In this document: positions 1 through 64,000 of the stretch, piece after piece
Numbering within the stretch: the first letter of the stretch is position 1
How the letters are laid out: each line of letters opens with the position of its first letter
Assembly (NCBI RefSeq): GCF_000385135.1
Contig: NZ_ARQM01000002.1
Span: forward strand, 1 to 64,000
Direction of reading: 5' to 3'
Source: Promicromonospora sukumoe 327MFSha3.1
Lineage (GTDB): Bacteria; Actinomycetota; Actinomycetes; Actinomycetales; Cellulomonadaceae
Length of the DNA stretch: 64,000 nt
Program-made: the position numbers and the translations under genes
Notes under the pieces: generated by a model
Databases searched by the model: none
Seen by the model: the letters and a program-made list of their open reading frames with translations, nothing else
What the model was told of the DNA's origin: nothing

Positions 1-22
1 TGTGATGTCCAGGGAGGTTGTT
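1..22. repeat. Left terminal inverted repeat of the IS481-type element
   Basis: The first 22 bases of the window are the exact reverse complement of 1087-1108. The transposase reading frame runs through this repeat to the very end of the element. Confidence 0.93.
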
Positions 23-988
23 CAGTCGGGTGATGGGTGGTTGGTTGCCGATCGCTGAGTGGGCGCGGTGGTGGTTGTAGTAGTGCAGCCAGCCGGGTAG
101 CTCGTCGCGGCGTTCGGTCTCCGAGGTGTAGCGGCGGGCGTAGGCCCAGCCGTCGGCCAGGGTGCGGTGGAAGCGTTCGATCTTGCCGTTGGTCTGGGGC
201 CGGTAGGGGCGCGTGCGCTTGTGCTTGATACCGAGCTGAGCGCAGGCATCACGCCAGGCGTGGGACCGGTAGGCCGCCCCGTTGTCCGAGAGGACCCGCT
301 GGACGCTCACGCCGTGTTCGGCCAGCCAGGCGGTCGCGCGGTGCAGGACGCCGACTGCGGTGTCGGCCTTCTCGTCGGTGTGGATCTCGGCGTAGGCGAC
401 CCGGGAGTGGTCGTCGATCACGGTGTGCAGGAACGCGGTCCCGGTGCGGGGCTTGTAGTCCGCGCCGCGGGGCAGGCCGGTGGTAGCGAGTTTGTTGGCT
501 GCGCCCTGCTGGCGGCCGACGTAGCGGTGCCCGCCGCCGTCGGGGATGTTGCCGAACTTGGTCACGTCGACGTGGATCAACGAACCCGGGTACTCGTGTT
601 CGTAGCGGCGGATCGGTTCGCCGGTGACCCGGTCGATCCGGGACAGGCGGTTGATCCTGGTCCGGACCAGGACGGCGTGCACGGTCGAGGCCGGCATACC
701 CAGGCGCCCGGCGATCTGCGCCGGGCCCAGGCGGTGGCGCCACCGCAGGCCCACGATCTGCTTGACCACGGGTCGTGGGGTCCGGTGCGGGCTGCGGCGC
801 GGGCGTGAGGACCGGTCGGTCATGCCCGCGGGCCCCTCGGTGCGGTAGCGGTGGGCCCACTTGCCGGCTGTGCGGGGCGAGACCATGAACATCTTCGCGG
901 CGCTGGTGATGGTCCACCCGGACTCGACCACCAGACGCGCCAGGCGCAGACGTGCTCGCGGGGTCAGCAGGGCGTTAGCGTGGGTCAC
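1..988 (-). CDS. IS481-family transposase, frame open to the end of the IS
   Basis: DDE transposase that catalyses movement of the element. The GTG at 986-988 has GGAGG five bases upstream. The frame is uninterrupted to base 2 (329 codons). The N-terminal third carries a helix-turn-helix (RTAGKWAHRY). The catalytic core has HVDVTKFGNIPDGGGHRY (first Asp), SDNGAAYRS (second Asp) and TNGKIERFHRTL (catalytic Glu), all typical of IS481. There is no stop codon inside the element. If the left flank repeats CCTAGC, translation would add Ser and then stop at the TAG of the target site. The gene looks intact. Translation may be limited by the hairpin at 989-1046. Confidence 0.9.
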   Translation of the reverse strand, partial: MTHANALLTPRARLRLARLVVESGWTITSAAKMFMVSPRTAGKWAHRYRTEGPAGMTDRSSRPRRSPHRTPRPVVKQIVGLRWRHRLGPAQIAGRLGMPASTVHAVLVRTRINRLSRIDRVTGEPIRRYEHEYPGSLIHVDVTKFGNIPDGGGHRYVGRQQGAANKLATTGLPRGADYKPRTGTAFLHTVIDDHSRVAYAEIHTDEKADTAVGVLHRATAWLAEHGVSVQRVLSDNGAAYRSHAWRDACAQLGIKHKRTRPYRPQTNGKIERFHRTLADGWAYARRYTSETERRDELPGWLHYYNHHRAHSAIGNQPPITRLNNLPGHH

Positions 989-1046
989 GAAGGCCTCCGG
1001 TAGGAAGTGGTTTCTCGACAACTCCACTCCACAACCGGAGGCCTTC
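989..1046 (-). promoter_or_regulatory. Hairpin covering the transposase Shine-Dalgarno sequence
   Basis: Perfect 13-bp arms GAAGGCCTCCGGT (989-1001) and ACCGGAGGCCTTC (1034-1046) are separated by 32 bases. In the transposase mRNA the GGAGG ribosome site lies inside the 3' arm and the GTG start follows immediately. Known IS elements use such hairpins to block translation of read-through transcripts from flanking genes. That role is inferred here. Confidence 0.6.
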
Positions 1047-1086
1047 CTCGGCCCCTAACTCCGACCGCGTGTCGCCCGAATCCAGA

Positions 1087-1108
1087 AACAACCTCCCTGG
1101 ACATCACA
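1087..1108. repeat. Right terminal inverted repeat of the IS481-type element
   Basis: Exact 22-bp inverted copy of bases 1-22. It lies upstream of the transposase and ends one base before the CTAG that carries the dnaE2 stop codon. Confidence 0.93.
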
Positions 1109-1114
1109 CCTAGC
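1109..1114. repeat. Probable right copy of the target-site duplication (CCTAGC)
   Basis: These six bases directly outside the right inverted repeat fit the NCTAGN target of IS481-type elements. Read on the minus strand they are GCTAGG and include the TAG stop of dnaE2 (1110-1112). The left copy would lie just before base 1 and is not visible. Confidence 0.6.
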
Positions 1115-4100
1115 GGAAGTCCCGCGACCGCCCCGGCACCGCGAGCGTCAGCGGCGCGAGGTGCTCGGCCAGGAGGTTGACGGCGCCGTCGGCGGCCTCG
1201 ATGCGGCCCCGGATCACCATGGCCTGCGCCGAGCGCGCCACCCGACGGAACCGCTGCCACAGGCCGACGCTGCAGATCACGTTCAGCAGCCCCGTCTCGT
1301 CCTCCAGGGACAGGAACGTCACTCCCCCGGCGGTGCCCGGCCGCTGCCGGTGCGTCACGACGCCGCCGACGGCGACCCGGCGGCCCGGCTCGGTCAGCAG
1401 CGCCTGCGCCACGGTGAGCACGCCCGCCGCGTCCAGCCCGGGCCGCACGTGCTGCGTCGGGTACGAGTCGGGCGTGACGCCGGTCGCCCACGCGTCGGCC
1501 TGCGACAGCTCGACCTCGTCCATCCCGGGGAGCATCGGGGCGTCGACGCCGACGCTGACGCCGGGCAGCGTCGTCGGCCCCTCCTGGCCCAGCGCGCCCG
1601 CGGCCCACAGGCCCTCCCGGCGCTCGACGCCGAACGGCTCCAGCGCCCCGCCCGTCGCGAGCGCCTCGAGCTGCGCCGTCGACAGCTCGACCCGCCGCAC
1701 CAGGTCCCGCAGCGACGCGAAGCCGGCCGGGCCGGCGTCGTCCCGCGCCGCGACGATCTCCTCGGCCTTGTCCTTGCCGATGCCGCGCACGGACTCCAGG
1801 CCCATGCGGACCGCGAGAGTGGGGTCGGCGTGGACGAGGGCGGCGACGGGGGTCTCGACAGGCTCGACCAGCGGTTGGGCAGGCTCGACCGACGAGAGCA
1901 CGCGTGACGCCACGACCGAGGGTCGCAGCACGCGCACCCCGTGCCGACGGGCGTCGGCGACCAGGGACTGCGGCGAGTAGAACCCCATGGGCTGGGCCGC
2001 GAGCAGCCCCGCGTAGAACGCGGCCGGGTGGTACACCTTGAGCCACGAGCTGGCGTACACCAGGTACGCGAAGGAATAGGCGTGCGACTCGGGGAAGCCG
2101 AAGTCGGCGAACGCCTTGAGCTTCTCGAAGATCTCCCCCTGCACCTTGACGGGGACGTCGTTCGCCGTCATCCCGGCGAAGAGCCGCTCGCGCAGCGCCT
2201 CCATGCGCTCGACCGACCGCTTGGACCCCATGGCGCGCCGGAGCTGGTCGGCCTCCTTGCCGGAGAACCCGGCGACGTCGATCGCCATCTGCATGAGCTG
2301 CTCCTGGAACAGCGGCACGCCCAGGGTGCGGCGCAGGGACTTCTCCAGCAGCGGGTGCGGGTACGACACGGGCTCGCGGCCCCGCGCCCGCTCGATGTAC
2401 GGGTGCACGGACCCGCCCTGGATGGGCCCGGGCCGGATGAGCGCGACCTCCACGACGATGTCGTAGAACGTCCGCGGCCGCAGGCGCGGCAGGGTCGCCA
2501 TCTGGGCGCGCGACTCCACCTGGAACACGCCCACCGTGTCGGCGGCGCACAGCAGGTCGTAGACGGCCGGGTCCTCCTGCGGCAGGCCGTGCAGCGTGGG
2601 CCGCTCCCCGGTGTGCTCCTCGATGAACTCGAACGCGTACCGGATGGCGGTGAGCATGCCGAGGCCCAGCAGGTCGAACTTCACCAGCTTGGCGTCGGCG
2701 CAGTCCTCCTTGTCCCACTGCAGCACGGTGCGGCCCTCCATGCGGGCCCACTCGACGGGCACCACCTCGATCACGGGGCGGTCGCACATCACCATGCCGC
2801 CCGAGTGGATGCCCAGGTGACGCGGCAGGCGGAGCATCCGGTCGGCGAGGTCGAGCACGTCGTCGGGGATCTCCCCCTCCTGGGCGGCCGACGGCGGCGT
2901 GCGGAACGGCACCACGTCGTGGGTGTCGTCGGCGCGCTCCCGGGGCTCGCCCGCGGCGCGCGCCTCCTGCGCCAGCACGTCCACGAAGGTCGCGGCGTCG
3001 CCCGGCCCCCACAACGCCGTCATCCGGGCGTCCTTGGCCGCGGTCCGGTTCTGCGGGGGTTCCGCCGGGGCCGACGGCGGCGGGGTCGTCCGCGGCTTGA
3101 GCGTCCCCCAGCGCTCGATGGACTTGGACCACGCGTCCTGCTGCCCGACGTCGTACCCGAGCGCACGCGCGGCGTCGCGCACGGCGGAGCGGGGCCGGTA
3201 GGAGATGACGTTGGCGACCTGCGCCGCGTGCGTGCGCCCGAACCGCTCGTAGACGTGCTGGATCACCTCCTCGCGGCGCACCGACTCGATGTCGACGTCG
3301 ATGTCCGGCGGGCCGTCCCGCTCGGGCGCGAGGAACCGCTCGAACAGCAGCTCGTGCTTGACGGCGTCCACGGCGGTGATGCCCAGGGCGTAGCAGACCG
3401 CGGAGTTGGCGGCGCTGCCCCGGCCCTGCGCGAGGATCCCGTGGGTGCGGCAGAACTCCACCAGGTCGTAGACCACGAGGAAGTACCCGGGGAAGCCCAG
3501 GTCGGTGATGACCTTCAGCTCGTGGTCGATCTGCGCCCACGCCTTCTCGTTGCCCGCCCGGGGCCCGTACCGCTCGGTCGCGCCCCGGTAGGTGAGCACG
3601 CGCAGCCAGGACGCCTCGTCGTGACCCTCCTCGACCGGGTAGGGCGGCAGGTTCGGCGCGATGAGCTCCAGGTCGAAGGCGCACTCCACGCCGAGCGCGG
3701 CCGCCGTCGCCACGGCCTGCGGGTGCAGCCGGTGCAGGCGCGCCATCTCCGCGCCGCTGCGCAGGTGCGCGGTGGGCGCGCCGGGCAGCCAGCCGTCCAG
3801 GTCGTCCAGGCTGGACCGCGCGCGGACGGCGGCCAGCGCCCCGGCCAGGTCGGCGTCCCGGGGGCGGGCGTAGTGCGCGGCGGTGGTCGCGACGAGCGGC
3901 AGGCGCGCGTCGTCGGCCAGGAGGGCGAGCGCGGCGTGCAGGTCGGCGTCGCGCGGGTCTCCGGTCGCGGTGATCTCGACGGCGACGTTGTCCCGCCCGA
4001 ACACGTCGGCCAGCCGGTCGAGCTCGCGTCGTCCGGCCGCCAGCCGGTCGCTCCGGTTCCCGCCACCCGACGACGGAAGGAGGGCCTGCCGGACGGCGCC

Positions 4101-4652
4101 CTTGCGGCAGCCCGTCAGGACCAGCCACTCGCCGGACGCCGCCTCGCCGAGGCCTTCCAGCGTGTAGTGCGCGGCGCCCTTGACCCCGGCCTTGAGGTGC
4201 GCGGTGCCGATCGCGCTCGACAGGTTGCGGTACCCCTGCGGCCCGCGCGCGAGCACGAGCAGGTGCGTCGCGCGCGGGTCGGGGATCCCGGTGGGCGGGT
4301 CGAGCACGGGCACGCCCCGGGCGCCGGTCGAGCCCGTCGCGACCACCGGCAGGTGCAGCTCCGCCCCGAACGCGGCGGGCAGCCCCACGGCCTTGGCCGC
4401 CTCGGAGAACCGCACCACCCCGTACAGCCCGTCGTGGTCGGTGACCGCGAGCGCCTTGAGCCCCAGCCGCGCGCCCTCGGCGGCGAGCTCCTCGGGATGG
4501 GACGCGCCGTCGAGAAAGCTGAACGCGGAGTGCGCGTGCAGCTCGGCGTAGGGAACGGCCGGGTCGCGCCGACCGCGGGGCGCGCTCCTGGTCACGACGT
4601 GCCCCGGCGGCGTGTGAGGTAGGCACTCTCCTCGGGGTTCGGCAGTCTGCAT
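1110..4652 (-). CDS. dnaE2: Error-prone DNA polymerase DnaE2 (ImuC)
   Basis: Alpha subunit of the damage-inducible translesion polymerase, working with ImuA' and ImuB. The 1180-residue protein has an N-terminal PHP domain (YAELHAHSAFSFLDGAS near residue 35, VTDHDG near 73), the C-family catalytic motif PDIDVDIE near 447, and an OB-fold region. It ends in SRDFR, as DnaE2 proteins do. It is the last gene of the imu operon. The start is uncertain: the ATG at 4652 lies inside an inverted repeat, and a GTG 19 codons downstream is an alternative. A 23-bp piece of a dispersed palindrome (1851-1873) adds VEPVET-type residues in a variable loop near residue 930. An IS481-type element adjoins the stop codon. 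Confidence 0.92.
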   Translation of the reverse strand: MQTAEPRGECLPHTPPGHVVTRSAPRGRRDPAVPYAELHAHSAFSFLDGASHPEELAAEGARLGLKALAVTDHDGLYGVVRFSEAAKAVGLPAAFGAELHLPVVATGSTGARGVPVLDPPTGIPDPRATHLLVLARGPQGYRNLSSAIGTAHLKAGVKGAAHYTLEGLGEAASGEWLVLTGCRKGAVRQALLPSSGGGNRSDRLAAGRRELDRLADVFGRDNVAVEITATGDPRDADLHAALALLADDARLPLVATTAAHYARPRDADLAGALAAVRARSSLDDLDGWLPGAPTAHLRSGAEMARLHRLHPQAVATAAALGVECAFDLELIAPNLPPYPVEEGHDEASWLRVLTYRGATERYGPRAGNEKAWAQIDHELKVITDLGFPGYFLVVYDLVEFCRTHGILAQGRGSAANSAVCYALGITAVDAVKHELLFERFLAPERDGPPDIDVDIESVRREEVIQHVYERFGRTHAAQVANVISYRPRSAVRDAARALGYDVGQQDAWSKSIERWGTLKPRTTPPPSAPAEPPQNRTAAKDARMTALWGPGDAATFVDVLAQEARAAGEPRERADDTHDVVPFRTPPSAAQEGEIPDDVLDLADRMLRLPRHLGIHSGGMVMCDRPVIEVVPVEWARMEGRTVLQWDKEDCADAKLVKFDLLGLGMLTAIRYAFEFIEEHTGERPTLHGLPQEDPAVYDLLCAADTVGVFQVESRAQMATLPRLRPRTFYDIVVEVALIRPGPIQGGSVHPYIERARGREPVSYPHPLLEKSLRRTLGVPLFQEQLMQMAIDVAGFSGKEADQLRRAMGSKRSVERMEALRERLFAGMTANDVPVKVQGEIFEKLKAFADFGFPESHAYSFAYLVYASSWLKVYHPAAFYAGLLAAQPMGFYSPQSLVADARRHGVRVLRPSVVASRVLSSVEPAQPLVEPVETPVAALVHADPTLAVRMGLESVRGIGKDKAEEIVAARDDAGPAGFASLRDLVRRVELSTAQLEALATGGALEPFGVERREGLWAAGALGQEGPTTLPGVSVGVDAPMLPGMDEVELSQADAWATGVTPDSYPTQHVRPGLDAAGVLTVAQALLTEPGRRVAVGGVVTHRQRPGTAGGVTFLSLEDETGLLNVICSVGLWQRFRRVARSAQAMVIRGRIEAADGAVNLLAEHLAPLTLAVPGRSRDFR
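1851..1873. repeat. Half-copy of the dispersed GGTCTCGACA palindrome inside dnaE2
   Basis: These 23 bases are identical to the left arm of the palindrome inside livG (21221-21243). They are followed by a degenerate GGCTCGACC (1882-1890) rather than an inverted arm. The insertion keeps the dnaE2 frame. Confidence 0.75.
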
Positions 4653-4687
4653 CGAGATCGGTCCAGTGATCGACCGATCTCAATGCA
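4648..4687. repeat. Inverted repeat between imuB and dnaE2, overlapping the dnaE2 ATG
   Basis: Arms of 16 bases (4648-4663 and 4672-4687, core GAGATCGGTC/GACCGATCTC) match with one mismatch around an 8-base loop. On the minus-strand mRNA the upstream-most dnaE2 ATG (4650-4652) falls in the second arm. It could be an mRNA hairpin controlling dnaE2 translation or a protein-binding site. Nothing in the sequence decides between these. Confidence 0.6.
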
Positions 4688-4695
4688 AGGTGCCG

Positions 4696-4712
4696 AGTTT
4701 GTGACACAAACT
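4696..4712. repeat. Short palindrome behind the imuB stop codon
   Basis: AGTTTGT-GAC-ACAAACT is a perfect 7-bp inverted repeat 10 bases downstream of the imuB stop. With the 4648-4687 repeat it fills the 69-base imuB-dnaE2 spacer. Confidence 0.5.
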
Positions 4713-4721
4713 GCCGACTGC

Positions 4722-6449
4722 CTAGTCATAGAGGGCCTCCAGGGACCAGACGCCCGCCGCTGACGACAGCAGCAGGCCGAGCGCGAGCTCCCCGTCCTGG
4801 CCGGAGCCGTCGACCACGACCTGGAGGAACACGCGGCGCCGGCCCCGGGGCGTCCACCAGCGTTCCGCGACGGGCCACGGCCCCGCCCAGTCGACGACGG
4901 CGGCGTCGAGCCCGCCCCAGGGCCTGCCGTCGGACGCACCACCGGACGCACCGCCGCCGGACACCGCGCCTCCCCTGCCGGGACCGCCGTCCCCGCGCGC
5001 GCCGCCGTCCGCCCCCTCCTGCTCGGGCACCACCACGCGGGCAGGGTCGCCGCTGACCGCCAGCCGCACGTCGACGACGACGGGGCGCCCCTGCGCGTCG
5101 AGCACCCGCGCGGGGACGGGCTCGGGCAGCACGACCGACGGCGCCGGCGGCGGCAGCGCGCCGGGCCAGGGCCGGTCGGGCTCGCGCTCGGGCGGGACCT
5201 GCTCGCCGTAGGGCACGAGCTGGACGCGGTCGCGGGGGTCGCGCCCACCCTGGAGCCGCACGGTGAGCACGGCGTCGCCGCCGAGCAGGGCCTGCACGCG
5301 CTCGACGGCGCGGCGGGCGCGCAGGTCCTCGCCCGCGCCGGGTCCCCACAGGCGCGGCTGCAGGGCGCCGGCGGGCGCCACCTCCTCGGCGGCCAGGGTC
5401 AGGCCCGCGATCGGGGCGGGCTGCTCGCCCCGCCCCAGGGACGACGCCGTGAGCCAGCCCTCGAGCTGCCAGCGCACCCGGTCGGTGATCCGGGCGGCCG
5501 ACAGCCCGCCGAGCGTGTCGTCGGTGCGCCACAGCCGTTCCAGGGTGCGGGCCTCGCCGGTGACCGGGTCGACGGCGCGCGCCGTGATCCGCAGCCGGCC
5601 GCACGCCAGGCCGCGGCGGTGCAGGTCGTCGTGCAGGCGTTCGGCCAGGCGGCGGGCGGCGAACGTGGCGACGTCGACCCGGTGCGCCGGCGGGTCCAGC
5701 TCCTCGGCGACGGTGAGGTCCTCGACGAGCCGGCGCCGGGCGGGGGGCCGTACGTCCTGCCCGCGGGCGAGGCGCTGCGCCCAGACGCCGAGGTCGCCGA
5801 ACCGGGCGGCGACGGCGGCGTCGGGCAGGGCGGCCAGGTCGGCGAGCGTGCGCACGCCGAGCCGGCGCCACAGGTCGACGAGCTCGGTCAGGGCGCGGTC
5901 GGCGGGCCGGGCGTGCACGAGCGTCGCGGCGGGCCGGGGCGCGAGGTAGTCCCGCGACTCCCCCGGCGGCACGACGGCGTCGTCCCGGGCGGCCAGGACG
6001 GCGGCCAGGAAACCGTCGGCGACCCCGACCTGGCACTCGTGGCCGGTGCGGACGGCGACCTGTTCGGTCAGCTCGCGCGCCAGGTCGTGCTCCGAGCCGT
6101 GGTAGCGGGCCGCACCGCCGGACGGCAGCAGGAGCAGCCCCGGGCGCGCGATCTCCAGCCCGGAGACCACTGTCTCGGCGGCCACGGCGACGGGCTCGAA
6201 CTCGCGGGCGTCGCGGGCGTCGTCGGCGGTCCAGAGCTGCAGGTCGGGGCAGCGGCCCTGGGCCTCGCGGCGGCGCATGCCGCGGCGCACCCCGGCGCTG
6301 CGCGCGGGCGCGGACACGGCCACGACGCGGCCGCCGGGGCCGCCCGTGACGGCGGCGGGCACCTCGGGTCCCAGGCCCGCGACGACCAGCGCCGCGACGA
6401 CCGGCCAGTCCGGCACCCAGAGGCAGGCGGTGCGGGTCGCGGACGTCAT
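4722..6449 (-). CDS. imuB: ImuB, catalytically inactive Y-family polymerase homologue
   Basis: Adaptor of the actinobacterial mutasome. It links DnaE2 to the beta clamp and ImuA'. The 575-residue protein opens with ACLWVPDWPVVAAL, the ImuB counterpart of the Y-family HVDMDAF motif. The region that would carry SLDEA reads EIARPGLLLLPSGGA, so the catalytic acidic residues are missing, as is known for ImuB. A helix-hairpin-helix-like part (RRLGVRTLADLAALP) and a little-finger-like region follow. The C-terminus is rich in Gly, Pro and Arg. The ATG overlaps the imuA stop (ATGA), so translation is probably coupled. Confidence 0.9.
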   Translation of the reverse strand: MTSATRTACLWVPDWPVVAALVVAGLGPEVPAAVTGGPGGRVVAVSAPARSAGVRRGMRRREAQGRCPDLQLWTADDARDAREFEPVAVAAETVVSGLEIARPGLLLLPSGGAARYHGSEHDLARELTEQVAVRTGHECQVGVADGFLAAVLAARDDAVVPPGESRDYLAPRPAATLVHARPADRALTELVDLWRRLGVRTLADLAALPDAAVAARFGDLGVWAQRLARGQDVRPPARRRLVEDLTVAEELDPPAHRVDVATFAARRLAERLHDDLHRRGLACGRLRITARAVDPVTGEARTLERLWRTDDTLGGLSAARITDRVRWQLEGWLTASSLGRGEQPAPIAGLTLAAEEVAPAGALQPRLWGPGAGEDLRARRAVERVQALLGGDAVLTVRLQGGRDPRDRVQLVPYGEQVPPEREPDRPWPGALPPPAPSVVLPEPVPARVLDAQGRPVVVDVRLAVSGDPARVVVPEQEGADGGARGDGGPGRGGAVSGGGASGGASDGRPWGGLDAAVVDWAGPWPVAERWWTPRGRRRVFLQVVVDGSGQDGELALGLLLSSAAGVWSLEALYD

Positions 6450-7504
6450 CCCACCAGCTCCAGCGGCGTCCGGCCGCTCTCGGCGGCCTCGTCCCGCGCC
6501 ACGGCGCCGGCAGCACGCGCCTGGACCAGGCCCGGCCCGGCCGCCCGGCACACCGGGAGCTCGACGTCCAGGTGCACCGGGCGCGCCGCGCTCCCCCGCC
6601 CGGTGCGCCGCACCCGCAGGGTCCGGCGGCGCAGCCAGCCCACCCCGTGGTCGACGCCGGCCCAGTCCCCCGCGGTGGCCTCCAGCACCACGTGCGCCCC
6701 GGCCCAGCCGCCCGCGGCGCCGGACGGGGCGGTCGGGAGCAGCACGGTGCCCCGGTCGCGGGCGCGTGCCGTCAGCCGACGGCGGTCCTGGTCCAGGAGC
6801 GCCACCTCCGGCCCGACCACGACCACGTCCATGCCGTCGATCAGCGCGGCGAGCACCGCGGGCGCGTCCACGCCCGACCCGGCCGGCAGCGGCACCACGA
6901 GGGTGCGCGCCAGGTCGCACCCGGCGTCGGCCGCGGCGGCCAGCCCGGCGGCCGGGTACCCGACCAGCACGGTCCAGGCCCCGTCGCGGGACGCCTCGGC
7001 GAGCAGGGTGAGCAGCAGCGACGTCGAGCCCCGGACCAGCACGGTGGTGCCGGCCCGCAGGCCGCCGTCGGGCAGGAGGGCCGCGAGGTGCGGGTGCACG
7101 GGCAGCACGCGCGTGTCCTCGCCCGGGTGCCCCACCCGGCTGCCCGACGACGACGCGGGCCCCGCCGCGGGACGCACCTCGGCGGCCGCGGGCCGAGCCT
7201 CGCGAGCAACGGACCCACCCTCGGGGGCAACGTGCAGCGGCTCGGTCAGCAGCCCGCCCCGCAGCGCCCGGACCTGCACCCGGGGCTGCTCCTGACCCGG
7301 CTGCTCGTGCGCGCGCTCGGCCCTGACCGCCTGGACGACCCGGGTGGGCGTGGCCTGCTTGCGCACGCCGGTGCGTGCCTCGGCCGACCGCAGGGCCGCG
7401 AGCGCCTGCGCGTGCCGGCTGCCGGCGTCGGCGGTACCGGCGTCGGCGGCAATGGTGTCGGCAGCGGTGGTGTCGGCCTTCGAGGAGATGGTTACGACGG
7501 TCAT
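6446..7504 (-). CDS. imuA: ImuA', accessory protein of the SOS mutasome
   Basis: First gene of the imuA'-imuB-dnaE2 operon. The 352-residue protein is RecA-like in the second half (LRAGTTVLVRGSTSLLLTLL), but the Walker A lysine is absent. This fits actinobacterial ImuA', which is needed for DnaE2-dependent mutagenesis through contact with ImuB. The first 120 residues are Ala-rich and low complexity. The start ATG (7502-7504) has GGAGGG just upstream. An SOS box lies about 50 bases further up. Assignment rests on position and weak motifs as well as on the protein. Confidence 0.82.
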   Translation of the reverse strand: MTVVTISSKADTTAADTIAADAGTADAGSRHAQALAALRSAEARTGVRKQATPTRVVQAVRAERAHEQPGQEQPRVQVRALRGGLLTEPLHVAPEGGSVAREARPAAAEVRPAAGPASSSGSRVGHPGEDTRVLPVHPHLAALLPDGGLRAGTTVLVRGSTSLLLTLLAEASRDGAWTVLVGYPAAGLAAAADAGCDLARTLVVPLPAGSGVDAPAVLAALIDGMDVVVVGPEVALLDQDRRRLTARARDRGTVLLPTAPSGAAGGWAGAHVVLEATAGDWAGVDHGVGWLRRRTLRVRRTGRGSAARPVHLDVELPVCRAAGPGLVQARAAGAVARDEAAESGRTPLELVG

Positions 7505-7555
7505 GTCCCTCCAGCGATGGTGCCTGCCGGCGGAGACCGGTGGTGGAGCACTTTA

Positions 7556-7569
7556 CGAACACATGTTCG
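7556..7569 (-). promoter_or_regulatory. LexA SOS box of the imu operon
   Basis: CGAAC-ACAT-GTTCG matches the CGAAC-N4-GTTCG consensus of Gram-positive LexA exactly. It lies 52 bases upstream of the imuA ATG and is the only strong SOS box seen in the window. Mycobacterial imu genes are known LexA targets. Confidence 0.88.
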
Positions 7570-7642
7570 ATAGAACACCAGTACACCGCCCCTGGCGCGC
7601 GCTGTCAAACCATCCGGTTCGCAACACTGCCCGCGCGCCGAA

Positions 7643-7691
7643 GGCCCGGACCCTTCCCGCACCGGTCGTCGGTGCGGGAAGCGCCCGGGCC
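7643..7691 (-). terminator. Hairpin terminator behind the MaoC gene
   Basis: A perfect 12-bp stem (CTTCCCGCACCG 7653-7664, inverted at 7670-7681, loop GTCGT) is nested in a second 7-bp stem GGCCCGG/CCGGGCC (7643-7649 and 7685-7691). It lies about 45 bases after the stop of the MaoC gene, at the end of a five-gene operon. There is no T-run. Confidence 0.65.
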
Positions 7692-7736
7692 TCGGAGGGA
7701 CCGAACGAGGCCGTAGCAGGCCCCGCGAAAGACCGG

Positions 7737-8213
7737 TCAGGTCTCCAGCACGTAGAGCGACAGCGTGTGCGCCACGAGGGCGGGCTTGTCGGCCCCCTCG
7801 ATCTCGACGGTGACCTTGGAGGCGAGCCGCACGCCGGCCGCCGTCGGCTCCGCCGAGAGGATCTCGGTGACGGCCCGCACCCGGGCCCCGGAGGGCACCG
7901 GGCTGAGGAAGCGCAGCCGGTCCATGCCGTAGTTCATCACCATGGCGACGCCGCCCACCTGCACGAGCGACGAGGCCAGGTGCGGCAGCAGCGACAGCGT
8001 GAGGTACCCGTGCGCGATCGTGGAGCCGAACGGCCCGGCGGTGGCACGCTCGGCGTCGAGGTGGATCCACTGGTGGTCCTCGGTCGCGTCGGCGAACGCG
8101 GCGATGCGCTCCTGCGTGACCTCGAACCACTCGCCCGTGGCGGTCCGCCCCACGGCGCCGGCGAGGTCCGCCGGCGAGGCGACGGCGATGACGCCGTCCA
8201 CGTCCGCGCTCAT
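7737..8213 (-). CDS. MaoC-like (R)-specific enoyl-CoA hydratase
   Basis: Probably hydrates an enoyl-CoA intermediate in the adjacent beta-oxidation pathway. The 158-residue hot-dog protein carries the hydratase-2 pattern: DHQWIH with Asp46 and His51, then PFGSTIAHGYLTLSLLP. Last gene of the operon that starts at 12626. Its ATG overlaps the FabG-like gene stop (ATGA), and a hairpin terminator follows. Substrate chain length is not readable from the sequence. Confidence 0.85.
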   Translation of the reverse strand: MSADVDGVIAVASPADLAGAVGRTATGEWFEVTQERIAAFADATEDHQWIHLDAERATAGPFGSTIAHGYLTLSLLPHLASSLVQVGGVAMVMNYGMDRLRFLSPVPSGARVRAVTEILSAEPTAAGVRLASKVTVEIEGADKPALVAHTLSLYVLET

Positions 8214-8959
8214 GCCTTGGGACCACCCGCCACGTACAGCACCTGCCCCGAGACGAACCCGGACTGCTCCGCGCAGAAGAACGACACGGCGTTCGCGATG
8301 TCCTCGGGCTGGCCCACGCGCCCCACGGGGACGTCCTTCGCGGCCACGCTCAGGTAGTCACCAAGGGACACCCCGATGCGCTCGGCGGTCTCGCGGATCA
8401 TGTCGGTCTCGATCACGCCGGGCGCCACGGCGTTCGCGGTGACGCCGAACTTGCCGAGCTCGATCGCCAGGGTCTTGGTGAACCCCTGCATGCCCGCCTT
8501 GGCGGCCGAGTAGTTGGCCTGCCCGCGGTTGCCGAGGGCGGACGTCGAGGACAGGTTCACGATGCGGCCGTACTTCGCCTCCACCATGTGCGCCTGCACG
8601 GCCCGGGTCATCAGGAACGCGCCCCGCAGGTGCACACCGAGCACGGCGTCCCAGTCGCCCACGGACATCTTGAACAGCAGGTTGTCGCGCAGGATGCCGG
8701 CGTTGTTCACCAGCACGGTGGGCGCGCCCAGCTCGGCGGCGACGCGGGCCACGGCGGCGGCGACGGACTCCTCGTCGGCGACGTCGACGCCCACGGCGAG
8801 CGCGCGCCCGCCGTCGGCCACGATGGCCTCCGCGGTGTCCTTGGCCTGGTCCTCCAGGAGGTCCAGGACGGCGACGGCGAAGCCGTCCTGCGCGAGCCGG
8901 CGGGCCGTGGCGGCACCGATGCCGCGGGCCGCTCCAGTGACGATGGCGGTACGAGTCAT
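8210..8959 (-). CDS. SDR 3-oxoacyl-ACP/CoA reductase (FabG-like)
   Basis: NAD(P)H-dependent short-chain dehydrogenase of 249 residues. TGAARGIG at residues 8-15 is the dinucleotide site, NNAG stabilises the sheet, and S...Y-SAAK forms the catalytic set in NLSSTSALGNRGQANYSAAK. In this context it more likely handles a hydroxyacyl/oxoacyl-CoA than housekeeping fatty acid synthesis, because the window has a separate fabG beside fabI. It lies 59 bases downstream of the alcohol dehydrogenase gene, with GAGAGG upstream of the ATG. Confidence 0.85.
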   Translation of the reverse strand: MTRTAIVTGAARGIGAATARRLAQDGFAVAVLDLLEDQAKDTAEAIVADGGRALAVGVDVADEESVAAAVARVAAELGAPTVLVNNAGILRDNLLFKMSVGDWDAVLGVHLRGAFLMTRAVQAHMVEAKYGRIVNLSSTSALGNRGQANYSAAKAGMQGFTKTLAIELGKFGVTANAVAPGVIETDMIRETAERIGVSLGDYLSVAAKDVPVGRVGQPEDIANAVSFFCAEQSGFVSGQVLYVAGGPKA

Positions 8960-9018
8960 CAGGGGTTTCCTCTCGTTGCGTGAACTTCGGTGCGGACGTC
9001 GTCGTGGGACGCCCAGGG

Positions 9019-9038
9019 TCAGAACATCTCAGAACATC
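9019..9038. repeat. Tandem 10-bp duplication at the alcohol dehydrogenase stop codon
   Basis: TCAGAACATC occurs twice in direct tandem. The upstream copy on the minus strand contains the real ending MF-stop, and the second copy repeats it just behind the stop. It looks like a recent slippage duplication. Confidence 0.7.
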
Positions 9039-10168
9039 ACGAGCTGCCGCAGCGCCGCGCCGGAGGCGAGGCGGTCGAGCGCGACGGGCAGGTCGTCCAG
9101 GGTGATGCGGTCGGAGACCAGGCGGTCCAGCGGGAGCCGCCCATCGCGCCACAGCTCCACGTACCGAGGGATGTCGCGGCCCGGCACGGCCGAGCCGAGG
9201 TACGAGCCCACCACGGTGCGGGCCTCGGCGGTCAGGCTGAGCGGCGACACGCTCGCCCGCGCGTCGGGGTGCGGCAGGCCGACCGTGACGGTGGTGCCGC
9301 CCGGGGCCGTCAGCGCGTAGGCGGTCTCGAACGCGCGCGCCGAGCCGGCGGCCTCGATCACGACGGGCGCGCGCAGCCCCTGGTCGGCGGCCTCCTGCGG
9401 CCCGACGGCGAGGGCCGCGCCGAGCTCGCGCGCCAGGTCGAGCTTGGCGGGCACGGCGTCGACGCCCACGACCTCGTGCCCGAGCGCGACCGCCACCAGG
9501 AGCGCCGCCATGCCGACGCCGCCCAGCCCGACGACGGCGACCCGGTCGCCCGGCGCGGGCCGCCCGGCGTTCACGACGGCGCCGCCGCCGGTCAGCACCG
9601 CGCAGCCGAGCAGGGCGGCGACGTCGGGCGGGACGTCGTCGTCGACGGGCACGACGGAGGTCTCGGAGACCACGGCGTGGGTCGCGAACGCACTCACCCC
9701 GAGGTGGTGGTGCACCTCCTGGACGCCGCCGGCCCCGCTGCCCGCCCCTCCGTCGGCCCCGGGAACGGTCCGCGACAGCCGCCGTCCGCCGCCCACGAGC
9801 GTGCCGGCGGCGTTGGCCGCCGAACCCTCGGCGCACGGCAGCCGCCCGTCGGTGGCGCACTGCGCGCACCGGCCGCACCGCGGCAGGAACGTCATGACCA
9901 CCCGCTGCCCGACGGCGAGGCCCGCACCGGGGCCGGCCGCCTCCACGATCCCGGCGGCCTCGTGGCCGAGCAGCATCGGCACCTGCCGGGCGCGGTTGCC
10001 GTCCACGACCGACAGGTCGGAGTGGCACAGCCCCGCGGCCTCGATCCGCACCAGCACCTCGCGCTCGCCGGGCGGGTCGAGCTCCAGCGGGCCGACCGTC
10101 ACCGGCCGGGACTCCGCGTAGGGCGCGGGCGCGCCGCAGCGCTCCAGCACCGCACCGGTGATCCGCAT
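9029..10168 (-). CDS. Zinc-dependent alcohol dehydrogenase (MDR family)
   Basis: Oxidises an alcohol or reduces an aldehyde with NAD. The 379-residue protein has the catalytic zinc ligands (GLCHSD with Cys48, GHE with His69), the four structural-zinc cysteines (Cys98, 101, 104 and 112), and the Rossmann motif VVGLGGVGMA. A Gly/Ala-rich stretch follows the structural zinc (about residues 115-150). The ATG overlaps the thiolase stop (ATGA). A 10-bp duplication surrounds its own stop. Confidence 0.87.
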   Translation of the reverse strand: MRITGAVLERCGAPAPYAESRPVTVGPLELDPPGEREVLVRIEAAGLCHSDLSVVDGNRARQVPMLLGHEAAGIVEAAGPGAGLAVGQRVVMTFLPRCGRCAQCATDGRLPCAEGSAANAAGTLVGGGRRLSRTVPGADGGAGSGAGGVQEVHHHLGVSAFATHAVVSETSVVPVDDDVPPDVAALLGCAVLTGGGAVVNAGRPAPGDRVAVVGLGGVGMAALLVAVALGHEVVGVDAVPAKLDLARELGAALAVGPQEAADQGLRAPVVIEAAGSARAFETAYALTAPGGTTVTVGLPHPDARASVSPLSLTAEARTVVGSYLGSAVPGRDIPRYVELWRDGRLPLDRLVSDRITLDDLPVALDRLASGAALRQLVMF

Positions 10169-11391
10169 CAGAGCTTCTCCAGCACCATCGCCATGCCCTG
10201 GCCGCCGCCCACGCACATCGTCTCCAGGCCGTACCGGCCCCCGGCGTCCGCGAGCGCGTTGATCAGGGTGGAGGTGATGCGCGCGCCGGCCATGCCGAAC
10301 GGGTGCCCGACGGCGATGGCGCCGCCGTTGACGTTCAGCCGCTCGGGCTCGACGCCGAGCTCGCGCGCCGACGGGATGACCTGCGCGGCGAACGCCTCGT
10401 TGATCTCCACGCGGTCCATGTCGTCGACCGTGAGCCCGGCGCGCCGCAGGGCCTGCCGGCTGGCCTCCACGGGGCCGAGGCCCATGATCTCCGGGGACAG
10501 CCCGCTCACGCCGGTCGACACGATGCGGGCCAGCGGGGTCAGCCCGAGCTCCTCGACCACGCGGCCGGAGACGATCACGACCGCGGCGGCGCCGTCGTTC
10601 AGGGGGCAGGCGTTGCCCGCGGTGACGGTGCCGTCGGGGCGGAACACCGGCTCCAGCGTCGCCAGCGTCTCCACCGTGGTGCCGGGGCGCGGGCCGTCGT
10701 CGGCGGCCAGGACCGTGCCGTCGGGCAGGGTGACGGGCGTGATGTCCCGGGCCCAGAAGCCGGACGCGATCGCGGCCTGCGCGCGCTGCTGGCTGCGGGC
10801 GGCGAACTCGTCCTGCTCGGCGCGGGTCACGTCGCGCAGGGCGGCGACGTTCTCCGCCGTCTGGCCCATGGCGATGTACGCGTCGGGCAGCGCGCCCTCC
10901 AGCCGCGGGTCGGTCCACAGCCCGGTGCCCGCCCCGGCGCGCTTCTCGGTGCGGGCCAGGGCGTCGGCGAAGACCGGGTTGTGCAGGTCCACGCCCGGGA
11001 TGTAGTCGCTCGACCCGGTGGCGAACGAGCTGACCGACTCCACGCCCGCGGAGACGAACACGTCGCCCTCCCCCGCCTTGATGGCGTGGAAGGCCATGCG
11101 GGTGGTCTGCAGGCTGGAGCTGCAGTACCGCGTGACGGTCGCGCCGGGCACCATGTCCCAGCCGCACAGCACGGCGACGATGCGGGCCAGGTTCATGCCC
11201 TGCTTGCCGCCGGGCAGGCCGCAGCCAAGCAGCAGGTCGTCGATGCGCGCCGGGTCCAGGCCCGGCACCTGGTCGACGGCCGCCCGCACCATCCGGGCGG
11301 CGAGGTCGTCGGGGCGGACGTCCTTGAGCGACCCCTTGTGGGCGCGCCCGATGGGCGAGCGCGCGGTGGCGACGATGTACGCCTCGGTCAT
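10168..11391 (-). CDS. Acetyl-CoA C-acyltransferase (thiolase)
   Basis: Catalyses CoA-dependent cleavage of 3-oxoacyl-CoA, the last step of beta-oxidation. The 407-residue protein carries the nucleophile in TRYCSSSLQT (Cys90), the NEAFAAQ loop, the histidine motif GHPFGMAGARI and the second cysteine in CVGGGQGMAM. It starts at the ATG 11389-11391 with GGAGGAGC directly upstream. It is the second gene of the operon, 35 bases behind the acyl-CoA dehydrogenase gene and overlapping the alcohol dehydrogenase gene. Confidence 0.93.
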   Translation of the reverse strand: MTEAYIVATARSPIGRAHKGSLKDVRPDDLAARMVRAAVDQVPGLDPARIDDLLLGCGLPGGKQGMNLARIVAVLCGWDMVPGATVTRYCSSSLQTTRMAFHAIKAGEGDVFVSAGVESVSSFATGSSDYIPGVDLHNPVFADALARTEKRAGAGTGLWTDPRLEGALPDAYIAMGQTAENVAALRDVTRAEQDEFAARSQQRAQAAIASGFWARDITPVTLPDGTVLAADDGPRPGTTVETLATLEPVFRPDGTVTAGNACPLNDGAAAVVIVSGRVVEELGLTPLARIVSTGVSGLSPEIMGLGPVEASRQALRRAGLTVDDMDRVEINEAFAAQVIPSARELGVEPERLNVNGGAIAVGHPFGMAGARITSTLINALADAGGRYGLETMCVGGGQGMAMVLEKL

Positions 11392-11426
11392 AGCTCCTCC
11401 TTGAGCCAGTGGGGGGTGAGCCAGGT

Positions 11427-12626
11427 TCAGACGAACGCCGCGTGTCCGGTGATCGCCCGGCCCACGATGAGCTGGTTCATGTCCTTGGTGCCCTCGAACG
11501 TGTAGACGGCCTCGGCGTCGGCGAAGAACCGCGCGACGCCGTGGTCCAGTGTGATCCCGTTGCCGCCGCACGCCTCCCGACACAGCGCGACGGTCTCGCG
11601 CATGCGGGTGGTGACGAACGCCTTGGCCATCGCGGCGTGGGAGTCCTTCTGGGTGCCGAGGTCCTGGAGCTGGGCCACGCGCACGCACATCGCGAAGCTC
11701 GCCGTCACGTTCGCGTACGCCGTGGCGAGCTTGTCCTGGATGAGCTGGTAGCTGGCGATCGGGTTGCCGAACTGCTCGCGCTGCTTCGTGTAGGCCACGG
11801 CGGCCTCGTAGGCGCCGATCATGGTGCCGAGCGCCTGCCAGGACACGCCGTCGCGCGTGATGCGGAGCACCTTGGCGACGTCGCGGAAGGTGTCGATGCC
11901 CTGCAGCCGGTCGGCCTCGTCCACGCGGACGTCCTCGAGCACGATGTCGGCGTTCTGCACGATGCGCAGGGACTGCTTGCGCTCGATCTTGGTGGCGGTG
12001 AAGCCGGGCGTGCCCTTGCGCACCAGGAAGCCCTTGACCTGGTCGTCGGCGGTGTCCTTGGCCCAGATGACGACGACGTCGGCGAACGTGGCGTTGCCGA
12101 TCCAGCGCTTGGCGCCGTTGATCACCCAGGTGTCGCCCGTGCGGGTGGCCGTGGTGCGCAGGCCCTTGGCGGTGTCGGAGCCGGCCAGCGGCTCGGTGAG
12201 CCCGAACGCGCCGATCAGGTCGCCGGCCGCCATGGGCGGCAGCCACCGCGCGCGCTGCTCGGCACTGCCGCCGACGCCGATCGACGTCATCGCCAGGCCG
12301 CCGGAGACCCCGATGAAGGTGCAGAACGACGAGTCGACGCGCGCCGTCTCCATGCCGACCCAGCCACGGAACACGGCCGAGGTCTCCTCGCCCTGCGTCT
12401 CGGCCCAGCCCGAGCCGATGGCGCCGAGCTGCGCGTACGGCTTGAACAGGTGCACGGGGCACTCGGCGCGCTCCCAGTAGTCGTCCGCGATGGGACGCAC
12501 CTCGCGCTCCATGAACTCCCGGACGGCCAGGGCCTTCTTCTGCTCGGCCGGGGTGAGCAGGTCCTGGAACGCGTAGAAGTCCGCCTCCAGCAGGTCCGTG
12601 GCGGGTGGCTCGGGTGAGAGCGTCAT
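11427..12626 (-). CDS. Acyl-CoA dehydrogenase, glutaryl-CoA-dehydrogenase-like
   Basis: FAD-dependent alpha,beta-dehydrogenation of an acyl-CoA. The 399-residue protein has FGLTEPLAGSDTAKGL (flavin site), WVINGAKRWIGNATFADVVVIWAK, and the C-terminal block REACGGNGITLDHGVARFFADAEAVYTFEGT, where the Glu of EGT is the usual catalytic base. The pattern is nearest to glutaryl-CoA dehydrogenases and related FadE proteins. It is the first gene of the minus-strand operon to 7737. A palindrome about 40 bases upstream (12666-12689) probably controls it together with the divergent thioesterase. Confidence 0.88.
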   Translation of the reverse strand: MTLSPEPPATDLLEADFYAFQDLLTPAEQKKALAVREFMEREVRPIADDYWERAECPVHLFKPYAQLGAIGSGWAETQGEETSAVFRGWVGMETARVDSSFCTFIGVSGGLAMTSIGVGGSAEQRARWLPPMAAGDLIGAFGLTEPLAGSDTAKGLRTTATRTGDTWVINGAKRWIGNATFADVVVIWAKDTADDQVKGFLVRKGTPGFTATKIERKQSLRIVQNADIVLEDVRVDEADRLQGIDTFRDVAKVLRITRDGVSWQALGTMIGAYEAAVAYTKQREQFGNPIASYQLIQDKLATAYANVTASFAMCVRVAQLQDLGTQKDSHAAMAKAFVTTRMRETVALCREACGGNGITLDHGVARFFADAEAVYTFEGTKDMNQLIVGRAITGHAAFV

Positions 12627-12649
12627 CGGTCCTCCGATCGTCGTCGATC

Positions 12650-12656
12650 TGATGCA
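12650..12656. promoter_or_regulatory. Extra TGATGCA half-site beside the 12666-12689 operator
   Basis: TGATGCA is the inverted form of the TGCATCA half-site and lies 9 bases before the full operator. It could extend regulator binding towards the acyl-CoA dehydrogenase start. Confidence 0.4.
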
Positions 12657-12665
12657 TGTCCAGTA

Positions 12666-12689
12666 TGCATCATTCCTGAATATGTTGCA
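12666..12689. promoter_or_regulatory. Operator TGCATCAT-N8-ATGTTGCA between divergent catabolic genes
   Basis: The two 8-bp half-sites agree at 7 of 8 positions as inverted repeats. The same 8+8+8 architecture recurs at 25477-25500 in front of the QsdR/TetR-type regulator. The site is about 40 bases from the acyl-CoA dehydrogenase ATG and 32 bases from the thioesterase ATG, so one protein could repress both directions. Confidence 0.65.
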
Positions 12690-12721
12690 CCGACCCCTCG
12701 GTGCGGGACTACGCTGCCTCG

Positions 12722-13159
12722 ATGGGCTATCGCCATCCGTTCCCGCTGCGCTGGAACGACAACGACCAGTACGGCCACATGAACAACACCGTCTACTACG
12801 AGGCCATGGACACGGCGGTGAACACGTGGCTCATCAAGCACACCGACCTGGACCCCGCGGGCGCCGTGATCGGGCTCGCCCGGGCCTCCTCGTGCGAGTT
12901 CCTCGCCCCGGCGTCGTTCCCGGAGGAGCTGGAGGTCGACGTCGCCGTCGGCAGGCTGGGGCGCACCTCGCTGACCTGGGACCTGGCGATCCTGCGCGCG
13001 GGCGCGCCCGACCGGAGCGAGGCGTACGCGACGGGCGCGTTCACGCACGTGTTCGTGGACCAGGTCGAGCGACGCCCGGTCCCGGTCCCGGAGGTGATCC
13101 GCGCGGCGGTCGAGCGACACCTGGGCTTCACCCCGCCGACGGCGAGTGGCGCGCCGTGA
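12722..13159 (+). CDS. Acyl-CoA thioesterase, hot-dog fold (4HBT type)
   Basis: Hydrolyses an acyl-CoA, releasing CoA and free acid. The 145-residue protein has the 4-hydroxybenzoyl-CoA thioesterase signature RWNDNDQYGHMNNTVYYEAMD, with the catalytic Asp in NDNDQYGH. ATG 12722 is preferred over the GTG at 12701, which lies 11 bases from the operator. It is transcribed away from the beta-oxidation operon and shares its control region. Its 3' end overlaps the convergent acyl-CoA synthetase gene by 32 bases. Confidence 0.85.
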   Translation: MGYRHPFPLRWNDNDQYGHMNNTVYYEAMDTAVNTWLIKHTDLDPAGAVIGLARASSCEFLAPASFPEELEVDVAVGRLGRTSLTWDLAILRAGAPDRSEAYATGAFTHVFVDQVERRPVPVPEVIRAAVERHLGFTPPTASGAP

Positions 13160-14807
13160 GCTCGCGCTTGAGCACCTTGCCGCTGGGGCCCAGCGGCAGG
13201 TCGGCCGAGACGTGCACCACCCGCGGGTACTTGTACGCCGCCACGTGCTCGCGCATCCAGGCGACGACGGCGTCCGGGTCCACCTCCGCGCCGTCGGACG
13301 GCACGACCGCGGCGTGCACCTCCTGCCCGCGCGCGGCGTCGGGCACCCCGAACACCGCGGCCAGCGCGACGCCCGGGTAGCGGGCGAGCACCGCCTCGAC
13401 CTCCGTGGGATACACGTTGTAGCCGCTGCGGATGATCATGTCCTTCTTGCGGTCCACGATCGTCACGACGCCGTCGGCGTCCACGGTGCCCAGGTCGCCG
13501 GTGCGGAACCAGCCGTCCACGACGGCGGCCGCCGAGGCGTCGGGCCGCCCCAGGTACCCCTTCATCAGGTTGTGCCCGCGCACCACGATCTCGCCCAGCT
13601 CGCTCTGCTCCCCGGCCGCCGAGCCCGGCGCCGGGGCGGGCAGCAGCTCGACCCGGTCCTCCACCTCGGCCACGGCCACCGCCACGTCGACGCCCCACAT
13701 GGGCCGCCCCACGGTGCCGGGCCGGATGGGCTCCGACGTCACGTTGAACGTGCACGACGGCGACGTCTCGGTCAGCCCGTACCCCTCGTGCACCTGCGCG
13801 CCGAACGCCTCCTCGAACGCCTCCAGCAGCGCCACCGGCAGGGCCGCGCCGCCCGAGACGGCGAACCGCAGCGGGGGCCGCGCCGCCGTGCGGCGGGCCG
13901 CCTCGACCATGCCGGCGAAGTTCGTCGGCACCGCCGTGAACACGGTCGCGCCGTGCGCCACCAGCAGCTCCAGGGCCTCGTCCGGGTCGAACCTCGGCAG
14001 CAGCACGATGGACGCCCCGCGCCGGAACGCCATGTTCAGCACCGCCATCTGGCCGAACGAGTGGAAGAACGGCAGGCCGCCGTAGACGACGTCGTCGGGC
14101 CGCAGGTCGAACGAGTCGATCAGGGAGCAGTGCACCTGCTCGACCATCGCCAGGTGCGACCCGACGGCGCCCTTGGGGGTGCCCGTGGTGCCGCTCGTGT
14201 ACAGGATCGTGGCCGCGGCCAGGGGGTTCACGCCCGCGTGCCGCTCGATCGGGGTGGCCCCGGTGGCCTCGTCCTCCAGCCGCGCCACCGGGGTGCCCTG
14301 CTCGGCGAGACCGCGGGCGGCGTCCGGCGGCAGCAGCACGGTCAGGAGCGGCACCCCGGCGCGGGCGGCCGCGGGCGCCGCCTCCGCCAGCATGGGGGCG
14401 GCGACCACGACGACGTCGGCCCCGGCGTCCCGCAGCACGAACTCGATCTCGTCGGCGCGGAACAGCAGGTGCACCGGCACGACGACAGCGCCGAGCGCGA
14501 GCGTCGCGTAGTAGACGCGCGCGAAGTCGGGCACGTTCGGCACGATCATCGCGACGCGCGAGCCCGGCCCGATGCCCCGGGCCGCGAGCGCCCCCGCGTA
14601 GGCGCGGGTCTGGTCCCAGAGGTCGCCGTAGGTGGTGGCCTGCCCCATGAAGTACAGGGCGGGCCGCTCGGGGAACCGGCGGGCGGTCTCGGCGAGCATG
14701 CTCGCGACGGACAGGGTGCCGTAGCCGGGCCCGTCGACGGCGGGGTCGGGGGCCGCCGGTGTGGGCCGAGCCGGGTCGGGCGCGGCGGGCGCGGGCGCGT
14801 GGTTCAT
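13128..14807 (-). CDS. Long/medium-chain acyl-CoA synthetase (AMP-forming)
   Basis: Activates a free carboxylic acid to its CoA thioester with ATP. The 559-residue ANL-superfamily protein has the P-loop ILYTSGTTGTPKGAV near residue 195, the adenine motif GYGLTETSP, the hinge region GWFRTGDLG and DRKKDMIIRSGYNVYPTEVE, and the C-terminal catalytic lysine in LGPSGKVLKREL. The first 30 residues are Pro/Ala-rich. Last gene of the eight-gene operon from 22006; its ATG overlaps the ACAD11-type gene. The thioesterase gene runs into its 3' end from the other side. Confidence 0.92.
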   Translation of the reverse strand: MNHAPAPAAPDPARPTPAAPDPAVDGPGYGTLSVASMLAETARRFPERPALYFMGQATTYGDLWDQTRAYAGALAARGIGPGSRVAMIVPNVPDFARVYYATLALGAVVVPVHLLFRADEIEFVLRDAGADVVVVAAPMLAEAAPAAARAGVPLLTVLLPPDAARGLAEQGTPVARLEDEATGATPIERHAGVNPLAAATILYTSGTTGTPKGAVGSHLAMVEQVHCSLIDSFDLRPDDVVYGGLPFFHSFGQMAVLNMAFRRGASIVLLPRFDPDEALELLVAHGATVFTAVPTNFAGMVEAARRTAARPPLRFAVSGGAALPVALLEAFEEAFGAQVHEGYGLTETSPSCTFNVTSEPIRPGTVGRPMWGVDVAVAVAEVEDRVELLPAPAPGSAAGEQSELGEIVVRGHNLMKGYLGRPDASAAAVVDGWFRTGDLGTVDADGVVTIVDRKKDMIIRSGYNVYPTEVEAVLARYPGVALAAVFGVPDAARGQEVHAAVVPSDGAEVDPDAVVAWMREHVAAYKYPRVVHVSADLPLGPSGKVLKRELTARHSPSAG

Positions 14808-16081
14808 GTCGGGTCTCCTTCGACGGTCGACGGTGCGGGGGCGACGCGCGCCAGGTAGGGCGCACGCCGGCGGAGCTCGGCGCGGCCGAGGGAGGCCAGG
14901 TGCACCTCGTCGGGCCCGTCGGCCAGGCGCAGGGTGCGCACGCCGGCGAGCAGCTCGGCCAGGGGGTGGTCGCCGGAGACCCCGGCGGCGCCGAACACCT
15001 GGACGGCGCGGTCCAGGATCTGCCCGACGGCGCGGGGCACCGCGATCTTGATGGCCTGGATCTCGGTCATGGCGGCCTTGTTGCCGACGGTGTCCATGAG
15101 CCAGGCGGTCTTGAGCACGAGCAGGCGCAGCGCCTCGATCTCGATGCGCGAGGTGGCGACCCACTCGCGCACCACCCCCTGGTCGGCGAGCGGCGCGCCG
15201 AACGCGACCCGCTCGGCGGCGCGCTCGCGCACCAGGTCCAGGGCACGCTCGGCCGTGCCGAGGGCGCGCATGCAGTGGTGGATGCGGCCGGGCCCGAGCC
15301 GGGCCTGGGCCATGGCGAACCCCTCGCCCTCCCCGCCCAGCAGGGCGGAGACGGGCACGCGGACGTCGTCGAACACGATCTCGGCGTGGCCGCCGTGGTC
15401 GCGGTCGTCGTAGCCCAGCACGGTCAGGCCGCGCAGTACGGTGACGCCGGGGGTGTCGCGGGGCACGAGCACCATGGACTGCTGCCGGTGCCGGGGCGCG
15501 TCCGGGTCGGTCTTGCCCATGACCACCAGCAGCCCGCAGTCCGGGTTCATCGCGCCGGTGGCGAACCACTTGCGGCCCGTGACCACGTACTCGTCGCCGT
15601 CGCGCACGATGCGGGTGGCGATGTTCGTGGCGTCCGACGACGCGACGGCGGGCTCGGTCATGCAGAACGCCGACCGCTGCGTTCCCTCCAGCAGCGGGTC
15701 GAGCCAGCGCTCGCGCTGCTCGGGTGTGGCGAAGTGGGCCAGCAGCTCCATGTTGCCGGTGTCGGGGGCGGCGCAGTTCATGGCGACGGGTGCCAGCTTC
15801 GGGCTGTACCCCGTCAGCTCGGCCACGGGGGCGTACTGCAGGTTGGTCAGGCCGCCGCCGCGTTCCGCGGCTGGACCCCCGGGTGGCAGGAACAGGTTCC
15901 ACAGCCCCCGCTCCTTCGCGGTGGCCTGCAGGTGCCGGACGACGGGCCGGAACGACCAGTCCCCGGGCGTCGCCGCGACCTGGGCGGCGAGCACGGGCTC
16001 GGCGGGCAGCACCTCGTCCACCAAGAGGTCCCGGACCCGGGCGGTGATGTCCCGCGTGGTCGCGTCGGGTGCGAAGTCCAT
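14804..16081 (-). CDS. ACAD10/11-type acyl-CoA dehydrogenase
   Basis: The 425-residue flavoprotein is clearly of the ACAD10/11 branch: CMTEPAVASSDATNI, RDGDEYVVTGRKWFATGA, QQSMVLVPRDTPGV, GYDDRDHGGHAEI and LGPGRIHHCMRALG. In mammals and in the bacterial levulinate (Lva) route, this branch works with a kinase that phosphorylates 4-hydroxyacyl-CoA, and phosphate is then eliminated to give an enoyl/3-hydroxyacyl-CoA. Here the kinase-like gene lies directly upstream (TGATG junction), as in known bacterial pairs. Substrate specificity is inferred from this pairing. Confidence 0.9.
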   Translation of the reverse strand: MDFAPDATTRDITARVRDLLVDEVLPAEPVLAAQVAATPGDWSFRPVVRHLQATAKERGLWNLFLPPGGPAAERGGGLTNLQYAPVAELTGYSPKLAPVAMNCAAPDTGNMELLAHFATPEQRERWLDPLLEGTQRSAFCMTEPAVASSDATNIATRIVRDGDEYVVTGRKWFATGAMNPDCGLLVVMGKTDPDAPRHRQQSMVLVPRDTPGVTVLRGLTVLGYDDRDHGGHAEIVFDDVRVPVSALLGGEGEGFAMAQARLGPGRIHHCMRALGTAERALDLVRERAAERVAFGAPLADQGVVREWVATSRIEIEALRLLVLKTAWLMDTVGNKAAMTEIQAIKIAVPRAVGQILDRAVQVFGAAGVSGDHPLAELLAGVRTLRLADGPDEVHLASLGRAELRRRAPYLARVAPAPSTVEGDPT

Positions 16082-17196
16082 CAGGCTCCTCCTGTCGTGG
16101 TGCCGTACTCCGGCGAGGCGCCGCCGAGCCGCGCCAGCCCCTCGCGGGCCAGCGGCTCCACGAGCGCGCCGATCGTGTCGAACCCGGCGCCGACGGTCTG
16201 GCCGCCGGTGTACCGGTAGTGGATGCCCTCGAGGATGACCGCGAGCTTGTAGCAGGCGAACGCCCGGTACCAGGCAAGGTCCGGCACGGCGGTGCCGGCG
16301 CGGGCCGCGTAGGCGTCGATGACCTCGGCGAAGTCCGGGTAGCCGGCGCCGGGCACGATCGCCCCGGCGACGCCGACGACGCCGGCCTCCTGCGTCAGGT
16401 CGTGGATGTCCCAGTACATGCCGAGCATGCCCAGGTCCACGAGCGGGTCGCCGAGCGTCGCCATCTCCCAGTCGAGCACCGCGGCGACGTGCGGCGCCGC
16501 GGGCGGGCCGGCCACCAGCACGTTGTCGAGCCGGTAGTCGCCGTGCACGATGCCGGTGCGCGCGCCGTCGTCGGGCACCGTGGCGCCCAGCCGCTCCTGG
16601 AGGGTGTCCAGGAGCGGCTGGGGCCGCGAGCGGGACGCGTCGTACTGCCGCCGCCAGGTCGTCAGCTGGCGGGCCAGGTACCCGGCGGGCCGGCCGAAGT
16701 CGGCCAGCCCGACGGCCGCGGGGTCGGTGGCGTGCAGGTCGGCCAGCACCTCGGCCAGCTCGACCGACAGCGCGCCCAGGCCCGCCTGCGTCCAGGCCGC
16801 GTTGTGCTCGGGCCGGGCCAGGACGGCGCCGTCGACGTGCTCCATGACGAAGAACACCGTGCCCGTGACCTCTCCCGGCCCGGTGTCGTCCACGACCGCC
16901 ACGGTGGGCGGCACCGGGATGGTCCCCGCCAGGGCGGTGATGACCCGGTGCTCGCGCCGCATGTCGTGCGCGCTGGACAGCACGTGCCCCAGCGGCGGAC
17001 GCCGCACCACGAGCGGGCGGGCGGCGCCGTCCACCCGGTAGGTGAGGTTGCTGCGCCCGCCGGTGATCAGGCTCGCGGTCAGGCCGGGGCCCGGCCCGGA
17101 GTCCGGCCTGGAGTCCGGCCCGGCGAGCTCCGGGTGCGTCCTGGTCAGCCAGGCGGCAAGTCCCGCGACGTCCAGGCCGGGAAGTTCGTGCGTCAT
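16081..17196 (-). CDS. ACAD10/11-type phosphotransferase (4-hydroxyacyl-CoA kinase candidate)
   Basis: The 371-residue protein has an aminoglycoside-phosphotransferase fold. The N-lobe motif VVRRPPLGHVLSSAHDMRRE is the form seen in the kinase part of ACAD10/11 and in LvaA. The catalytic loop is HGDYRLDNVLV and the metal motif is LDWEMATLGDPLVDLG. Known relatives phosphorylate the hydroxyl group of 4-hydroxyacyl-CoA. The ATG at 17196 has GAGAGGGG upstream; an earlier in-frame ATG lacks this. It is encoded directly before the partner dehydrogenase, behind the liv transporter genes. Confidence 0.88.
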   Translation of the reverse strand: MTHELPGLDVAGLAAWLTRTHPELAGPDSRPDSGPGPGLTASLITGGRSNLTYRVDGAARPLVVRRPPLGHVLSSAHDMRREHRVITALAGTIPVPPTVAVVDDTGPGEVTGTVFFVMEHVDGAVLARPEHNAAWTQAGLGALSVELAEVLADLHATDPAAVGLADFGRPAGYLARQLTTWRRQYDASRSRPQPLLDTLQERLGATVPDDGARTGIVHGDYRLDNVLVAGPPAAPHVAAVLDWEMATLGDPLVDLGMLGMYWDIHDLTQEAGVVGVAGAIVPGAGYPDFAEVIDAYAARAGTAVPDLAWYRAFACYKLAVILEGIHYRYTGGQTVGAGFDTIGALVEPLAREGLARLGGASPEYGTTTGGA

Positions 17197-17234
17197 GGTT
17201 CCCCTCTCGTGCGGTGGTTCTGGTGGCTCCCCGG

Positions 17235-18512
17235 TCACTCGGTGAGCGGGATGCCCTCGTTCTCCAGCGGCACCTGCGCGGGCTCGACCGGCACCGCGCC
17301 GGCCTCGGTCACCTCGTAGGCGTCGTCGGTGAAGTCCTGCACGCCGTCGGTCACCACCGCGATGCGGACGGTGCGGTGCGCGAAGTGGTCGTCGGCGGAG
17401 TAGGTCAGCGGCGCGATGCCGTTGCCCTTGAGGTCACCCGACTCGACCGCGGCCACGAGCGACTCCCGCGTCGGGTCGGGCCCGGCGGCGGCCAGCGCCT
17501 CGGCGAACTGGTAGCCCACGCTCATGCCGTAGGTGGTGTTTCCGGTGTAGGGCGCGCCGTCGTTGTACTCGTCGTTGATCGCCGAGAACAGCTCGTACCA
17601 CTCGGACGAGGGGCTGTTCGGCAGGTAGTTCACCGAGACGAGGCCCTCCAGCACCGGGGCGACGTCGTCGCCGAGGTACTCCACGAGCGTGGGGTGGTCG
17701 GCGCCCGAGGAGGACACGTGCCACCTCGGGAACCAGTCCATCTGCGCGGCGGTGCCCACCGCCAGGGCGGTGAAGCCGTTGATGGTGCCCAGCACGTTGT
17801 GCGTGCAGCCCGCCTCCTTCATGGCCCCGATCTGCGCGGTCACGTCCTGGTCGGCCGTCGAGTAGACCTGGTGGGTGGCCACCTCGCCCTCCCCCAGCCC
17901 CAGCTCGACGCCCGCGAGGATGCCCTCGCCGAAGTCGTCGTCCTGCCCCAGCACGCAGACGACGGCGTCCGGCTCGGTGTCCAGCGCGTACTGCGCCAGC
18001 GCCGCGCCCTCGGTCACGTAGTCCGCGTTGAACCCGAAGGTGTACGGGTACTCCTCCGGCTGGTCCCACGTCAAGGATCCGGAGGCGACGAACAGGTCGG
18101 GCACCCCGTTCTGGTCCAGGTAGTCGAGCACGCTGGAGTGCGTGGGGGTGCCCAGGCCGCCCACGACGGCGAAGACCTGGTCCTCCTGGACCAGCTCGCG
18201 CACCACGGTCTGCGTGTTCGCGGGGTTGTAGCCGTCGTCCTTGACGACGTACTCGATCTGCCGGCCGTTGATGCCACCCTCGGCGTTGACGTAGTCGAAG
18301 TAGGCCGCGGTGGCCGCCGAGATCGACGCGAAGCCGGCCGCGGCCGGCCCCGTCAGGGGCTGGTGGGTGCCGATGACCACCGTGTCCTCGGTGACGCCGG
18401 GTACCTCGGCGGCCGCGGGCGTCGAGCAGCCGGACAGCGCCGTAGCGGTGGTCAGCCCGAGGACGGCGGCCGTGCCCACGGAGCGGGGGCTGGACAAAGG
18501 AGCAGTGCGCAT
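17235..18512 (-). CDS. Lipoprotein solute-binding protein of a liv-type ABC importer
   Basis: Extracellular receptor for the LivGFHM-type importer encoded upstream. The 425-residue protein has a signal peptide with lipobox LSGC (Cys29) and a periplasmic-binding type 6 domain beginning VVIGTHQPLTGPAAAG. Family members bind branched-chain amino acids, but many actinobacterial ones bind other carboxylic acids or amides. Located between the transporter genes and the acyl-CoA genes, it probably takes up the substrate of this pathway. The start has GAGGTGA upstream. Confidence 0.9.
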   Translation of the reverse strand: MRTAPLSSPRSVGTAAVLGLTTATALSGCSTPAAAEVPGVTEDTVVIGTHQPLTGPAAAGFASISAATAAYFDYVNAEGGINGRQIEYVVKDDGYNPANTQTVVRELVQEDQVFAVVGGLGTPTHSSVLDYLDQNGVPDLFVASGSLTWDQPEEYPYTFGFNADYVTEGAALAQYALDTEPDAVVCVLGQDDDFGEGILAGVELGLGEGEVATHQVYSTADQDVTAQIGAMKEAGCTHNVLGTINGFTALAVGTAAQMDWFPRWHVSSSGADHPTLVEYLGDDVAPVLEGLVSVNYLPNSPSSEWYELFSAINDEYNDGAPYTGNTTYGMSVGYQFAEALAAAGPDPTRESLVAAVESGDLKGNGIAPLTYSADDHFAHRTVRIAVVTDGVQDFTDDAYEVTEAGAVPVEPAQVPLENEGIPLTE

Positions 18513-18523
18513 TTCCGTTCACC

Positions 18524-19570
18524 TCACTGTGTTGGAAAGAACTTGGCTGGAAGGGACGTGGCAGAACGGGCCTTGGCTGGAAGAAGCCGGGCGAGCCCGC
18601 CCGGCCGGAGCAGGGTCACGACGATGACGACGACGCCGAACAGGGCGATCTCGAGGTTGCCCTGCAGCCGGTGCCCGAGGTCGGCGGGCAGCGCCGCCGT
18701 CGCCTGGTCGACCACCCACGGCAGCAGGGTCACGAGCACCGCGCCGATCGCGGCGCCGCCCAGCGAGCCGAGCCCGCCCACGACGGCGGCGACCACGAGC
18801 AGCAGCGAGAACCCGAGCCCGTAGGCGCCGGGGCTGACCTGCTGCGTCACGATCGCGAGCACCGCGCCGCCCAGGCCGGCGGCCAGGGCGCTGAGCACGA
18901 ACGCCCCGGCCTTGACCCGCCCGGGGTCCACGCCGGCCAGCCGGGCGGCCGTCTCGTCGTCGTGCACCGCCCGCATGCGCAGGCCCGCGCGCCCGGCGCG
19001 CACGGCGACCAGGGGCGTGACGGCGCAGGCCGCGACGAGGATGGCGAGCCAGGCGTGCCACTGCTCGGTCGCGATGAGCAGCGCCAGCGGGTCGGGCACG
19101 GGCACGAACGGGGCGCGCACGCCCTGCTCGCCGTTCAGCCCGGGGATCGTGCTCGCCGCGGCGGGCAACGCGATCACCAGGGCGAGCGTCAGGCCCGCCA
19201 GGTAGGGGCCGCGCAGCCGCGCCGCGGCCAGCCCGAGCAGCAGCCCGAGCAGCCCGGCCACGACGACGGCGCCGGCCACCCCGGCGAGCAGCGGCAGCAG
19301 CCAGCCGCCCGCGCCGTCGGCCAGGGTGGTGCCCTCGACCGCGGTGGCGACCCAGGTGGCCGCCCATGCGTACCCGTAGCCGCCGGCGGCCATGAGCACG
19401 GCGTGCCCCAGGGAGAGCTGGCCGGTGAGCCCGACCAGCAGGGTGAGCCCGGCGACGGCCACGAACGTGCCGGTCGCGGTGGCGAGCTGGTAGTTGCGGT
19501 ACGGGTCGAGCAGGAAGGTCGCGCCCAGGGCGAGCAGCGTGAGCAGGGCGGCGCGGGTCAGGAGTCTCAT
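18524..19570 (-). CDS. LivM-type ABC importer permease
   Basis: Inner-membrane subunit of 348 residues with about ten hydrophobic segments. It carries the family blocks TGQLSLGHAVLMAAGGYGYAW and the cytoplasmic loop AGRAGLRMRAVHDDETAARLAGVD that contacts the ATPases. The C-terminus contains a short repeat encoded by CTTGGCTGGAAG at 18542-18553 and 18572-18583 (30 bp apart). The ATG overlaps the livH stop (ATGA). Confidence 0.9.
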   Translation of the reverse strand: MRLLTRAALLTLLALGATFLLDPYRNYQLATATGTFVAVAGLTLLVGLTGQLSLGHAVLMAAGGYGYAWAATWVATAVEGTTLADGAGGWLLPLLAGVAGAVVVAGLLGLLLGLAAARLRGPYLAGLTLALVIALPAAASTIPGLNGEQGVRAPFVPVPDPLALLIATEQWHAWLAILVAACAVTPLVAVRAGRAGLRMRAVHDDETAARLAGVDPGRVKAGAFVLSALAAGLGGAVLAIVTQQVSPGAYGLGFSLLLVVAAVVGGLGSLGGAAIGAVLVTLLPWVVDQATAALPADLGHRLQGNLEIALFGVVVIVVTLLRPGGLARLLPAKARSATSLPAKFFPTQ

Positions 19571-20445
19571 GCGGTCCGGGCCTCCCGGGCGGCGAACAGC
19601 CCGTGCGGGCGCACGAGCAGCACGACCGTGAGCAGGGCGAGCACCGCGGGCGGAGCCGCGGCCGCCGAGGCGTACCCGGTCACCAGGCTCGCCAGGACGC
19701 CCACCGACAGCCCGGCCGCGAGCGCCCCGACGGGCGAGTCGAGGCCGCCGATGACGGCGGCGGCGAAGGCGTTGACGAACAGCACGTCGGCGGCGTGCGG
19801 GTCCAGGCCGAGCCCGGTGGGCACGAGCAGCAGGGCCGCGAGCGCCGCCGTCGCGATCGAGAGGGTCCAGCCGAGGGTGACCATGCGGGGCACGCGCACG
19901 CCGAGCAGCCGGGAGGTCTCGGGCGCGAAGGCGGCGGCGCGCATCCGCAGGCCGAGCGACGTGCGGCCGAACAGCCACGCCAGGGCGCCCATGACGACGG
20001 CGGCGACCAGGAGCACGAACAGGTCGTAGGGGCTCATCAGCGCGACGCCGCCGACGGTCAGCGGCCGCTGCGAGAACGGCGCGTGCACGGGGCGGTGGTC
20101 GGGGCCGAAGGCGATCGCGAGCCCGGCCTGGAGCACCATGACCAGGCCGATCGCCACGATGATGCCGGCCAGCGGGTTGTCCTGGGGCACGCGCCGCATG
20201 AGCCCGCGCTCGACGACGGCGCCGAGCAGCGCGCCGGCGGTCAGGGCACAGGCGAGCCCGAGCCAGTACGAGCCGGTGGCGGCGGTGACCGCGACGGCGA
20301 CGTACACGGGCACGACCGCCAGGGCGGCCTGCGCGAAGTTCACCACGCGGGCGGCGCGGTAGACGATCACGAGCGACAGCGCGAACAGCGCGAGCACGGC
20401 GCCGCGCGCCAGCCCGGTCGACAGCAGGAACACGAGTCTTTCCAT
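19567..20445 (-). CDS. LivH-type ABC importer permease
   Basis: Second permease of the liv-type importer, 292 residues, hydrophobic throughout. It has the motif RAARVVNFAQAALAVVPVYVAV near the N-terminus and the loop FGRTSLGLRMRAAAFAPETSRLLGVRV. It forms the transmembrane dimer with LivM. It lies 23 bases downstream of livF and overlaps livM. Confidence 0.9.
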   Translation of the reverse strand: MERLVFLLSTGLARGAVLALFALSLVIVYRAARVVNFAQAALAVVPVYVAVAVTAATGSYWLGLACALTAGALLGAVVERGLMRRVPQDNPLAGIIVAIGLVMVLQAGLAIAFGPDHRPVHAPFSQRPLTVGGVALMSPYDLFVLLVAAVVMGALAWLFGRTSLGLRMRAAAFAPETSRLLGVRVPRMVTLGWTLSIATAALAALLLVPTGLGLDPHAADVLFVNAFAAAVIGGLDSPVGALAAGLSVGVLASLVTGYASAAAAPPAVLALLTVVLLVRPHGLFAAREARTA

Positions 20446-20468
20446 CGGCGGGTCTCCTCTCCCGGGTC

Positions 20469-21200
20469 TCAGAAGCCCAGGTAGGCGTGGCGGAGGGCGG
20501 GGTCGGCGGCCAGGTCGGCGGCCGGGCGGTCGGCGACGACCTCCCCGAGGGACAGGACGACGCCGCGGTCGGCCACCGACAGCGCGCCGGTGACGTTCTG
20601 CTCGGCCAGGAGCACGGTGAGCCCGGTGGCGCGGGCCTGGTCACGGAGCACGCCGAGCAGCTGGGCGACCACGAGCGGCGCGAGGCCGAGGGAGGGCTCG
20701 TCGAGCAGCAGGACGCCGGGCCGGGCCACCAGGGCCCGGGCGAGCGCGAGCATCTGCCGCTCGCCGCCGGACAGGGTGTGGCCGGGGGCGGCGCGGCGGC
20801 GCGCCAGGGGCTCGAACAGCTCGTACATCTGCCCGACGGCGGCGTCGCGCTCGGGGCGGGCGTGCTTCCGTCCCGCGTACCTCCACAGCGCCCCGAGGCG
20901 CAGGTTCTCGGCGACGGTCAGCTCTGCCACGACGCCGCGCCCCTCGGGCACGAGCGCGAGCCCGCGGCGCACGCGGTCCTCGGTGGGCAGGCCGGTCAGG
21001 TCGGCGCCGTCGAGCAGCACCCGCCCGCGGCGGGCGGGGGTCAGGCCCAGCAGGGCGCGCAGCAGGGTGGTCTTCCCGGCGCCGTTGGCGCCGAGCAGCG
21101 CGACGACGCCGCCGTCGGGCACGGTCAGGTCGAGGCCGTCGAGCACGGGGGCGCCGTCGCCGTAGCCGACGGTGAGCCCCTCGACGGTCAGGGCGCTCAT
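20469..21200 (-). CDS. LivF-type ABC importer ATPase
   Basis: Energises import. The 243-residue protein has Walker A GANGAGKTTLLRALLG, the Q-loop region, signature LSGGERQMLALARAL, Walker B VLLLDEPSLGLAP and the H-loop before its end. LivF identity follows from size and from pairing with LivG. The ATG overlaps the livG stop. Confidence 0.92.
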   Translation of the reverse strand: MSALTVEGLTVGYGDGAPVLDGLDLTVPDGGVVALLGANGAGKTTLLRALLGLTPARRGRVLLDGADLTGLPTEDRVRRGLALVPEGRGVVAELTVAENLRLGALWRYAGRKHARPERDAAVGQMYELFEPLARRRAAPGHTLSGGERQMLALARALVARPGVLLLDEPSLGLAPLVVAQLLGVLRDQARATGLTVLLAEQNVTGALSVADRGVVLSLGEVVADRPAADLAADPALRHAYLGF

Positions 21201-22006
21201 GCGGACTCCCCCGCATCAGAGGTCTCGACAGGCTCGACCAGCGCACCCCCGCTGGTCGAGCTTGTCGAGACCCCCGCCGGGACGCCCAGGTACGCCTCCT
21301 CGACGGCCGGGTCCCGGCGCACCTCCTCCGGGGTGCCGCACGCGATGACGTGCCCGAAGTCGAGCACCACCACGCGGTCGGCGACCTCCGCCACGAAGTC
21401 GACGTGGTGCTCGACGAGCAGCACGGAGCACCCGGCACCGGCGACGTCGCGCACCGTCCCCGCGAGACGGTCGATGTCGGCGGGCCCGAGCCCGCCGGCG
21501 GGCTCGTCCAGGAGCAGCAGCCGGGGCCGGGTGACCAGCGCCCGGGCGAGCGCCACGCGCTTGCGCTCGGGGTAGGGCAGGGTCCCGGCGGGGACGCCCG
21601 CCACGGCGTCGAGCCCGAGCGCGTCGAGCGTCTCGCGGGCGACGTCGGGCCCGGGAGACGGGCACACACCCGTCAGCGGCACCAGCACGTTCTCCAGCAC
21701 CGTGAGGCGGTCGAACAGCCCCAGCCCCTGCAGGGTCCGGGAGATCCCGGCCCCCACCAGCCCGGTGGCCGACGACGGCGCGGGCCGCCCGTCCACCCGG
21801 ACCCGGCCGTGCCGGGCGCGCACGAGGCCGCACACGGCGTTGAAGACCGTGGTCTTGCCGGCGCCGTTGGGGCCGATCAGCGCGACGGTCTCGCCGTCGG
21901 CCACGGAGAAGGACACGTCGGTGAGGGCGGTCAGGCCCCCGAAGGTCACGGTGAGCCCCGACACCTCCAGGCGGGGCGGGTCTGCTGTGCTGCTCGTCGT
22001 CGTCAT
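21197..22006 (-). CDS. LivG-type ABC importer ATPase
   Basis: First gene of the eight-gene operon. The 269-residue protein has Walker A GPNGAGKTTVFNAV, signature-region LPYPERKRVALARALV (LSGG replaced by LPYPE) and Walker B LLLLDEPAGGLGP. The last 25 residues, STSSTSGGALVEPVETS and beyond, come from an in-frame dispersed palindrome (21221-21272), so the natural C-terminus probably ended near AYLGVPAG. ATG 22006 (GAGG upstream) is preferred to the GTG two codons earlier. A TetR-type operator lies 40 bases upstream. Confidence 0.9.
   Translation of the reverse strand: MTTTSSTADPPRLEVSGLTVTFGGLTALTDVSFSVADGETVALIGPNGAGKTTVFNAVCGLVRARHGRVRVDGRPAPSSATGLVGAGISRTLQGLGLFDRLTVLENVLVPLTGVCPSPGPDVARETLDALGLDAVAGVPAGTLPYPERKRVALARALVTRPRLLLLDEPAGGLGPADIDRLAGTVRDVAGAGCSVLLVEHHVDFVAEVADRVVVLDFGHVIACGTPEEVRRDPAVEEAYLGVPAGVSTSSTSGGALVEPVETSDAGESA
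21221..21272. repeat. Dispersed palindrome inside the 3' end of livG
   Basis: Arms of 23 bases (21221-21243 and 21250-21272) are inverted copies with one mismatch and a 6-base loop. The left arm is identical to 1851-1873 in dnaE2. The coding strand gives STSSTSGGALVEPVETS, a stretch seen at the ends of many unrelated Micrococcales proteins. This marks a REP-like mobile or expanded palindrome. Confidence 0.85.
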
Positions 22007-22045
22007 CGGCACCTCGTCGTGTCGGATGGTGGGTGGGTGAAGAAG

Positions 22046-22063
22046 AAACCGACCGGCCGGTTT
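22046..22063. promoter_or_regulatory. TetR-type operator AAACCGACCGGCCGGTTT before livG
   Basis: Eighteen-bp palindrome with one deviation from AAACCGACC-GGTCGGTTT. It lies 40 bases upstream of the livG ATG. A second, weaker copy is at 25392-25409, before another operon in the same cluster. The TetR regulator encoded at 23914-24540 is the likely ligand. Confidence 0.65.
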
Positions 22064-22103
22064 GTTGGGGGCGGACCACGCCCGCGACCGGCCGGCCGCG
22101 GGT

Positions 22104-22862
22104 CTACCGGTGCGGGATCCCGCTGGTCATGCCGCCGTCGACGACGATCTCCTGGCCGGTGATCCAGGCCGACGCCTCGCTCGCGAGGAAGAGGACCGTC
22201 CCGGCCAGGTCGGCGGGCACGCCCGGGCGGCCGAGCGGGATGATCAGCGCCTCGGGGTCGATGCGCGTGCTCATCTCGGTCAGCACCAGGCCGGGGTGCA
22301 CGGAGTTGACCCGGATCCCCGCGGAGCCGAGCTCGACGGCGAGCGACTTGGTCAGGCCCCGCACCGCGAACTTGGAGGCGGTGTAGCCGTGCAGGCTGCG
22401 GCTGCCGCGCAGGCCCTCGACCGAGGAGACGTTGATGATCGAGCCGCGCCCGGCGGCCTTCATCGTGGGCACCACGGCCCGGCAGCCCAGGAACACGCCC
22501 GTGGCGTTGACGGCCATGACGGCGTTCCACTTGGCGAGCGTGAAGTGCTCGATCGGGGCGGCGTTCGCGATGCCCGCGTTGTTGACCAGCACGTCCACGC
22601 CGCCGAGCTCGTCCGTCACCCCACCCACGACGCGCTCCCAGGCGTCCTCGTCGGTGACGTCCAGGTGCACGAACCGGGCCCGCTCCCCCAGCTCGTCGGC
22701 CAGCGCCCGGCCCTCGGCCTCCAGCACGTCGGTGACCACCACGTGCGCCCCGGCGTCGTGCAGGATCCGCACGTACGCCGCGCCGATGCCGCGGGCCGCG
22801 CCGGTCACCACGGCCACGCGGCCGGTCAGGTCGTGCAGGCGGGCCGCCTCCTCGCCGGTCAT
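22104..22862 (-). CDS. SDR family dehydrogenase
   Basis: NAD(P)-dependent oxidoreductase of 252 residues: TGAARGIG near residue 20, NNAG near 90, and catalytic Ser...YTASK (NVSSVEGLRGSRSLHGYTASK). The type is close to 3-alpha/20-beta-hydroxysteroid or 3-hydroxyacyl dehydrogenases. In this cluster it may oxidise a hydroxyacyl intermediate, or reduce a 4-oxo group as LvaD does. The ATG overlaps the stop of the gene upstream (ATGA). Last gene of the operon starting at 25370. Confidence 0.85.
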   Translation of the reverse strand: MTGEEAARLHDLTGRVAVVTGAARGIGAAYVRILHDAGAHVVVTDVLEAEGRALADELGERARFVHLDVTDEDAWERVVGGVTDELGGVDVLVNNAGIANAAPIEHFTLAKWNAVMAVNATGVFLGCRAVVPTMKAAGRGSIINVSSVEGLRGSRSLHGYTASKFAVRGLTKSLAVELGSAGIRVNSVHPGLVLTEMSTRIDPEALIIPLGRPGVPADLAGTVLFLASEASAWITGQEIVVDGGMTSGIPHR

Positions 22863-23917
22863 GCGCCCGCCCCCTCGTCCGCGCCGGTGCCCGTGCGCCC
22901 GCCGGCACCGGTGCCGACCACCGCGTCGTCGGCCACCCGGACCACGAGCCGGCCCGTCGTCGTGCCGGCCGCCAGCCGGGCCACCGCCGCGGGCGCCTGG
23001 TCGAACCCGACCACGTCGCCCAGCACCGGCCGCAGCACGCCGTCGGCGGCGAGCCGGGTCAGCTCGGCGTGCGCGGCGTCCACGAGGTCGGGACGGCGCT
23101 GCTGGTAGAGGGCCCAGTGCAGGCCGAGCACCGCGTAGTTCTTCACCAGCGCGAGGTCGGGCCGGACCGTCGGCGTCCGCCCGCTGGCGAACCCGACCAC
23201 CACGATCCGGCCCTCGAACGCCAGGCAGCGCGTGGAGCGCTCGAACGAGTCGCCGCCCACCGGGTCGAACACCACGTCCACACCCGGCCGGCGCAGGGCG
23301 CCCACCCAGTCGTCGTCACGCAGGAACACCTCGTCCGCGCCCGCGGCGCGGGCCGCCGCCACCTTCGCGGCGCTGCCCACCACCCCGACCACGCGGGCTC
23401 CGGCAGCCTTGCCGAGCTGGCACGCGGCCGTGCCGACGCCGCCCGCGGCGGCGTGCACCAGCAGCGTCTCGCCCGCGCGCAGCCCGGCGCGCCGGTGCAG
23501 CCCGAACCACGCCGTCTGGTACGCGATCGTCAGCGCGGCGGCCTGTGCGTCGTCCAGGGCCGACGGCGCCGGGTGCACCGCCTGCACGGGCACCGTCGCG
23601 TACTGCGCCAGCACGCCGATCTTCGAGCCGACGACTCGGTCGCCCACCCGCACGCGCTCCCCCTCCGTCACGCCGGGGCCGAGCGCGACGACGTCGCCGC
23701 ACAGCTCGATGCCGGGGACGAACGGCAGCTCGGGCCGCTCCTGGTACTCACCGCGGGCCAGCAGCACGTCGGGAAAGTTCACCGCGACCGCCCGGACCCG
23801 CACGAGCACCTCGCCCGGCCCGGGCTCCGGCACCGGGACGTCGTGCAGCTCCAGCACCTGCTCGGGCTCCCCGTGGGAGACCACGCGCCACGCCTTCGTC
23901 GCCGTGGGTAGGTTCAC
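22859..23917 (-). CDS. NADPH:quinone-oxidoreductase-like MDR protein
   Basis: Zinc-free medium-chain reductase of 352 residues: an N-terminal GroES-like domain (AVAVNFPDVLLARGEYQ) and the NADPH motif VHAAAGGVGTAACQLGKAAGA. Probably reduces an enoyl-CoA or an enone. The last 20 residues are Gly/Ala-rich. The start is GTG 23917, eight bases behind GGAGGG and overlapping the TetR gene stop (GTGA). It sits between the TetR gene and an SDR gene in one operon. Confidence 0.87.
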   Translation of the reverse strand: MNLPTATKAWRVVSHGEPEQVLELHDVPVPEPGPGEVLVRVRAVAVNFPDVLLARGEYQERPELPFVPGIELCGDVVALGPGVTEGERVRVGDRVVGSKIGVLAQYATVPVQAVHPAPSALDDAQAAALTIAYQTAWFGLHRRAGLRAGETLLVHAAAGGVGTAACQLGKAAGARVVGVVGSAAKVAAARAAGADEVFLRDDDWVGALRRPGVDVVFDPVGGDSFERSTRCLAFEGRIVVVGFASGRTPTVRPDLALVKNYAVLGLHWALYQQRRPDLVDAAHAELTRLAADGVLRPVLGDVVGFDQAPAAVARLAAGTTTGRLVVRVADDAVVGTGAGGRTGTGADEGAGA

Positions 23918-24540
23918 TTCGCTTTCCCTCCTGATGGTTTCGTCGCCGACGGCTCGGCGCGGATGCCGCGCAGGAACAGCTCGGTGAGCTGCTCGGCCAG
24001 CTCGGCGGTGGTCTCGGGCCCGGCGGGCGAGTACCACTGGGGCAGGTAGTGCACGTCCGAGAAGAAGTGCGCGATGAGCACCGCCGGGGGGACGTCGTCG
24101 CGGAACACGCCCTCCTCGATGCCGCGCTCCAGCAGCGCCTGGAAGTCGTCGTGGTAGGCCCGGCGGCGCCGCTTGACCTCCGCCTGCCGCTCCGGCGCGA
24201 GCATGTGCTGGCTGCGCGTGTACACGGTGCCCTCGGCCAGCAGCTCGATGGAGGTGGTCACCACGTCCTCGCAGACGGCACGCAGCACGTCCTCGACGGC
24301 GTCGCCCCGTTCGGCGCCCGCCGCCACGAGCTGGTCGAGGCGGGCCTTCTGGAGCGACAGCATGCGCTCGTAGATGGCGAACAGCAGGTCGTCCTTGGAC
24401 GCGAAGTAGTGGTACATCGCCCCCTTGGTGACGCCCGCCGCCGCGACGATCTCCTGGACGCTCGTGGTGGCGTAGCCCTGGGTGGCGAACAGGTCGAGGG
24501 CGGCCCGCAGGACCTGGTCGTGGACGTTCGTGGTGCGCAT
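23914..24540 (-). CDS. TetR/AcrR regulator, KstR2/FadR-like
   Basis: One-component repressor of 208 residues. The N-terminal helix-turn-helix reads TSVQEIVAAAGVTKGAMYHYFASKDDLLFA. The C-terminal ligand domain ends HYLPQWYSPAGPETTAELAEQLTELFLRG, which resembles acyl-CoA-responsive regulators such as KstR2. It probably binds the AAACCGACC-type palindromes at 22046 and 25392. It lies inside the operon it would control, 41 bases behind the SDR gene. ATG 24540 has AAGGA seven bases upstream. Confidence 0.85.
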   Translation of the reverse strand: MRTTNVHDQVLRAALDLFATQGYATTSVQEIVAAAGVTKGAMYHYFASKDDLLFAIYERMLSLQKARLDQLVAAGAERGDAVEDVLRAVCEDVVTTSIELLAEGTVYTRSQHMLAPERQAEVKRRRRAYHDDFQALLERGIEEGVFRDDVPPAVLIAHFFSDVHYLPQWYSPAGPETTAELAEQLTELFLRGIRAEPSATKPSGGKAK

Positions 24541-24581
24541 GGGCACATCCTTCACCGCGAGCGCCGCCAGGGCCGCGCGGC

Positions 24582-25370
24582 TCACCAGGCGGCCCGCACG
24601 CTGGCCCCGCCGTCGACCAGGAGGGTCTGCCCGGTGACCCAGGCGGCGTCGTCGGACAGGAGGAAGGCGGCGGGCCCGGCCACGTCGTCCGGCTCCCCGA
24701 GGCGCCGCAGCGGGTAGGCGCGCGCGGCCTCCTCCTCGCGGCCCTCGTACAGGGCGCGCGCCAGCTTCGTCCGCACGACGGCGGGCGCGAGCGCGTTGAC
24801 GCGCGTGGCCGGGGCGAGCTCGTCGGCGAGCTGGACGGTCAGGTTGATCAGGGCGGCCTTGGAGACGCCGTAGAACCCGATGTTCGTCGCCGACGTCGTG
24901 CCCGCCAGCGACGCCATGTTCACGACCGAGCGCAGCCCGCCGGCCGCGACCGCCTCGCGGGTCCACTCCAGCGCGGCGATCACGTTCACCTCGAGGATCT
25001 TGCGGGCCACGCCCGTCTCGACCTGCGCGAGCGGCCCGTAGGCGGGGTTGATCCCGGCGTTGTTAACCAGGTGGTCCAGCCGCCCGAACCGCTCCACGGT
25101 GCGGGCGATCGCCGCGGCGCGGTGCGCGGCGTCGTCCGCCTTGCCCGCGACGCCCAGCGCGCGGTCCGGGCCGAGCCCGGCCACGGCCTCGTCCAGGGTC
25201 CCGGCGTCGCGGCCGGTGATGACCACCCGGCCGCCCTCGGCCACGACGCGGCGGGCGATCGCGAGGCCGATCCCCCGGCTCGCGCCCGTCACGAGCGCGA
25301 CCCTGCCCTCGAACCTGCGCCCGGGCTCCCGCCCGTCCTGGTTGCCCTCGGCGACGTCGTCGTCCGCCAC
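24582..25370 (-). CDS. SDR family oxidoreductase
   Basis: Short-chain dehydrogenase of 262 residues: TGASRGIG near residue 27, NNAG, and an active-site serine in NMASLAG followed by YGVSK. The GTG at 25370 is chosen because GGAGG lies five bases upstream. In-frame codons further up would run through the operator at 25392-25409. First gene of the operon SDR-tetR-MDR-SDR. Its substrate is not evident; the context suggests a hydroxyacyl or ketoacyl intermediate. Confidence 0.85.
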   Translation of the reverse strand: MADDDVAEGNQDGREPGRRFEGRVALVTGASRGIGLAIARRVVAEGGRVVITGRDAGTLDEAVAGLGPDRALGVAGKADDAAHRAAAIARTVERFGRLDHLVNNAGINPAYGPLAQVETGVARKILEVNVIAALEWTREAVAAGGLRSVVNMASLAGTTSATNIGFYGVSKAALINLTVQLADELAPATRVNALAPAVVRTKLARALYEGREEEAARAYPLRRLGEPDDVAGPAAFLLSDDAAWVTGQTLLVDGGASVRAAW

Positions 25371-25391
25371 GCGTACCTCCACACCATCGAC

Positions 25392-25409
25392 ATACCGTCT
25401 GGTCGGTTT
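25392..25409. promoter_or_regulatory. Second TetR-type operator (ATACCGTCTGGTCGGTTT)
   Basis: The right half GGTCGGTTT is perfect and the left half matches AAACCGACC at 6 of 9. It resembles the site at 22046-22063 and lies 22 bases upstream of the SDR start at 25370, where bound repressor would block the promoter. Confidence 0.55.
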
Positions 25410-25476
25410 GCACGAGGACCGTAGCACGCCCCCACGGCCCGGAGATAGAGTGCTGAGCGGAAACAGATGTCCCGTT

Positions 25477-25500
25477 TGCATCATTCTGCATTGTGTTGCA
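25477..25500. promoter_or_regulatory. Operator TGCATCAT-N8-GTGTTGCA before the QsdR-like gene
   Basis: Same layout as 12666-12689 (8-bp half-sites, 8-bp spacer). The surrounding 27 bases agree at about 21 positions between the two loci, although the genes are unrelated. It lies 31 bases before the ATG at 25532, which suggests autoregulation. Confidence 0.65.
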
Positions 25501-25531
25501 CGGCGGACCCGAGTGACGGTTGGATGACCTG

Positions 25532-26161
25532 ATGACGACCACGACGTCGAGCATCGCGACGGTGGGGCTCGACGCTGCGCCGAGCCGCCTGTCCGCGCGG
25601 CTGGCCACGCACCCCGAGGCCCAGCGCGTGCTCGACCTGGCGCGGGACACCTTCATCGAGGGCTACCGCATCGACATGGGTCCCCTGGCCACGCAGCTCG
25701 GCGTCGACCGGACGTCGGTGTTCCGCTGGGTCGGCAACCGCGACGCCCTGCTGTCCGAGGTGCTGTGGTCGCTGGCCGTGCCCACGCTGGTGCAGGCCGA
25801 GCACGCCAACGAGCACCTGACCGGCGCCGAGCGGCTGGCCGGCCTGCTGACGACGTTCGCGCGCGACCTGATCGTCGCCGACTACTTCCGCGCGTTCCTG
25901 CGCCGCGAGCCGGCGCGCTCCCTGCGCCTGCTGACCACGGCGGACAGCCCGATCCAGCGCCGGTTCGTCGCCACCGTCGAGTGGCTGGTGGTCCGTGACC
26001 TGGGCCCCGAGCCGTTCGACGGCACCATCACCCCCGAGGAGCTCGCGTACCTGCTGGTCCGGGTCTCCGAGTCGCTCACCTACGCCGACCTCATCACCGG
26101 CGACGAGCCCAGCCCGGCGCGCGCCCGCACGGCGTTCCGCCACCTGCTCAGGGTGACCTGA
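25532..26161 (+). CDS. TetR-type regulator, QsdR-like
   Basis: The 209-residue protein has an atypical helix-turn-helix (MGPLATQLGVDRTSVFRWVGNRDALLSEVLWSLA) and a C-terminal domain with LVRVSESLTYADLITGDEP. This pattern is recalled from actinobacterial QsdR-family proteins, which in Rhodococcus respond to gamma-lactones; family membership is from memory, not a search. ATG 25532 is preferred over a TTG four codons earlier. Probable ligand of the TGCATCAT-type operators at 25477 and 12666. Transcribed away from the SDR operon. Confidence 0.7.
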   Translation: MTTTTSSIATVGLDAAPSRLSARLATHPEAQRVLDLARDTFIEGYRIDMGPLATQLGVDRTSVFRWVGNRDALLSEVLWSLAVPTLVQAEHANEHLTGAERLAGLLTTFARDLIVADYFRAFLRREPARSLRLLTTADSPIQRRFVATVEWLVVRDLGPEPFDGTITPEELAYLLVRVSESLTYADLITGDEPSPARARTAFRHLLRVT

Positions 26162-26174
26162 CAGAGTGAGCCCC

Positions 26175-26711
26175 ATGGATTTCACACGTCCCTACCCGCC
26201 GGACCCCTACTCGCTGCTGCCCGCGCCCGCGGTCTTCTCGGTCAAGAGCACCGACCTGACCGACGGCGAGCGCATGCCGGACGCCCACGCCGCGCACGAC
26301 CGGAACATCTCGCCCGCGCTGGAGTGGAGCGGTTTTCCCGCGGACACCCGGTCGTTCGTGGTGACCTGCTACGACCCCGACGCGCCGACGCCGATGGGCT
26401 ACCACCACTGGACCGTCGCCGACCTGCCGGCCGACGTCACGTCGCTGGAGACCGGCGCGGGCGCCCCCGACGGCTCGGGCCTGCCCGCCGGGGCGTTCCA
26501 GACCCGCAGCGACGGCCACACCCCGGGGTTCGAGGGCGCCGGCCCGCCACCCGGCGACCACCCGCACCGCTACATCTTCGCCGTGCACGCGCTCGACGTG
26601 GCCCCGGGCGAGCTCGGCCTGGGCCCGGACAACACCAACGCGCAGGTGGCGTTCAACGTCTACTTCCACCTGCTCGGCCGCGCCACGCTGACGGCGACGT
26701 ACAGCCGATGA
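26175..26711 (+). CDS. YbhB/YbcL family PEBP-like protein
   Basis: Phosphatidylethanolamine-binding-protein fold of unknown bacterial function, 178 residues. Family motifs seen are NISPALEWSGFP, TCYDPDAPTPMGYHHWTVADLP and HRYIFAVHALD. It begins 13 bases behind the QsdR-like gene and overlaps the next gene by ATGA, so the three may be one transcript. Confidence 0.87.
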   Translation: MDFTRPYPPDPYSLLPAPAVFSVKSTDLTDGERMPDAHAAHDRNISPALEWSGFPADTRSFVVTCYDPDAPTPMGYHHWTVADLPADVTSLETGAGAPDGSGLPAGAFQTRSDGHTPGFEGAGPPPGDHPHRYIFAVHALDVAPGELGLGPDNTNAQVAFNVYFHLLGRATLTATYSR

Positions 26712-27289
26712 GCGGCAACGCCACCCTGCCGACCCTGGGCGACCTGGCCTGGGTCCCGGCGCTCGAGCACCCGGAGCTGCTCGCCGAGCCCGTGCTCGCG
26801 GCGCTGACGGCCTGGGCGGAGTCGGACCCGCGGGTCGCCGGGCAGGTCGCCGTCACCGAGATCGACCCCGACCACGCCGACACCGCCACGCTCAACGAGC
26901 TGCACGACCTGCCGCCCGAGGCCTCGGCCAACTGTGTGCTGGTGGCCGGCAAGCGGGCCGAGGAGGAGCGCATCGCGGCGTGCGTGGTGCCCGCCAGCAC
27001 GTTCGCCGACGTCAACAAGCGCGTGCGCAAGCTGCTCGACGTGCGCAAGGCGTCGTTCCTGCCGACCGAGCGCGCGGTGGCCGACTCCGGCATGGAGTAC
27101 GGCGGCATCACGCCGGTCGGCCTGCCCGAGGACTACCGCGTGCTGGTGGACTCCCGGTTCACGCAGGACGGCACCATGGCGCTGATGGGGTCGGGCGTGC
27201 GGCGCTCCAAGCTCCTCATGCCGGGCCCGCTGCTCTGCGCCATGCCGGGCGTCGAGGTGATCGAGGAGCTGGGCGTCAGCCGCGCGTGA
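26708..27289 (+). CDS. YbaK/EbsC-type aminoacyl-tRNA deacylase
   Basis: Likely hydrolyses misacylated tRNA (proofreading in trans). The 193-residue protein has the YbaK-domain lysine and glycine patterns (VNKRVRKLLDVRKASFL, YGGITPVGLP, LLMPG). The start overlaps the PEBP gene stop. Its last 14 bases overlap the convergent binding-protein gene. Confidence 0.8.
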   Translation: MSGNATLPTLGDLAWVPALEHPELLAEPVLAALTAWAESDPRVAGQVAVTEIDPDHADTATLNELHDLPPEASANCVLVAGKRAEEERIAACVVPASTFADVNKRVRKLLDVRKASFLPTERAVADSGMEYGGITPVGLPEDYRVLVDSRFTQDGTMALMGSGVRRSKLLMPGPLLCAMPGVEVIEELGVSRA

Positions 27290-28730
27290 CGCGGCCGTCC
27301 ATCGCGGCAGCCATGCGCTCGGCGAACTCGGCGGCGTCGAACCGGGCACCCTCCCGGGCGGACAGCGCGGGGCGCACGTAGCGGCGGAACTCCTCGCTGA
27401 GCTCCACGTAGTGCTGCAGGCGGGGGCGCGGCGTGGCGTCGTCGAGCGCCTGGCGCAGGGCGTCGCCGGCCGTGCGCTCCGGGTCGTCGGCACCCGTCGC
27501 GCCCCCGGCGCCCCTGCCCGTCGCGAGGTCGGCGAGCGAGGCCGCCAGCCCGTCGGTCTCCGCCGGGCGGGCCCAGGGCGCCGCCGGGTCCAGGTACGGC
27601 GCCTCGCGGCTCGCGGCGAAGCCGCCGCGCTCGAAGATCATCTGGTGGCTGCGCTCGTCGGTCAGGAACTCCACGAGCCGCCGGGCGGCCACCGGGTAGC
27701 GCGTCGCCGCCGCCACGGCGAGGCTCTGCCCGCCCAGCACGCCGCCGCCGGGCACGGGCATGAACCCGACGCGGAACGGCACGGCGTCCTCGCCCCGCAG
27801 CACGCGCAGCGCCCGCGGCCAGTGCCGCAGGAACACGGCGTGGCCGGCCGCGAACGCGGCGAGCGAGCCCTGCTCGTCGTAAGCGAGCGACGCCGTCGCG
27901 CGCTGCCGCTCCGCCAGGGCCTCGACGGTCGCCCCGATCCGCTCGACGTCGTCGAAGACGGGGCGGCCGGCGGCGTCGACCGACACCGCGCCGGCGCCGG
28001 TCAGGACCTCCCAGAGGTTGACCGTGAACCCCTCGTAGCCGGCGAGCTGCTGGGCGATCGCGATGTCCACGGGCGGCCGGTCCAGGCCGGGGCGGTCGCC
28101 GCCCAGCGCGGCGACCACCTCGTGCGCGAACCGGTCCAGCCCGGCCCAGCCGTCGGCCACCGGGACCGGGTCGGTGGCGGGGACGGAGCCCGCGTAGAAC
28201 TCGCTGATCAGGTCCAGGTTGCAGTAGACGAGCCCGACGTCGGAGTTGAACGGCAGCGCGTACGTCGCGCCGTCCCAGGTGCCCGCCGCCCAGGGCGCGC
28301 GCAGGAACCCGGCGGCCGAGGCGCCGTCGAGCACCCGGAGGTACCCGCTCTGCGCGAACTGCGGCACCCACGGGATGTCCAGGTTGTAGACGTCGGGGCC
28401 GGGCGCGCCGGCCTGCGCGGCCGAGAGCATGGTGCTGTACGCGAGGTCGGCGTTGCTCGACACCTCGACGATCCGCACCGGGTGCGCCTCGTGCGCGCGG
28501 TTCCAGAGGTCCACGAGCGCCCGGCGCTGGCCGCCGTCGGTCTCGTCGCGGCCGCTGAGGATCGTGAGCTGGTCGCCCGCCCGGAACGTCTCGAGGTCGG
28601 CCGGGCCGCCGAACAGGCGCTCCAGACCGAGCGGGAGCCCCGCGCCCACGACCAGCCCTGCCGCGCCGCCCACGAAGAAGCCCCTGCGGGTGATCCCGTG
28701 CGAGCCGCCGCCCGCCGCGCCACCGGTCAC
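27276..28730 (-). CDS. Extracellular solute-binding protein with Tat-type signal
   Basis: Family-1 type ABC substrate-binding protein of 484 residues. The N-terminus has a twin-arginine signal (ITRRGFFVGGAAGLVVGAG) without an obvious lipobox cysteine. The domain reads like sugar-binding proteins (YNLDIPWVPQFAQSGYL, NSDVGLVYCNLDLI). No permease or ATPase gene is nearby. Instead the gene follows a VWA protein after one base, so the pair probably works together. The GTG at 28730 is used as start. Confidence 0.82.
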   Translation of the reverse strand: MTGGAAGGGSHGITRRGFFVGGAAGLVVGAGLPLGLERLFGGPADLETFRAGDQLTILSGRDETDGGQRRALVDLWNRAHEAHPVRIVEVSSNADLAYSTMLSAAQAGAPGPDVYNLDIPWVPQFAQSGYLRVLDGASAAGFLRAPWAAGTWDGATYALPFNSDVGLVYCNLDLISEFYAGSVPATDPVPVADGWAGLDRFAHEVVAALGGDRPGLDRPPVDIAIAQQLAGYEGFTVNLWEVLTGAGAVSVDAAGRPVFDDVERIGATVEALAERQRATASLAYDEQGSLAAFAAGHAVFLRHWPRALRVLRGEDAVPFRVGFMPVPGGGVLGGQSLAVAAATRYPVAARRLVEFLTDERSHQMIFERGGFAASREAPYLDPAAPWARPAETDGLAASLADLATGRGAGGATGADDPERTAGDALRQALDDATPRPRLQHYVELSEEFRRYVRPALSAREGARFDAAEFAERMAAAMDGRVTRG

Positions 28731-28731
28731 G

Positions 28732-30720
28732 TCACCGTCCTCCCAGCTGCCCGAACAGGCCGTCCAGGGTGCCCTCCAGCTCGCCGAAGGAGCTGTCCCA
28801 GCACTCGCCGTCCCACTCGGCGGTGATCCGCCGCAGGTCGCTCGCCTGGCACGACGCCTCACCCACCGCCACCGCGTAGACCCGCACCCCGGCGGCCGAC
28901 TCGGCCCGGGCGGAGCGCACCAGGTCGGCCGCCGTCAGCTCGGCGCCCGGCCCCGGCCCGGGGTGGTTCTCCCCGTCGGTCAGCACCACCAGCGCGGTCA
29001 GGTGCCTGCGGGTGGCGCCGTCGGGGTCGAGGCCGGCCAGGTAGGACGTCCCCGCGTCGACGGCGTCGTACAGCGGCGTGGCGCCGTCGGGCTGCACGCG
29101 GGCCAGGCTCCGGGGCGCGGCGCTGCGTGCCTCGGTGCTCCGGGTCAGGTCCAGGACCGGCCGCGGGCTGGACGCGGCCGCCCCGGAGAAGACCCAGATG
29201 CCCGCCTCGTCGGAGCCGCTCAGGTGGCCGAGCGCGTCCAGCACGCCGCGCTCGGCGACCTCCGAGCGCTCCCGGGTGCCGTCCGCCGGCCGGTCCATGG
29301 AGGCCGACGCGTCCAGCAGCACCAGGACCCGCGCCGGCCGCCGGGCCGCGCGGTACCGGTCCTCGGTGGACAGCACGCGCGTGTACGCGACCCGGCTCGC
29401 GCCCGGCTCGATCACGGGCGCGCCCCGCAGGCCGGGCAGCGGCCCGTCCTCGCCCGACGGCGGCTGCCCGTTCAGGCCGCGCACGTGCGCGCCACGCTCC
29501 AGCGCGGCCTGCCCCTCGGCCGTCCCGAGCCACTCCACCAGGGCCTGCGCCCCGCGCGACCGGCGCTCGGCCGGTCGTGCGGCGGTGGCGCCGGGCGGAG
29601 CCCAGTCCAGCCGCACCGCCGTGCAGTCCAGGCCGACGGACGAGCCCGGGTAGAACGGCACCAGAGGAGCGCCGCCGGTGCCGCCCGAGGCGGGGCATCC
29701 CACGGCGCCGTCGAGCATGGCGCGCTCGGTGGTCAGCACCGCCACGCGGGGCGGCCGCTCGCCCGACAGCTCGTCGAGGCGGCACAGGAGGGCGCCGTCC
29801 GTGCCGATCGGCAGGCCGGCCCGTTCGAGCGCGTGCCCGAGGTCGAGCTCGAGCGTCGCGTCGTCCGCCGCCGTGCCGTCGTACAGCGCGACGGTGTGCA
29901 GCGCCGCGGCGAAGGAGGTGTCAGGGCCCGCCCGCACGACGTCGAGGTCCGCCGCCCCCGCGGCGTCGATCAGCTCGCGGGCCGAGTCGCCCCCGTCCGT
30001 CGTCGCGCGCAGCGCCTCCGCGTGCGGCTCGGGGACCGCCAGGACCAGCGGCGACCCAGCCACGACCTGCCGGTCGGCGACCGTGAAGGCCGGGCCCGCG
30101 GACGCCTCGACGATGTCGGCCTGGGACCGGGACTCCGCGATCCACACGTCCGGCCGCGGACCCAGGTCCGGCGTGTCCTGGTCCGGGTCGCCGGTCCAGC
30201 CGGAGGCGAACGCCGCGCGCAGCGCGGGCCAGCCCACTCCGAAGGTCGTCACGTGGTACCGCGGGCAGGAGAACGCGGTGACCGAGTCGCGCTCGAAGGC
30301 GTCGGCCGCGGCCGCGAGACCCGTGGCGCCGTCCTCCGGCACCATCACTGCGAGCTCGGTGGGGTCCTCGCACGACCGCGCGCGCTGCAGGCCGATCACC
30401 GTGGCCGTCGTGCCGGCCAGCACCAGGACCAGCGCCGTGGCGACGAGGACCCGGTGCTGCCCGGACCAGTCCCACGCGGCGGTGAACCAGCTCGCGTACG
30501 TCCGCACGCGGACGAGCGCGGCCAGGCCCGACAGGAACAGGACCACCGAGACGACCAGCAGGACGATCTGCGTGCCACGGTCGACGACGCCCATCGCGGC
30601 GGTGCAGATGCCCGCCACCGTGCCGAACACCGCGAACACCGTGGTGCGGTGGTCCCCCCACCACGGCCGGGGACCACCACCCTGGCGTTCGGAACTACCT
30701 GGCTGCCCCGTCGCACCCAT
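28732..30720 (-). CDS. Membrane-anchored substrate-binding and VWA domain protein
   Basis: A 662-residue protein with three predicted N-terminal membrane segments (about residues 25-115). A large extracellular binding-protein-like region follows (from about 125, VMVPEDGATGLAAAADAFE). A C-terminal von Willebrand A domain has the MIDAS motif LLDASASMD near residue 470 and LTDGENHPG further on. The role is unknown; the fusion suggests adhesion or assembly at the cell surface. It is cotranscribed with the solute-binding protein gene behind it. Confidence 0.8.
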   Translation of the reverse strand: MGATGQPGSSERQGGGPRPWWGDHRTTVFAVFGTVAGICTAAMGVVDRGTQIVLLVVSVVLFLSGLAALVRVRTYASWFTAAWDWSGQHRVLVATALVLVLAGTTATVIGLQRARSCEDPTELAVMVPEDGATGLAAAADAFERDSVTAFSCPRYHVTTFGVGWPALRAAFASGWTGDPDQDTPDLGPRPDVWIAESRSQADIVEASAGPAFTVADRQVVAGSPLVLAVPEPHAEALRATTDGGDSARELIDAAGAADLDVVRAGPDTSFAAALHTVALYDGTAADDATLELDLGHALERAGLPIGTDGALLCRLDELSGERPPRVAVLTTERAMLDGAVGCPASGGTGGAPLVPFYPGSSVGLDCTAVRLDWAPPGATAARPAERRSRGAQALVEWLGTAEGQAALERGAHVRGLNGQPPSGEDGPLPGLRGAPVIEPGASRVAYTRVLSTEDRYRAARRPARVLVLLDASASMDRPADGTRERSEVAERGVLDALGHLSGSDEAGIWVFSGAAASSPRPVLDLTRSTEARSAAPRSLARVQPDGATPLYDAVDAGTSYLAGLDPDGATRRHLTALVVLTDGENHPGPGPGAELTAADLVRSARAESAAGVRVYAVAVGEASCQASDLRRITAEWDGECWDSSFGELEGTLDGLFGQLGGR

Positions 30721-30767
30721 CCGCCCTCCCAGACGTCAGGGTCCGATATTTACCACATTTGACCAGG

Positions 30768-30803
30768 TGATTTCCCGGGTCGACGTGGTATTCGGGGAAA
30801 TCA
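30768..30803 (-). terminator. Possible hairpin at the end of the siderophore-interacting gene
   Basis: TGATTTCCC (30768-30776) and GGGAAATCA (30795-30803) form a perfect 9-bp stem that includes the stop codon of the gene at 30801. No T-run follows, so termination is uncertain. Confidence 0.35.
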
Positions 30804-31778
30804 GTTCTCCGCGCGGCCCTTGCGCCAGTAACCCATGAACGCGACGGACTTGCGGTCCACCTGGCACTCGTTCACCAGATAGCGGCGCAGCGTCTTGATG
30901 ACGCCGGCCTCGCCCGCGAGCCACGCGTACAGCACGGTGTCCTGCGCCAGGGGGCGGCCCGCCTCGTCGACCGGAACCTCCCACAGGATGCCGGTGTCGA
31001 TGTCGACGTCGTCCATCTCGCCCGACAGGTCCACCCCGGCGGCGGTCAGCGCCGGTGCGGTGTCCGACGACGGGCGCACACCCATCGCGAGCAGCCGGTC
31101 GGCGGCGGCCTGGACGGCCGGGACCAGCACGTCGCCGTGCTCGCGGCCGTCGCGGGCCAGCCAGTGCACGCGCACGCCCTCGGGCGCGCCGAGCTGCCAG
31201 CCGTCCTCGGGGTGCGGCACCTCCAGGAAGACCTCGCCCACGGCGTCGGCGGGCAGGGACTCGCAGATGGCGGCGATGGCGGGCACCGCGGTCTCGTCGC
31301 CGGCCAGCAGCAGCGCGTGGCTGGACGTCGGCGGCGCGAACTCGACGCCCCCGTGGATGCCGTCGTACTCGGCGTTGGGGCCCATGATGACCAGCGGGTC
31401 GCCGGCGGCCGCGGTCAGCGCCCAGCGCGAGGCCGGGCCGGTGTCACCGTGCATCACGACGTCGACGTCGACCTCGCGCAGGTCCTGGCGCACCGTGCGG
31501 ACCGTGTAGGTGCGCATCGGGTTGCGGTGCTCGTCGGGGAGCATGCGCCAGGCGGCGTACCAGTCGGGGTCGTCGCGGCGCAGCGCGTCCCAGCCGCCCT
31601 GGGGCGACGGGAGCAGCAGCTTGATGCGCTGGTCGCGGCCGTTGTCCGCGAACTTGTCCAGGTCCGGTCCCGTGAAGGTGAAGCGAACGAAGGACGGGCA
31701 CAGACGCGTCACGCGCGCGACCTGGACATCGAACATTCGCGAGGGCTTGACGTCGAGCCCCTCGGTCTTGGTGGTCAC
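30801..31778 (-). CDS. Siderophore-interacting FAD-binding protein (ViuB/SIP type)
   Basis: NADPH-dependent ferric-siderophore reductase in the cytoplasm, releasing iron after uptake. The 325-residue protein has the FAD-binding motif MRTYTVR and the SIP domain ([50 protein letters not shown]). The GTG at 31778 directly abuts an iron box, leaving no room for a ribosome site, so the mRNA is probably leaderless. Confidence 0.88.
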
Positions 31779-31797
31779 GACGGTGAGCCTAACCTAA
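31779..31797 (-). promoter_or_regulatory. DtxR/IdeR iron box
   Basis: On the minus strand TTAGGTTAGGCTCACCGTC matches the DtxR/IdeR consensus TTAGGTTAGSCTAACCTAA at 15 of 19 positions. It ends one base before the GTG at 31778. TAGGCT inside the box is spaced like a -10 element for a transcript starting at the GTG, so bound regulator would cover the promoter. Confidence 0.8.
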
Positions 31798-31800
31798 CTT

Positions 31801-32072
31801 TGCCGGGCCTGGGCCACCTCCTCCGGAGCCTGGGACGGGGCGTGCGTCACACGGTCGGCGCCGGCCCCGGCAGCGAGGAAACGCGCAGGGAAAGCCGCTG
31901 TCCCTGACACGAAAAGATCACCCCCTCGCCGAGAAAATTAGCCCAGCACAAACGGTGCATGTCATCGCATAGAGGGGCTAACTTGGCGACGATCCGAACC
32001 GCTTCGACGTCCCCCCGGTCAGCGAATGGATCACTACCCCAGACACCCCTTCATCAGCTGGAGAACGACATC
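31801..32072. other. Intergenic region between the iron gene and the MHYT gene
   Basis: No coding sequence is supported here. It contains the inverted pair TTAGCCC (31938-31944) and GGGCTAA (31975-31981) around a 30-base spacer, about 90 bases before the MHYT start, possibly part of its promoter or leader. I could not match it to a known riboswitch. Confidence 0.4.
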
Positions 32073-32888
32073 ATGATCGACCATTTCGCGCTCGGCTGGG
32101 TCACACCTGTCCTCTCGTTCCTGCTCTCGTGCGCCGGCTGCGCCGTCGGCCTGACCTGCACCGCCCGTGCGCGCGTGTCCCACGGCTTCGCCAGCACCAC
32201 GTGGCTCGGGCTCGGCGCGATCTCCATCGGCGGCACCGGCATCTGGACCATGCACTTCGTGGCCATGCTCGGGTTCTACGTGCGCGGCACCGAGACCCGG
32301 TTCGACGTGCCCCTGACGTTCGCCAGCGGCCTGCTCGCCGTCGTCGTCGTGGGCCTCGGCCTGTTCATCGTGCGCACCGCCGGCGTCGGGCCGGTCGCGC
32401 TGCTGGCGGGCGGCCTGGTCACCGGGCTGGGCGTCGCCGCCATGCACTACCTCGGCATGCGCGCCCTGCACGTGGGCGTCGAGATCACCTACGACACGCT
32501 CACCGTCGTGCTCTCCGTGATCATCGCGGTCGTCGCCTCGACCGCGGCCCTCTGGCTGTCCGCCAAGGTGCAGACCGTCGCCGCGGGCGCCGTCGCGACG
32601 GTCGTCATGGGCATCGCCGTCTCCGGCATGCACTACACGGGCATGGCGGCCATGCGCGCCGAGGAGACCGACGCGATCGTCCAGGTCACCTCGGGCATCG
32701 GCGTGGGCGCGCTGCTCGGCCCGCTCATCATCGGCGTCACGATCAGCACGATCATGATGCTCCTCGTGGTCGGGCTGGCGCCCAGCCCCCAGGAGATGGA
32801 GGCCCAGGAGAAGTTCAAGGGCTGGCAGGGGCGGCAGGACGAGCTCCAGCGCGAGAACGCGACGGCCCGGCGGTCCCAGCTGCTCTGA
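32073..32888 (+). CDS. MHYT-domain integral membrane sensor
   Basis: The 271-residue protein has about seven membrane segments and the repeated MHYT signature: TMHFVAML, AMHYLGMRA and GMHYTGMAAM. MHYT domains are thought to sense oxygen, CO or NO through bound copper. No output domain (GGDEF, EAL, kinase) is attached; the soluble tail is only about 35 residues. ATG 32073 has GGAGAA upstream and begins at the first membrane segment, which excludes longer starts. Confidence 0.9.
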   Translation: MIDHFALGWVTPVLSFLLSCAGCAVGLTCTARARVSHGFASTTWLGLGAISIGGTGIWTMHFVAMLGFYVRGTETRFDVPLTFASGLLAVVVVGLGLFIVRTAGVGPVALLAGGLVTGLGVAAMHYLGMRALHVGVEITYDTLTVVLSVIIAVVASTAALWLSAKVQTVAAGAVATVVMGIAVSGMHYTGMAAMRAEETDAIVQVTSGIGVGALLGPLIIGVTISTIMMLLVVGLAPSPQEMEAQEKFKGWQGRQDELQRENATARRSQLL

Positions 32889-32892
32889 CGCG

Positions 32893-32909
32893 GCGCCGGA
32901 CGCCGGCGC
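32893..32909. terminator. Short GC hairpin between convergent genes
   Basis: GCGCCGG-ACG-CCGGCGC forms a perfect 7-bp stem five bases behind the MHYT stop and before the end of the TrmH gene. It could serve either direction but lacks a T-run. Confidence 0.35.
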
Positions 32910-32942
32910 GGCCCCGTTCGTCCGGAGCGCGCCCCGCCGGCG

Positions 32943-33770
32943 TCAGACCCGCGTGGCCCAGAACGCCACGGCCGACGCCGCGGCGACGTTGAGCGAGTCG
33001 ACGTCGCCCGCCATCGGGATGCGCACCACCAGGTCGGCGGCCTCGACCGCACCCTGGGTCAGGCCGTCACCCTCGGTGCCGAGCACCAGCGCGAGCTTCT
33101 CCGGCGGGTTCGCCACGAGCTCGTCGAGCGTGATCGAGTCGTCGGTCAGCGCGAGCGCCGCGACCGTGAACCCGTCCTCGCGCAGCCCGTGCAGGCCCGC
33201 GGGCCACTCCTCGACCCGGGTCCACGGCACCTGGAACACGGTGCCCATCGACACACGCACCGAGCGCCGGTAGAGCGGGTCGGAGCAGCGCGGCGAGACG
33301 AGCACGGCGTCCACCCCGAGCGCCGCCGCGCTGCGGAACGCGGCACCGACGTTCGTGTGGTCCACGACGTCCTCCAGCACCGCCACGCGGCGCGCCCCCG
33401 CCCCGCCGCGGGCGTTCGCGAGCAGCTCGTGCACGCTCGGCAGCGGCGGCCGGTGCATCGCGGCCAGGGCACCCCGGTGCAGGTGGAAGCCGGTGATCTC
33501 CTTGAGCAGCGGCTCCTCGGCGACGTAGACGGGCGCGCCGCTGGCCGCCACCAGGTCGCTCATCGAGTCGAGCCACTTGGGCGCCATGAGGAACGAGCGC
33601 GGCCGGTGCCCCGCCGCGAGCGCCCGCCGGATCACCGTCGAGCTCTCGGCGATGTAGAGCCCCTTGGCGGGTTCGTGCTTGGAGCGCAGGACGACATCCG
33701 TGAGGCTGTTGTAGTCGGCGAGGCGCTCGTCCGCGGGATCGTCGATGCGGACGACGTCGAGGGTGGTCAC
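32943..33770 (-). CDS. TrmH/SpoU-family RNA 2'-O-methyltransferase
   Basis: SAM-dependent methylation of tRNA or rRNA ribose. The 275-residue protein has an N-terminal substrate-binding part and the SPOUT motifs: VGAAFRSAAALGVDAVLV (motif 1), LVLGTEGDGL (motif 2) and IPMAGDVDSLNVAAASAVA (motif 3). The target nucleotide is not evident. It has its own promoter region, convergent with the MHYT gene. Confidence 0.9.
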   Translation of the reverse strand: MTTLDVVRIDDPADERLADYNSLTDVVLRSKHEPAKGLYIAESSTVIRRALAAGHRPRSFLMAPKWLDSMSDLVAASGAPVYVAEEPLLKEITGFHLHRGALAAMHRPPLPSVHELLANARGGAGARRVAVLEDVVDHTNVGAAFRSAAALGVDAVLVSPRCSDPLYRRSVRVSMGTVFQVPWTRVEEWPAGLHGLREDGFTVAALALTDDSITLDELVANPPEKLALVLGTEGDGLTQGAVEAADLVVRIPMAGDVDSLNVAAASAVAFWATRV

Positions 33771-33795
33771 CGGACCATTGTCGCCGACGGTCCGG

Positions 33796-34878
33796 TCAGA
33801 TCCGCCCCCGGACGGGGGTGCGCTCGACCCCGTCGCCGCCGTCGGGCATCACCATCTCGGCGCGGACGCCGAGCAGGCGCACCTCGCGGCCCGGCTCCAT
33901 GCCCTCCGCGAGGGCGAGGACGGCGGCGGTCAGCTCCCCCAGCGACCGCGTCGGGGCCGGGAGCTTCTTCGACCGGTCCCGGGTGAAGAAGGGCGCGTAG
34001 CGCACCTTGAGGCCGACCCGGAACACCGGCCGGCCCTCCGCCTCGGTGTCGGCGTGCACCTGGGCGACCAGTTCCCGCAGCGCCGCCTCCACCTGCTCGG
34101 GCGTGGTGAGGTTGCGCTGGTAGGTGGTCTCGCGGCTGTGCCCGCGGGCCACCCAGGGCGTGTCGTCGACGACGGCGGAGCCGTGCCCCCGGCCCAGGTC
34201 GCCGTACCAGGCGCCCATGCGCGGGCCGAACTCGGCGGCCAGCAGGTCGGCGTCGGCCGCGGCCAGGTCCGCGACCGTCCGGATGCCGTGGGCCGCGAGA
34301 CGCCTGGAGACCTTGGGGCCGACGCCCCACAGGTCGATGGTGGGGCACCAGCCCATCACCTCGGACCAGGTCTGCGCGGTGAGGCGGAAGACGCCCGCGG
34401 GCTTGCCGAAGCCGGTGGCGATCTTCGCGCGGATCTTGTTGTCGCCGATGCCGACCGAGCAGTGCAGGCCGGTGGCGTCGAGGACCGCCTCCTGCGCCCG
34501 GCGGGCGAGCGCCTCCGGGTCGTCCGCGTCGCAGCCGAGGAACGCCTCGTCCCAGCCGAGCACCTCGACCACCGTCCCGAGCCCGCGCAGGGTGTCCATC
34601 ACGCGCTCGGATGCCTCGAGGTAGGTCTCGTGGTCGACGGGCAGGATGATCGCGTCGGGCGCCTTGCGGGCGGCGACGCGCAGCGGCATGCCGGAGGAGA
34701 CGCCGAGCTCCCGCGCCTCGTACGACGCGGTCGAGACCACCGCCCGTTCCGTGGGGTCGCCGCGCCCGCCCACGACGACCTGCCGCCCGGCGAGCTCGGG
34801 GCGCCGCAGGACCTCGACCGCGACCAGGAACTGGTCGAGGTCGACGTGCAACACCCAGCGGAAGGCGCGCGGGCCCAT
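33796..34878 (-). CDS. Y-family DNA polymerase of the DinB2 type (leucine steric gate)
   Basis: Translesion polymerase of 360 residues, very like mycobacterial DinB2: WVLHVDLDQFL, TASYEARELGVSSGMPL, GWDEAFLG, ATGFGKPAGV. Catalytic acids are Asp13 and the Asp-Glu of GWDEAF. The steric-gate position, normally Phe or Tyr, is Leu18. In DinB2 the equivalent Leu14 lets the enzyme use ribonucleotides. The ATG at 34878 is chosen because homology starts there; longer in-frame starts lack similarity. It is divergent from a sigma factor gene. Confidence 0.88.
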   Translation of the reverse strand: MGPRAFRWVLHVDLDQFLVAVEVLRRPELAGRQVVVGGRGDPTERAVVSTASYEARELGVSSGMPLRVAARKAPDAIILPVDHETYLEASERVMDTLRGLGTVVEVLGWDEAFLGCDADDPEALARRAQEAVLDATGLHCSVGIGDNKIRAKIATGFGKPAGVFRLTAQTWSEVMGWCPTIDLWGVGPKVSRRLAAHGIRTVADLAAADADLLAAEFGPRMGAWYGDLGRGHGSAVVDDTPWVARGHSRETTYQRNLTTPEQVEAALRELVAQVHADTEAEGRPVFRVGLKVRYAPFFTRDRSKKLPAPTRSLGELTAAVLALAEGMEPGREVRLLGVRAEMVMPDGGDGVERTPVRGRI

Positions 34879-35069
34879 GGCACGAGTGTCCCGGAGGGTG
34901 CCCGGGATGTCCTGCGCTTGGAACGCTCGTTGCCGCGCGCCGCCCGGCTGGCACACCGTTATCGTCCCGTTATCTCTCACAGCGAAACTCTCCCCGCTTC
35001 CCTCAGAGCCCCAAGACTCCATATGCTCCGGGGCAAGGAAAGTTCGTCTCACTCAAGAGGAGAGCTGCG
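34879..35069. promoter_or_regulatory. Divergent control region of dinB2-like and sigma factor genes
   Basis: It contains a direct repeat CCGTTATC at 34956-34963 and 34967-34974. The 11-bp period puts both copies on the same DNA face. GAACGCTCGTTG (34921-34932) is only an imperfect SOS-like site. AGAGGAG before 35070 is the sigma-factor ribosome site. Confidence 0.45.
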
Positions 35070-35789
35070 ATGAGAACTACCAGGAACTCCCGGTCCCCCC
35101 GCTCGCGCCGCGGCAAGGAACCGGCCCCGCACCCGGCGTTGCCGCAGTCCTACGCGGCAATGATCGAGCGCACGCCGTCGCTGGACGATGCGCAGCTGGA
35201 GTCCCTCCTCGAGCGAGCCATCGCCGGAGCGGACGCCGCGCGCACCCTCGACGCCACCGCGGTCTCCCCCAGCCTGCGCGCACAGCTCGAGACCAGGGTC
35301 AAGGACGGGCAATACGCGAAGGAGCGTCTCGTCCTCGCCCACCTCCGTCTTGTCCCGGCCATCGCCGGCTCCTACGCGGGCCGCCTGCCGTTCATGGACC
35401 TCGTGCAGGAGGGGAACGTCGGCCTGGTCCGCGCCGCCGACTCGTACGACCCCGCGCACGGCACCTTCGCCGCGTACGCGCACCGCTGGGTCCGCCGCTC
35501 GATCGTCCGCGCGGTAGCCGCGGCGGAGCAGGCCGAGAGCCCGAGCACGAGCCGCCCCACCCCCGAGCAGAGCATGCTGCGCCGCCGGGTCCGGCAGGCC
35601 GTGGCCCGCCTGGACGCCGTCGAGGCGCGCGTCCTGGAGATGCACTTCGGCCTCGTGGACGGCACCACGCGCACCATCGACGAGATCAGCCGCCGCCTCG
35701 GTGTGACCAAGGAGCGCGTGGCGCAGATCCTCGAGTCGGCGCTGGCCCGCCTGCGCGACGTCGTCAGCCCGGCTCCCCTCGCTGCGTGA
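35070..35789 (+). CDS. Small sigma-70 family RNA polymerase sigma factor
   Basis: Alternative sigma factor of 239 residues. Region 2 is at about residues 80-155 (ERLVLAHLRLVPAIAGSY, LPFMDLVQEGNVGLVRAADSYDP, FAAYAHRWVRRSI). Region 4 is at the C-terminus (RTIDEISRRLGVTKERVAQILESALARLR). A full region 3 and region 1.1 are missing. No anti-sigma gene is visible next to it. A basic N-terminal tail (RNSRSPRSRRGKEP) precedes the domains. The 3' end overlaps the convergent gene by 26 bases. Confidence 0.87.
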   Translation: MRTTRNSRSPRSRRGKEPAPHPALPQSYAAMIERTPSLDDAQLESLLERAIAGADAARTLDATAVSPSLRAQLETRVKDGQYAKERLVLAHLRLVPAIAGSYAGRLPFMDLVQEGNVGLVRAADSYDPAHGTFAAYAHRWVRRSIVRAVAAAEQAESPSTSRPTPEQSMLRRRVRQAVARLDAVEARVLEMHFGLVDGTTRTIDEISRRLGVTKERVAQILESALARLRDVVSPAPLAA

Positions 35790-38685
35790 CCGCCGGCTGG
35801 GCACCCGACTGCCCGGCCGGCGTCAGCCGCGCGAGCACTTCGTCCAGCGCCTCGTGGTACGCCCAGGAGGCCGGATAGCCCGAGTGCGTCGCCACGGCGA
35901 AGAGGTAGGCCGACCGGTCCATCTCCTCCGCCCCGCGATCGACCTCGTTCACCCCGTAGCCAAGTACCGGGAAGCCCAGGAAGTCGGTGCGCCGCCACAG
36001 GTTCACCCACGCGGGCTTCGCACCGCAGGTCAGCAGTGACATCAGCGTGACCTGTTCCCCCGAACCGGGCTCGGGGCCCTCCGGCGTCAACGGCGCCGCC
36101 GGAGCCGCCCCGGGTCCGGAACCCTCCGCCGCTGCCGCAGCAGCAGCCGCGGCAGCCCGGACCTGTCCGCCCCACGGGTCGGCCGACCAGGCCGGTCCGG
36201 TGCAGGGCGGCTCGCCCGTCGCCGTCGGGCCCAGGAGGTCCGGGAAGAACCGGCCGAAGAACGGGCGCAGCTGCACGCCGTAGGTCAGCAGGCCGAGGCG
36301 GCCGTCCGCGGCGTCCGGCGCGGTGTCGGTCACCGGGTTGCCCGCCCGGATCAGGATCACCGCGGCGGCCAGCACGCCGCCCATCGAGTGCGCGGACAGC
36401 ACCACCCGGCGCGTGGGCGCCACGCGGGCGCGCTCGGCGTCGTCGGCGATGTCGGCTCCGGTCAGCCAGGCGTCGACCCGGGAGCGGACCTCGGGCACCA
36501 CGCGCTCGGCGTAGCTCGGCGGGCCGAACGGGTGGGCGCTGCGCGGCAGGAAGCACATCAGGTCCCACAGCAGGCCCCACGGGCGTCCGGGCACGCCGCC
36601 CGAGGCGCCCGCCAGGGCGCTGAGCACCAGCGTGGCCGCGAGCACGCCGAGGGCCGGCACCGCGAGCGACGACAGCCAGGACGGCACCCGGACGATGCCG
36701 GTGCCGTCGTGCTGGGCGAGGAGCGGGATGTGGGCGAACAGGGCGGCGACGTAGCAGGCGGCGGCCAGGGCACCGGCGGCGAGCTCGACCCGGTGCGACA
36801 TGGCCGCGACCTGGCGGCCGCGCAGCACGCGCTCCAGCACCGGGTTGGCGCCGCCGTCGGGGTCCGGGGCCTCGGCGACGGCGCGCCAGGCCGGCGCCGC
36901 CGGGCCGTACGGCGGTCCCAGCGTGCGGGGCGCGCCGGGGATCCACAGCGTGCGGGACCGGAGGGTGTCGATGACGTACGGCCCGGCGGCAGCCACGACC
37001 AGGAGCACCAGGAACACCAGCGCGATGACCACCGAGGTGGTGCCGAACTCGGTGTAGACCGGCGGCACCCGCACCAGGTCGGGGTCGGGCACGGTGCGGT
37101 CGATGCCGACCAGGCCGTCCCCGAGCGGCTGCGGCGTCGTGGCGCGCTCGCCGTAGCGCAGCACCCACTGCACGCCCAGCACGAGCAGGCTGGAGTAGAC
37201 GGTCGCCGCCGCGACGGAGACCAGCAGGAACACGCCCGGTCCGGCCCCGTTCCAGCCCTCGGTGGCCCGACGGCGCAGCACCACCGCCGCCAGCACCACC
37301 ACGACCGGGCTCAGCACGGCGAGCAGCGCGACCGCGACGAGCAGGTAGCGCAGGCCGAGGCCCGGCTCGGTGACCAGCACCACGCCCACGCACGCCGTGG
37401 CGACCACCGGCACGGCCGACCACGCGGCCACGCCCCGGGTACCGCGCGCGGTGCGCCAGGCGAGCCCCGTCGCGGCGATGCCGCCCAGCCCGACGCCGAG
37501 CAGCGCGGGCACCAGGTCGAGGCCGATCAGGGCCGGCATCGTCTCCGGCTGCGGCCCCGCGAGGCAGGCGGCGCACGCCAGCAGCCAGACCAGCAACCCG
37601 GCGGCGAACACGGCCAGGCCCGCCCGGGCCTTCCAGCGCGGGGTGACGGCCTGGACGCCGTCGTCGTCGGTGCGCAGGGCGACGAACAGGCCCGCGCCCA
37701 GCAGGACGACCAGGGCGGCGACCGGGAGCCAGGGGGCCGGCAGGCCGGCGTCGGCGTAGCGGGTCCAGGTGAGGTACTGGCCCGTCAGGGCGAGCGCCGC
37801 GCCGAGGTGCGCCCACAGCAGGCCCGAGCCGGAGCGCTGCGACCAGAAGCCCGCGCGGTGCAGCGCCGGGCCGGACGGCGCCACGGTGCGCCCGGCCCGC
37901 ATCACCGAGAACTTGGACTCGAACCGCACCTGGCCGCTGTGCGCCACCGCCACGAGGATCGCGACCAGGAGCACCGGCGCCAGGGACAGCAGCGCCAGGC
38001 GGTCGCCGACGTCGAGCCGCGCCAGGCCGTACAGCGCGCTCGGGATGCGGGCGCAGACCGGGACCACCGAGTCAGGCCCCGGGGTAGCCAGCCCGATGCA
38101 GCGCGTGCCGATCACCGACAGCGCGACCGTCGCCACGGCCGAGACGAACAGCAGCGTCAGGCCCAGGGAGAACACCCGGGTCAGGGCGGCGGTCGCCTCG
38201 GGGCGCAGGCTGGGGCCGGGACCGGGCCGGCCGGCGGGCGGCGTCCGGCGGTGCGCGGCGGGGTCGGGGTCGGGGATGCGGCGCGCCCAGTACGCGGCGT
38301 TCACCAGGCCGAACGGGACCATCGCAGCCCACAGCAGGCGCACCGCGACGGTGCCCACGAAGCCCAGGACGCCGCCGAACGGGAGGCCACCGAGCCGCGC
38401 CATCGCGCCCCAGGAGTAGGCCTCGCGGCGCACGCCGGCACGGATCGCGTGCACGTCGCCCGGCGGGAGCGACCGGCCGCGCTCCTCGGCGGCCGGCGTC
38501 GGCACCCAGAAGCTGCCCAGGCCGTCACCGCCCGTCTGGGTCACCTCCTCGCGGCGCAGGCCGAGCGTGCCGTGCGGGGGCGTGTTCGCGATGCCGTGGA
38601 TCCGGAGCTCGAGGACGCTGGGCGCCGGCTCCTGCTCCGCTGCGGGCGGCGGCGTACGGGGCGGGCTTGCGGGCTCGCTGTCCAT
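35764..38685 (-). CDS. Large polytopic membrane protein with lipase-like C-terminal domain
   Basis: The 973-residue protein begins with a soluble part containing ELRIHGIANTPPHGTL. It then has about 12 or more hydrophobic segments (residues 100-640). The soluble C-terminal domain has SAHSMGGVLAA, which resembles an alpha/beta-hydrolase nucleophile elbow (Ala for the first Gly), and an Ala10 run in a linker. It may act on lipids or esters at the membrane. I do not recognise a named family. ATG 38685 is chosen because upstream sequence loses coding character. A single-gene unit, convergent with the sigma factor. Confidence 0.75.
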   Translation of the reverse strand: MDSEPASPPRTPPPAAEQEPAPSVLELRIHGIANTPPHGTLGLRREEVTQTGGDGLGSFWVPTPAAEERGRSLPPGDVHAIRAGVRREAYSWGAMARLGGLPFGGVLGFVGTVAVRLLWAAMVPFGLVNAAYWARRIPDPDPAAHRRTPPAGRPGPGPSLRPEATAALTRVFSLGLTLLFVSAVATVALSVIGTRCIGLATPGPDSVVPVCARIPSALYGLARLDVGDRLALLSLAPVLLVAILVAVAHSGQVRFESKFSVMRAGRTVAPSGPALHRAGFWSQRSGSGLLWAHLGAALALTGQYLTWTRYADAGLPAPWLPVAALVVLLGAGLFVALRTDDDGVQAVTPRWKARAGLAVFAAGLLVWLLACAACLAGPQPETMPALIGLDLVPALLGVGLGGIAATGLAWRTARGTRGVAAWSAVPVVATACVGVVLVTEPGLGLRYLLVAVALLAVLSPVVVVLAAVVLRRRATEGWNGAGPGVFLLVSVAAATVYSSLLVLGVQWVLRYGERATTPQPLGDGLVGIDRTVPDPDLVRVPPVYTEFGTTSVVIALVFLVLLVVAAAGPYVIDTLRSRTLWIPGAPRTLGPPYGPAAPAWRAVAEAPDPDGGANPVLERVLRGRQVAAMSHRVELAAGALAAACYVAALFAHIPLLAQHDGTGIVRVPSWLSSLAVPALGVLAATLVLSALAGASGGVPGRPWGLLWDLMCFLPRSAHPFGPPSYAERVVPEVRSRVDAWLTGADIADDAERARVAPTRRVVLSAHSMGGVLAAAVILIRAGNPVTDTAPDAADGRLGLLTYGVQLRPFFGRFFPDLLGPTATGEPPCTGPAWSADPWGGQVRAAAAAAAAAAEGSGPGAAPAAPLTPEGPEPGSGEQVTLMSLLTCGAKPAWVNLWRRTDFLGFPVLGYGVNEVDRGAEEMDRSAYLFAVATHSGYPASWAYHEALDEVLARLTPAGQSGAQPAVTQRGEPG

Positions 38686-38795
38686 ACCGCTAAAACTAGG
38701 GCGGACCTGCGGCGGCGTGCATGTTGCCACGCGCGAGACCGGCCGGATCCCGTGGAATTCACGCGGGACCCGGCCGGTCACGGCGGCGCCGGGCC

Positions 38796-39737
38796 TCAGG
38801 CGGCGAGCGCCACCGCCACCACGGCGGCGGCCAGCAGCAGGTCGAAGACCACGCAGGTCTCGGCGTACCAGCGCCACACCACGGCGCCGGCGCGGTGGTG
38901 GAACGCGTCCCAGACCGCGTGGCCCACCAGGCCCGCCGCGACCACGTACGCCCCGGTGTCCTGCCCCGCCAGCACCGTGGCCAGCACGGCGACCCCCGCG
39001 AAGACCGCGAGCCCGGCGGCCTGCAGCAGCACCATCTGGCGGCCCCGGATGCTGCGGCGCACGAGCCCCACCACCGGGTAGACGAGCGCGACCGCCAGGA
39101 TCAGCCACGGCGGTAGGGCGCCCACGCCGCCCGCGATCGTGCCCGCCAGCAGCGCAAGCCCGAGCAGCACGGGCCAGCGGCGGCGCAGCCACGCCAGGTC
39201 GAACCCGTGGACGTGCTGCGTGTACTCGGCCGGCCGCAGCAGCATCGCCGCCGCCATGGCCGGGACCATCAGCACGTGGCCCCAGAGCATCACGTCGCCC
39301 GCGGTGGCCGCGCCGGCCCAGAACAGGGCCAGCAGCACCGCGAACGGCACGGCCATCGCGGCGTTCATCTCCCGGATCGCGCGCCACGAGTGCCGCCGCA
39401 GGCGCATCCACACCGTCATCGCGGCGACCATGTCCAGGAGCATCACCACGGCGCCGACGTCGGGACGGGCCAACGCCGCCTCGACGCCGAGCGCGGCGCC
39501 CGCCCAGTCCCACGCGGGGCCCAGCAGCAGCATCCCGAGCACCATCACCACGACCATCTCGGCCAGGTGCGCCAGGAATCTGCCGACCGTCCGCGCCCTC
39601 GTGACGGGGGCGGCGTGGTCGTGCGCCTCGTGGCGGCTCGCCGTCCGCCCCGCCGTGTCCCCCGTGCCGTCCCCGTGCCGGTGGCCGCCGCCGGGCCCCG
39701 CCGTCGTCGTGCCCGTGTGCGCCGTCGTCTGCGTCAT
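38796..39737 (-). CDS. Integral membrane protein with His-rich N-terminus
   Basis: Not recognised. The 313-residue protein has a hydrophilic N-terminus rich in histidine (HRHGDG, RHEAHDHAAP; residues 1-45). About eight hydrophobic segments follow, with many methionines (VVVMVLGMLLLGP, LWGHVLMVPAMAAAMLL). The His/Met content could mean metal binding, but that is only a hint. ATG 39737 is the first in-frame start with downstream coding character. It is divergent from the two-component genes at 39923. Confidence 0.7.
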   Translation of the reverse strand: MTQTTAHTGTTTAGPGGGHRHGDGTGDTAGRTASRHEAHDHAAPVTRARTVGRFLAHLAEMVVVMVLGMLLLGPAWDWAGAALGVEAALARPDVGAVVMLLDMVAAMTVWMRLRRHSWRAIREMNAAMAVPFAVLLALFWAGAATAGDVMLWGHVLMVPAMAAAMLLRPAEYTQHVHGFDLAWLRRRWPVLLGLALLAGTIAGGVGALPPWLILAVALVYPVVGLVRRSIRGRQMVLLQAAGLAVFAGVAVLATVLAGQDTGAYVVAAGLVGHAVWDAFHHRAGAVVWRWYAETCVVFDLLLAAAVVAVALAA

Positions 39738-39857
39738 CGCTCCGTCTCCCTGTTCCTCGCGGCGCTCCTCGCCACGCTGTTCTCCACGCTGTCCGACGGC
39801 GACAACGGCCTGTAGTGCGAGACCGCACCCCTGCTCGGGCACCTGTCACAAGGTCGT

Positions 39858-39871
39858 ATGACAGATGTCAT
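39858..39871. promoter_or_regulatory. Perfect palindrome ATGACAGATGTCAT before the histidine kinase
   Basis: Six-bp arms ATGACA and TGTCAT around GA. An additional TGTCA (39844-39848) lies one helical turn upstream. It is 52 bases before the kinase ATG, between divergent genes. Likely binding site of the co-encoded NarL-type regulator. Confidence 0.55.
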
Positions 39872-39922
39872 CGGGGCCCGCGGTACGCCCCGGACCGGCG
39901 GCGACGCTGGCAGGATGGCGTC

Positions 39923-41125
39923 ATGAGCACCGGCCCGGCCGTCGCGGACGACGGCGGCAGCGGACTCGCGAGCTTCCGCCGCAACGTCTGGTGGGGACTG
40001 GCGGGCACGGTGGCGTGCGTGCTCGGTTTCGCCGTCGGCGACTGGGTGCTCGACCCCGACGTGCCCGCCGGGCTGCGCGCCCTGACCGGCCTGGCCACCG
40101 CCACCACGATCGTGGCCTGCGGCGCGCTGCTCGGGCGGCGCATGCGGGACCAGGCGCCGTCCGTGGGCTGGCTCGTGACCGCGGGCGGCGCGGCCGTGCT
40201 CGCGGGCGCGGTGCCGCTGGCGGCCGGCAACTTCGGTATCTGGTCGATCGCGCCCGCCGCCACCGTGTCGGTGCTGGTCATGTTCCTGCCCACCCGCCGG
40301 GCGTGGCAGTCCCTCGGCGCCGCCCTGGTCGCGCTGCCCCTGGTCGGCCTCGTGACGGCCCTGGCCACGGGCGAGCCCAACGTGGCGCACGCGGTGTGGA
40401 TGCCGGCGCTGATGGTCGTCGCGTTCGGCCCGGCCATGCTGGGCATGGTCCGCGCCTGGCAGGTGACGGCCCGTCTCGACGACGCGCGGCGGCTGGCCGG
40501 GCAGCTCGCCGTCGCGGACGAGCGCCTGCGGTTCGCCGCCGACCTGCACGACATCCAGGGCCACCACCTCCAGGTGATCGCCCTGAAGAGCGAGCTCGCC
40601 GCGCGGCTCGCGGAGGCCGACCCGGCCCGGGCCGCCGAGCAGATGCGCGAGGTGCAGCAGCTCGCCGGGGACGCGCTGCGCGAGACCCGGGCGCTCGTGC
40701 AGGGCTACCGGCGCACCACGCTCGACGCGGAGATCGCCAACGCGTCCCGGGTCCTGGCCGCGGCGGGCGTGGCGGTCCGGGCCGACGTCGACGCCGACCT
40801 CGCGGCGTCCCTGCCGCAGGCGCCGCGTAGCCTCCTGGGCCTCGTGGTGCGCGAGGCCACGACGAACGTGCTGCGGCACAGCCACGCCACGCGGGCGGCG
40901 ATCGTCCTGCTGCCCGACGACGCCGGGGCGCGCCTCGTGATCGACAACGACGGCGCGCGCCCGGCCGGGTCAGCGAAGGGGCCGGGGTTCACGAACGGGA
41001 CCGGGACGTCGTCGGACGGCACGGGCCTGGTGTCGCTCGCGGAGCGCCTCGACGCCGTCGGCGGGCGCCTGTCCTGGGCGAGCGACGACGACCGGTTCGT
41101 CGTGACCGCTACGGTGACCGGATGA
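39923..41125 (+). CDS. Sensor histidine kinase (HisKA_3, DesK/LiaS-like)
   Basis: Membrane sensor of a two-component pair, 400 residues. About five or six membrane segments come first (residues 20-185). The dimerisation helix has the phosphorylated histidine in AADLHDIQGHHLQ (His209). The ATPase domain has VVREATTNVLRHSHA (N-box) and GTGLVSLAERLDAVGG (G2-box). There is no extracellular domain, so the signal is probably membrane state or a lipophilic ligand. Overlaps the regulator gene by four bases. Confidence 0.92.
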   Translation: MSTGPAVADDGGSGLASFRRNVWWGLAGTVACVLGFAVGDWVLDPDVPAGLRALTGLATATTIVACGALLGRRMRDQAPSVGWLVTAGGAAVLAGAVPLAAGNFGIWSIAPAATVSVLVMFLPTRRAWQSLGAALVALPLVGLVTALATGEPNVAHAVWMPALMVVAFGPAMLGMVRAWQVTARLDDARRLAGQLAVADERLRFAADLHDIQGHHLQVIALKSELAARLAEADPARAAEQMREVQQLAGDALRETRALVQGYRRTTLDAEIANASRVLAAAGVAVRADVDADLAASLPQAPRSLLGLVVREATTNVLRHSHATRAAIVLLPDDAGARLVIDNDGARPAGSAKGPGFTNGTGTSSDGTGLVSLAERLDAVGGRLSWASDDDRFVVTATVTG

Positions 41126-41733
41126 TCCGCCTGCTGCTGGCCGACGACGAGGAGCTGCTGCGCGGGGCGCTGTCCGCCCTGCTCGACCTCGAGGACGACC
41201 TGAGCGTCGTGGCGCAGGCCGCCACCACCACCGACGCCGTGCGGCTCGCCGGGCAGCACCGGCCCGACGTCGCCGTGCTCGACCTGGAGATGCCGCCCAC
41301 CGACGGGCTGCACGCGGCCGGGCAGATCCTGGCCGCCGCCGACGGCACACCGCCGCGCGTCATCATCGTCACGCGGCACGCGCGCCCCGCCGTCCTGCGC
41401 CGGGCGCTGGCCGCCGGGGTGAGCGGGTTCGTGCCCAAGTCGACGCCCGCGGCGCGGCTCGCGCAGATCGTGCGCGACGTCGCCGTCGGGCACCGGTACG
41501 TGGACCCCGAGATCGCGGCGTCCGCGCTCACGGAGAACGAGTGCCCGCTCACCGACCGGGAGCTGGAGGTGCTGCGGGCGGCCCGGGCCGGCGCGCAGGT
41601 GTCCGACATCGCGGCCGCGGTGCACCTCGCGCCCGGCACGGTGCGCAACTACCTGTCCTCCGCGATGGCCAAGCTCGGCGTCGCGACCCGGCACGCGGCC
41701 GCCCACCGCGCGTGGGAGGAAGGCTGGATCTGA
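41122..41733 (+). CDS. NarL/FixJ-family response regulator
   Basis: DNA-binding partner of the kinase before it, 203 residues. The receiver domain has DDEE (residues 8-11), phospho-acceptor Asp54 in AVLDLEMP and lysine in VPKST. The LuxR-type helix-turn-helix is at the C-terminus (LTDRELEVLRAARAGAQVSDIAAAVHLAPGTVRNYLSSAMAKLGV). Start ATG overlaps the kinase stop (ATGA). Candidate binding site at 39858-39871. Confidence 0.93.
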   Translation: MIRLLLADDEELLRGALSALLDLEDDLSVVAQAATTTDAVRLAGQHRPDVAVLDLEMPPTDGLHAAGQILAAADGTPPRVIIVTRHARPAVLRRALAAGVSGFVPKSTPAARLAQIVRDVAVGHRYVDPEIAASALTENECPLTDRELEVLRAARAGAQVSDIAAAVHLAPGTVRNYLSSAMAKLGVATRHAAAHRAWEEGWI

Positions 41734-41754
41734 CCGGCGCGGGCCGGAGTGGGC

Positions 41755-42156
41755 CTAGCTGTCGCTCGCCTCGCGGTCGCCGTCGACGTAGAACCAGCGT
41801 CCGTCCGTGCGGACGAACCGGCTGGTCTCGTGCAGGCTGCCCCGCACGCCCGTGTCCGGGTACCGGTAGAAGGCGGTGAACTCCACGACGCCGCTGGTGT
41901 CGAACGGGCCGCCGCGCTCGGTGCGGTGGATGTCGAGGCGGCGCCACTGCTCGTCGCCGACGCCGGCGCTGTCCGGGCGGGTCTGCGGCGCCCAGGTCGC
42001 GAGCAGGTAGGCGTCGTCGCCGACGGCGAAGGCCGAGTAGCGCGAGCGCATCAGCGCCTCGGCCGTCGGGGCGGTCGCGGCGCCGGAGTGGTAGCGCCCG
42101 CAGCAGGCGCCGTAGGTGTCGCCGGAGAGGCAGGGGCAGCGGTCGTCGTCGTGCAC
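41755..42156 (-). CDS. YchJ family protein with SEC-C metal-binding motif
   Basis: Small protein of 133 residues with N-terminal zinc site CPCLSGDTYGACCGRYH (Cys7, Cys9, Cys18 and His23 are plausible ligands). A compact NTF2-like domain follows (TAEALMRSRYSAFAVGDDAYLLATW, VEFTAFYRY). Function unknown. It ends 21 bases from the convergent response-regulator gene. Confidence 0.85.
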   Translation of the reverse strand: MHDDDRCPCLSGDTYGACCGRYHSGAATAPTAEALMRSRYSAFAVGDDAYLLATWAPQTRPDSAGVGDEQWRRLDIHRTERGGPFDTSGVVEFTAFYRYPDTGVRGSLHETSRFVRTDGRWFYVDGDREASDS

Positions 42157-42172
42157 CAGGCGATCTTCGCAC

Positions 42173-43006
42173 CTACGCGAACGTCTCGTGACCCAGCACG
42201 GCGAGCAGGCGGATCTTCTCCTCGGCCTCGCTGTTCGGGGCGGGGGTCAGCACGAGGAGGGCCTGGGACTGGTCCTCGGTGAACAGCGCCTGGCAGTCGA
42301 CGTCGATGCGGCCGACCTCGGGGTGCACCAGCGTCTTGTGGTCCTCGAACCGGCGGGACACCTCGTGCAGCTCCCAGAGCCGCACGAACTCGGGACTCTG
42401 CCGCAGCAGGGCGCGCAGCACGTCGTCGGCGGGCGAGCCCGGGCAGGCCGCCGCGTGGGCCGCGCGCAGGGACGCGACCTGGCTGCGGGCCTGCCGCTCG
42501 TGGTCCTCGGGCGGGTACACCTCCCGGGAGGCCGGGTCGGTGAACCACCGGTAGGCGGAGCTGCGGGCCAGGCCCGTGGTGGGCGCCGGGCCGAAGATCG
42601 CCTCCGCCAGGCGGTTCTGCACGAGCGTCTCGCCCAGGCTCGAGAGAATGAGCGCCGGGGTGTCCTCGAGCCGGTCCAGCACGCGCAGCAGGGCGGGTGC
42701 CACGTGGGAGTCGGCGGGCGCGCGCCGGGGCGCGCCGTGCCCGGCGAGGCGGAACAGGTAGTCGCGCTCCTCGACGGTCAGGCGCAGCGCCCGCGCCAGG
42801 GCGGCGAGCATCTGCTCCGAGGGCTGCGGCCCGCGCTGCTGCTCCAGGCGCGCGTAGTAGTCCACGGACATCCCGGTCAGGGCGGCGACCTCCTCCCGGC
42901 GCAGCCCCGGCGCGCGGCGACGGGGCCCGGGCACCAGGCCGACGTCGGACGGGCGCAGCGCCTCCCGGCGTCGGCGGAGGAAGTCGGCGAGGGCTGCGCG
43001 GTTCAT
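42173..43006 (-). CDS. XRE-type regulator with MmyB-like ligand domain
   Basis: The 277-residue protein has an N-terminal Cro/C1 helix-turn-helix (APGLRREEVAALTGMSVDYYARLEQQRG). The C-terminal domain is typical of MmyB-like regulators (TPALILSSLGETLVQNRLAEAIFG, SSAYRWFTDPASREVYPPEDHERQARSQVASLRAAH). MmyB-like domains are reported to bind fatty acids. The divergent SDR gene is its probable target. ATG 43006 is used; an upstream alternative lies closer to the operator. Confidence 0.9.
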   Translation of the reverse strand: MNRAALADFLRRRREALRPSDVGLVPGPRRRAPGLRREEVAALTGMSVDYYARLEQQRGPQPSEQMLAALARALRLTVEERDYLFRLAGHGAPRRAPADSHVAPALLRVLDRLEDTPALILSSLGETLVQNRLAEAIFGPAPTTGLARSSAYRWFTDPASREVYPPEDHERQARSQVASLRAAHAAACPGSPADDVLRALLRQSPEFVRLWELHEVSRRFEDHKTLVHPEVGRIDVDCQALFTEDQSQALLVLTPAPNSEAEEKIRLLAVLGHETFA

Positions 43007-43033
43007 GCCCCCATCGTGCGCCGCGCGCGGCAC

Positions 43034-43064
43034 GTGAACCAGGGACCGCCGGTCCCTGGTTCAC
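43034..43064. promoter_or_regulatory. Perfect 31-bp operator between regulator and SDR genes
   Basis: GTGAACCAGGGACC and its exact inverse are separated by GCC. It occupies the centre of the 101-bp divergent region, 28 bases from the regulator ATG and 44 from the SDR ATG. Almost certainly the binding site of the MmyB-type regulator. Confidence 0.75.
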
Positions 43065-43107
43065 CGAGTCTCTCCCGCCGACGGCGCCGGGGCCGCACGG
43101 TGGAGCC

Positions 43108-43875
43108 ATGAACACATCCGGAAACACCGTCTTCATCCCCGGCGGCACGCGCGGCATCGGCCTCGCCCTCGCGGTCCGCCTCCAGGAGCTGGGCAACACC
43201 GTGGTCGTCGGCGGTCGCGACGTCGCCGTCCTGGACGCCCTGGCCGCCGAGCACGGGTTCGGTACCGTGCGCGTCGACACCAGCGACGCCGCCTCGATCG
43301 CCGCGGCGTCGGCCGACGTCATCCAGCGGTTCCCCGAGGTCAACGTGCTGGTGCCCATGGCCGGGATCATGCGCGCCGAGGACTGGCGTACCCCCGGCTT
43401 CCTGCCGGACGCCGAGGCCACGGTCGTCACCAACGTGCTGGGCCCGATCCGCCTGGTCGCGGCGTTCACCGAGCACCTGCAGAGCCGGCCGGCCGCGACG
43501 ATCCTCACCGTGTCGTCGGGCCTGGCGTTCTCGCCGCTGCGTGTGACGCCGACGTACAACGCGACCAAGGCCGCGATCCACATGCTGTCGGAGAGCGTCC
43601 GCCTGCAGCTCGCCGGCACCAGCGTGTCGGTGGTCGAGCTCGAGCCGCCGTCGGTGCAGACCGACCTGATGCCGGGGCAGGCGGACAACCCGCACGCGAT
43701 GCCGCTGGCCGAGTTCATCGACGAGGCGGTCTCGCTCCTGCAGAGCCGGCCGGACGCGCACGAGATCCAGGTGGAGCGGGTCAAGTTCCTCCGCTACGCG
43801 GAGGTCCGCGGCGACTACGACCAGGTCGTGGCCACGCTCAACGCCACCGACCCGCACGCGGCTGCCGTGAGCTGA
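43108..43875 (+). CDS. SDR oxidoreductase (DltE-like), target of the MmyB-type regulator
   Basis: NAD(P)-dependent dehydrogenase of 255 residues: GGTRGIG near residue 12, PMAG in place of NNAG, and Ser...YNATK (TVSSGLAFSPLRVTPTYNATK) at the active site. It is of the classical DltE-like branch. Substrate unknown. ATG 43108 has GGTGGAG directly upstream. A long palindromic hairpin follows the stop by 28 bases. Confidence 0.88.
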   Translation: MNTSGNTVFIPGGTRGIGLALAVRLQELGNTVVVGGRDVAVLDALAAEHGFGTVRVDTSDAASIAAASADVIQRFPEVNVLVPMAGIMRAEDWRTPGFLPDAEATVVTNVLGPIRLVAAFTEHLQSRPAATILTVSSGLAFSPLRVTPTYNATKAAIHMLSESVRLQLAGTSVSVVELEPPSVQTDLMPGQADNPHAMPLAEFIDEAVSLLQSRPDAHEIQVERVKFLRYAEVRGDYDQVVATLNATDPHAAAVS

Positions 43876-43903
43876 CCCGTCCGCCGACGGACCGCCGTCG
43901 ACG

Positions 43904-43966
43904 GAGACGACCATGCGGTTGCTGCCAGGGCGGGGTTCGCCCTGGCAGCAACCGCATGGTCGTCTC
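43904..43966. terminator. Long perfect palindrome between convergent genes (29-bp arms)
   Basis: Arms 43904-43932 and 43938-43966 are exact inverted copies (ends GAGACGACC/GGTCGTCTC) with loop GGGTT. It lies between the SDR gene (+) and the ABC exporter gene (-), so it can fold in either transcript. Far longer than ordinary terminators and without a T-run. One of four such structures in the window. Confidence 0.65.
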
Positions 43967-43992
43967 GTTGCCCGCGCGCGGCGGGCGCGACG

Positions 43993-46020
43993 TCACGTCG
44001 CCGCCGGCTCCTCCACCACCGGGGCCGCGAACTGGCTCGCGTAGAGGCGGGCGTAGGCGCCGTCCGCGGCGAGCAGGTCCTCGTGCGAGCCCTGCTCCAC
44101 GATGTCGCCGTGCTCCATCACGAGGATCACGTCGGCGTCGCGGATCGTGGACAGCCGGTGCGCGATGACGAACGACGTCCGGTCCTTGCGCAGCCGGTTC
44201 ATGGCCTCCTGGACCAGCACCTCGGTGCGGGTGTCCACCGACGACGTCGCCTCGTCGAGCACGAGGATCGCCGGGTCGGCCAGGAACGCCCGGGCGAGCG
44301 TGAGGAGCTGCTTCTCCCCCGCCGAGACCGACGAGCCCTCCTCGTCCACGACGGTGTCGTACCCGTCGGGCAGGGTCCGCACGAACGGGTCCACGTGGGT
44401 GGCCCGCGTGGCGGCGAGGAACTCTTCCTCGTCGACGGTGGCGCCATCCGGCACGCCGTACCGGAGGTTCTCCTCGATGGTGCCCTTGAACAGCCAGGTG
44501 TCCTGGAGCACCATCCCGACCGACGAGCGCAGGTCGTCGCGCGACATGTCCCGCGTGTCCACGCCGTCCAGGGTGATGCGGCCGCCGTCCACCTCGTAGA
44601 ACCGCATGAGGAGGTTGACCAGCGTCGTCTTGCCGGCGCCCGTGGGGCCCACGATGGCGATCGTCTGCCCGGGCTCCGCGACCAGGTTGAGCCCGGTGAT
44701 CAGCGGGCGCTCGGGCGTGTAGGAGAACGTGACGTCCTCGAACGCGACCCGGCCGCGCACCGGGACCACCTTCTGCGACTCGGCCGGGTCGGGCGACTGC
44801 TCCGGAGCGTCCAGCAGCTCGAACACGCGCTCCGCGGAGGCGACGCCGGACTGCAGCAGGTTCATCATCGAGGCCACCTGCGTCAGCGGCTGCGTGAACT
44901 GGCGCGAGTACTGGATGAACGCCTGCACGTCACCCAGCGACAGCGTGCCCGAGGCCACGCGCAGGCCGCCGACGACGGCCACGACCACGTAGTTCAGGTT
45001 CGCGAGGAAGCCCATGGCGGGCTGGATGGTGCCCGAGATGAACTGCGCCTTGAAGCTGGAGTCGTACAGCGCGCCGTTCTCCTCGGCGAACGCCTTGGCC
45101 GTGGACTCCTGGTGCCCGTAGACCTTCACGAGCGCGTGGCCCGTGAACGACTCCTCGATGTGCGCGTTCAGGCGCCCGGTGGCCGCCCACTGCTCCACGA
45201 ACTGCGGCTGGCTGCGCTTGGCGATCTGCGCCGTCAGGATCACCGACAGCGGCACGGTCACCAGCGCGACCAGGGCGAGGACCGGCGAGATCCAGAACAT
45301 CATGCCGAGCACGCCGATCACCGTCAGGACGGCGGTCACGAGCTGCGCGAGGGTCTGCGTGGTGGTCTGGGCCACGTTGTCGATGTCGTTGGTGACGCGC
45401 GAGAGGATCTCGCCGCGCTGGCGGGCGTCCACGTACGACAGCGGGATGCGGTGCAGCTTGGCCTCGACCTGGTCGCGCAGGTCACGCATGGTGCGCTGCA
45501 CGACGCCGGCGGTGATGCGCGACTGGAGCCACCCGAACAGGAACGCCCCGACGTACGCCGCGACCACCCAGCCGAGGGTCTGCATGAGCATCGTGAAGTC
45601 GATGCCCTGACCAGGCACGACGCCCACGACGCCGGACAGCAGGTCCGCCATCTGGTCCTGGCCCGCCGCGCGCAGCCCGGCCTCCGCCTCCTCCGTGGTC
45701 ACGCCCGAGGGCAGCTGCGCGCCCACGACGCCCGCGAAGATCACGTTCGTCGCGTTGCCCAGCAGCTTGGGCCCGAGCACGGTCAGCGCCACCGAGGCGA
45801 TGCCCAGCACCATCAGGACCACGACGTTCAGACGCTCGGGACGCAGCATGCCGGCGAACCGGCGCAGCGAGCCCTTGAAGTCCATCGGCTTCTGCACGGG
45901 CATACCCATGCCCATACCCATCGGTCCGGGGCCGCGCCCGGGGCCGCCGGGTCCACGCTGCGGCGCCGCCGTCGTCGTGCTCTCGCCCTGAGGCTTCTCT
46001 TCGTTGCTCACGCCGCTCAC
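43993..46020 (-). CDS. Heterodimeric ABC exporter, second half-transporter
   Basis: Multidrug/lipid-type exporter subunit of 675 residues: an N-terminal low-complexity Gly/Pro/Met tail, six membrane segments, and an ATPase domain with Walker A GPTGAGKTT and Walker B ILVLDEATSSVD (catalytic Glu present). The signature reads VSAGEKQLLTLAR instead of LSGGQ. The first subunit has the opposite defect, so the two form one degenerate and one canonical ATP site. Start overlaps the upstream gene by four bases. Confidence 0.92.
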   Translation of the reverse strand: MSGVSNEEKPQGESTTTAAPQRGPGGPGRGPGPMGMGMGMPVQKPMDFKGSLRRFAGMLRPERLNVVVLMVLGIASVALTVLGPKLLGNATNVIFAGVVGAQLPSGVTTEEAEAGLRAAGQDQMADLLSGVVGVVPGQGIDFTMLMQTLGWVVAAYVGAFLFGWLQSRITAGVVQRTMRDLRDQVEAKLHRIPLSYVDARQRGEILSRVTNDIDNVAQTTTQTLAQLVTAVLTVIGVLGMMFWISPVLALVALVTVPLSVILTAQIAKRSQPQFVEQWAATGRLNAHIEESFTGHALVKVYGHQESTAKAFAEENGALYDSSFKAQFISGTIQPAMGFLANLNYVVVAVVGGLRVASGTLSLGDVQAFIQYSRQFTQPLTQVASMMNLLQSGVASAERVFELLDAPEQSPDPAESQKVVPVRGRVAFEDVTFSYTPERPLITGLNLVAEPGQTIAIVGPTGAGKTTLVNLLMRFYEVDGGRITLDGVDTRDMSRDDLRSSVGMVLQDTWLFKGTIEENLRYGVPDGATVDEEEFLAATRATHVDPFVRTLPDGYDTVVDEEGSSVSAGEKQLLTLARAFLADPAILVLDEATSSVDTRTEVLVQEAMNRLRKDRTSFVIAHRLSTIRDADVILVMEHGDIVEQGSHEDLLAADGAYARLYASQFAAPVVEEPAAT

Positions 46021-47813
46021 GCCGCCTCCTCCAAACTCATCTGGGACGTCACGATCTCCTGGTACGTCGGGTTGTCCGCCAGCAGCTGCGCGTGCGTGCC
46101 GCGGCCGACGATGCGCCCGTGGTCGAGCACCAGGATCTGCTCGGCGTCACGGATGGTCGCCACGCGCTGGGCGACGACGATCACCGTCGCGTCGCGGGTC
46201 TGCGGCCGCAGGGCCGCCCGCAGGCGCGCGTCGGTCGCGTAGTCCAGGGCGGAGAAGCTGTCATCGAACAGGTAGATGCGGGGCTTGCGGATCACGGCGC
46301 GCGCGATGGCGAGCCGCTGGCGCTGGCCGCCGGAGAACGTCGAGCCGCCCTGCGCCACCTCCGACTCCAGGCCGTCCGGCAGCGCCTCGATGAAGTCGCG
46401 CGCCTGCGCCACCTCCAGCGCGGCCCACATCTCCTCCTCGGTGGCGTCGGACTTGCCGTACCGCAGGTTGTCCGCGACGGTCCCGGAGAACAGGAACGCC
46501 TTCTGCGGCACCAGCCCCATGAGCGAACCGAGGTCGCGTTGCAGCAGGTCCCGGACGTCGACGCCGTCCACCCGGACGGTACCGCCGGTGGCGTCGAACA
46601 GGCGCGGCACCAGGTTGAGCAGCGTCGACTTGCCCGACCCGGTCGAGCCGATGATCGCGGTGATCTGGCCCGGCACGGCCTCGAACGACAGCTCGTGCAG
46701 CACCGGCTCCTCGGCGCCCGGGTAGCGGAACTCGACGTCCTCGAAGGTGACGCGGCCGCTCGGACCCGCCACGACGCCGTCGGGCGAACCGTTGTGCTCG
46801 GGCGAGCCGTTCTGCTCGGCGAGCGAGCCCGGCAGGGCGACGGGCGACTCGGGGTCGACCACGGACGGCTCGGTGTCCAGGACCTCCCCGATGCGCTCCG
46901 CCGCGACGGCGGCGCGCGGGATCATCATGAAGATCATCGTGGACATCATCACGGCCATGAGGATGTACATGATGTAGCTCAGGAACGCGGTCAGGGAGCC
47001 GATCTCCATCTCCCCGGCCTGGATCTCGTGGGCGCCGAACCACAGCACGGCCACCGACGACAGGTTCATGATCAGCATGACCACCGGGAACGTGAGCGCC
47101 ATCAGGCGGCCGGCGCGCAGCGAGGTGTCGAACAGCTCCTCGTTGACCACGCCGAACCGCTCGGTCTCGCGGCGCTCCCGCACGAACGCCCGGACCACAC
47201 GCAGGCCCGTGATCTGCTCGCGCAGCACGGAGTTGATGGCGTCGATGCGCTTCTGCATACGCCGGAAGTGCGGCACCATGCGCCAGACGATGACGCCCGC
47301 GGTGGCGGCCAGGACCGGCACGATGACGAGCAGCAGGCCCGACATCGACACGTCCTCCGACAGCGCCAGGATGACGCCGCCGATCAGCATGATCGGCGCC
47401 ATCACCATGATGGTGAACGTCATCAGCACGGTCATCTGCACCTGCTGGACGTCGTTCGTGCTGCGTGTGATCAGCGTCGGCGCCCCGAACCGGGCCATCT
47501 CGCGCGCGGAGTAGGTCTGGACGGAGTGGAAGACGTCGCGCCGCAGGTCACGGCCGAACGCCGTGGCGACCTGCGCGCCGAAGTAGACGGCGATGACCGA
47601 CGCGACGACCTGGCCCAGCGAGACGACCAGCATCCAGCCGCCGGTGCTCCAGATGTACCCGATGTCACCGGGCACCACGCCGTTGTCGATGATGTCGGCG
47701 TTCAGGCTGGGCAGATACAGGGCCGCGAGCGTCTGCACCAGCTGGAGGACCAGCACCGCGACCACCGCCCAGCGGTACGGGCCCAGATATTTCCGGGCAA
47801 GAGCGACAAGCAT
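46017..47813 (-). CDS. Heterodimeric ABC exporter, first half-transporter (degenerate site)
   Basis: The 598-residue protein has six membrane segments and an ATPase domain with Walker A GSTGSGKST, signature FSGGQRQRLAIARAV and Walker B IYLFDDSFSALD. The catalytic Glu after Walker B is Asp, as in the degenerate subunit of TM287/288-type exporters. The linker NGSPEHNGSPDG is encoded by a short tandem repeat near 46780-46815. Second gene of the tetR-led operon; its ATG overlaps the TetR stop (TGATG). Confidence 0.92.
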   Translation of the reverse strand: MLVALARKYLGPYRWAVVAVLVLQLVQTLAALYLPSLNADIIDNGVVPGDIGYIWSTGGWMLVVSLGQVVASVIAVYFGAQVATAFGRDLRRDVFHSVQTYSAREMARFGAPTLITRSTNDVQQVQMTVLMTFTIMVMAPIMLIGGVILALSEDVSMSGLLLVIVPVLAATAGVIVWRMVPHFRRMQKRIDAINSVLREQITGLRVVRAFVRERRETERFGVVNEELFDTSLRAGRLMALTFPVVMLIMNLSSVAVLWFGAHEIQAGEMEIGSLTAFLSYIMYILMAVMMSTMIFMMIPRAAVAAERIGEVLDTEPSVVDPESPVALPGSLAEQNGSPEHNGSPDGVVAGPSGRVTFEDVEFRYPGAEEPVLHELSFEAVPGQITAIIGSTGSGKSTLLNLVPRLFDATGGTVRVDGVDVRDLLQRDLGSLMGLVPQKAFLFSGTVADNLRYGKSDATEEEMWAALEVAQARDFIEALPDGLESEVAQGGSTFSGGQRQRLAIARAVIRKPRIYLFDDSFSALDYATDARLRAALRPQTRDATVIVVAQRVATIRDAEQILVLDHGRIVGRGTHAQLLADNPTYQEIVTSQMSLEEAA

Positions 47814-48655
47814 CAGGAGTTCCCTTCAGGGCTGGGGGTTGGAGAACCTGGTGCGCCTGGTCCCGCGGTGGAGGCTGCACCTTCGGCAGCGTCGGGGCCA
47901 GACTTTTTTGCGGGGCCGGCGAGGCCGTTGACGAGGGCGTCGGCCAGGACGTCGGCCGGCACCACGGGCTGCAGGTGGTCGATCCGCACGTGCGCGCCGG
48001 CGATGGCCGACTCGACCAGCGAGATCGCCACCTCGACGGGTACCCGCAGCCGGTGCGCGTCCGGCGCGAGGACGGCGGTGATCCCCTCGACCGTAGCCGC
48101 ATGCTGCTGGGCACGCTGGTCCAGCAGCGTCTTGCGGTAGGCGAGCATGCGCTCGTGGTGGTCGGCGGGCGTCCCGGGTCCGGCACTGGGCTGGCCGGGC
48201 GGCCCCGGCGGGACGGCGCGGGGGCCCGGCGGGCCCGGCGGGCCCGGCGGCCCGGGCGGCACGATGGGCATTCCCGGCGCGCCGGGCGCTGGCGCCATGC
48301 GGCGCAGGATCGACATCCAGCGCATGACCTCGGCCACCCGGTGGCGGCCCAGCTCGATCACGAGCTCCAGACGCCGCTCGAGCGGCAGCGCGGAGTCGAT
48401 GGCGGTGAGCTCGGCGAGGGTCTCCTCGGGCCGGCCCGCCCGCGCCAGGCCCTCGACGGCGACGGCGCCGACCAGCGCCGTCTTGTCGCCGAACGCCCGG
48501 AACAGCGTGCCCTCCGCGACGCCGGCGGCCTGCGCCAGCTCGCGGGAGGTGACGTCGTGGCCGCGCTCCGCGACCAGCGGGAGCACCGCGTCCACGATCG
48601 CCGCCTTGCGGTCCTCCGGGGTCATCCGCGAGGCGCGCGGCCGTACGTTGTCCAT
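47813..48655 (-). CDS. TetR repressor of the exporter, with collagen-like linker
   Basis: The 280-residue protein has an N-terminal TetR helix-turn-helix (TSRELAQAAGVAEGTLFRAFGDKTALVGAV). A collagen-like stretch follows (PPGPPGPPGPPGPRAVPPG, about residues 128-155). Another Pro/Gly-rich tail ends the protein. ATG 48655 is chosen since the next upstream ATG would lie inside the operator at 48672-48687. First gene of the operon with the two ABC genes, so probably an autoregulated drug or metabolite sensor. Confidence 0.87.
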   Translation of the reverse strand: MDNVRPRASRMTPEDRKAAIVDAVLPLVAERGHDVTSRELAQAAGVAEGTLFRAFGDKTALVGAVAVEGLARAGRPEETLAELTAIDSALPLERRLELVIELGRHRVAEVMRWMSILRRMAPAPGAPGMPIVPPGPPGPPGPPGPRAVPPGPPGQPSAGPGTPADHHERMLAYRKTLLDQRAQQHAATVEGITAVLAPDAHRLRVPVEVAISLVESAIAGAHVRIDHLQPVVPADVLADALVNGLAGPAKKSGPDAAEGAASTAGPGAPGSPTPSPEGNS

Positions 48656-48671
48656 GCCGGGAACAGTAAAT

Positions 48672-48687
48672 GAGTGAGCACTCACTC
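48672..48687. promoter_or_regulatory. TetR operator GAGTGAG-CA-CTCACTC
   Basis: Perfect 7-bp inverted repeat 17 bases upstream of the TetR ATG. This class of GAGTGAG palindrome is common before actinobacterial tetR-ABC exporter operons. Repressor bound here would block transcription of the whole operon. Confidence 0.78.
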
Positions 48688-48716
48688 CGCAACTTCTTAT
48701 GCCGGCAGCAGACAGC

Positions 48717-48754
48717 AGTGGGGCCGAGACACCTCGCGGTGCCTCGGCCCCACT
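48717..48754 (-). terminator. Hairpin terminator behind the SPFH gene
   Basis: AGTGGGGCCGAG and CTCGGCCCCACT form a 12-bp stem that extends to 17 bp with one mismatch around a short loop. It lies about 40 bases behind the stop at 48795 and before the tetR promoter. Confidence 0.7.
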
Positions 48755-48794
48755 TCTCCCAGGGTGCTAGCTCCCCCGGGTCCTCAGCTCTACC

Positions 48795-49943
48795 TCAGCC
48801 GGCCGGCGGTGCCGGGGGCACCGGCGGGGGCGGCGTCGAACCGCCCGGGCGCTGGCCGCGCTCGGACTCGGTGTCGAACGGGTCGCCCGACCGCGTGCCG
48901 GCGCTCGTCGCGTCGGCCGTGGCTGCCTCGGCCTGCCGCTGCGCCTCGGCGAGCGCCTCGGCGGGGTCCGGCAGCAGGGGCTCGTCGAGCACGGAGTCGA
49001 TCGGCCCGCGCGGGCCGGTCGGGCCCTCGCCCGGCGGGGGCGGGGGGACGGCCGGGCCGGCGCCGCCGCCGAAGCCGGAGGCGATGTTGCCCAGCGCGGC
49101 GGTGAACTCCGTGGGGATGACCCAGGTGGTGTTCGAGGTGCCGTTCGCGATCTGCGGCAGCGTCTGCAGGTACTGGTAGGCCAGCAGCTTCGGGTCGGCG
49201 TCACCGCGGTGGATGGCCTCGAAGACCTGGAGGATGGCGCGGGACTCACCCTCGGCACGGAGGATCTGCGCCTGGGCGTCACCCTCGGCCTTCAGGATCT
49301 CGGACTGCTTCTGACCCTCGGCCGTGAGGATGGCGGACTGCTTGACACCCTCCGCGGTGAGGATCGCGGCACGCCGGTCACGCTCGGCGCGCATCTGCTG
49401 CTCCATGGAGCCCTGCACCGACGGCGGCGGGTCGATGGACTTGAGCTCGACGCGGTTGACGCGGATACCCCAGCGCCCGGTCGCCTCGTCGAGCACGCCA
49501 CGCAGCTGGCCGTTGATCTGGTCACGGCTGGTCAGCGTCTGCTCGAGGTCCATCGAGCCGATCACGTTACGCAGCGTGGTGACGGTGAGCTGCTCGATGG
49601 CGGTGATGTAGTTCGCGATCTCGTAGACCGCGGACTTGGCGTCCGTCACCTGGAAGTAGATGACGGTGTCGATCTCGACCACCAGGTTGTCGCTGGTGAT
49701 CACGGGCTGGGGCGGGAACGAGACGACCTGCTCGCGCAGGTCCACGCCGGCGCGGACGCGGTCCACGAACGGCACCAGCACGTGCAGGCCCGGGTCGAGC
49801 GTCTTGGAGTACCGACCCAGGCGCTCGACCACGAGCGCCACCGACTGAGGAACGATCCGCACGGCGCGGATCACCGCGACGATACCGACGATCACGACCA
49901 GGGCAATGATCAGATAGAGCAGGACTTGCCCGAATGACTCCAC
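48795..49943 (-). CDS. SPFH/stomatin-like membrane protein (QmcA/paraslipin type)
   Basis: The 382-residue protein has one N-terminal membrane segment (LYLIIALVVIVGIVAVIRAV). The SPFH domain follows (VPQSVALVVERLGRYSKTLDPGLHVLVPF). A coiled-coil region contains four 11-residue repeats of the ILTAEGxKQSx type (about residues 193-235). The Pro/Gly-rich C-terminal tail is about 100 residues. Such proteins form membrane-domain scaffolds and are usually paired with NfeD proteins, as here. Confidence 0.92.
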   Translation of the reverse strand: MESFGQVLLYLIIALVVIVGIVAVIRAVRIVPQSVALVVERLGRYSKTLDPGLHVLVPFVDRVRAGVDLREQVVSFPPQPVITSDNLVVEIDTVIYFQVTDAKSAVYEIANYITAIEQLTVTTLRNVIGSMDLEQTLTSRDQINGQLRGVLDEATGRWGIRVNRVELKSIDPPPSVQGSMEQQMRAERDRRAAILTAEGVKQSAILTAEGQKQSEILKAEGDAQAQILRAEGESRAILQVFEAIHRGDADPKLLAYQYLQTLPQIANGTSNTTWVIPTEFTAALGNIASGFGGGAGPAVPPPPPGEGPTGPRGPIDSVLDEPLLPDPAEALAEAQRQAEAATADATSAGTRSGDPFDTESERGQRPGGSTPPPPVPPAPPAG

Positions 49944-50051
49944 GAGTTCTCCTTACGCGGGCACCTTGGCCCGCAGGCGGTTTGACGCACAGAACGCTTC
50001 TGACTGGACTGTCTGGGACAACACAAAAGGGGGCGCCCAGGCGCCAGGCGG

Positions 50052-50480
50052 CTACGCCGGCTCGACGACGGCGGTGGCGCCGTCGATCTGGACCACACGA
50101 ACGCTAGTGCCGGCGGGCAGCAGAGGCGACCCGGGCACGGAGCGCGCGCTCCAGACCTCTCCGCTGAGCTTGATCAGCCCCGACGCGGTGCTGACCTCCT
50201 GGACCACCGATGCCGTGCGACCCACGTTCGCCTCGGCGTTGGTGGGTGCCTTCGGCGTGTTGTTGCGCAGGTGCCGGATCAGCGTGGGCCGAAGCGTCAC
50301 GAGCAGCACCACCGACGCCACGACGAACACGATGGCCTGCATCCAGAGCGGGGCCCCCGCGCCGTTCGCGACGGCCGCGGCCAGCGCGCCGCCCGCGAAC
50401 ATGATGAAGACGAAGTCCAACGACAAGAGCTCGATCAGCGCGAAGATCAGCGCCGCTCCTACCCACCACAACCACGCCAT
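50052..50480 (-). CDS. NfeD-like membrane protein
   Basis: The 142-residue partner of the SPFH protein. Two or three membrane segments fill the first 65 residues (WLWWVGAALIFALIELLSLDFVFIMFAGGALAAAV). A C-terminal OB-fold domain follows (NVGRTASVVQEVSTASGLIKLSGEVWSAR, VRVVQIDGATAVVEP). The long NfeD protease domain is absent, so this is the short type. It lies 108 bases upstream of the SPFH gene, probably in one operon. Confidence 0.9.
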   Translation of the reverse strand: MAWLWWVGAALIFALIELLSLDFVFIMFAGGALAAAVANGAGAPLWMQAIVFVVASVVLLVTLRPTLIRHLRNNTPKAPTNAEANVGRTASVVQEVSTASGLIKLSGEVWSARSVPGSPLLPAGTSVRVVQIDGATAVVEPA

Positions 50481-50692
50481 GGGTTGCTCCCTCCGAGCGT
50501 CCACTCCGGTTGGCGACCGGGCGCCGTCGGAACCTCTCCGACGGCGGGCCCTCGCGGTGAAATTACCGCTACCTCGGACCTTTGCCCGGACTTTACCAAG
50601 GACCACTGACACAGCGGTAGTGAAATCGCCGTTTCAGAAGCTTTTCCCGGAGCCCCCGGAGATTCCAGGCCAGGGGTGACGGAAAGACGCGG
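50481..50692. other. Intergenic region before nfeD
   Basis: No gene is seen. It holds the promoter of the nfeD-SPFH pair and the end of the ATPase gene. TACCGCT and AGCGGTA occur as an inverted pair roughly 45 bases apart. No strong terminator or operator is evident. Confidence 0.4.
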
Positions 50693-51478
50693 TCAGCGGG
50701 CGGCGCGAGCGAGCCAGCGACCGCCGCCGTGCGCGACGACGAGGGGCAGCCCGAAGGCCGCCGAGAGGTTGTCCGCGGTGAGGACCTCCTCGATCGGGCC
50801 GGCCGCCTGGATGCCCGCCTTCTTCATCAGCAGCAGGTGCGTGAAGCCCGGCGGGATCTCCTCGACGTGGTGCGTCACGTGGATCAGCACCGGGGAGGCC
50901 GGGTCGTCCGCGAGCGCGGACAGCGTGGCCACCAGCTCCTCGCGGCCGCCGAGGTCGAGGCCCGCGCCGGGCTCGTCGAGCAGCAGCAGCTCGGGGTCGG
51001 TCATGAGCGCCCGCGCGATCTGCACGCGCTTGCGCTCGCCCTCGGACAGGGTGCCGTAGGTGCGGTCGGCGAGGTGGTCGACGTCGAACGAGGCGAGCAG
51101 GTCCTTGGCCCGCTGCTCGTCGAGCTCGTCGTAGCTCTCGCGCCAGCGGCCGGTCACGCCGTAGGCGGCGGTCAGCACGACGTCGCGCACGGTCTCCGCC
51201 GTCGGCAGCCGCTCGGCGAGCGCCGCGCTGGCGATGCCGATGCGCGGGCGCAGCTCGAACACGTCGACGCGGCCGAGGGTCGCGTCGAGGATGTCGGCGG
51301 TGCCCGACGTCGGGTGCAGGCGCGCCGCGACGATCTGGAGCAGGGTCGTCTTGCCCGCGCCGTTGGGCCCGAGAACGATCCAGCGCTCTCCCTCGTTCAC
51401 CTGCCAGTCCACGGAATCGAGGATGGTCGAGGTGCCGCGACGGACGGTGACGCCCGCAAGGTGGAGAACCGAGCTCAT
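50693..51478 (-). CDS. Orphan ABC ATPase (YlmA/ModF-like)
   Basis: The 261-residue ATPase has Walker A GPNGAGKTTLLQIV, signature LSEGERKRVQIARAL, Walker B LLLLDEPGAGLDLGGRE and H-loop HVTHHVEEIP. The final block HLLLMKKAGIQAAGPIEEVLT matches YlmA-type ATPases. No membrane subunit is encoded nearby, so it may not be a transporter component. ATG 51478 is used, with a GTG two codons upstream as alternative. Confidence 0.88.
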   Translation of the reverse strand: MSSVLHLAGVTVRRGTSTILDSVDWQVNEGERWIVLGPNGAGKTTLLQIVAARLHPTSGTADILDATLGRVDVFELRPRIGIASAALAERLPTAETVRDVVLTAAYGVTGRWRESYDELDEQRAKDLLASFDVDHLADRTYGTLSEGERKRVQIARALMTDPELLLLDEPGAGLDLGGREELVATLSALADDPASPVLIHVTHHVEEIPPGFTHLLLMKKAGIQAAGPIEEVLTADNLSAAFGLPLVVAHGGGRWLARAAR

Positions 51479-51521
51479 GGGCACCGACCCTACCTGAGAA
51501 GGTGTCATCTACAGTGCTGCG

Positions 51522-52283
51522 GTGGACATCGAACAGGACCTCCCCCGGAGCGTGCTGCTCGCCCTGTGGCTGCAGGGCATAGGCGACACCTCGGACGCCG
51601 TGAAGTCCGTGGTGGGCGACGACGAGCCGCACACCGTCGAGGGGCTGCCCGGCTTCGCCGACGGAACGGACCTCGACACCCTCTTCACGGCCTGGACCGA
51701 GGGGCCGCGCGAGGTGTGCGCGCTGCTCCCGGCGCCCGGTGACGCCTCGGGCGTCCCCGCGGCCGCCAACCACGACGCCACCGAGGCCGGTGAGTGCGTG
51801 GTGGTCACGACGCCCGCCGGGAGCTGGGCCGCCGTGCCCAGGGTCCAGGCGTTCGGCAGCCACATCGAGCCCGGCCACCTGGTGACGTGGCGGGTGGTGG
51901 CGATCCCGGAGTGGACCACGCTGGTGCAGGGCACCATCGGCTCGGTGTCCGACGCCGAGCGCGAGCTGCGCACGAGCCTCATGACGGCCACGGAGGCCCT
52001 GGACCAGCTCGACGTGGCCCGGTGGCGCGACGACGCCGCCGACGCGATCGAGCGGATCCGCTCGACCAGCACGTCGTCGTGGCCCGTGCCGCACCTGGAC
52101 GGGCGGCGCGCCCGCGTGCTGGACCTCGCCAACCGGCTGCGCGCCATCGTCGCCCTGGGCACGGTGGACGACGGAGGCGCGGTCAACGTCTTCCAGGTCG
52201 ACCAGCGCTCCACGGCGCTGCGCGAGGTGGACCGCACCGCGCGGCACGCGATGAGCGCGGCGACCTACGGCCGGGTGGCCTGA
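51522..52283 (+). CDS. Conserved actinobacterial protein of unknown function
   Basis: Not recognised beyond being a soluble, acidic protein of 253 residues. It has no signal peptide, no membrane segment and no catalytic motif that I can name. The C-terminal half is probably helical (ERELRTSLMTATEALDQLDVARWRDDAADAIERI). GTG 51522 is the only sensible start. It ends three bases before the convergent glgA stop, with no terminator between. Confidence 0.7.
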   Translation: MDIEQDLPRSVLLALWLQGIGDTSDAVKSVVGDDEPHTVEGLPGFADGTDLDTLFTAWTEGPREVCALLPAPGDASGVPAAANHDATEAGECVVVTTPAGSWAAVPRVQAFGSHIEPGHLVTWRVVAIPEWTTLVQGTIGSVSDAERELRTSLMTATEALDQLDVARWRDDAADAIERIRSTSTSSWPVPHLDGRRARVLDLANRLRAIVALGTVDDGGAVNVFQVDQRSTALREVDRTARHAMSAATYGRVA

Positions 52284-52286
52284 CCG

Positions 52287-53588
52287 CTAGACGCTCGCCA
52301 GCACCCGCCGGTAGACGTCCATGGTGCGGTCCGCGATGGCCGACCAGGCGAAGTGGTCCTCCGCCCGGCGGCGGCCCGCGGCCCCCAGCGCCGCAGCGGC
52401 CTCGGGGTCGGTGGCCACGCGGGTCAGCGCGGCGGCCAGGTCGGCCACGAACCGGTCGGGGTCCAGCGGTGTGCCCGTGCCGTCGTCGGACTGCTCGATC
52501 GGGACCAGCAGGCCGGTGACGCCGTCGTCGACCACCTCGGGGATGCCGCCGGTGGCGGTGCCCACGACGGGCAGGCCCACCGCCATCGCCTCCAGGTTCA
52601 CGATGCCGAGCGGCTCGTAGACGCTCGGGCAGACGAACACGGTGCACGCGGCCAGCACGGCGATCAGGTCGGGCCGCGGGAGCATCTCCTCGATCCAGAC
52701 GACGCCGGTGCGGGTCTCGCGCAGGCGCTCGACCAGGCCCCGGACCTCGGCCATGATCTCCGGCGTGTCCGGCGCCCCGGCGCACAGCACGAGCTGCACC
52801 TCGGGCGGCAGCTCGGCGGCCGCGCGCAGCAGGTACGGCAGGCCCTTCTGCCGCGTGATCCGGCCGACGAACACGACGGCGGGGCGGTCCGGGTCGATGC
52901 CGTGGCGGAGCACGGTCGCCTCCGCGGCGGCGTTGGCCTCGGCGTCGTCGGCGGCGGGACGGCGCCAGCCCGACAGGTCGATGCCGTTGTGCACCACGTG
53001 CACGCGCTCGGGGTCGAGCTCCGGGTAGACCCGCAGGATGTCGGCCCGCATGCCCGCCGAGACCGCGATGACGCCGGCGGCGCCCAGGTAGGCGGTGCGC
53101 TCGGCCCACGAGGAGAGCGCGTAGCCGCCGCCGAGCTGCTCGGCCTTCCACGGGCGCAGGGGCTCCAGCGAGTGCGCGGTGACGACGTGGGGCACGCCGT
53201 GCAGCAGGCCGCCCAGGTGGCCCGCCATGTTGGCGTACCAGGTGTGGGAGTGCAGCAGGTCGGCGCCCGCGACGTCGTCGGCCATCACCAGGTCGGTGCC
53301 CAGGGTGGCCAGGGCGGCGTTGGCGCCCGCGAGCGCCGTCGGCGTCGTGTAGCCGGTGACGCCGGAGGCCTCGGTCGCGGCGTCGCGCGGGCCGTCGAAG
53401 CAGCGGACGCGGACATCGGCGTGCTGTCGCAGGACCGCGGCCAGCTCGGCGACGTGGACGCCGGCGCCGCCGTACACGTTCGGCGGGAACTCGCGGGTGA
53501 GCAGGTCCACGCGGAGCGCGCCGTCGGGCCGGAGCTCGGGGGCGGGGCCGGCGGTGGCGGGAGCGGTGGCGGCGGGAAGGTCGGGCAC
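52287..53588 (-). CDS. glgA: Actinobacterial glycogen synthase (GT4 type)
   Basis: The 433-residue glycosyltransferase extends alpha-1,4-glucan or makes maltose-1-phosphate from ADP-glucose; actinobacterial GT4 members (GlgM) do the latter. Motifs are REFPPNVYGGAGVHVAEL, HSHTWYANMAGHLGG, VVFVGRITRQKGLPYLL and PSVYEPLGIVNLEAMAVGLPVVG (retaining-GT acidic motif). Divergent from glgC with 74 bases between, the standard arrangement for this pathway. Confidence 0.9.
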   Translation of the reverse strand: MPDLPAATAPATAGPAPELRPDGALRVDLLTREFPPNVYGGAGVHVAELAAVLRQHADVRVRCFDGPRDAATEASGVTGYTTPTALAGANAALATLGTDLVMADDVAGADLLHSHTWYANMAGHLGGLLHGVPHVVTAHSLEPLRPWKAEQLGGGYALSSWAERTAYLGAAGVIAVSAGMRADILRVYPELDPERVHVVHNGIDLSGWRRPAADDAEANAAAEATVLRHGIDPDRPAVVFVGRITRQKGLPYLLRAAAELPPEVQLVLCAGAPDTPEIMAEVRGLVERLRETRTGVVWIEEMLPRPDLIAVLAACTVFVCPSVYEPLGIVNLEAMAVGLPVVGTATGGIPEVVDDGVTGLLVPIEQSDDGTGTPLDPDRFVADLAAALTRVATDPEAAAALGAAGRRRAEDHFAWSAIADRTMDVYRRVLASV

Positions 53589-53662
53589 GATGCCAACCTA
53601 GCGTGCGGCACGTCTCAGCGTGCCACCTGACGGAACCGGCGGAAAGGCCTTAATGTCACCGT

Positions 53663-54904
53663 ATGGCCTCCGCTCCCCGCGTCCTTGCGATCGTCCTCGC
53701 CGGCGGTGAGGGAAAGCGGCTGATGCCGCTGACCGCCGCCCGCGCCAAACCAGCAGTGCCCTTCGGCGGTATCTACCGCCTGGTCGACTTCGCGCTGTCG
53801 AACATCGTCAACTCGCGGTACCTGCACGTCGTCGTGCTGACGCAGTACAAGTCCCACTCCCTGGACCGCCACATCTCCAAGACGTGGCGGATGTCGCCGC
53901 TGCTGGGCAACTTCGTGGCGCCGGTGCCGGCGCAGCAGCGCGTGGGCAAGCACTGGTACCTCGGCAGCGCCGACGCGATCTACCAGTGCCTGAACATCAT
54001 CGACGACGAGCGGCCGGACATCGTGGTCGTGGTCGGTGCCGACCACGTCTACCGCATGGACTTCTCGCAGATGGTGGACGCGCACATCGAGTCCGGCGCG
54101 CGCGCCACGGTCGCCGCGATCCGGCAGCCGATCGGGATGGCCGACCAGTTCGGCGTCATCGACGTGGACCCGGCCGACCCGTCGAAGATCCGGGAGTTCC
54201 TGGAAAAGCCGACCGAGCCCACGGGCCTGCCGGACTCCCCCGGCGAGATCCTCGCCTCGATGGGCAACTACGTGTTCGACGCCGACGCGCTGGTCGAGGC
54301 GGTCACCAAGGACGCGGCGAACCCCGACTCGCGGCACGACATGGGCGGCGACATCATCCCGGCGTTCGTGGCCGAGGGCGAGGCGGGCGTCTACGACTTC
54401 ATCCGCAACGACGTGCCCGGCTCCACCGACCGGGACCGCGGCTACTGGCGCGACGTCGGGACGATCGACTCGTTCTACGACGCGCACACCGACCTGATCG
54501 CGGTGCACCCGATCTTCAACCTCTACAACATGGAGTGGCCGCTGTACACGGGCTACACGGGGCTGCCGCCGGCCAAGTTCGTGCACGCGGGCCCGGGCCG
54601 GATGGGGCACGCCGCGGAGTCGATCGTGTCGCCGGGCGTGCTCATCTCGGGCGCGCAGGCGGCGGGCTCGGTGCTCTCCCCCGGCGTGCACCTGCACTCG
54701 TGGTCGAACGTGTCGAACTCGGTGCTGATGGACGACGTCCAGGTGCACCGCTACGCGCACGTGCACCGCGCGATCGTGGACAAGAACGTGATCATCAACG
54801 AGCGGGCCCGCATCGGCGTGGACCACGACGAGGACCGCGCGCGCGGCTTCACGGTCACGGAGTCGGGCCTCGTGGTGGTCCCGAAGGGCACGATCGTCGA
54901 CTGA
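53663..54904 (+). CDS. glgC: Glucose-1-phosphate adenylyltransferase (ADP-glucose synthase)
   Basis: Makes ADP-glucose from ATP and glucose-1-phosphate for the neighbouring glycogen synthase. The 413-residue protein has [52 protein letters not shown] and a left-handed beta-helix C-terminus ([21 protein letters not shown]). ATG 53663 follows the divergent promoter region. A long perfect palindrome lies 59 bases behind the stop. Confidence 0.95.
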
Positions 54905-54963
54905 CTGGGCTGGGGCGCTGCCGCGCGGCCGCGCTGCGCGGGCGGCGCAGACGGCCGCGGCGT

Positions 54964-55019
54964 CGAACGTAGGGTTGGTCGCACTCTGAGCGCTCAGAGT
55001 GCGACCAACCCTACGTTCG
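54964..55019. terminator. Long perfect palindrome without loop (28-bp arms)
   Basis: Arms 54964-54991 and 54992-55019 are exact inverted copies (ends CGAACGTAGG/CCTACGTTCG, centre GAGCGCTC). It sits between glgC and serB, both on the plus strand, and probably terminates glgC. The complete lack of a spacer would allow cruciform extrusion or RNA folding with a strained loop. Confidence 0.6.
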
Positions 55020-55124
55020 GCCCCCAGGCCACGCCAAGGCCAGCCGCGCGCCCCACCGGCCCGGCAGCGCGCAGCGCGTGGACAGCGCCGCGCGCCGGCG
55101 CGCCGACCCGGCACACTGGTGCCC

Positions 55125-55745
55125 GTGAAGCGACTCATCGTGTCCGACGCCGACTCCACGTTCTTCCGCCAGGAGGTCATCGAGCTGATCGCCGAGCACG
55201 CCGGCACCCGCGACGAGGTCGCGGCAGTGACCGAGCGGGCGATGCGGGGCGAGCTCGACTTCGCCGGGTCGCTGCGCGAGCGCGTGGCGACGCTGGCGGG
55301 CGTGCCCGTCGAGGCGCTGGACAAGGTCCGCGCGGCGGTGGAGCTGATGCCGGGCGCCCGCGAGCTCGTGGCCGGGTGCCAGGCGCGCGGCTGGGCGTTC
55401 GGGCTGGTGTCGGGCGGGTTCGAGGAGATCGCCGTGCCGATCGCGCGCGAGCTGGGGATCGAGCTCGTGCGGGCCAACCGGCTGGAGGTCGCCCACGGCG
55501 TGCTGACCGGCCGCACCGTCGGCCCCGTCATCGACCGGGCCGCGAAGGCCGCGACGCTCCGGGAGTGGGCCGCGCAGACCGGGGTGCCGATGGAGCAGAC
55601 GGTCGCCGTGGGCGACGGCGCGAACGACCTCGACATGATCGGCGCCGCCGGCGTCGGCGTCGCGTTCAACGCCAAGCCCCTCGTGCGCGAGCAGGCCCCC
55701 CACGTGATCGAGGACCGCCTCGACAACCTGCTGGCCCTCCTCTGA
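55125..55745 (+). CDS. serB: Phosphoserine phosphatase (HAD family)
   Basis: Final step of serine synthesis: phosphoserine to serine. The 206-residue HAD enzyme has DADST with nucleophile Asp8 and acid Asp10 (SerB usually DxDST). SGGFEEIAVPIARELGI contains the motif-II serine, and motif III is GDGANDLDMI. The cap domain is small, and the N-terminal ACT domain of longer SerB proteins is absent. GTG 55125 is the likely start since it places DxDST near the N-terminus. Confidence 0.9.
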   Translation: MKRLIVSDADSTFFRQEVIELIAEHAGTRDEVAAVTERAMRGELDFAGSLRERVATLAGVPVEALDKVRAAVELMPGARELVAGCQARGWAFGLVSGGFEEIAVPIARELGIELVRANRLEVAHGVLTGRTVGPVIDRAAKAATLREWAAQTGVPMEQTVAVGDGANDLDMIGAAGVGVAFNAKPLVREQAPHVIEDRLDNLLALL

Positions 55746-55754
55746 GCCGAGTCC

Positions 55755-55834
55755 TGTCAGACACGAACGGACGTGTCAGACGTACAGGTCACCGGAGTGA
55801 TCCGTACGTCTGACACGTCCGTTCGTGTCTGACA
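55755..55834. terminator. Long perfect palindrome between convergent genes (31-bp arms)
   Basis: Arms 55755-55785 and 55804-55834 are exact inverted copies (ends TGTCAGACACG/CGTGTCTGACA). The 18-base loop can itself pair through TCAC/GTGA. Each arm contains TGTCAGAC twice. It separates serB (+) from the sixA-like gene (-). Confidence 0.65.
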
Positions 55835-55844
55835 CCGAGGGGCG

Positions 55845-56384
55845 TCAGGCAGGGCGCGTGACCTCGGTCAGGCGGGCCGTCTTGCGGTCCCAGTCCGCCC
55901 AGGCCAGGTCGGCCTCCAGCACCGAGTAGGTCGCCGTCGGGACGCCGACGCGCACCTGCGCGAGGGCGCCGTCCTCCGAGCCCGGGCCGGCGAGGAGCTC
56001 GGCCGTGCCCGCCATGGCGGGCTCGTGACCGATCACCAGGACGGTGCGGGCCGCGGGGTCCAGCTCACGCACCAGCGCCAGGACGCCGCGCGGCATCGCA
56101 CCCAGCAGGTCGTCGGTGTAGGCCACCGCCGGCTCCCCCAGGTGCTTGCGCACGAGGTCCCAGGTCTGCCGCGTCCGCAACGCCCCGGAGACGAGGACGG
56201 CGTCGGGCACGAGGCCGGACGCGACCAGCGCCGCCCCGACCTTCCCTGCCTGGTCCCGGCCACGCAAGGCGAGGGGTCGCGACTCGTCGGGAAGTTCCGA
56301 CGCCGGCTCCGCCTTCGCGTGCCGGAGCAACACCAGACGCCGTGACGGCGTCGTGGTGGGCTCCGTGCCCGACGCTCTGCCCAT
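55845..56384 (-). CDS. SixA-type histidine phosphatase
   Basis: The 179-residue phosphatase has RHAK with the nucleophile (Arg21-His22) and GHEPAMAG with the second histidine. SixA-like enzymes dephosphorylate phosphohistidine or act on small phosphate esters. The gene is 17 bases behind fabI and probably cotranscribed with it. A long palindrome follows its stop. Confidence 0.85.
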   Translation of the reverse strand: MGRASGTEPTTTPSRRLVLLRHAKAEPASELPDESRPLALRGRDQAGKVGAALVASGLVPDAVLVSGALRTRQTWDLVRKHLGEPAVAYTDDLLGAMPRGVLALVRELDPAARTVLVIGHEPAMAGTAELLAGPGSEDGALAQVRVGVPTATYSVLEADLAWADWDRKTARLTEVTRPA

Positions 56385-56401
56385 CAGTGCCTCCTGCCCA
56401 T

Positions 56402-57172
56402 CTACTGGCCCATGGCGTGCACGCCGCCGTCGACGTGCACGATCTCGCCTGTCGTCGCCGGGAACCAGTCGGACAGCAGGGCGGCGACGGCGCGCGCGGC
56501 CGGCTCTGCGGTGGTCTGGTCCCAGCCGAGCGGGGCTCGCGTCGGCCAGGCGTCCTCCATCGTCGCGAAGCCCGGGATGGACTTGGCGGCGGTGGTGCGG
56601 ATCGGCCCTGCCGAGACGAGGTTGCAACGGATGCCCTCGGGCCCGAGGTCGCGCGCCAGGTAGCGGTTGGCGGACTCGAGACCGGCCTTGGCCACGCCCA
56701 TCCAGTCGTAGACGGGCCAGGCGAACTGCGCGTCGAAGGTGAGGCCGACGACGGCACCGCCGTCGGTCATCAGCGGCTTGGCGGCCACCGCGATCGACTT
56801 GTACGAGAACGTCGAGACGTGCAGCGCGGTGGCGACGTCCTCCCAGGTGCCCGAGAGGAAGTTGCCGCCCATGACGGACTGCGGCGCGAACCCGATCGAG
56901 TGCACGACGCCGTCGAGCCGCTCGAAGCCCTCCGCACGCACGGCGTCGGCCAGCGCGTCGAGGTTCTCCTGGCTGGTGGCGTCCAGCTCCACGACCGGCG
57001 CCTCGACGGGGAGACGCTTGGAGAAGGCCTGGGTCAGCTTCATCTGCCGTCCGAAGGACGAGAGCACGACCTCCGCGCCCTCCTCCTGGGCGAGCCGGGC
57101 GGCGTGGAATGCGATCGACGAGTCCGTCAGCACGCCCGTGACGAGCAGCTTCTTACCTTCGAGGAGACCCAT
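56402..57172 (-). CDS. fabI: Enoyl-ACP reductase FabI (InhA-like)
   Basis: NADH-dependent reduction of the enoyl chain in fatty acid synthesis. The 256-residue protein has GLLEGKKLLVTGVLTDSSIA at the N-terminus, the catalytic Tyr/Lys pair in YDWMGVAKAGLES and the loop AGPIRTTAAKSIPGF. It is close to InhA, so triclosan and isoniazid-adduct classes would act on it. It follows fabG with a 160-base spacer and precedes the sixA-like gene. Confidence 0.95.
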   Translation of the reverse strand: MGLLEGKKLLVTGVLTDSSIAFHAARLAQEEGAEVVLSSFGRQMKLTQAFSKRLPVEAPVVELDATSQENLDALADAVRAEGFERLDGVVHSIGFAPQSVMGGNFLSGTWEDVATALHVSTFSYKSIAVAAKPLMTDGGAVVGLTFDAQFAWPVYDWMGVAKAGLESANRYLARDLGPEGIRCNLVSAGPIRTTAAKSIPGFATMEDAWPTRAPLGWDQTTAEPAARAVAALLSDWFPATTGEIVHVDGGVHAMGQ

Positions 57173-57332
57173 GTTGTCCTTCCGATCAGGCGCAGGCGTG
57201 CCGGAGCAACCCCTGTGCTGGGTGCGAGCGTAATGCGGATTGCAGCGTGGAACGAAACTCCGCGCCGTGTCACGCGCGGGGAATGTTGGATATGTACCGA
57301 CGAAACCGCTGGTGGCGGCGTCAGACTACGGG
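57173..57332. other. Spacer between fabG and fabI
   Basis: No gene is seen. CCGCGC (57260-57265) and GCGCGG (57274-57279) can form a small hairpin. The spacer may hold a separate fabI promoter. Confidence 0.4.
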
Positions 57333-58070
57333 TCAGTGACCCATCCCGAGACCGCCGTCGACGGGGATGAGGGCACCCGAGACGTAGCCGGCGGCGTCGG
57401 AGGCGACGAACGAGACGACGGCGGCGACCTCGTCCGGCGTGGCGAAGCGCCCCGCGGGGATCGACTTCAGGTAGCCGTTGCGCACGTCGTCGGACAGCGC
57501 GGCCGTCATGTCGGTCTCGACGTAGCCGGGCGCGACGACGTTCGCGGTGATGCCGCGCGAGCCCAGCTCGCGGGTGATCGAGCGGGCCATGCCCACCAGG
57601 GCCGCCTTCGAGGCGGCGTAGTTGACCTGGCCGGGGCCGCCGGACGTGCCGACGATCGAGCCGAGCAGCACGATGCGGCCCTTGCGGGCCCGGATCATGC
57701 CCTTGGAGGCGCGGCGGACGCAGCGGAACGTGCCCTTGAGGTTCACGTCGATGACGGTCTCGAACTCCTCGTCGCTCATGCGCATGAGGAGCTGGTCCTT
57801 GGTCACGCCGGCGTTGGCCACGAGCACCTCGACCCGGCCCATGTCGGCCTCGATCGCGGTGAAGGCGGCATCGACGGCCTCGGTGTCCGTGACGTCCGCC
57901 ACGTAGGGCTCGACACCCTTGGGCAGGTCCCCGCCGCGGTAGATCGTGGCGACGCGGTCGCCCTCGGCGACGAAACGCTCCGCGATGGCGCGGCCGATGC
58001 CGCGAGCGGCACCCGTCACGACGACCACACGGCCGGTGGGACCTGCGGCAATGCTCTGAGTGGCGGGCAT
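57333..58070 (-). CDS. fabG: 3-oxoacyl-ACP reductase FabG (housekeeping copy)
   Basis: Reduces 3-oxoacyl-ACP with NADPH in fatty acid synthesis. The 245-residue SDR has TGAARGIG near residue 20, NAG, Ser...YAASK (LLGSIVGTSGGPGQVNYAASK) and the C-terminal DGGLGMGH. Upstream of fabI, like fabG1-inhA (mabA-inhA) of mycobacteria. ATG 58070 is used. Confidence 0.93.
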   Translation of the reverse strand: MPATQSIAAGPTGRVVVVTGAARGIGRAIAERFVAEGDRVATIYRGGDLPKGVEPYVADVTDTEAVDAAFTAIEADMGRVEVLVANAGVTKDQLLMRMSDEEFETVIDVNLKGTFRCVRRASKGMIRARKGRIVLLGSIVGTSGGPGQVNYAASKAALVGMARSITRELGSRGITANVVAPGYVETDMTAALSDDVRNGYLKSIPAGRFATPDEVAAVVSFVASDAAGYVSGALIPVDGGLGMGH

Positions 58071-58331
58071 GGTGGTCACCTGAGGCTCCTCGATGCTGGG
58101 CTTTCGCAAGGGGCCGCGCGAGGCTGGGGGCCGCGGCCGGTACCTGGTCGATCCGGGTCCGCTGCGACGCTACCCCGCGCGTCGGACGCGCGCCGCGCGC
58201 GGCGGGCCACAGGGATCCACCGGACCTTGTCGGTTTCCTACAACAACCTCTTGTACGTCCAGCATGCACGACATCGTGTGAGGTACGTCGGCGTCGTGTC
58301 CGGGGAGGTCCGGCGCACGTAGACTGACAGC
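58071..58331. promoter_or_regulatory. Divergent control region of fabG and the DUF3099 gene
   Basis: No gene is seen in this 261-base stretch. CACGA-CA-TCGTG (58267-58278) is a small palindrome. TAGACT about 10 bases before the ATG at 58332 could be a -10 element. Confidence 0.4.
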
Positions 58332-58745
58332 ATGAGCGAGCCGGTTCCTTCCATCACCTCGGCCCCCGAGCCGCTGGCGGTGGACCAGGCGCGCCGCACG
58401 CGCAGCTACCTCATCCAGATGTCCATCCGCGTGGTCTGCATCATCGGCGCCGTGCTGGTCGACGGCTGGGTCCGCTGGGCCCTGGTGGCGGCCGCGGTGG
58501 TGCTGCCGTACTCGGCGGTGCTCGTCGCCAACGCCGGGCGCGACCACACGACGCACGACACCTCCCCCGTCACGCCGCAGGCGGCACCGATGCTCGAGGA
58601 GCTGCCCGAGGAGGCGCCCCCGGTCGCGCACGAGGGCAGGCCGGCCGGGACGCAGGACGACCGCCCGGACGACCCGGGCACCCACGACGGGACCGGACGG
58701 CTGAGCCCCGGCTCGGGCCGCGTGATCAACCACGTGGACGACTGA
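58332..58745 (+). CDS. DUF3099 membrane protein
   Basis: Small actinobacterial membrane protein of 137 residues with unknown function. Two membrane segments (SIRVVCIIGAVLVDGWVRWA and LVAAAVVLPYSAVLVANAG) match the DUF3099 pattern. The tail is acidic and Pro-rich. The next gene starts at its stop codon, so these form an operon with SURF1. Confidence 0.85.
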   Translation: MSEPVPSITSAPEPLAVDQARRTRSYLIQMSIRVVCIIGAVLVDGWVRWALVAAAVVLPYSAVLVANAGRDHTTHDTSPVTPQAAPMLEELPEEAPPVAHEGRPAGTQDDRPDDPGTHDGTGRLSPGSGRVINHVDD

Positions 58746-58996
58746 TGGACGTGCTGGGACTGACGGGCGGGACGCCCGACGCCGTTCCCGACGGCGAGCT
58801 GATCTGCAGCGCCAAGGGCTGCCGCGAGCAGGCCGCGTGGGGCCTGCTCTGGAACAACCCGAAGCTGCACACGCCGCAGCGGCGCAAGGTGTGGCTCGCC
58901 TGCGACGAGCACCGCGAGCACCTCGAGCAGTTCCTGGGCGCCCGGTCCTTCTGGAAGCAGACCGTCCCGGTCGCGGAGCTGGAAAGGGTCTCGTGA
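58745..58996 (+). CDS. Small conserved actinobacterial protein with Cys/His residues
   Basis: The 83-residue protein has CSAKGCREQA and ACDEHREHL, a possible CxxxxC...CxxH zinc site, and WNNPKLHTPQRRKVWLACDEH in the core. Its function is not known. It is translated between the DUF3099 and SURF1 genes with overlapping start and stop codons on both sides. Confidence 0.8.
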   Translation: MDVLGLTGGTPDAVPDGELICSAKGCREQAAWGLLWNNPKLHTPQRRKVWLACDEHREHLEQFLGARSFWKQTVPVAELERVS

Positions 58997-59940
58997 GCCA
59001 GACGCACGTGGCCGAGCGACCCCCGGCGCCCGACGACGCGCGCGGCCCGCGCACCACCCGCCAGTGGGTGATCCTGGCGGTGGCCGCCGTGGTGCTGGCC
59101 GCACTGTGCCTGGTCGCCGGACGCTGGCAGTGGAACCGGTACGAGTCCCGCGAGGCCGAGATCGACCTCATCGAGAACAACTGGTCGGCGCCCGCGGTGC
59201 CCGTGGACGAGATCCTGCCCGGGCCGGGCGCGGTGGTGCCGGACTCCGACGTCTGGCGCCCGGTCGAGCTGGAGGGCCACTACGTCACGGACGCGACCGT
59301 GCTGCTGCGCAACCGGCCGGTCGCGGGCCGCAACGGCTACCACGTGCTGGTGCCGTTCGAGGCGCGCCTGCCGGACGGCCAGGAGCTCGTGCTGGTCGTC
59401 AACCGTGGCACCGTTCCGCTCGGGCGCGACGCACGAGGCCCGGACGCCGTCCCCGACGCGCCGTCCGGTGACGTGACCGTCGTCGTGTCGCTGCGCGCCG
59501 ACGAACCGCCTTCCGACCGTGGCGCGCAGCCCGGCCAGGTGCAGGCGATCTCGACGGCCCAGGTGCTCGCCGCCGGACCCGACGGCGCCGGGTGGGCCGA
59601 GGGGCGCACGGTCGGCGCGTACGGCGCGCTGCGGTCGGAGCAGCCCGCTCCCGACGTGGCGCTGGCGACCCTGCCCAAGCCCGACACCGACCCGGGCTCG
59701 CACCTCTCCTACGCGTTCCAGTGGGCGATCTTCGCGCTCGGCGCCGTGGGCGGGTACATCGTGCTGTGGCGCCGCGAGCGCGGGGCGCTGCGCGGGGAGA
59801 ACGTGTCGGCGGGCGACCTGCTGCTGGCCTCGGGCGAGGCGACCGACGGCGAAGGGGTCCGGGCCCGCAAGGCGCCCAAGGAGCGCCGGCGTAGCGCCGA
59901 GGACGAGGAAGACGCGCTGATCGAGTCCCAGCTGCGCTGA
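58993..59940 (+). CDS. SURF1-family cytochrome oxidase assembly protein
   Basis: Assists haem insertion into aa3-type cytochrome oxidase. The 315-residue protein has two membrane segments (about residues 24-43 and 240-262) flanking an extracytoplasmic domain with WRPVELEGHY, LLRNRPVAGRNGYHVLVPF and VVNRGTVPLG. The C-terminus is charged. GTG 58993 overlaps the upstream stop (GTGA). A long palindrome follows 59 bases behind the stop. Confidence 0.9.
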   Translation: MSQTHVAERPPAPDDARGPRTTRQWVILAVAAVVLAALCLVAGRWQWNRYESREAEIDLIENNWSAPAVPVDEILPGPGAVVPDSDVWRPVELEGHYVTDATVLLRNRPVAGRNGYHVLVPFEARLPDGQELVLVVNRGTVPLGRDARGPDAVPDAPSGDVTVVVSLRADEPPSDRGAQPGQVQAISTAQVLAAGPDGAGWAEGRTVGAYGALRSEQPAPDVALATLPKPDTDPGSHLSYAFQWAIFALGAVGGYIVLWRRERGALRGENVSAGDLLLASGEATDGEGVRARKAPKERRRSAEDEEDALIESQLR

Positions 59941-59999
59941 CGGCGGTCGTGAGGCGCGCCGGCGGACGCCGTCCGACCCTCCGGGGGAAGACGCACTCA

Positions 60000-60052
60000 G
60001 ACGAGGGGGTAACGCTGAGCGAGCATTGCTCGCTCAGCGTTACCCCCTCGTC
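60000..60052. terminator. Long perfect palindrome between convergent genes (25-bp arms)
   Basis: Arms 60000-60024 and 60028-60052 are exact inverted copies (ends GACGAGGGGG/CCCCCTCGTC) with loop ATT. It separates the SURF1 gene (+) from the ABC-F gene (-). Confidence 0.65.
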
Positions 60053-60094
60053 CGCGCAACCGTCTCCCGGAGCCTCTCCGGGCGTGTGCCTGGC

Positions 60095-61693
60095 TCAGGC
60101 CAGGGAGACGAGCTCCTGGTAGCTGTCGTTCCAGAGGTCCTCGTCGCCGTCGGGCAGCAGGAGCACGCGCTCGGGCTCCAGCGCCTCGACCGCGCCGTCG
60201 TCGTGGGTCACCATGACGACCGCGCCCTCGTACGTCTTGAGCGCCCCGAGGATCTCGGCGCGGGACGCCGGGTCGAGGTTGTTGGTGGGCTCGTCGAGGA
60301 GCAGCACGTTGGCGCCCGAGACGACGATCGTCGCCAGAGCGAGCCGCGTCTTCTCACCGCCGGACAGCACGTGCGCCGGCTTCTCGGCGTCGTCCCCGCT
60401 GAACAGGAACGAGCCGAGCACCGAGCGCACCTGGGTGTCGGTGAGGTCGGGCGCGGCGTGCCGCAGGTTCTCCACGACGGTCGCGTCCATGTCGAGCGTG
60501 TCGTGCTCCTGGGCGTAGTAGCCGAGCTTGAGGCCGTGGCCGGGCTCGACCTCGCCGGTGTCCGGGGCCTCGACGCCCGCGAGGATGCGCAGCAGCGTCG
60601 TCTTGCCCGCACCGTTGAAGCCGAGGATCACGACGCGCGACCCGCGGTCGATCGCCAGGTCGACCCCGGCGAACACCTCCTGCGACCCGTACGCCTTGGA
60701 CAGCCCGCTCGCGGTCAGCGGCGTGCGCCCGCAGGGCGCCGGCGTCGGGAAGCGGAGCTTGGCCACGCGGTCGGCGGCGCGCTCGTTCTCCAGGCCGCCG
60801 AGCATCTTCTCGGCGCGCTTGATCATGTTCTGGGCGGCGGTCGCCTTGGTCGCCTTGGCGCGCATCTTCTCGGCCTGGGCGAGCAGGGTGCCGGCCTTCT
60901 TCTCCGCGTTCGCCCGCTCGCGCCGACGACGCCGCTCGTCCGTCTCGCGCTGCTCCAGGTACGTGTCCCAGCCCATGTTGTACTGGTCGAGCTCGCCCCG
61001 GTTCGCGTCCAGGTGGAACACCTTGTTCACGGTGGCACGCAGCAGGTCGACGTCGTGGCTGATCACGATGAACCCGCCGTTGTACGCCTTGAGGTAGTCG
61101 CGCAGCCAGATGATCGAGTCGGCGTCGAGGTGGTTGGTGGGCTCGTCCAGCAGCAGCGTCTCGACGCCGCTGAACAGGATGCGCGCGAGCTCGATGCGGC
61201 GGCGCTGACCGCCCGAGAGGGTGCTCAGCGGCTGGCCCAGCACGCGCTCGTCCAGGCCGAGGTTCGCCGTGATGATCTGTGCCTCGGACTCGGCGGCGTA
61301 CCCGCCGGCGGCGAGGAACCGCGCCTCCAGCTTGGGGTAGCGCTCCAGCGCCGCGGCCTGCGTGTCCGGGTCGGCCGACGCCATCTCGCCCTCGGTCGCG
61401 CGCATCTGCGCGATCACGCGGTCGAGGTTGCGCGCGGAGAGCACGCGGTCCATCGCCACGACCTCGAGGTCGCCCGTGCGCGGGTCCTGCGGCAGGTAGC
61501 CGATGTCCGTGCCGCGCACGATCTGGCCGCCCGTGGGCTGGGTCTCCCCCGCGAGGGTCTTGGTCAGCGTGGTCTTGCCGGCGCCGTTACGGCCCACGAG
61601 GCCGATCCGGTCGCCCGAGGCGACCCGGAAGGTGGCCTCGCTCAGCAGCACGCGCGCGCCGACGCGCAGCTCGACGCCATGGGCAGTGATCAC
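60095..61693 (-). CDS. ABC-F family ATPase (ribosome-associated type)
   Basis: Soluble tandem ATPase of 532 residues. The first domain has GRNGAGKTTLTKTL, LSGGQRRRIELARIL and LLLDEPTNHLD. The charged linker between the domains (LEQRETDERRRRRERANAEKKAG) is typical of ABC-F. The second domain has GFNGAGKTTLLRIL, LSGGEKTRLALAT and LLLDEPTNNLD. Relatives act on the ribosome (EttA-type translation factors or antibiotic-protection proteins). GTG 61693 has GAGGA upstream. Confidence 0.93.
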   Translation of the reverse strand: MITAHGVELRVGARVLLSEATFRVASGDRIGLVGRNGAGKTTLTKTLAGETQPTGGQIVRGTDIGYLPQDPRTGDLEVVAMDRVLSARNLDRVIAQMRATEGEMASADPDTQAAALERYPKLEARFLAAGGYAAESEAQIITANLGLDERVLGQPLSTLSGGQRRRIELARILFSGVETLLLDEPTNHLDADSIIWLRDYLKAYNGGFIVISHDVDLLRATVNKVFHLDANRGELDQYNMGWDTYLEQRETDERRRRRERANAEKKAGTLLAQAEKMRAKATKATAAQNMIKRAEKMLGGLENERAADRVAKLRFPTPAPCGRTPLTASGLSKAYGSQEVFAGVDLAIDRGSRVVILGFNGAGKTTLLRILAGVEAPDTGEVEPGHGLKLGYYAQEHDTLDMDATVVENLRHAAPDLTDTQVRSVLGSFLFSGDDAEKPAHVLSGGEKTRLALATIVVSGANVLLLDEPTNNLDPASRAEILGALKTYEGAVVMVTHDDGAVEALEPERVLLLPDGDEDLWNDSYQELVSLA

Positions 61694-61812
61694 GCAGGTG
61701 TTCCTCACGGTCAGGGGGTGGTCGTACGACAGAGATCGGCCCACGGCGGCGGGGGCCGGTCCAGTCTAGGGGGTGCGGGTCCGGCATCGGGCGGGTCGCG
61801 ACGAATGTCACC

Positions 61813-63018
61813 ATGGGGCCCATGCCCTCTTCACGCGCCGACGCCGCCGGGTGGCAGCCCGGCGACGTCCGCGAGGCGGCCGGCGGGCTGTTCGCCCTGG
61901 CCCTCGCCACGTTCGTCGCCGTCACCACCGAGCTGGTCCCGGTGGGCCTGCTCCCGCTGATCAGCGACGACCTCGCCGTCTCGGAGTCCGTCGCGGGCCT
62001 CCTGGTCACGGCGTACGCGTTCATGGTGGCGGCGCTCGCCCTGCCGCTGACGTCCGCGACGCGGAGGCTGCCCCGCAAGACGCTGCTGCTCGGCACCCTG
62101 GCCGTCTACACGGCGAGCAACGTGATCGTCGCGCTGGCCCCCACCTTCGCCGTCGTCGCCGCGGCCCGTGCGCTGGGCGGGGCCGCCCACGCCGTCTTCT
62201 TCTCCGTGAGCATCGGGTACGCCTCGCGGCTGGTGCGCCCGCACCTGGCCGGGCGGGCGCTGGCGCTCGTCACGCTGGGCGCGTCGGCCGGGTTCATCCT
62301 CGGCGTCCCGCTGTCGACGTCGCTGGGCACCGCCGTCGGCTGGCGCAACGCGTTCCTCGTGCTCACGGGCGTGTGCGTCGTCGCGACCGTGCTCACGGCC
62401 CTGCTGCTGCCGTCCGTCCCGGGCGGCGGCGCTCCCCCGGACGACGCCGCCCGCGGCGCCCGGCGGACCGCGCTCGCGCAGGTCAGCGTGGCGAACGCCC
62501 TGGCCTACCTGGGGCACTTCACGGTCTACACCTACGTCTCGGTGCTGCTCCTGGCCGCCGGGCTGGCCACCGCGGCGCTCGGCCCGGCCCTGCTGCTGAT
62601 CGGCGCGCTGGGGCTGATCGGGGCGGCCTACGCGGCCGCGCGGCTCGACGTGCGGCCCCGGCAGACCACGGTCGTCACGCTGTCGGTCGTCGCGGGCGGC
62701 GTCCTCGTCCTGGGCGTCCTGTTCCCGGCGACCGTGGGCACGCTCGCCGCGGCAGCCGTGTGGAGCATCGGCTTCGGCGCCGTCGCCGCCGTCTTCCAGA
62801 CCGCGGCGATCCGCACGCGCGGCGCCTCGCCCGACGTCGTCGGCGCCCTGGTCAACGCCACCGCGAACATCGGCATCGGCGGCGGCGCGGCCCTCGGGGC
62901 GCTCGTGCTCGGCGTCGGCGGCGCCGCCGCGCTGCCCTGGACGGGCGCGGTGCTCGTCGTGGCCGCGCTCGTCGTGGTGCTCGTGGCGCGGCGGGCGTTC
63001 CCGGCCGGCGCCGGGTGA
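61813..63018 (+). CDS. MFS exporter, DHA1 family
   Basis: Proton-driven exporter of 401 residues with 12 membrane segments. The start of the first segment is LFALALATFVAVTTELVPVGLLPLISDDL, close to sugar/arabinose efflux (SotB/AraJ) and chloramphenicol-type exporters. The motif-A loop reads SATRRLPRKTLLLG. Substrate not predictable. ATG 61813 or the ATG three codons on. Confidence 0.9.
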   Translation: MGPMPSSRADAAGWQPGDVREAAGGLFALALATFVAVTTELVPVGLLPLISDDLAVSESVAGLLVTAYAFMVAALALPLTSATRRLPRKTLLLGTLAVYTASNVIVALAPTFAVVAAARALGGAAHAVFFSVSIGYASRLVRPHLAGRALALVTLGASAGFILGVPLSTSLGTAVGWRNAFLVLTGVCVVATVLTALLLPSVPGGGAPPDDAARGARRTALAQVSVANALAYLGHFTVYTYVSVLLLAAGLATAALGPALLLIGALGLIGAAYAAARLDVRPRQTTVVTLSVVAGGVLVLGVLFPATVGTLAAAAVWSIGFGAVAAVFQTAAIRTRGASPDVVGALVNATANIGIGGGAALGALVLGVGGAAALPWTGAVLVVAALVVVLVARRAFPAGAG

Positions 63019-63072
63019 TCACTTCACCGGCAGAACGCGCGCACATGGCAACGCGGACGTAACGTCCGCCCC

Positions 63073-63729
63073 ATGGGCCCTGAGACGACCAGCGTTCCAG
63101 TCACCGTCGCCGACGCGCTGCCGCACCTGCGCGCAGGCCGGCTGACGGGCGGTGACGACCTCACGAGCAACCGGCCGGCGAAGCACCTGATCGACCGGCG
63201 GCGCACGTATTTCCGGCAGCATGCGGCGGCCGTGCTGCGCGGCCGGCTGACCGGCAGCCCCGACCAGTACCACCGCGGGATGCGGCACCGGATCACCGGC
63301 GCCCGCGCCGCCGCGGGCGAGCTCTGGGAGCTCGCCGCCCGGCGCCCCACCTGGCGCGTCCTCCAGTCCGTCCAGTCCGACGGCGGTGCCCTGGAGCTCG
63401 ACCAGCTCGTGCTCGGGCCGGGCGGCGTGTTCACGATCCACACGATCTACCGCCCCACGCACGACGTCACCGCCGAGGCCGCGTGGAACGAGGCCCGCCG
63501 CACCCAGGAGATCCTGGGCGCGGCCACGCGCGTGCCGATCACCGTGCAGCCCGTGATCGTGTTCGTCCGCACCAAGGAGCCCCGCGTCGAGGGCTCGCGC
63601 GAGGGCGTCGAGGTGCTCACGACGCGCGAGCTCGTGCCGTGGCTCGAGCGCCGCAGGCCGGTGCTCACGGACCGCGAGCTGGAGATCGTCCACCTCGCGG
63701 CCCGCGACCGGCGCACCTGGGTGCGCTGA
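63073..63729 (+). CDS. NERD-domain protein
   Basis: The 218-residue protein has a central NERD (nuclease-related) domain: AAGELWELAARRPTWRVLQSV, LDQLVLGPGGVFTIHTIY, TVQPVIVFVRTKEPR and a C-terminal helix with ELEIVHLAARDR. The usual nuclease lysine pattern is not clearly present, so nuclease activity is uncertain. ATG 63073 is used. Confidence 0.78.
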   Translation: MGPETTSVPVTVADALPHLRAGRLTGGDDLTSNRPAKHLIDRRRTYFRQHAAAVLRGRLTGSPDQYHRGMRHRITGARAAAGELWELAARRPTWRVLQSVQSDGGALELDQLVLGPGGVFTIHTIYRPTHDVTAEAAWNEARRTQEILGAATRVPITVQPVIVFVRTKEPRVEGSREGVEVLTTRELVPWLERRRPVLTDRELEIVHLAARDRRTWVR

Positions 63730-63733
63730 GCAG

Positions 63734-64000
63734 TCAGAGCGCCACGCGCGGCACCCGACGCCGGGCCGCCTCCGCGAGCCGGTCGCCCAGCTCCGCGAAC
63801 GGCACCGAGGCCTTGGCGCCCGACGCCGGGTCGGTCACCGCGAGCTCGCCCGACGCCGCCTCCCGCGTGCCGAGCACGCCCAGCAGCGCGTCGCGCCGCT
63901 GCCGGGCCAACCGGATCCGGTTGCCGAGCGACCCGTCGCGCTCGACGCGGACGCGCAGGCCGCGGGACCGCAGGTCCGCGGCGAGCTCGTCGACGGCGGC
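63734..64000 (-). CDS. 3' end of a class II aminoacyl-tRNA-synthetase-like gene (partial)
   Basis: Only the last 88 residues are in the window, and the frame is open to base 64000. The segment ELAADLRSRGLRVRVERDGSLGNRIRLARQRR, then LLGVLGTREAASGELAVTDP, resembles the anticodon-binding domain of class II synthetases such as ThrRS. The rest of the protein is not visible, so it could also be a paralogue. Its stop is five bases from the convergent NERD gene. Confidence 0.5.
   Translation of the reverse strand, partial: AAVDELAADLRSRGLRVRVERDGSLGNRIRLARQRRDALLGVLGTREAASGELAVTDPASGAKASVPFAELGDRLAEAARRRVPRVAL

Follow-up and report, generated by a model that had tools for sequence, protein, structure and literature searches.

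Where a genome carries several long inverted repeats whose arms match without a single mismatch, the question is what these sequences are and what keeps the two arms of each identical. The window analysed here, a stretch of 64,000 nucleotides from Promicromonospora sukumoe 327MFSha3.1 (contig C2:1-64000 of a 6.25-Mb genome in 18 contigs, labelled G000 below), contains four such palindromes. A preliminary description of the window held that they are unrelated to each other in sequence, and that perfect arms call for either recent formation or an active mechanism such as arm-to-arm conversion. The closest named relative is P. panici, to which the GlgC of the window is 97% identical (in a list of 80 loci). 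The palindromes and the genes around them are:

21221..21272, no strand: fifth palindrome, family D; 23-bp arms with 1 mismatch; absent from the list in the preliminary description
43108..43875, plus strand: short-chain dehydrogenase (SDR) gene; Pfam PF00106 on the longer ORF 42697-43875; start from our own caller
43904..43966, no strand: palindrome of family C; 29/29 pairs, 5-nt loop; flanked by convergent SDR and ABC transporter genes
43993..46020, minus strand: ABC transporter gene, convergent to the family C palindrome; Pfam PF00664 and PF00005
53663..54904, plus strand: glgC-like gene (nucleotidyl transferase) upstream of the family A palindrome; Pfam PF00483; start at 53756 in our own caller
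54964..55019, no strand: palindrome of family A; 28/28 pairs, no loop; 3' of glgC and 5' of the codirectional HAD-phosphatase gene
55119..55745, plus strand: HAD phosphatase gene between the family A and B palindromes; Pfam PF12710 on 55125-55745; start from our own caller
55755..55834, no strand: palindrome of family B; 38-bp arm, outer 31 pairs perfect; 2 mismatches close to the loop
58993..59940, plus strand: SURF1-family gene; Pfam PF02104 on the longer ORF 58837-59940; start from our own caller
60000..60052, no strand: palindrome of family L; 26/26 pairs, 1-nt loop; flanked by convergent SURF1 and ABC-F-like genes
60095..61693, minus strand: ABC ATPase gene, convergent to the family L palindrome; Pfam PF00005 and PF12848 on 60095-61744

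The four palindromes first described are present, with 29, 28, 31 and 26 perfect pairs, and hairpins of this kind are beyond chance: 400 kb of the same genome contain 68 with a score of at least 14, versus none in one 400-kb second-order Markov sequence. As RNA, the palindromes of families C, A, B and L are predicted to fold with -73.3, -68.9, -76.4 and -57.1 kcal/mol (z -10.5 to -11.9). Gene contexts were taken from a simple, self-written caller based on ORFs and codon usage, which gives convergent, codirectional, convergent and convergent for 43904, 54964, 55755 and 60000, the same placement as first described (every one at the 3' end of a gene, and three of them flanked by convergent genes). 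The stops of the short-chain dehydrogenase and SURF1-family genes lie 28 and 59 nt ahead of the family C and family L palindromes. That of family B is flanked by the convergent HAD phosphatase gene, presumably SerB-like, and a gene weakly matching histidine-phosphatase; the ABC ATPase gene next to family L is one that we take to be ABC-F-like. The glgC-like gene served as synteny anchor. The family D palindrome is close to the 3' end of a minus-strand gene, and inside that gene according to the ORF-based caller. Shorter hairpins can also be seen at 7642-7692, 16586-16622, 43034-43064 and 48717-48754, the one at 16586 falling inside a called gene.

Dispersed palindrome families

When the genome was searched with each palindrome and its flanks, each gave a separate set of matches, usually on both strands, which means that most matching places are themselves palindromic. 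The four are members of separate dispersed palindrome families. The statement that their sequences are unrelated therefore stands among the four but is incomplete, as each has relatives elsewhere in the genome. As examples, relatives of family C are found at C17:7478, C10:727890, C2:78206, C12:469817 and C11:429071, and family A has many relatives with clusters among them. A covariance model of family B has at least 67 matches in the genome, up to two per copy and thus at least 34 copies, and an exact pattern of family D with 19-bp arms has 36 copies.

A survey of 1.264 Mb (the window, C10:1-800000 and C11:1-400000, about a fifth of the genome) found 136 palindromes with a score of at least 18, and 118 of these fall into 11 families with 2 to 19 members, leaving 18 singletons. 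By proportional extrapolation there would be about 580 family copies genome-wide. The arms of the 118 have a median length of 27 bp (19-50), 56 of the 118 are perfect, and their G+C content is 0.61, compared with 0.733 in 400 kb of the genome. Over the 10 nt flanking the arms, mean identity is just 0.28-0.33, so that on average the repeated unit is the palindrome itself; by eye, some copies have common partial units beyond it. The density at a score of at least 18 is 10.8 per 100 kb here versus 1.8 in 79 glgC-region loci of other genera, and stretches of five Promicromonospora relatives have 3.7-12.2 per 100 kb. At the gathering score, Rfam has no match in the window.

Several features of the copies deserve mention. 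Family A has clusters of at least three copies about 95-225 bp apart, at C10:375614-376341, C3:128122-128453, C11:1011301-1011767, C10:2070449-2070939 and C11:355686-356074, and some of those at C3:128k look chimeric by eye, with arms from differing variants. In families B, E, G, K and D the arms contain, again by eye, boxes of 8-10 bp that recur about 16-21 bp apart, and at times these boxes run on past one end of the palindrome, as though the arms lengthened by tandem units. An identical 66-bp palindrome, by eye of family E, is present at two DUF222 loci (L270 and L272) that are on separate contigs. DUF222 genes, which we take to be of the 13E12 type, were considered and rejected; they gave 25 matches, several per gene, and a palindrome scoring at least 16 was present at 3 of the 12 loci examined.

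Families differ widely in where they occur. In what follows, match counts can be as much as double the copy counts, because a palindrome is usually hit on each strand. Of 91 genomes in the taxonomic family, 19 are matched by the covariance model of family B, including all seven sampled Promicromonospora (11 to at least 67 matches); outside the genus there are 0-10 matches per genome, except for 46 in G059. The copies read in G059, which belongs to another genus, are a diverged family B palindrome, and several come in pairs 61 bp apart (e.g. C32:155228 and 155289). Family F matches in 4 of 61 genomes, with at least 86 in each of G000 and G011, 63 in G003 and 2 in one genome of another genus, and with none in G006, which is of the same genus. 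The exact palindrome of family D, found 36 times in its own genome, occurs once in one of 148 other genomes of the order (none of them from its own genus). The patchy distribution of B, F and D suggests gain and loss of whole families. The exact patterns of families B and F were found in no viral contig.

Placement relative to genes

In the 1.264 Mb, convergent intergenic space (20.9 kb) contains 60 palindromes with a score of at least 20, codirectional space (88.3 kb) 48 and divergent space (41.9 kb) 6, with another 4 inside called genes. Non-random placement relative to genes was a test set in advance, and with 60 convergent versus 6 divergent the enrichment is clear (p about 2e-22). Among codirectional family copies, 44 of 54 are closer to the upstream stop than to the next start, at a median of 29.5 nt past the stop (n=54).

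No U-tract follows the hairpins. The mean is 1.28 T in the 8 nt after the 54 codirectional copies and 1.5 T in 8 nt on both sides of the 55 convergent ones, and a terminator scan of 43000-62000 (loops of 3-8 nt, 5 T in 8 required) picked none of the four palindromes. They are thus not textbook intrinsic terminators. As the preliminary description proposed, they may be bidirectional terminators or substrates for RNase III.

Arms that change together

The other outcome named in advance as speaking against the first description, arms that diverge freely, is not what is seen between species. In nine families, mismatches between the arms of one copy affect 1.2-6.8% of pairs, versus a difference of 4.1-33% between copies. 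Both sides of a pair have changed at 10 of 22 pairs in the alignment of family B, 10 of 30 in F and 14 of 30 in A, and the covariation scores of these three families were each reached by 0 of 500 shuffles, which ignore relatedness. A measure of further pair types is not unusual for family F (reached in 176 of 500 shuffles). It could be asked if concerted arms merely result from having selected perfect palindromes in the first place. This is not the whole reason, because among 156 copies outside family D that were located via one arm only, 129 had a palindrome with a loose score of at least 18 (using a looser mismatch penalty). In family D the arms are often unpaired, with 38 of 65 copies scoring below 10.

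The pattern is also seen between species. In 40 orthologous pairs of the same family there are 83 double Watson-Crick changes, 62 single and 8 other changes and 808 unchanged pairs; with independent sides, about 5 doubles would be expected. These pairs have a common history and are not independent, and when each site and family is represented by a single pair (20 pairs), the counts are 26 double, 35 single and 7 other changes. Active maintenance of arm identity, in some form, is supported. As a general cause, recent formation is not supported: 118 of the 136 palindromes are in repeat families, and several are common to species that have diverged by 4-12% in aligned parts and show compensatory changes.

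Different families at the same gene end

Orthologous sites were compared in stretches of 13 Promicromonospora genomes, six of them with 100-196 kb and the rest with at most 20 kb. Members of a site group score at least 16, and inverted repeats whose loop exceeds 12 nt escape the finder. Palindromes are present in two or more genomes in 18 site groups, and in 7 of the 18 different species have different families. As an example, the site at 99686 has family D in G000, another family in G004 and G010, and family B in G008. In a similar case, the glgC end has family A in G000, G002, G003, G004, G007 and G010, family F in G009 and G012, another repeat in G001, a long-looped inverted repeat (by eye) in G005 and G006, and no palindrome in G008 and G011. 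In the named P. panici locus, neither the end of glgC nor that of the SerB-like gene (sites A and B) bears a palindrome scoring at least 14. At the 55755 site, G010 has a palindrome with perfect 40-bp arms that differs from G000 by indels mirrored in both arms, and in G004 just part of the right arm is left. The groups of the 43904 site and of G004:97052 are probably one site, split by anchors.

A further 143 anchored comparisons gave no palindrome scoring at least 16 at the corresponding position, and some of these seemingly empty sites contain long-looped inverted repeats missed by the finder. No clean empty site could be placed in the comparisons inspected; the intergenic flanks were too diverged for the ends of an insertion to be found. 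Occupancy was counted as 107 occupied and 71 empty against a background of 42 of 311 regions for codirectional sites, and as 56 occupied and 64 empty against 30 of 111 for convergent sites, but all pairs in linked groups enter these counts, which are therefore inflated and not relied on.

It is worth noting that at the glgC 3' end, L176 (G004) and L177 (G010) have about 4 kb of extra DNA with several long ORFs between two family A palindromes, where G000 has one family A palindrome. Palindromes that recombine with each other may in this way come to flank inserted DNA. At the 3' end of the SerB-like gene in G005 and G006 (L180 and L181), a palindrome of yet another family (Q, by eye) adjoins an ORF that, judged by eye, is like a DUF559-type nuclease, and the copy in G006 looks fragmentary. 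A DUF559-like cognate nuclease beside the family Q palindromes was considered and rejected; the ORF had been named by eye, and PF04480 is unmatched in the genome of the window.

What the palindromes may be

The most probable reading, to which we give roughly 0.6, is that these are a REP-like class of unusually long palindromes acting as bidirectional hairpins at transcript 3' ends and kept perfect by selection, probably together with arm-to-arm templating; the function is judged from position and structure, and the odds we attach to the different explanations overlap, so that their total is not one. Each palindrome is one member of a palindromic repeat family that is dispersed and lineage-specific, with at least 11 such families in about a fifth of the genome, and the units occupy gene 3' ends, by preference between convergent genes. 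The transcript would fold into a hairpin of 19-50 bp on either strand, which may define or protect the mRNA 3' end. Because there is no U-tract, Rho or another factor would have to do the terminating. The units appear to be functionally interchangeable, which would be why a given gene end can bear one family in one species and another family in a related species. Changes that disrupt an arm would be removed or compensated, and template-switching during replication probably copies one arm of the hairpin onto the other, so that the arms would stay complementary. What counts against this reading are the 143 comparisons without a palindrome, the 6 divergent and 4 in-gene palindromes, and the unpaired arms of family D.

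A bolder version would make the units interchangeable mobile transcript ends. These would be self-spreading, with copying of the palindrome only, and they would invade 3' ends, replace one another and be kept perfect by template-switching. We regard this as possible, with the balance tilted against it.

Another and, in our view, unlikely explanation is that these are ordinary terminators, their arms paired by selection on the RNA alone, with the likeness within families due to convergence or to a sequence-specific function. Placement at 3' ends and strong RNA folding agree with it, and compensatory evolution is known in terminators of Bacillus cereus (PMC5381666). So does an excess of G-U over A-C mismatches on the transcript strand of codirectional copies in the own genome (30 versus 11, p 0.004; 28 versus 10 without repeats), which fits RNA selection. 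Convergent copies of the own genome have 14 G-U and 19 A-C. The excess is not repeated in five relatives (8 G-U versus 9 A-C), and the asymmetry was rejected as proof of RNA selection; a strand-biased C-to-T mutation rate would also produce such a pattern. Against pairing by RNA selection alone stand the missing U-tract, the 11 families that are alike beyond pairing, and the share of double switches that are transversional. These make up 35 of 83, or 11 of 26 in the reduced set, versus 21% in the B. cereus terminators as given in PMC5381666 (p 0.015). Transversional doubles point to templating, since no passage through G-U is possible. Adjacent double switches are also more frequent than random (15 versus 9.2, p 0.02), and there is one clear indel pair mirrored in both arms, between G000 and G010.

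Arm-to-arm conversion, which the preliminary description had offered as its example of an active mechanism, is thus favoured by the transversional doubles, the adjacent doubles and the mirrored indel pair, while selection at the RNA level alone could also be enough; the clustering and the transversions may reflect loosely constrained positions. We read the changes as RNA-level selection plus DNA templating, the templating not being proven. Work on the histories of rRNA genes proposed that hairpins arise and are maintained through template switching (PMC8794818), and a quasi-palindrome template switch, which turns imperfect inverted repeats into perfect ones, may maintain RNA hairpins (PMC8794818; PMC7202029). 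The likeness is that such a switch makes arms perfect; the difference is that its targets here would be numerous copies of repeats lying at the ends of genes.

Another possibility, and a rather improbable one, is that the units are MITEs, remnants of cut-and-paste transposons with the arms as terminal inverted repeats. They are inverted-repeat units and their distribution is patchy, family F for example being abundant in three Promicromonospora genomes and unmatched in a fourth. However, the 118 copies give no signal of target-site duplication: for lengths of 3 to 8 nt, 17, 7, 3, 0, 0 and 0 were observed, with shuffled means of 18.6, 6.0, 1.4, 0.4, 0.1 and 0.0. No clear autonomous parent element flanked by arms was found in the 1.264 Mb either, leaving aside ten distant pairings of family D and one of family A.

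Classical REP elements mobilised by a RAYT (a tyrosine transposase of the IS200/IS605 type) would explain the high copy number, the lineage-specific families, the placement after genes or between convergent ones and the complementary stem variants, all of which are reported for REPs (PMC3733652; PMC2817692). We think this has a slim chance. PF01797 has no match in the own genome, while the controls match in 5 of 14 genomes, and a RAYT or IS200 transposase was accordingly rejected as the mobiliser. There is no one-sided tag, with GTAG within 8 nt of 4 of 236 ends and CGTC of 9, compared with 12 and 2 for two control words. The stems of REPs are described as mostly 6-9 bp, with 12-13 bp in one family (PMC3733652), and the arms here are 19-50 bp long.

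The palindromes could also be DNA sites for chromosome-organising or repeat-binding proteins rather than RNA elements, to which we attach similarly little weight. In the four families measured, conservation is higher in the arms than in the centres, and the spaced boxes of 8-10 bp (about 16-21 bp apart, by eye) would suit such sites, but eleven unrelated sequences would require several binders and the avoidance of divergent regions would most simply be a transcript 3'-end effect. Finally, perfect palindromes are known to arise from snap-back synthesis, but an assembly or snap-back artefact has a negligible chance, as the same families and sites, differing in compensatory ways, are found in several Promicromonospora genomes.

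If the preferred reading of REP-like 3'-end hairpins is right, the genus would be a natural laboratory in which slow two-step selection could be told from one-step DNA templating as the source of compensatory changes, and it would bear on how GC-rich actinobacteria end their transcripts without U-tracts. With probably hundreds of long and nearly perfect hairpins in several families, there would be more informative sites across close species than short terminators offer. That one gene end can bear different families would suggest that repeat elements can supply transcript ends.

Comparison with known systems

The closest likeness is to REP elements, which are also dispersed intergenic palindromes in high copy (here 118 in 1.264 Mb), with many families, placement at gene ends and paired stem variants (PMC3733652; PMC2817692). 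The differences are that the palindromes here have arms of 19-50 bp, about half of them perfect, with no one-sided tag, no match to PF01797 and at least 11 families in the genome. Arm length, the lack of a tag and the missing tyrosine transposase set them apart from the tagged, RAYT-linked class, although the CGTC REPs, too, are described as having no transposase of their own (PMC3733652). REPs in Actinomycetota are not new as such, since RepRanger counted REP candidates in three of them (PMC12306157). Our literature search, made mostly outside subscription papers, found no description of these families in Promicromonospora or its family, which is weak evidence of absence.

A second likeness is to the 'I-shaped' terminators without poly-U described for mycobacteria (PMC12288462), where a stable hairpin follows the stop without a U-tract, as in the families here and in the four palindromes of the window. 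In the passages of that review considered here they are not portrayed as dispersed sequence families, and the palindromes here are predicted hairpins. U-tract-less termination is debated in mycobacteria, as the same review cites a paper whose title has the mycobacterial polymerase needing a U-tract.

The TRIT of mycobacteria is reportedly one motif, whereas here there are eleven families which differ between species. It is given as a recurrent terminator model downstream of genes (RNIE, Gardner 2011, cited in PMC3526491). In both cases, then, a recurrent terminator or terminator-like hairpin lies downstream of genes in an actinobacterium. DNA uptake words are short, with one per genome, and in this they differ from the palindromes here. 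The likeness is that terminator hairpins have been described as built from DNA uptake sequences (PMC2267715, citing Kingsford 2007), that is, hairpins made from a dispersed repeat. The palindromes described here are best seen as a variant of REP-like palindromes that, judging by position and structure, probably works like a bidirectional 3'-end hairpin.
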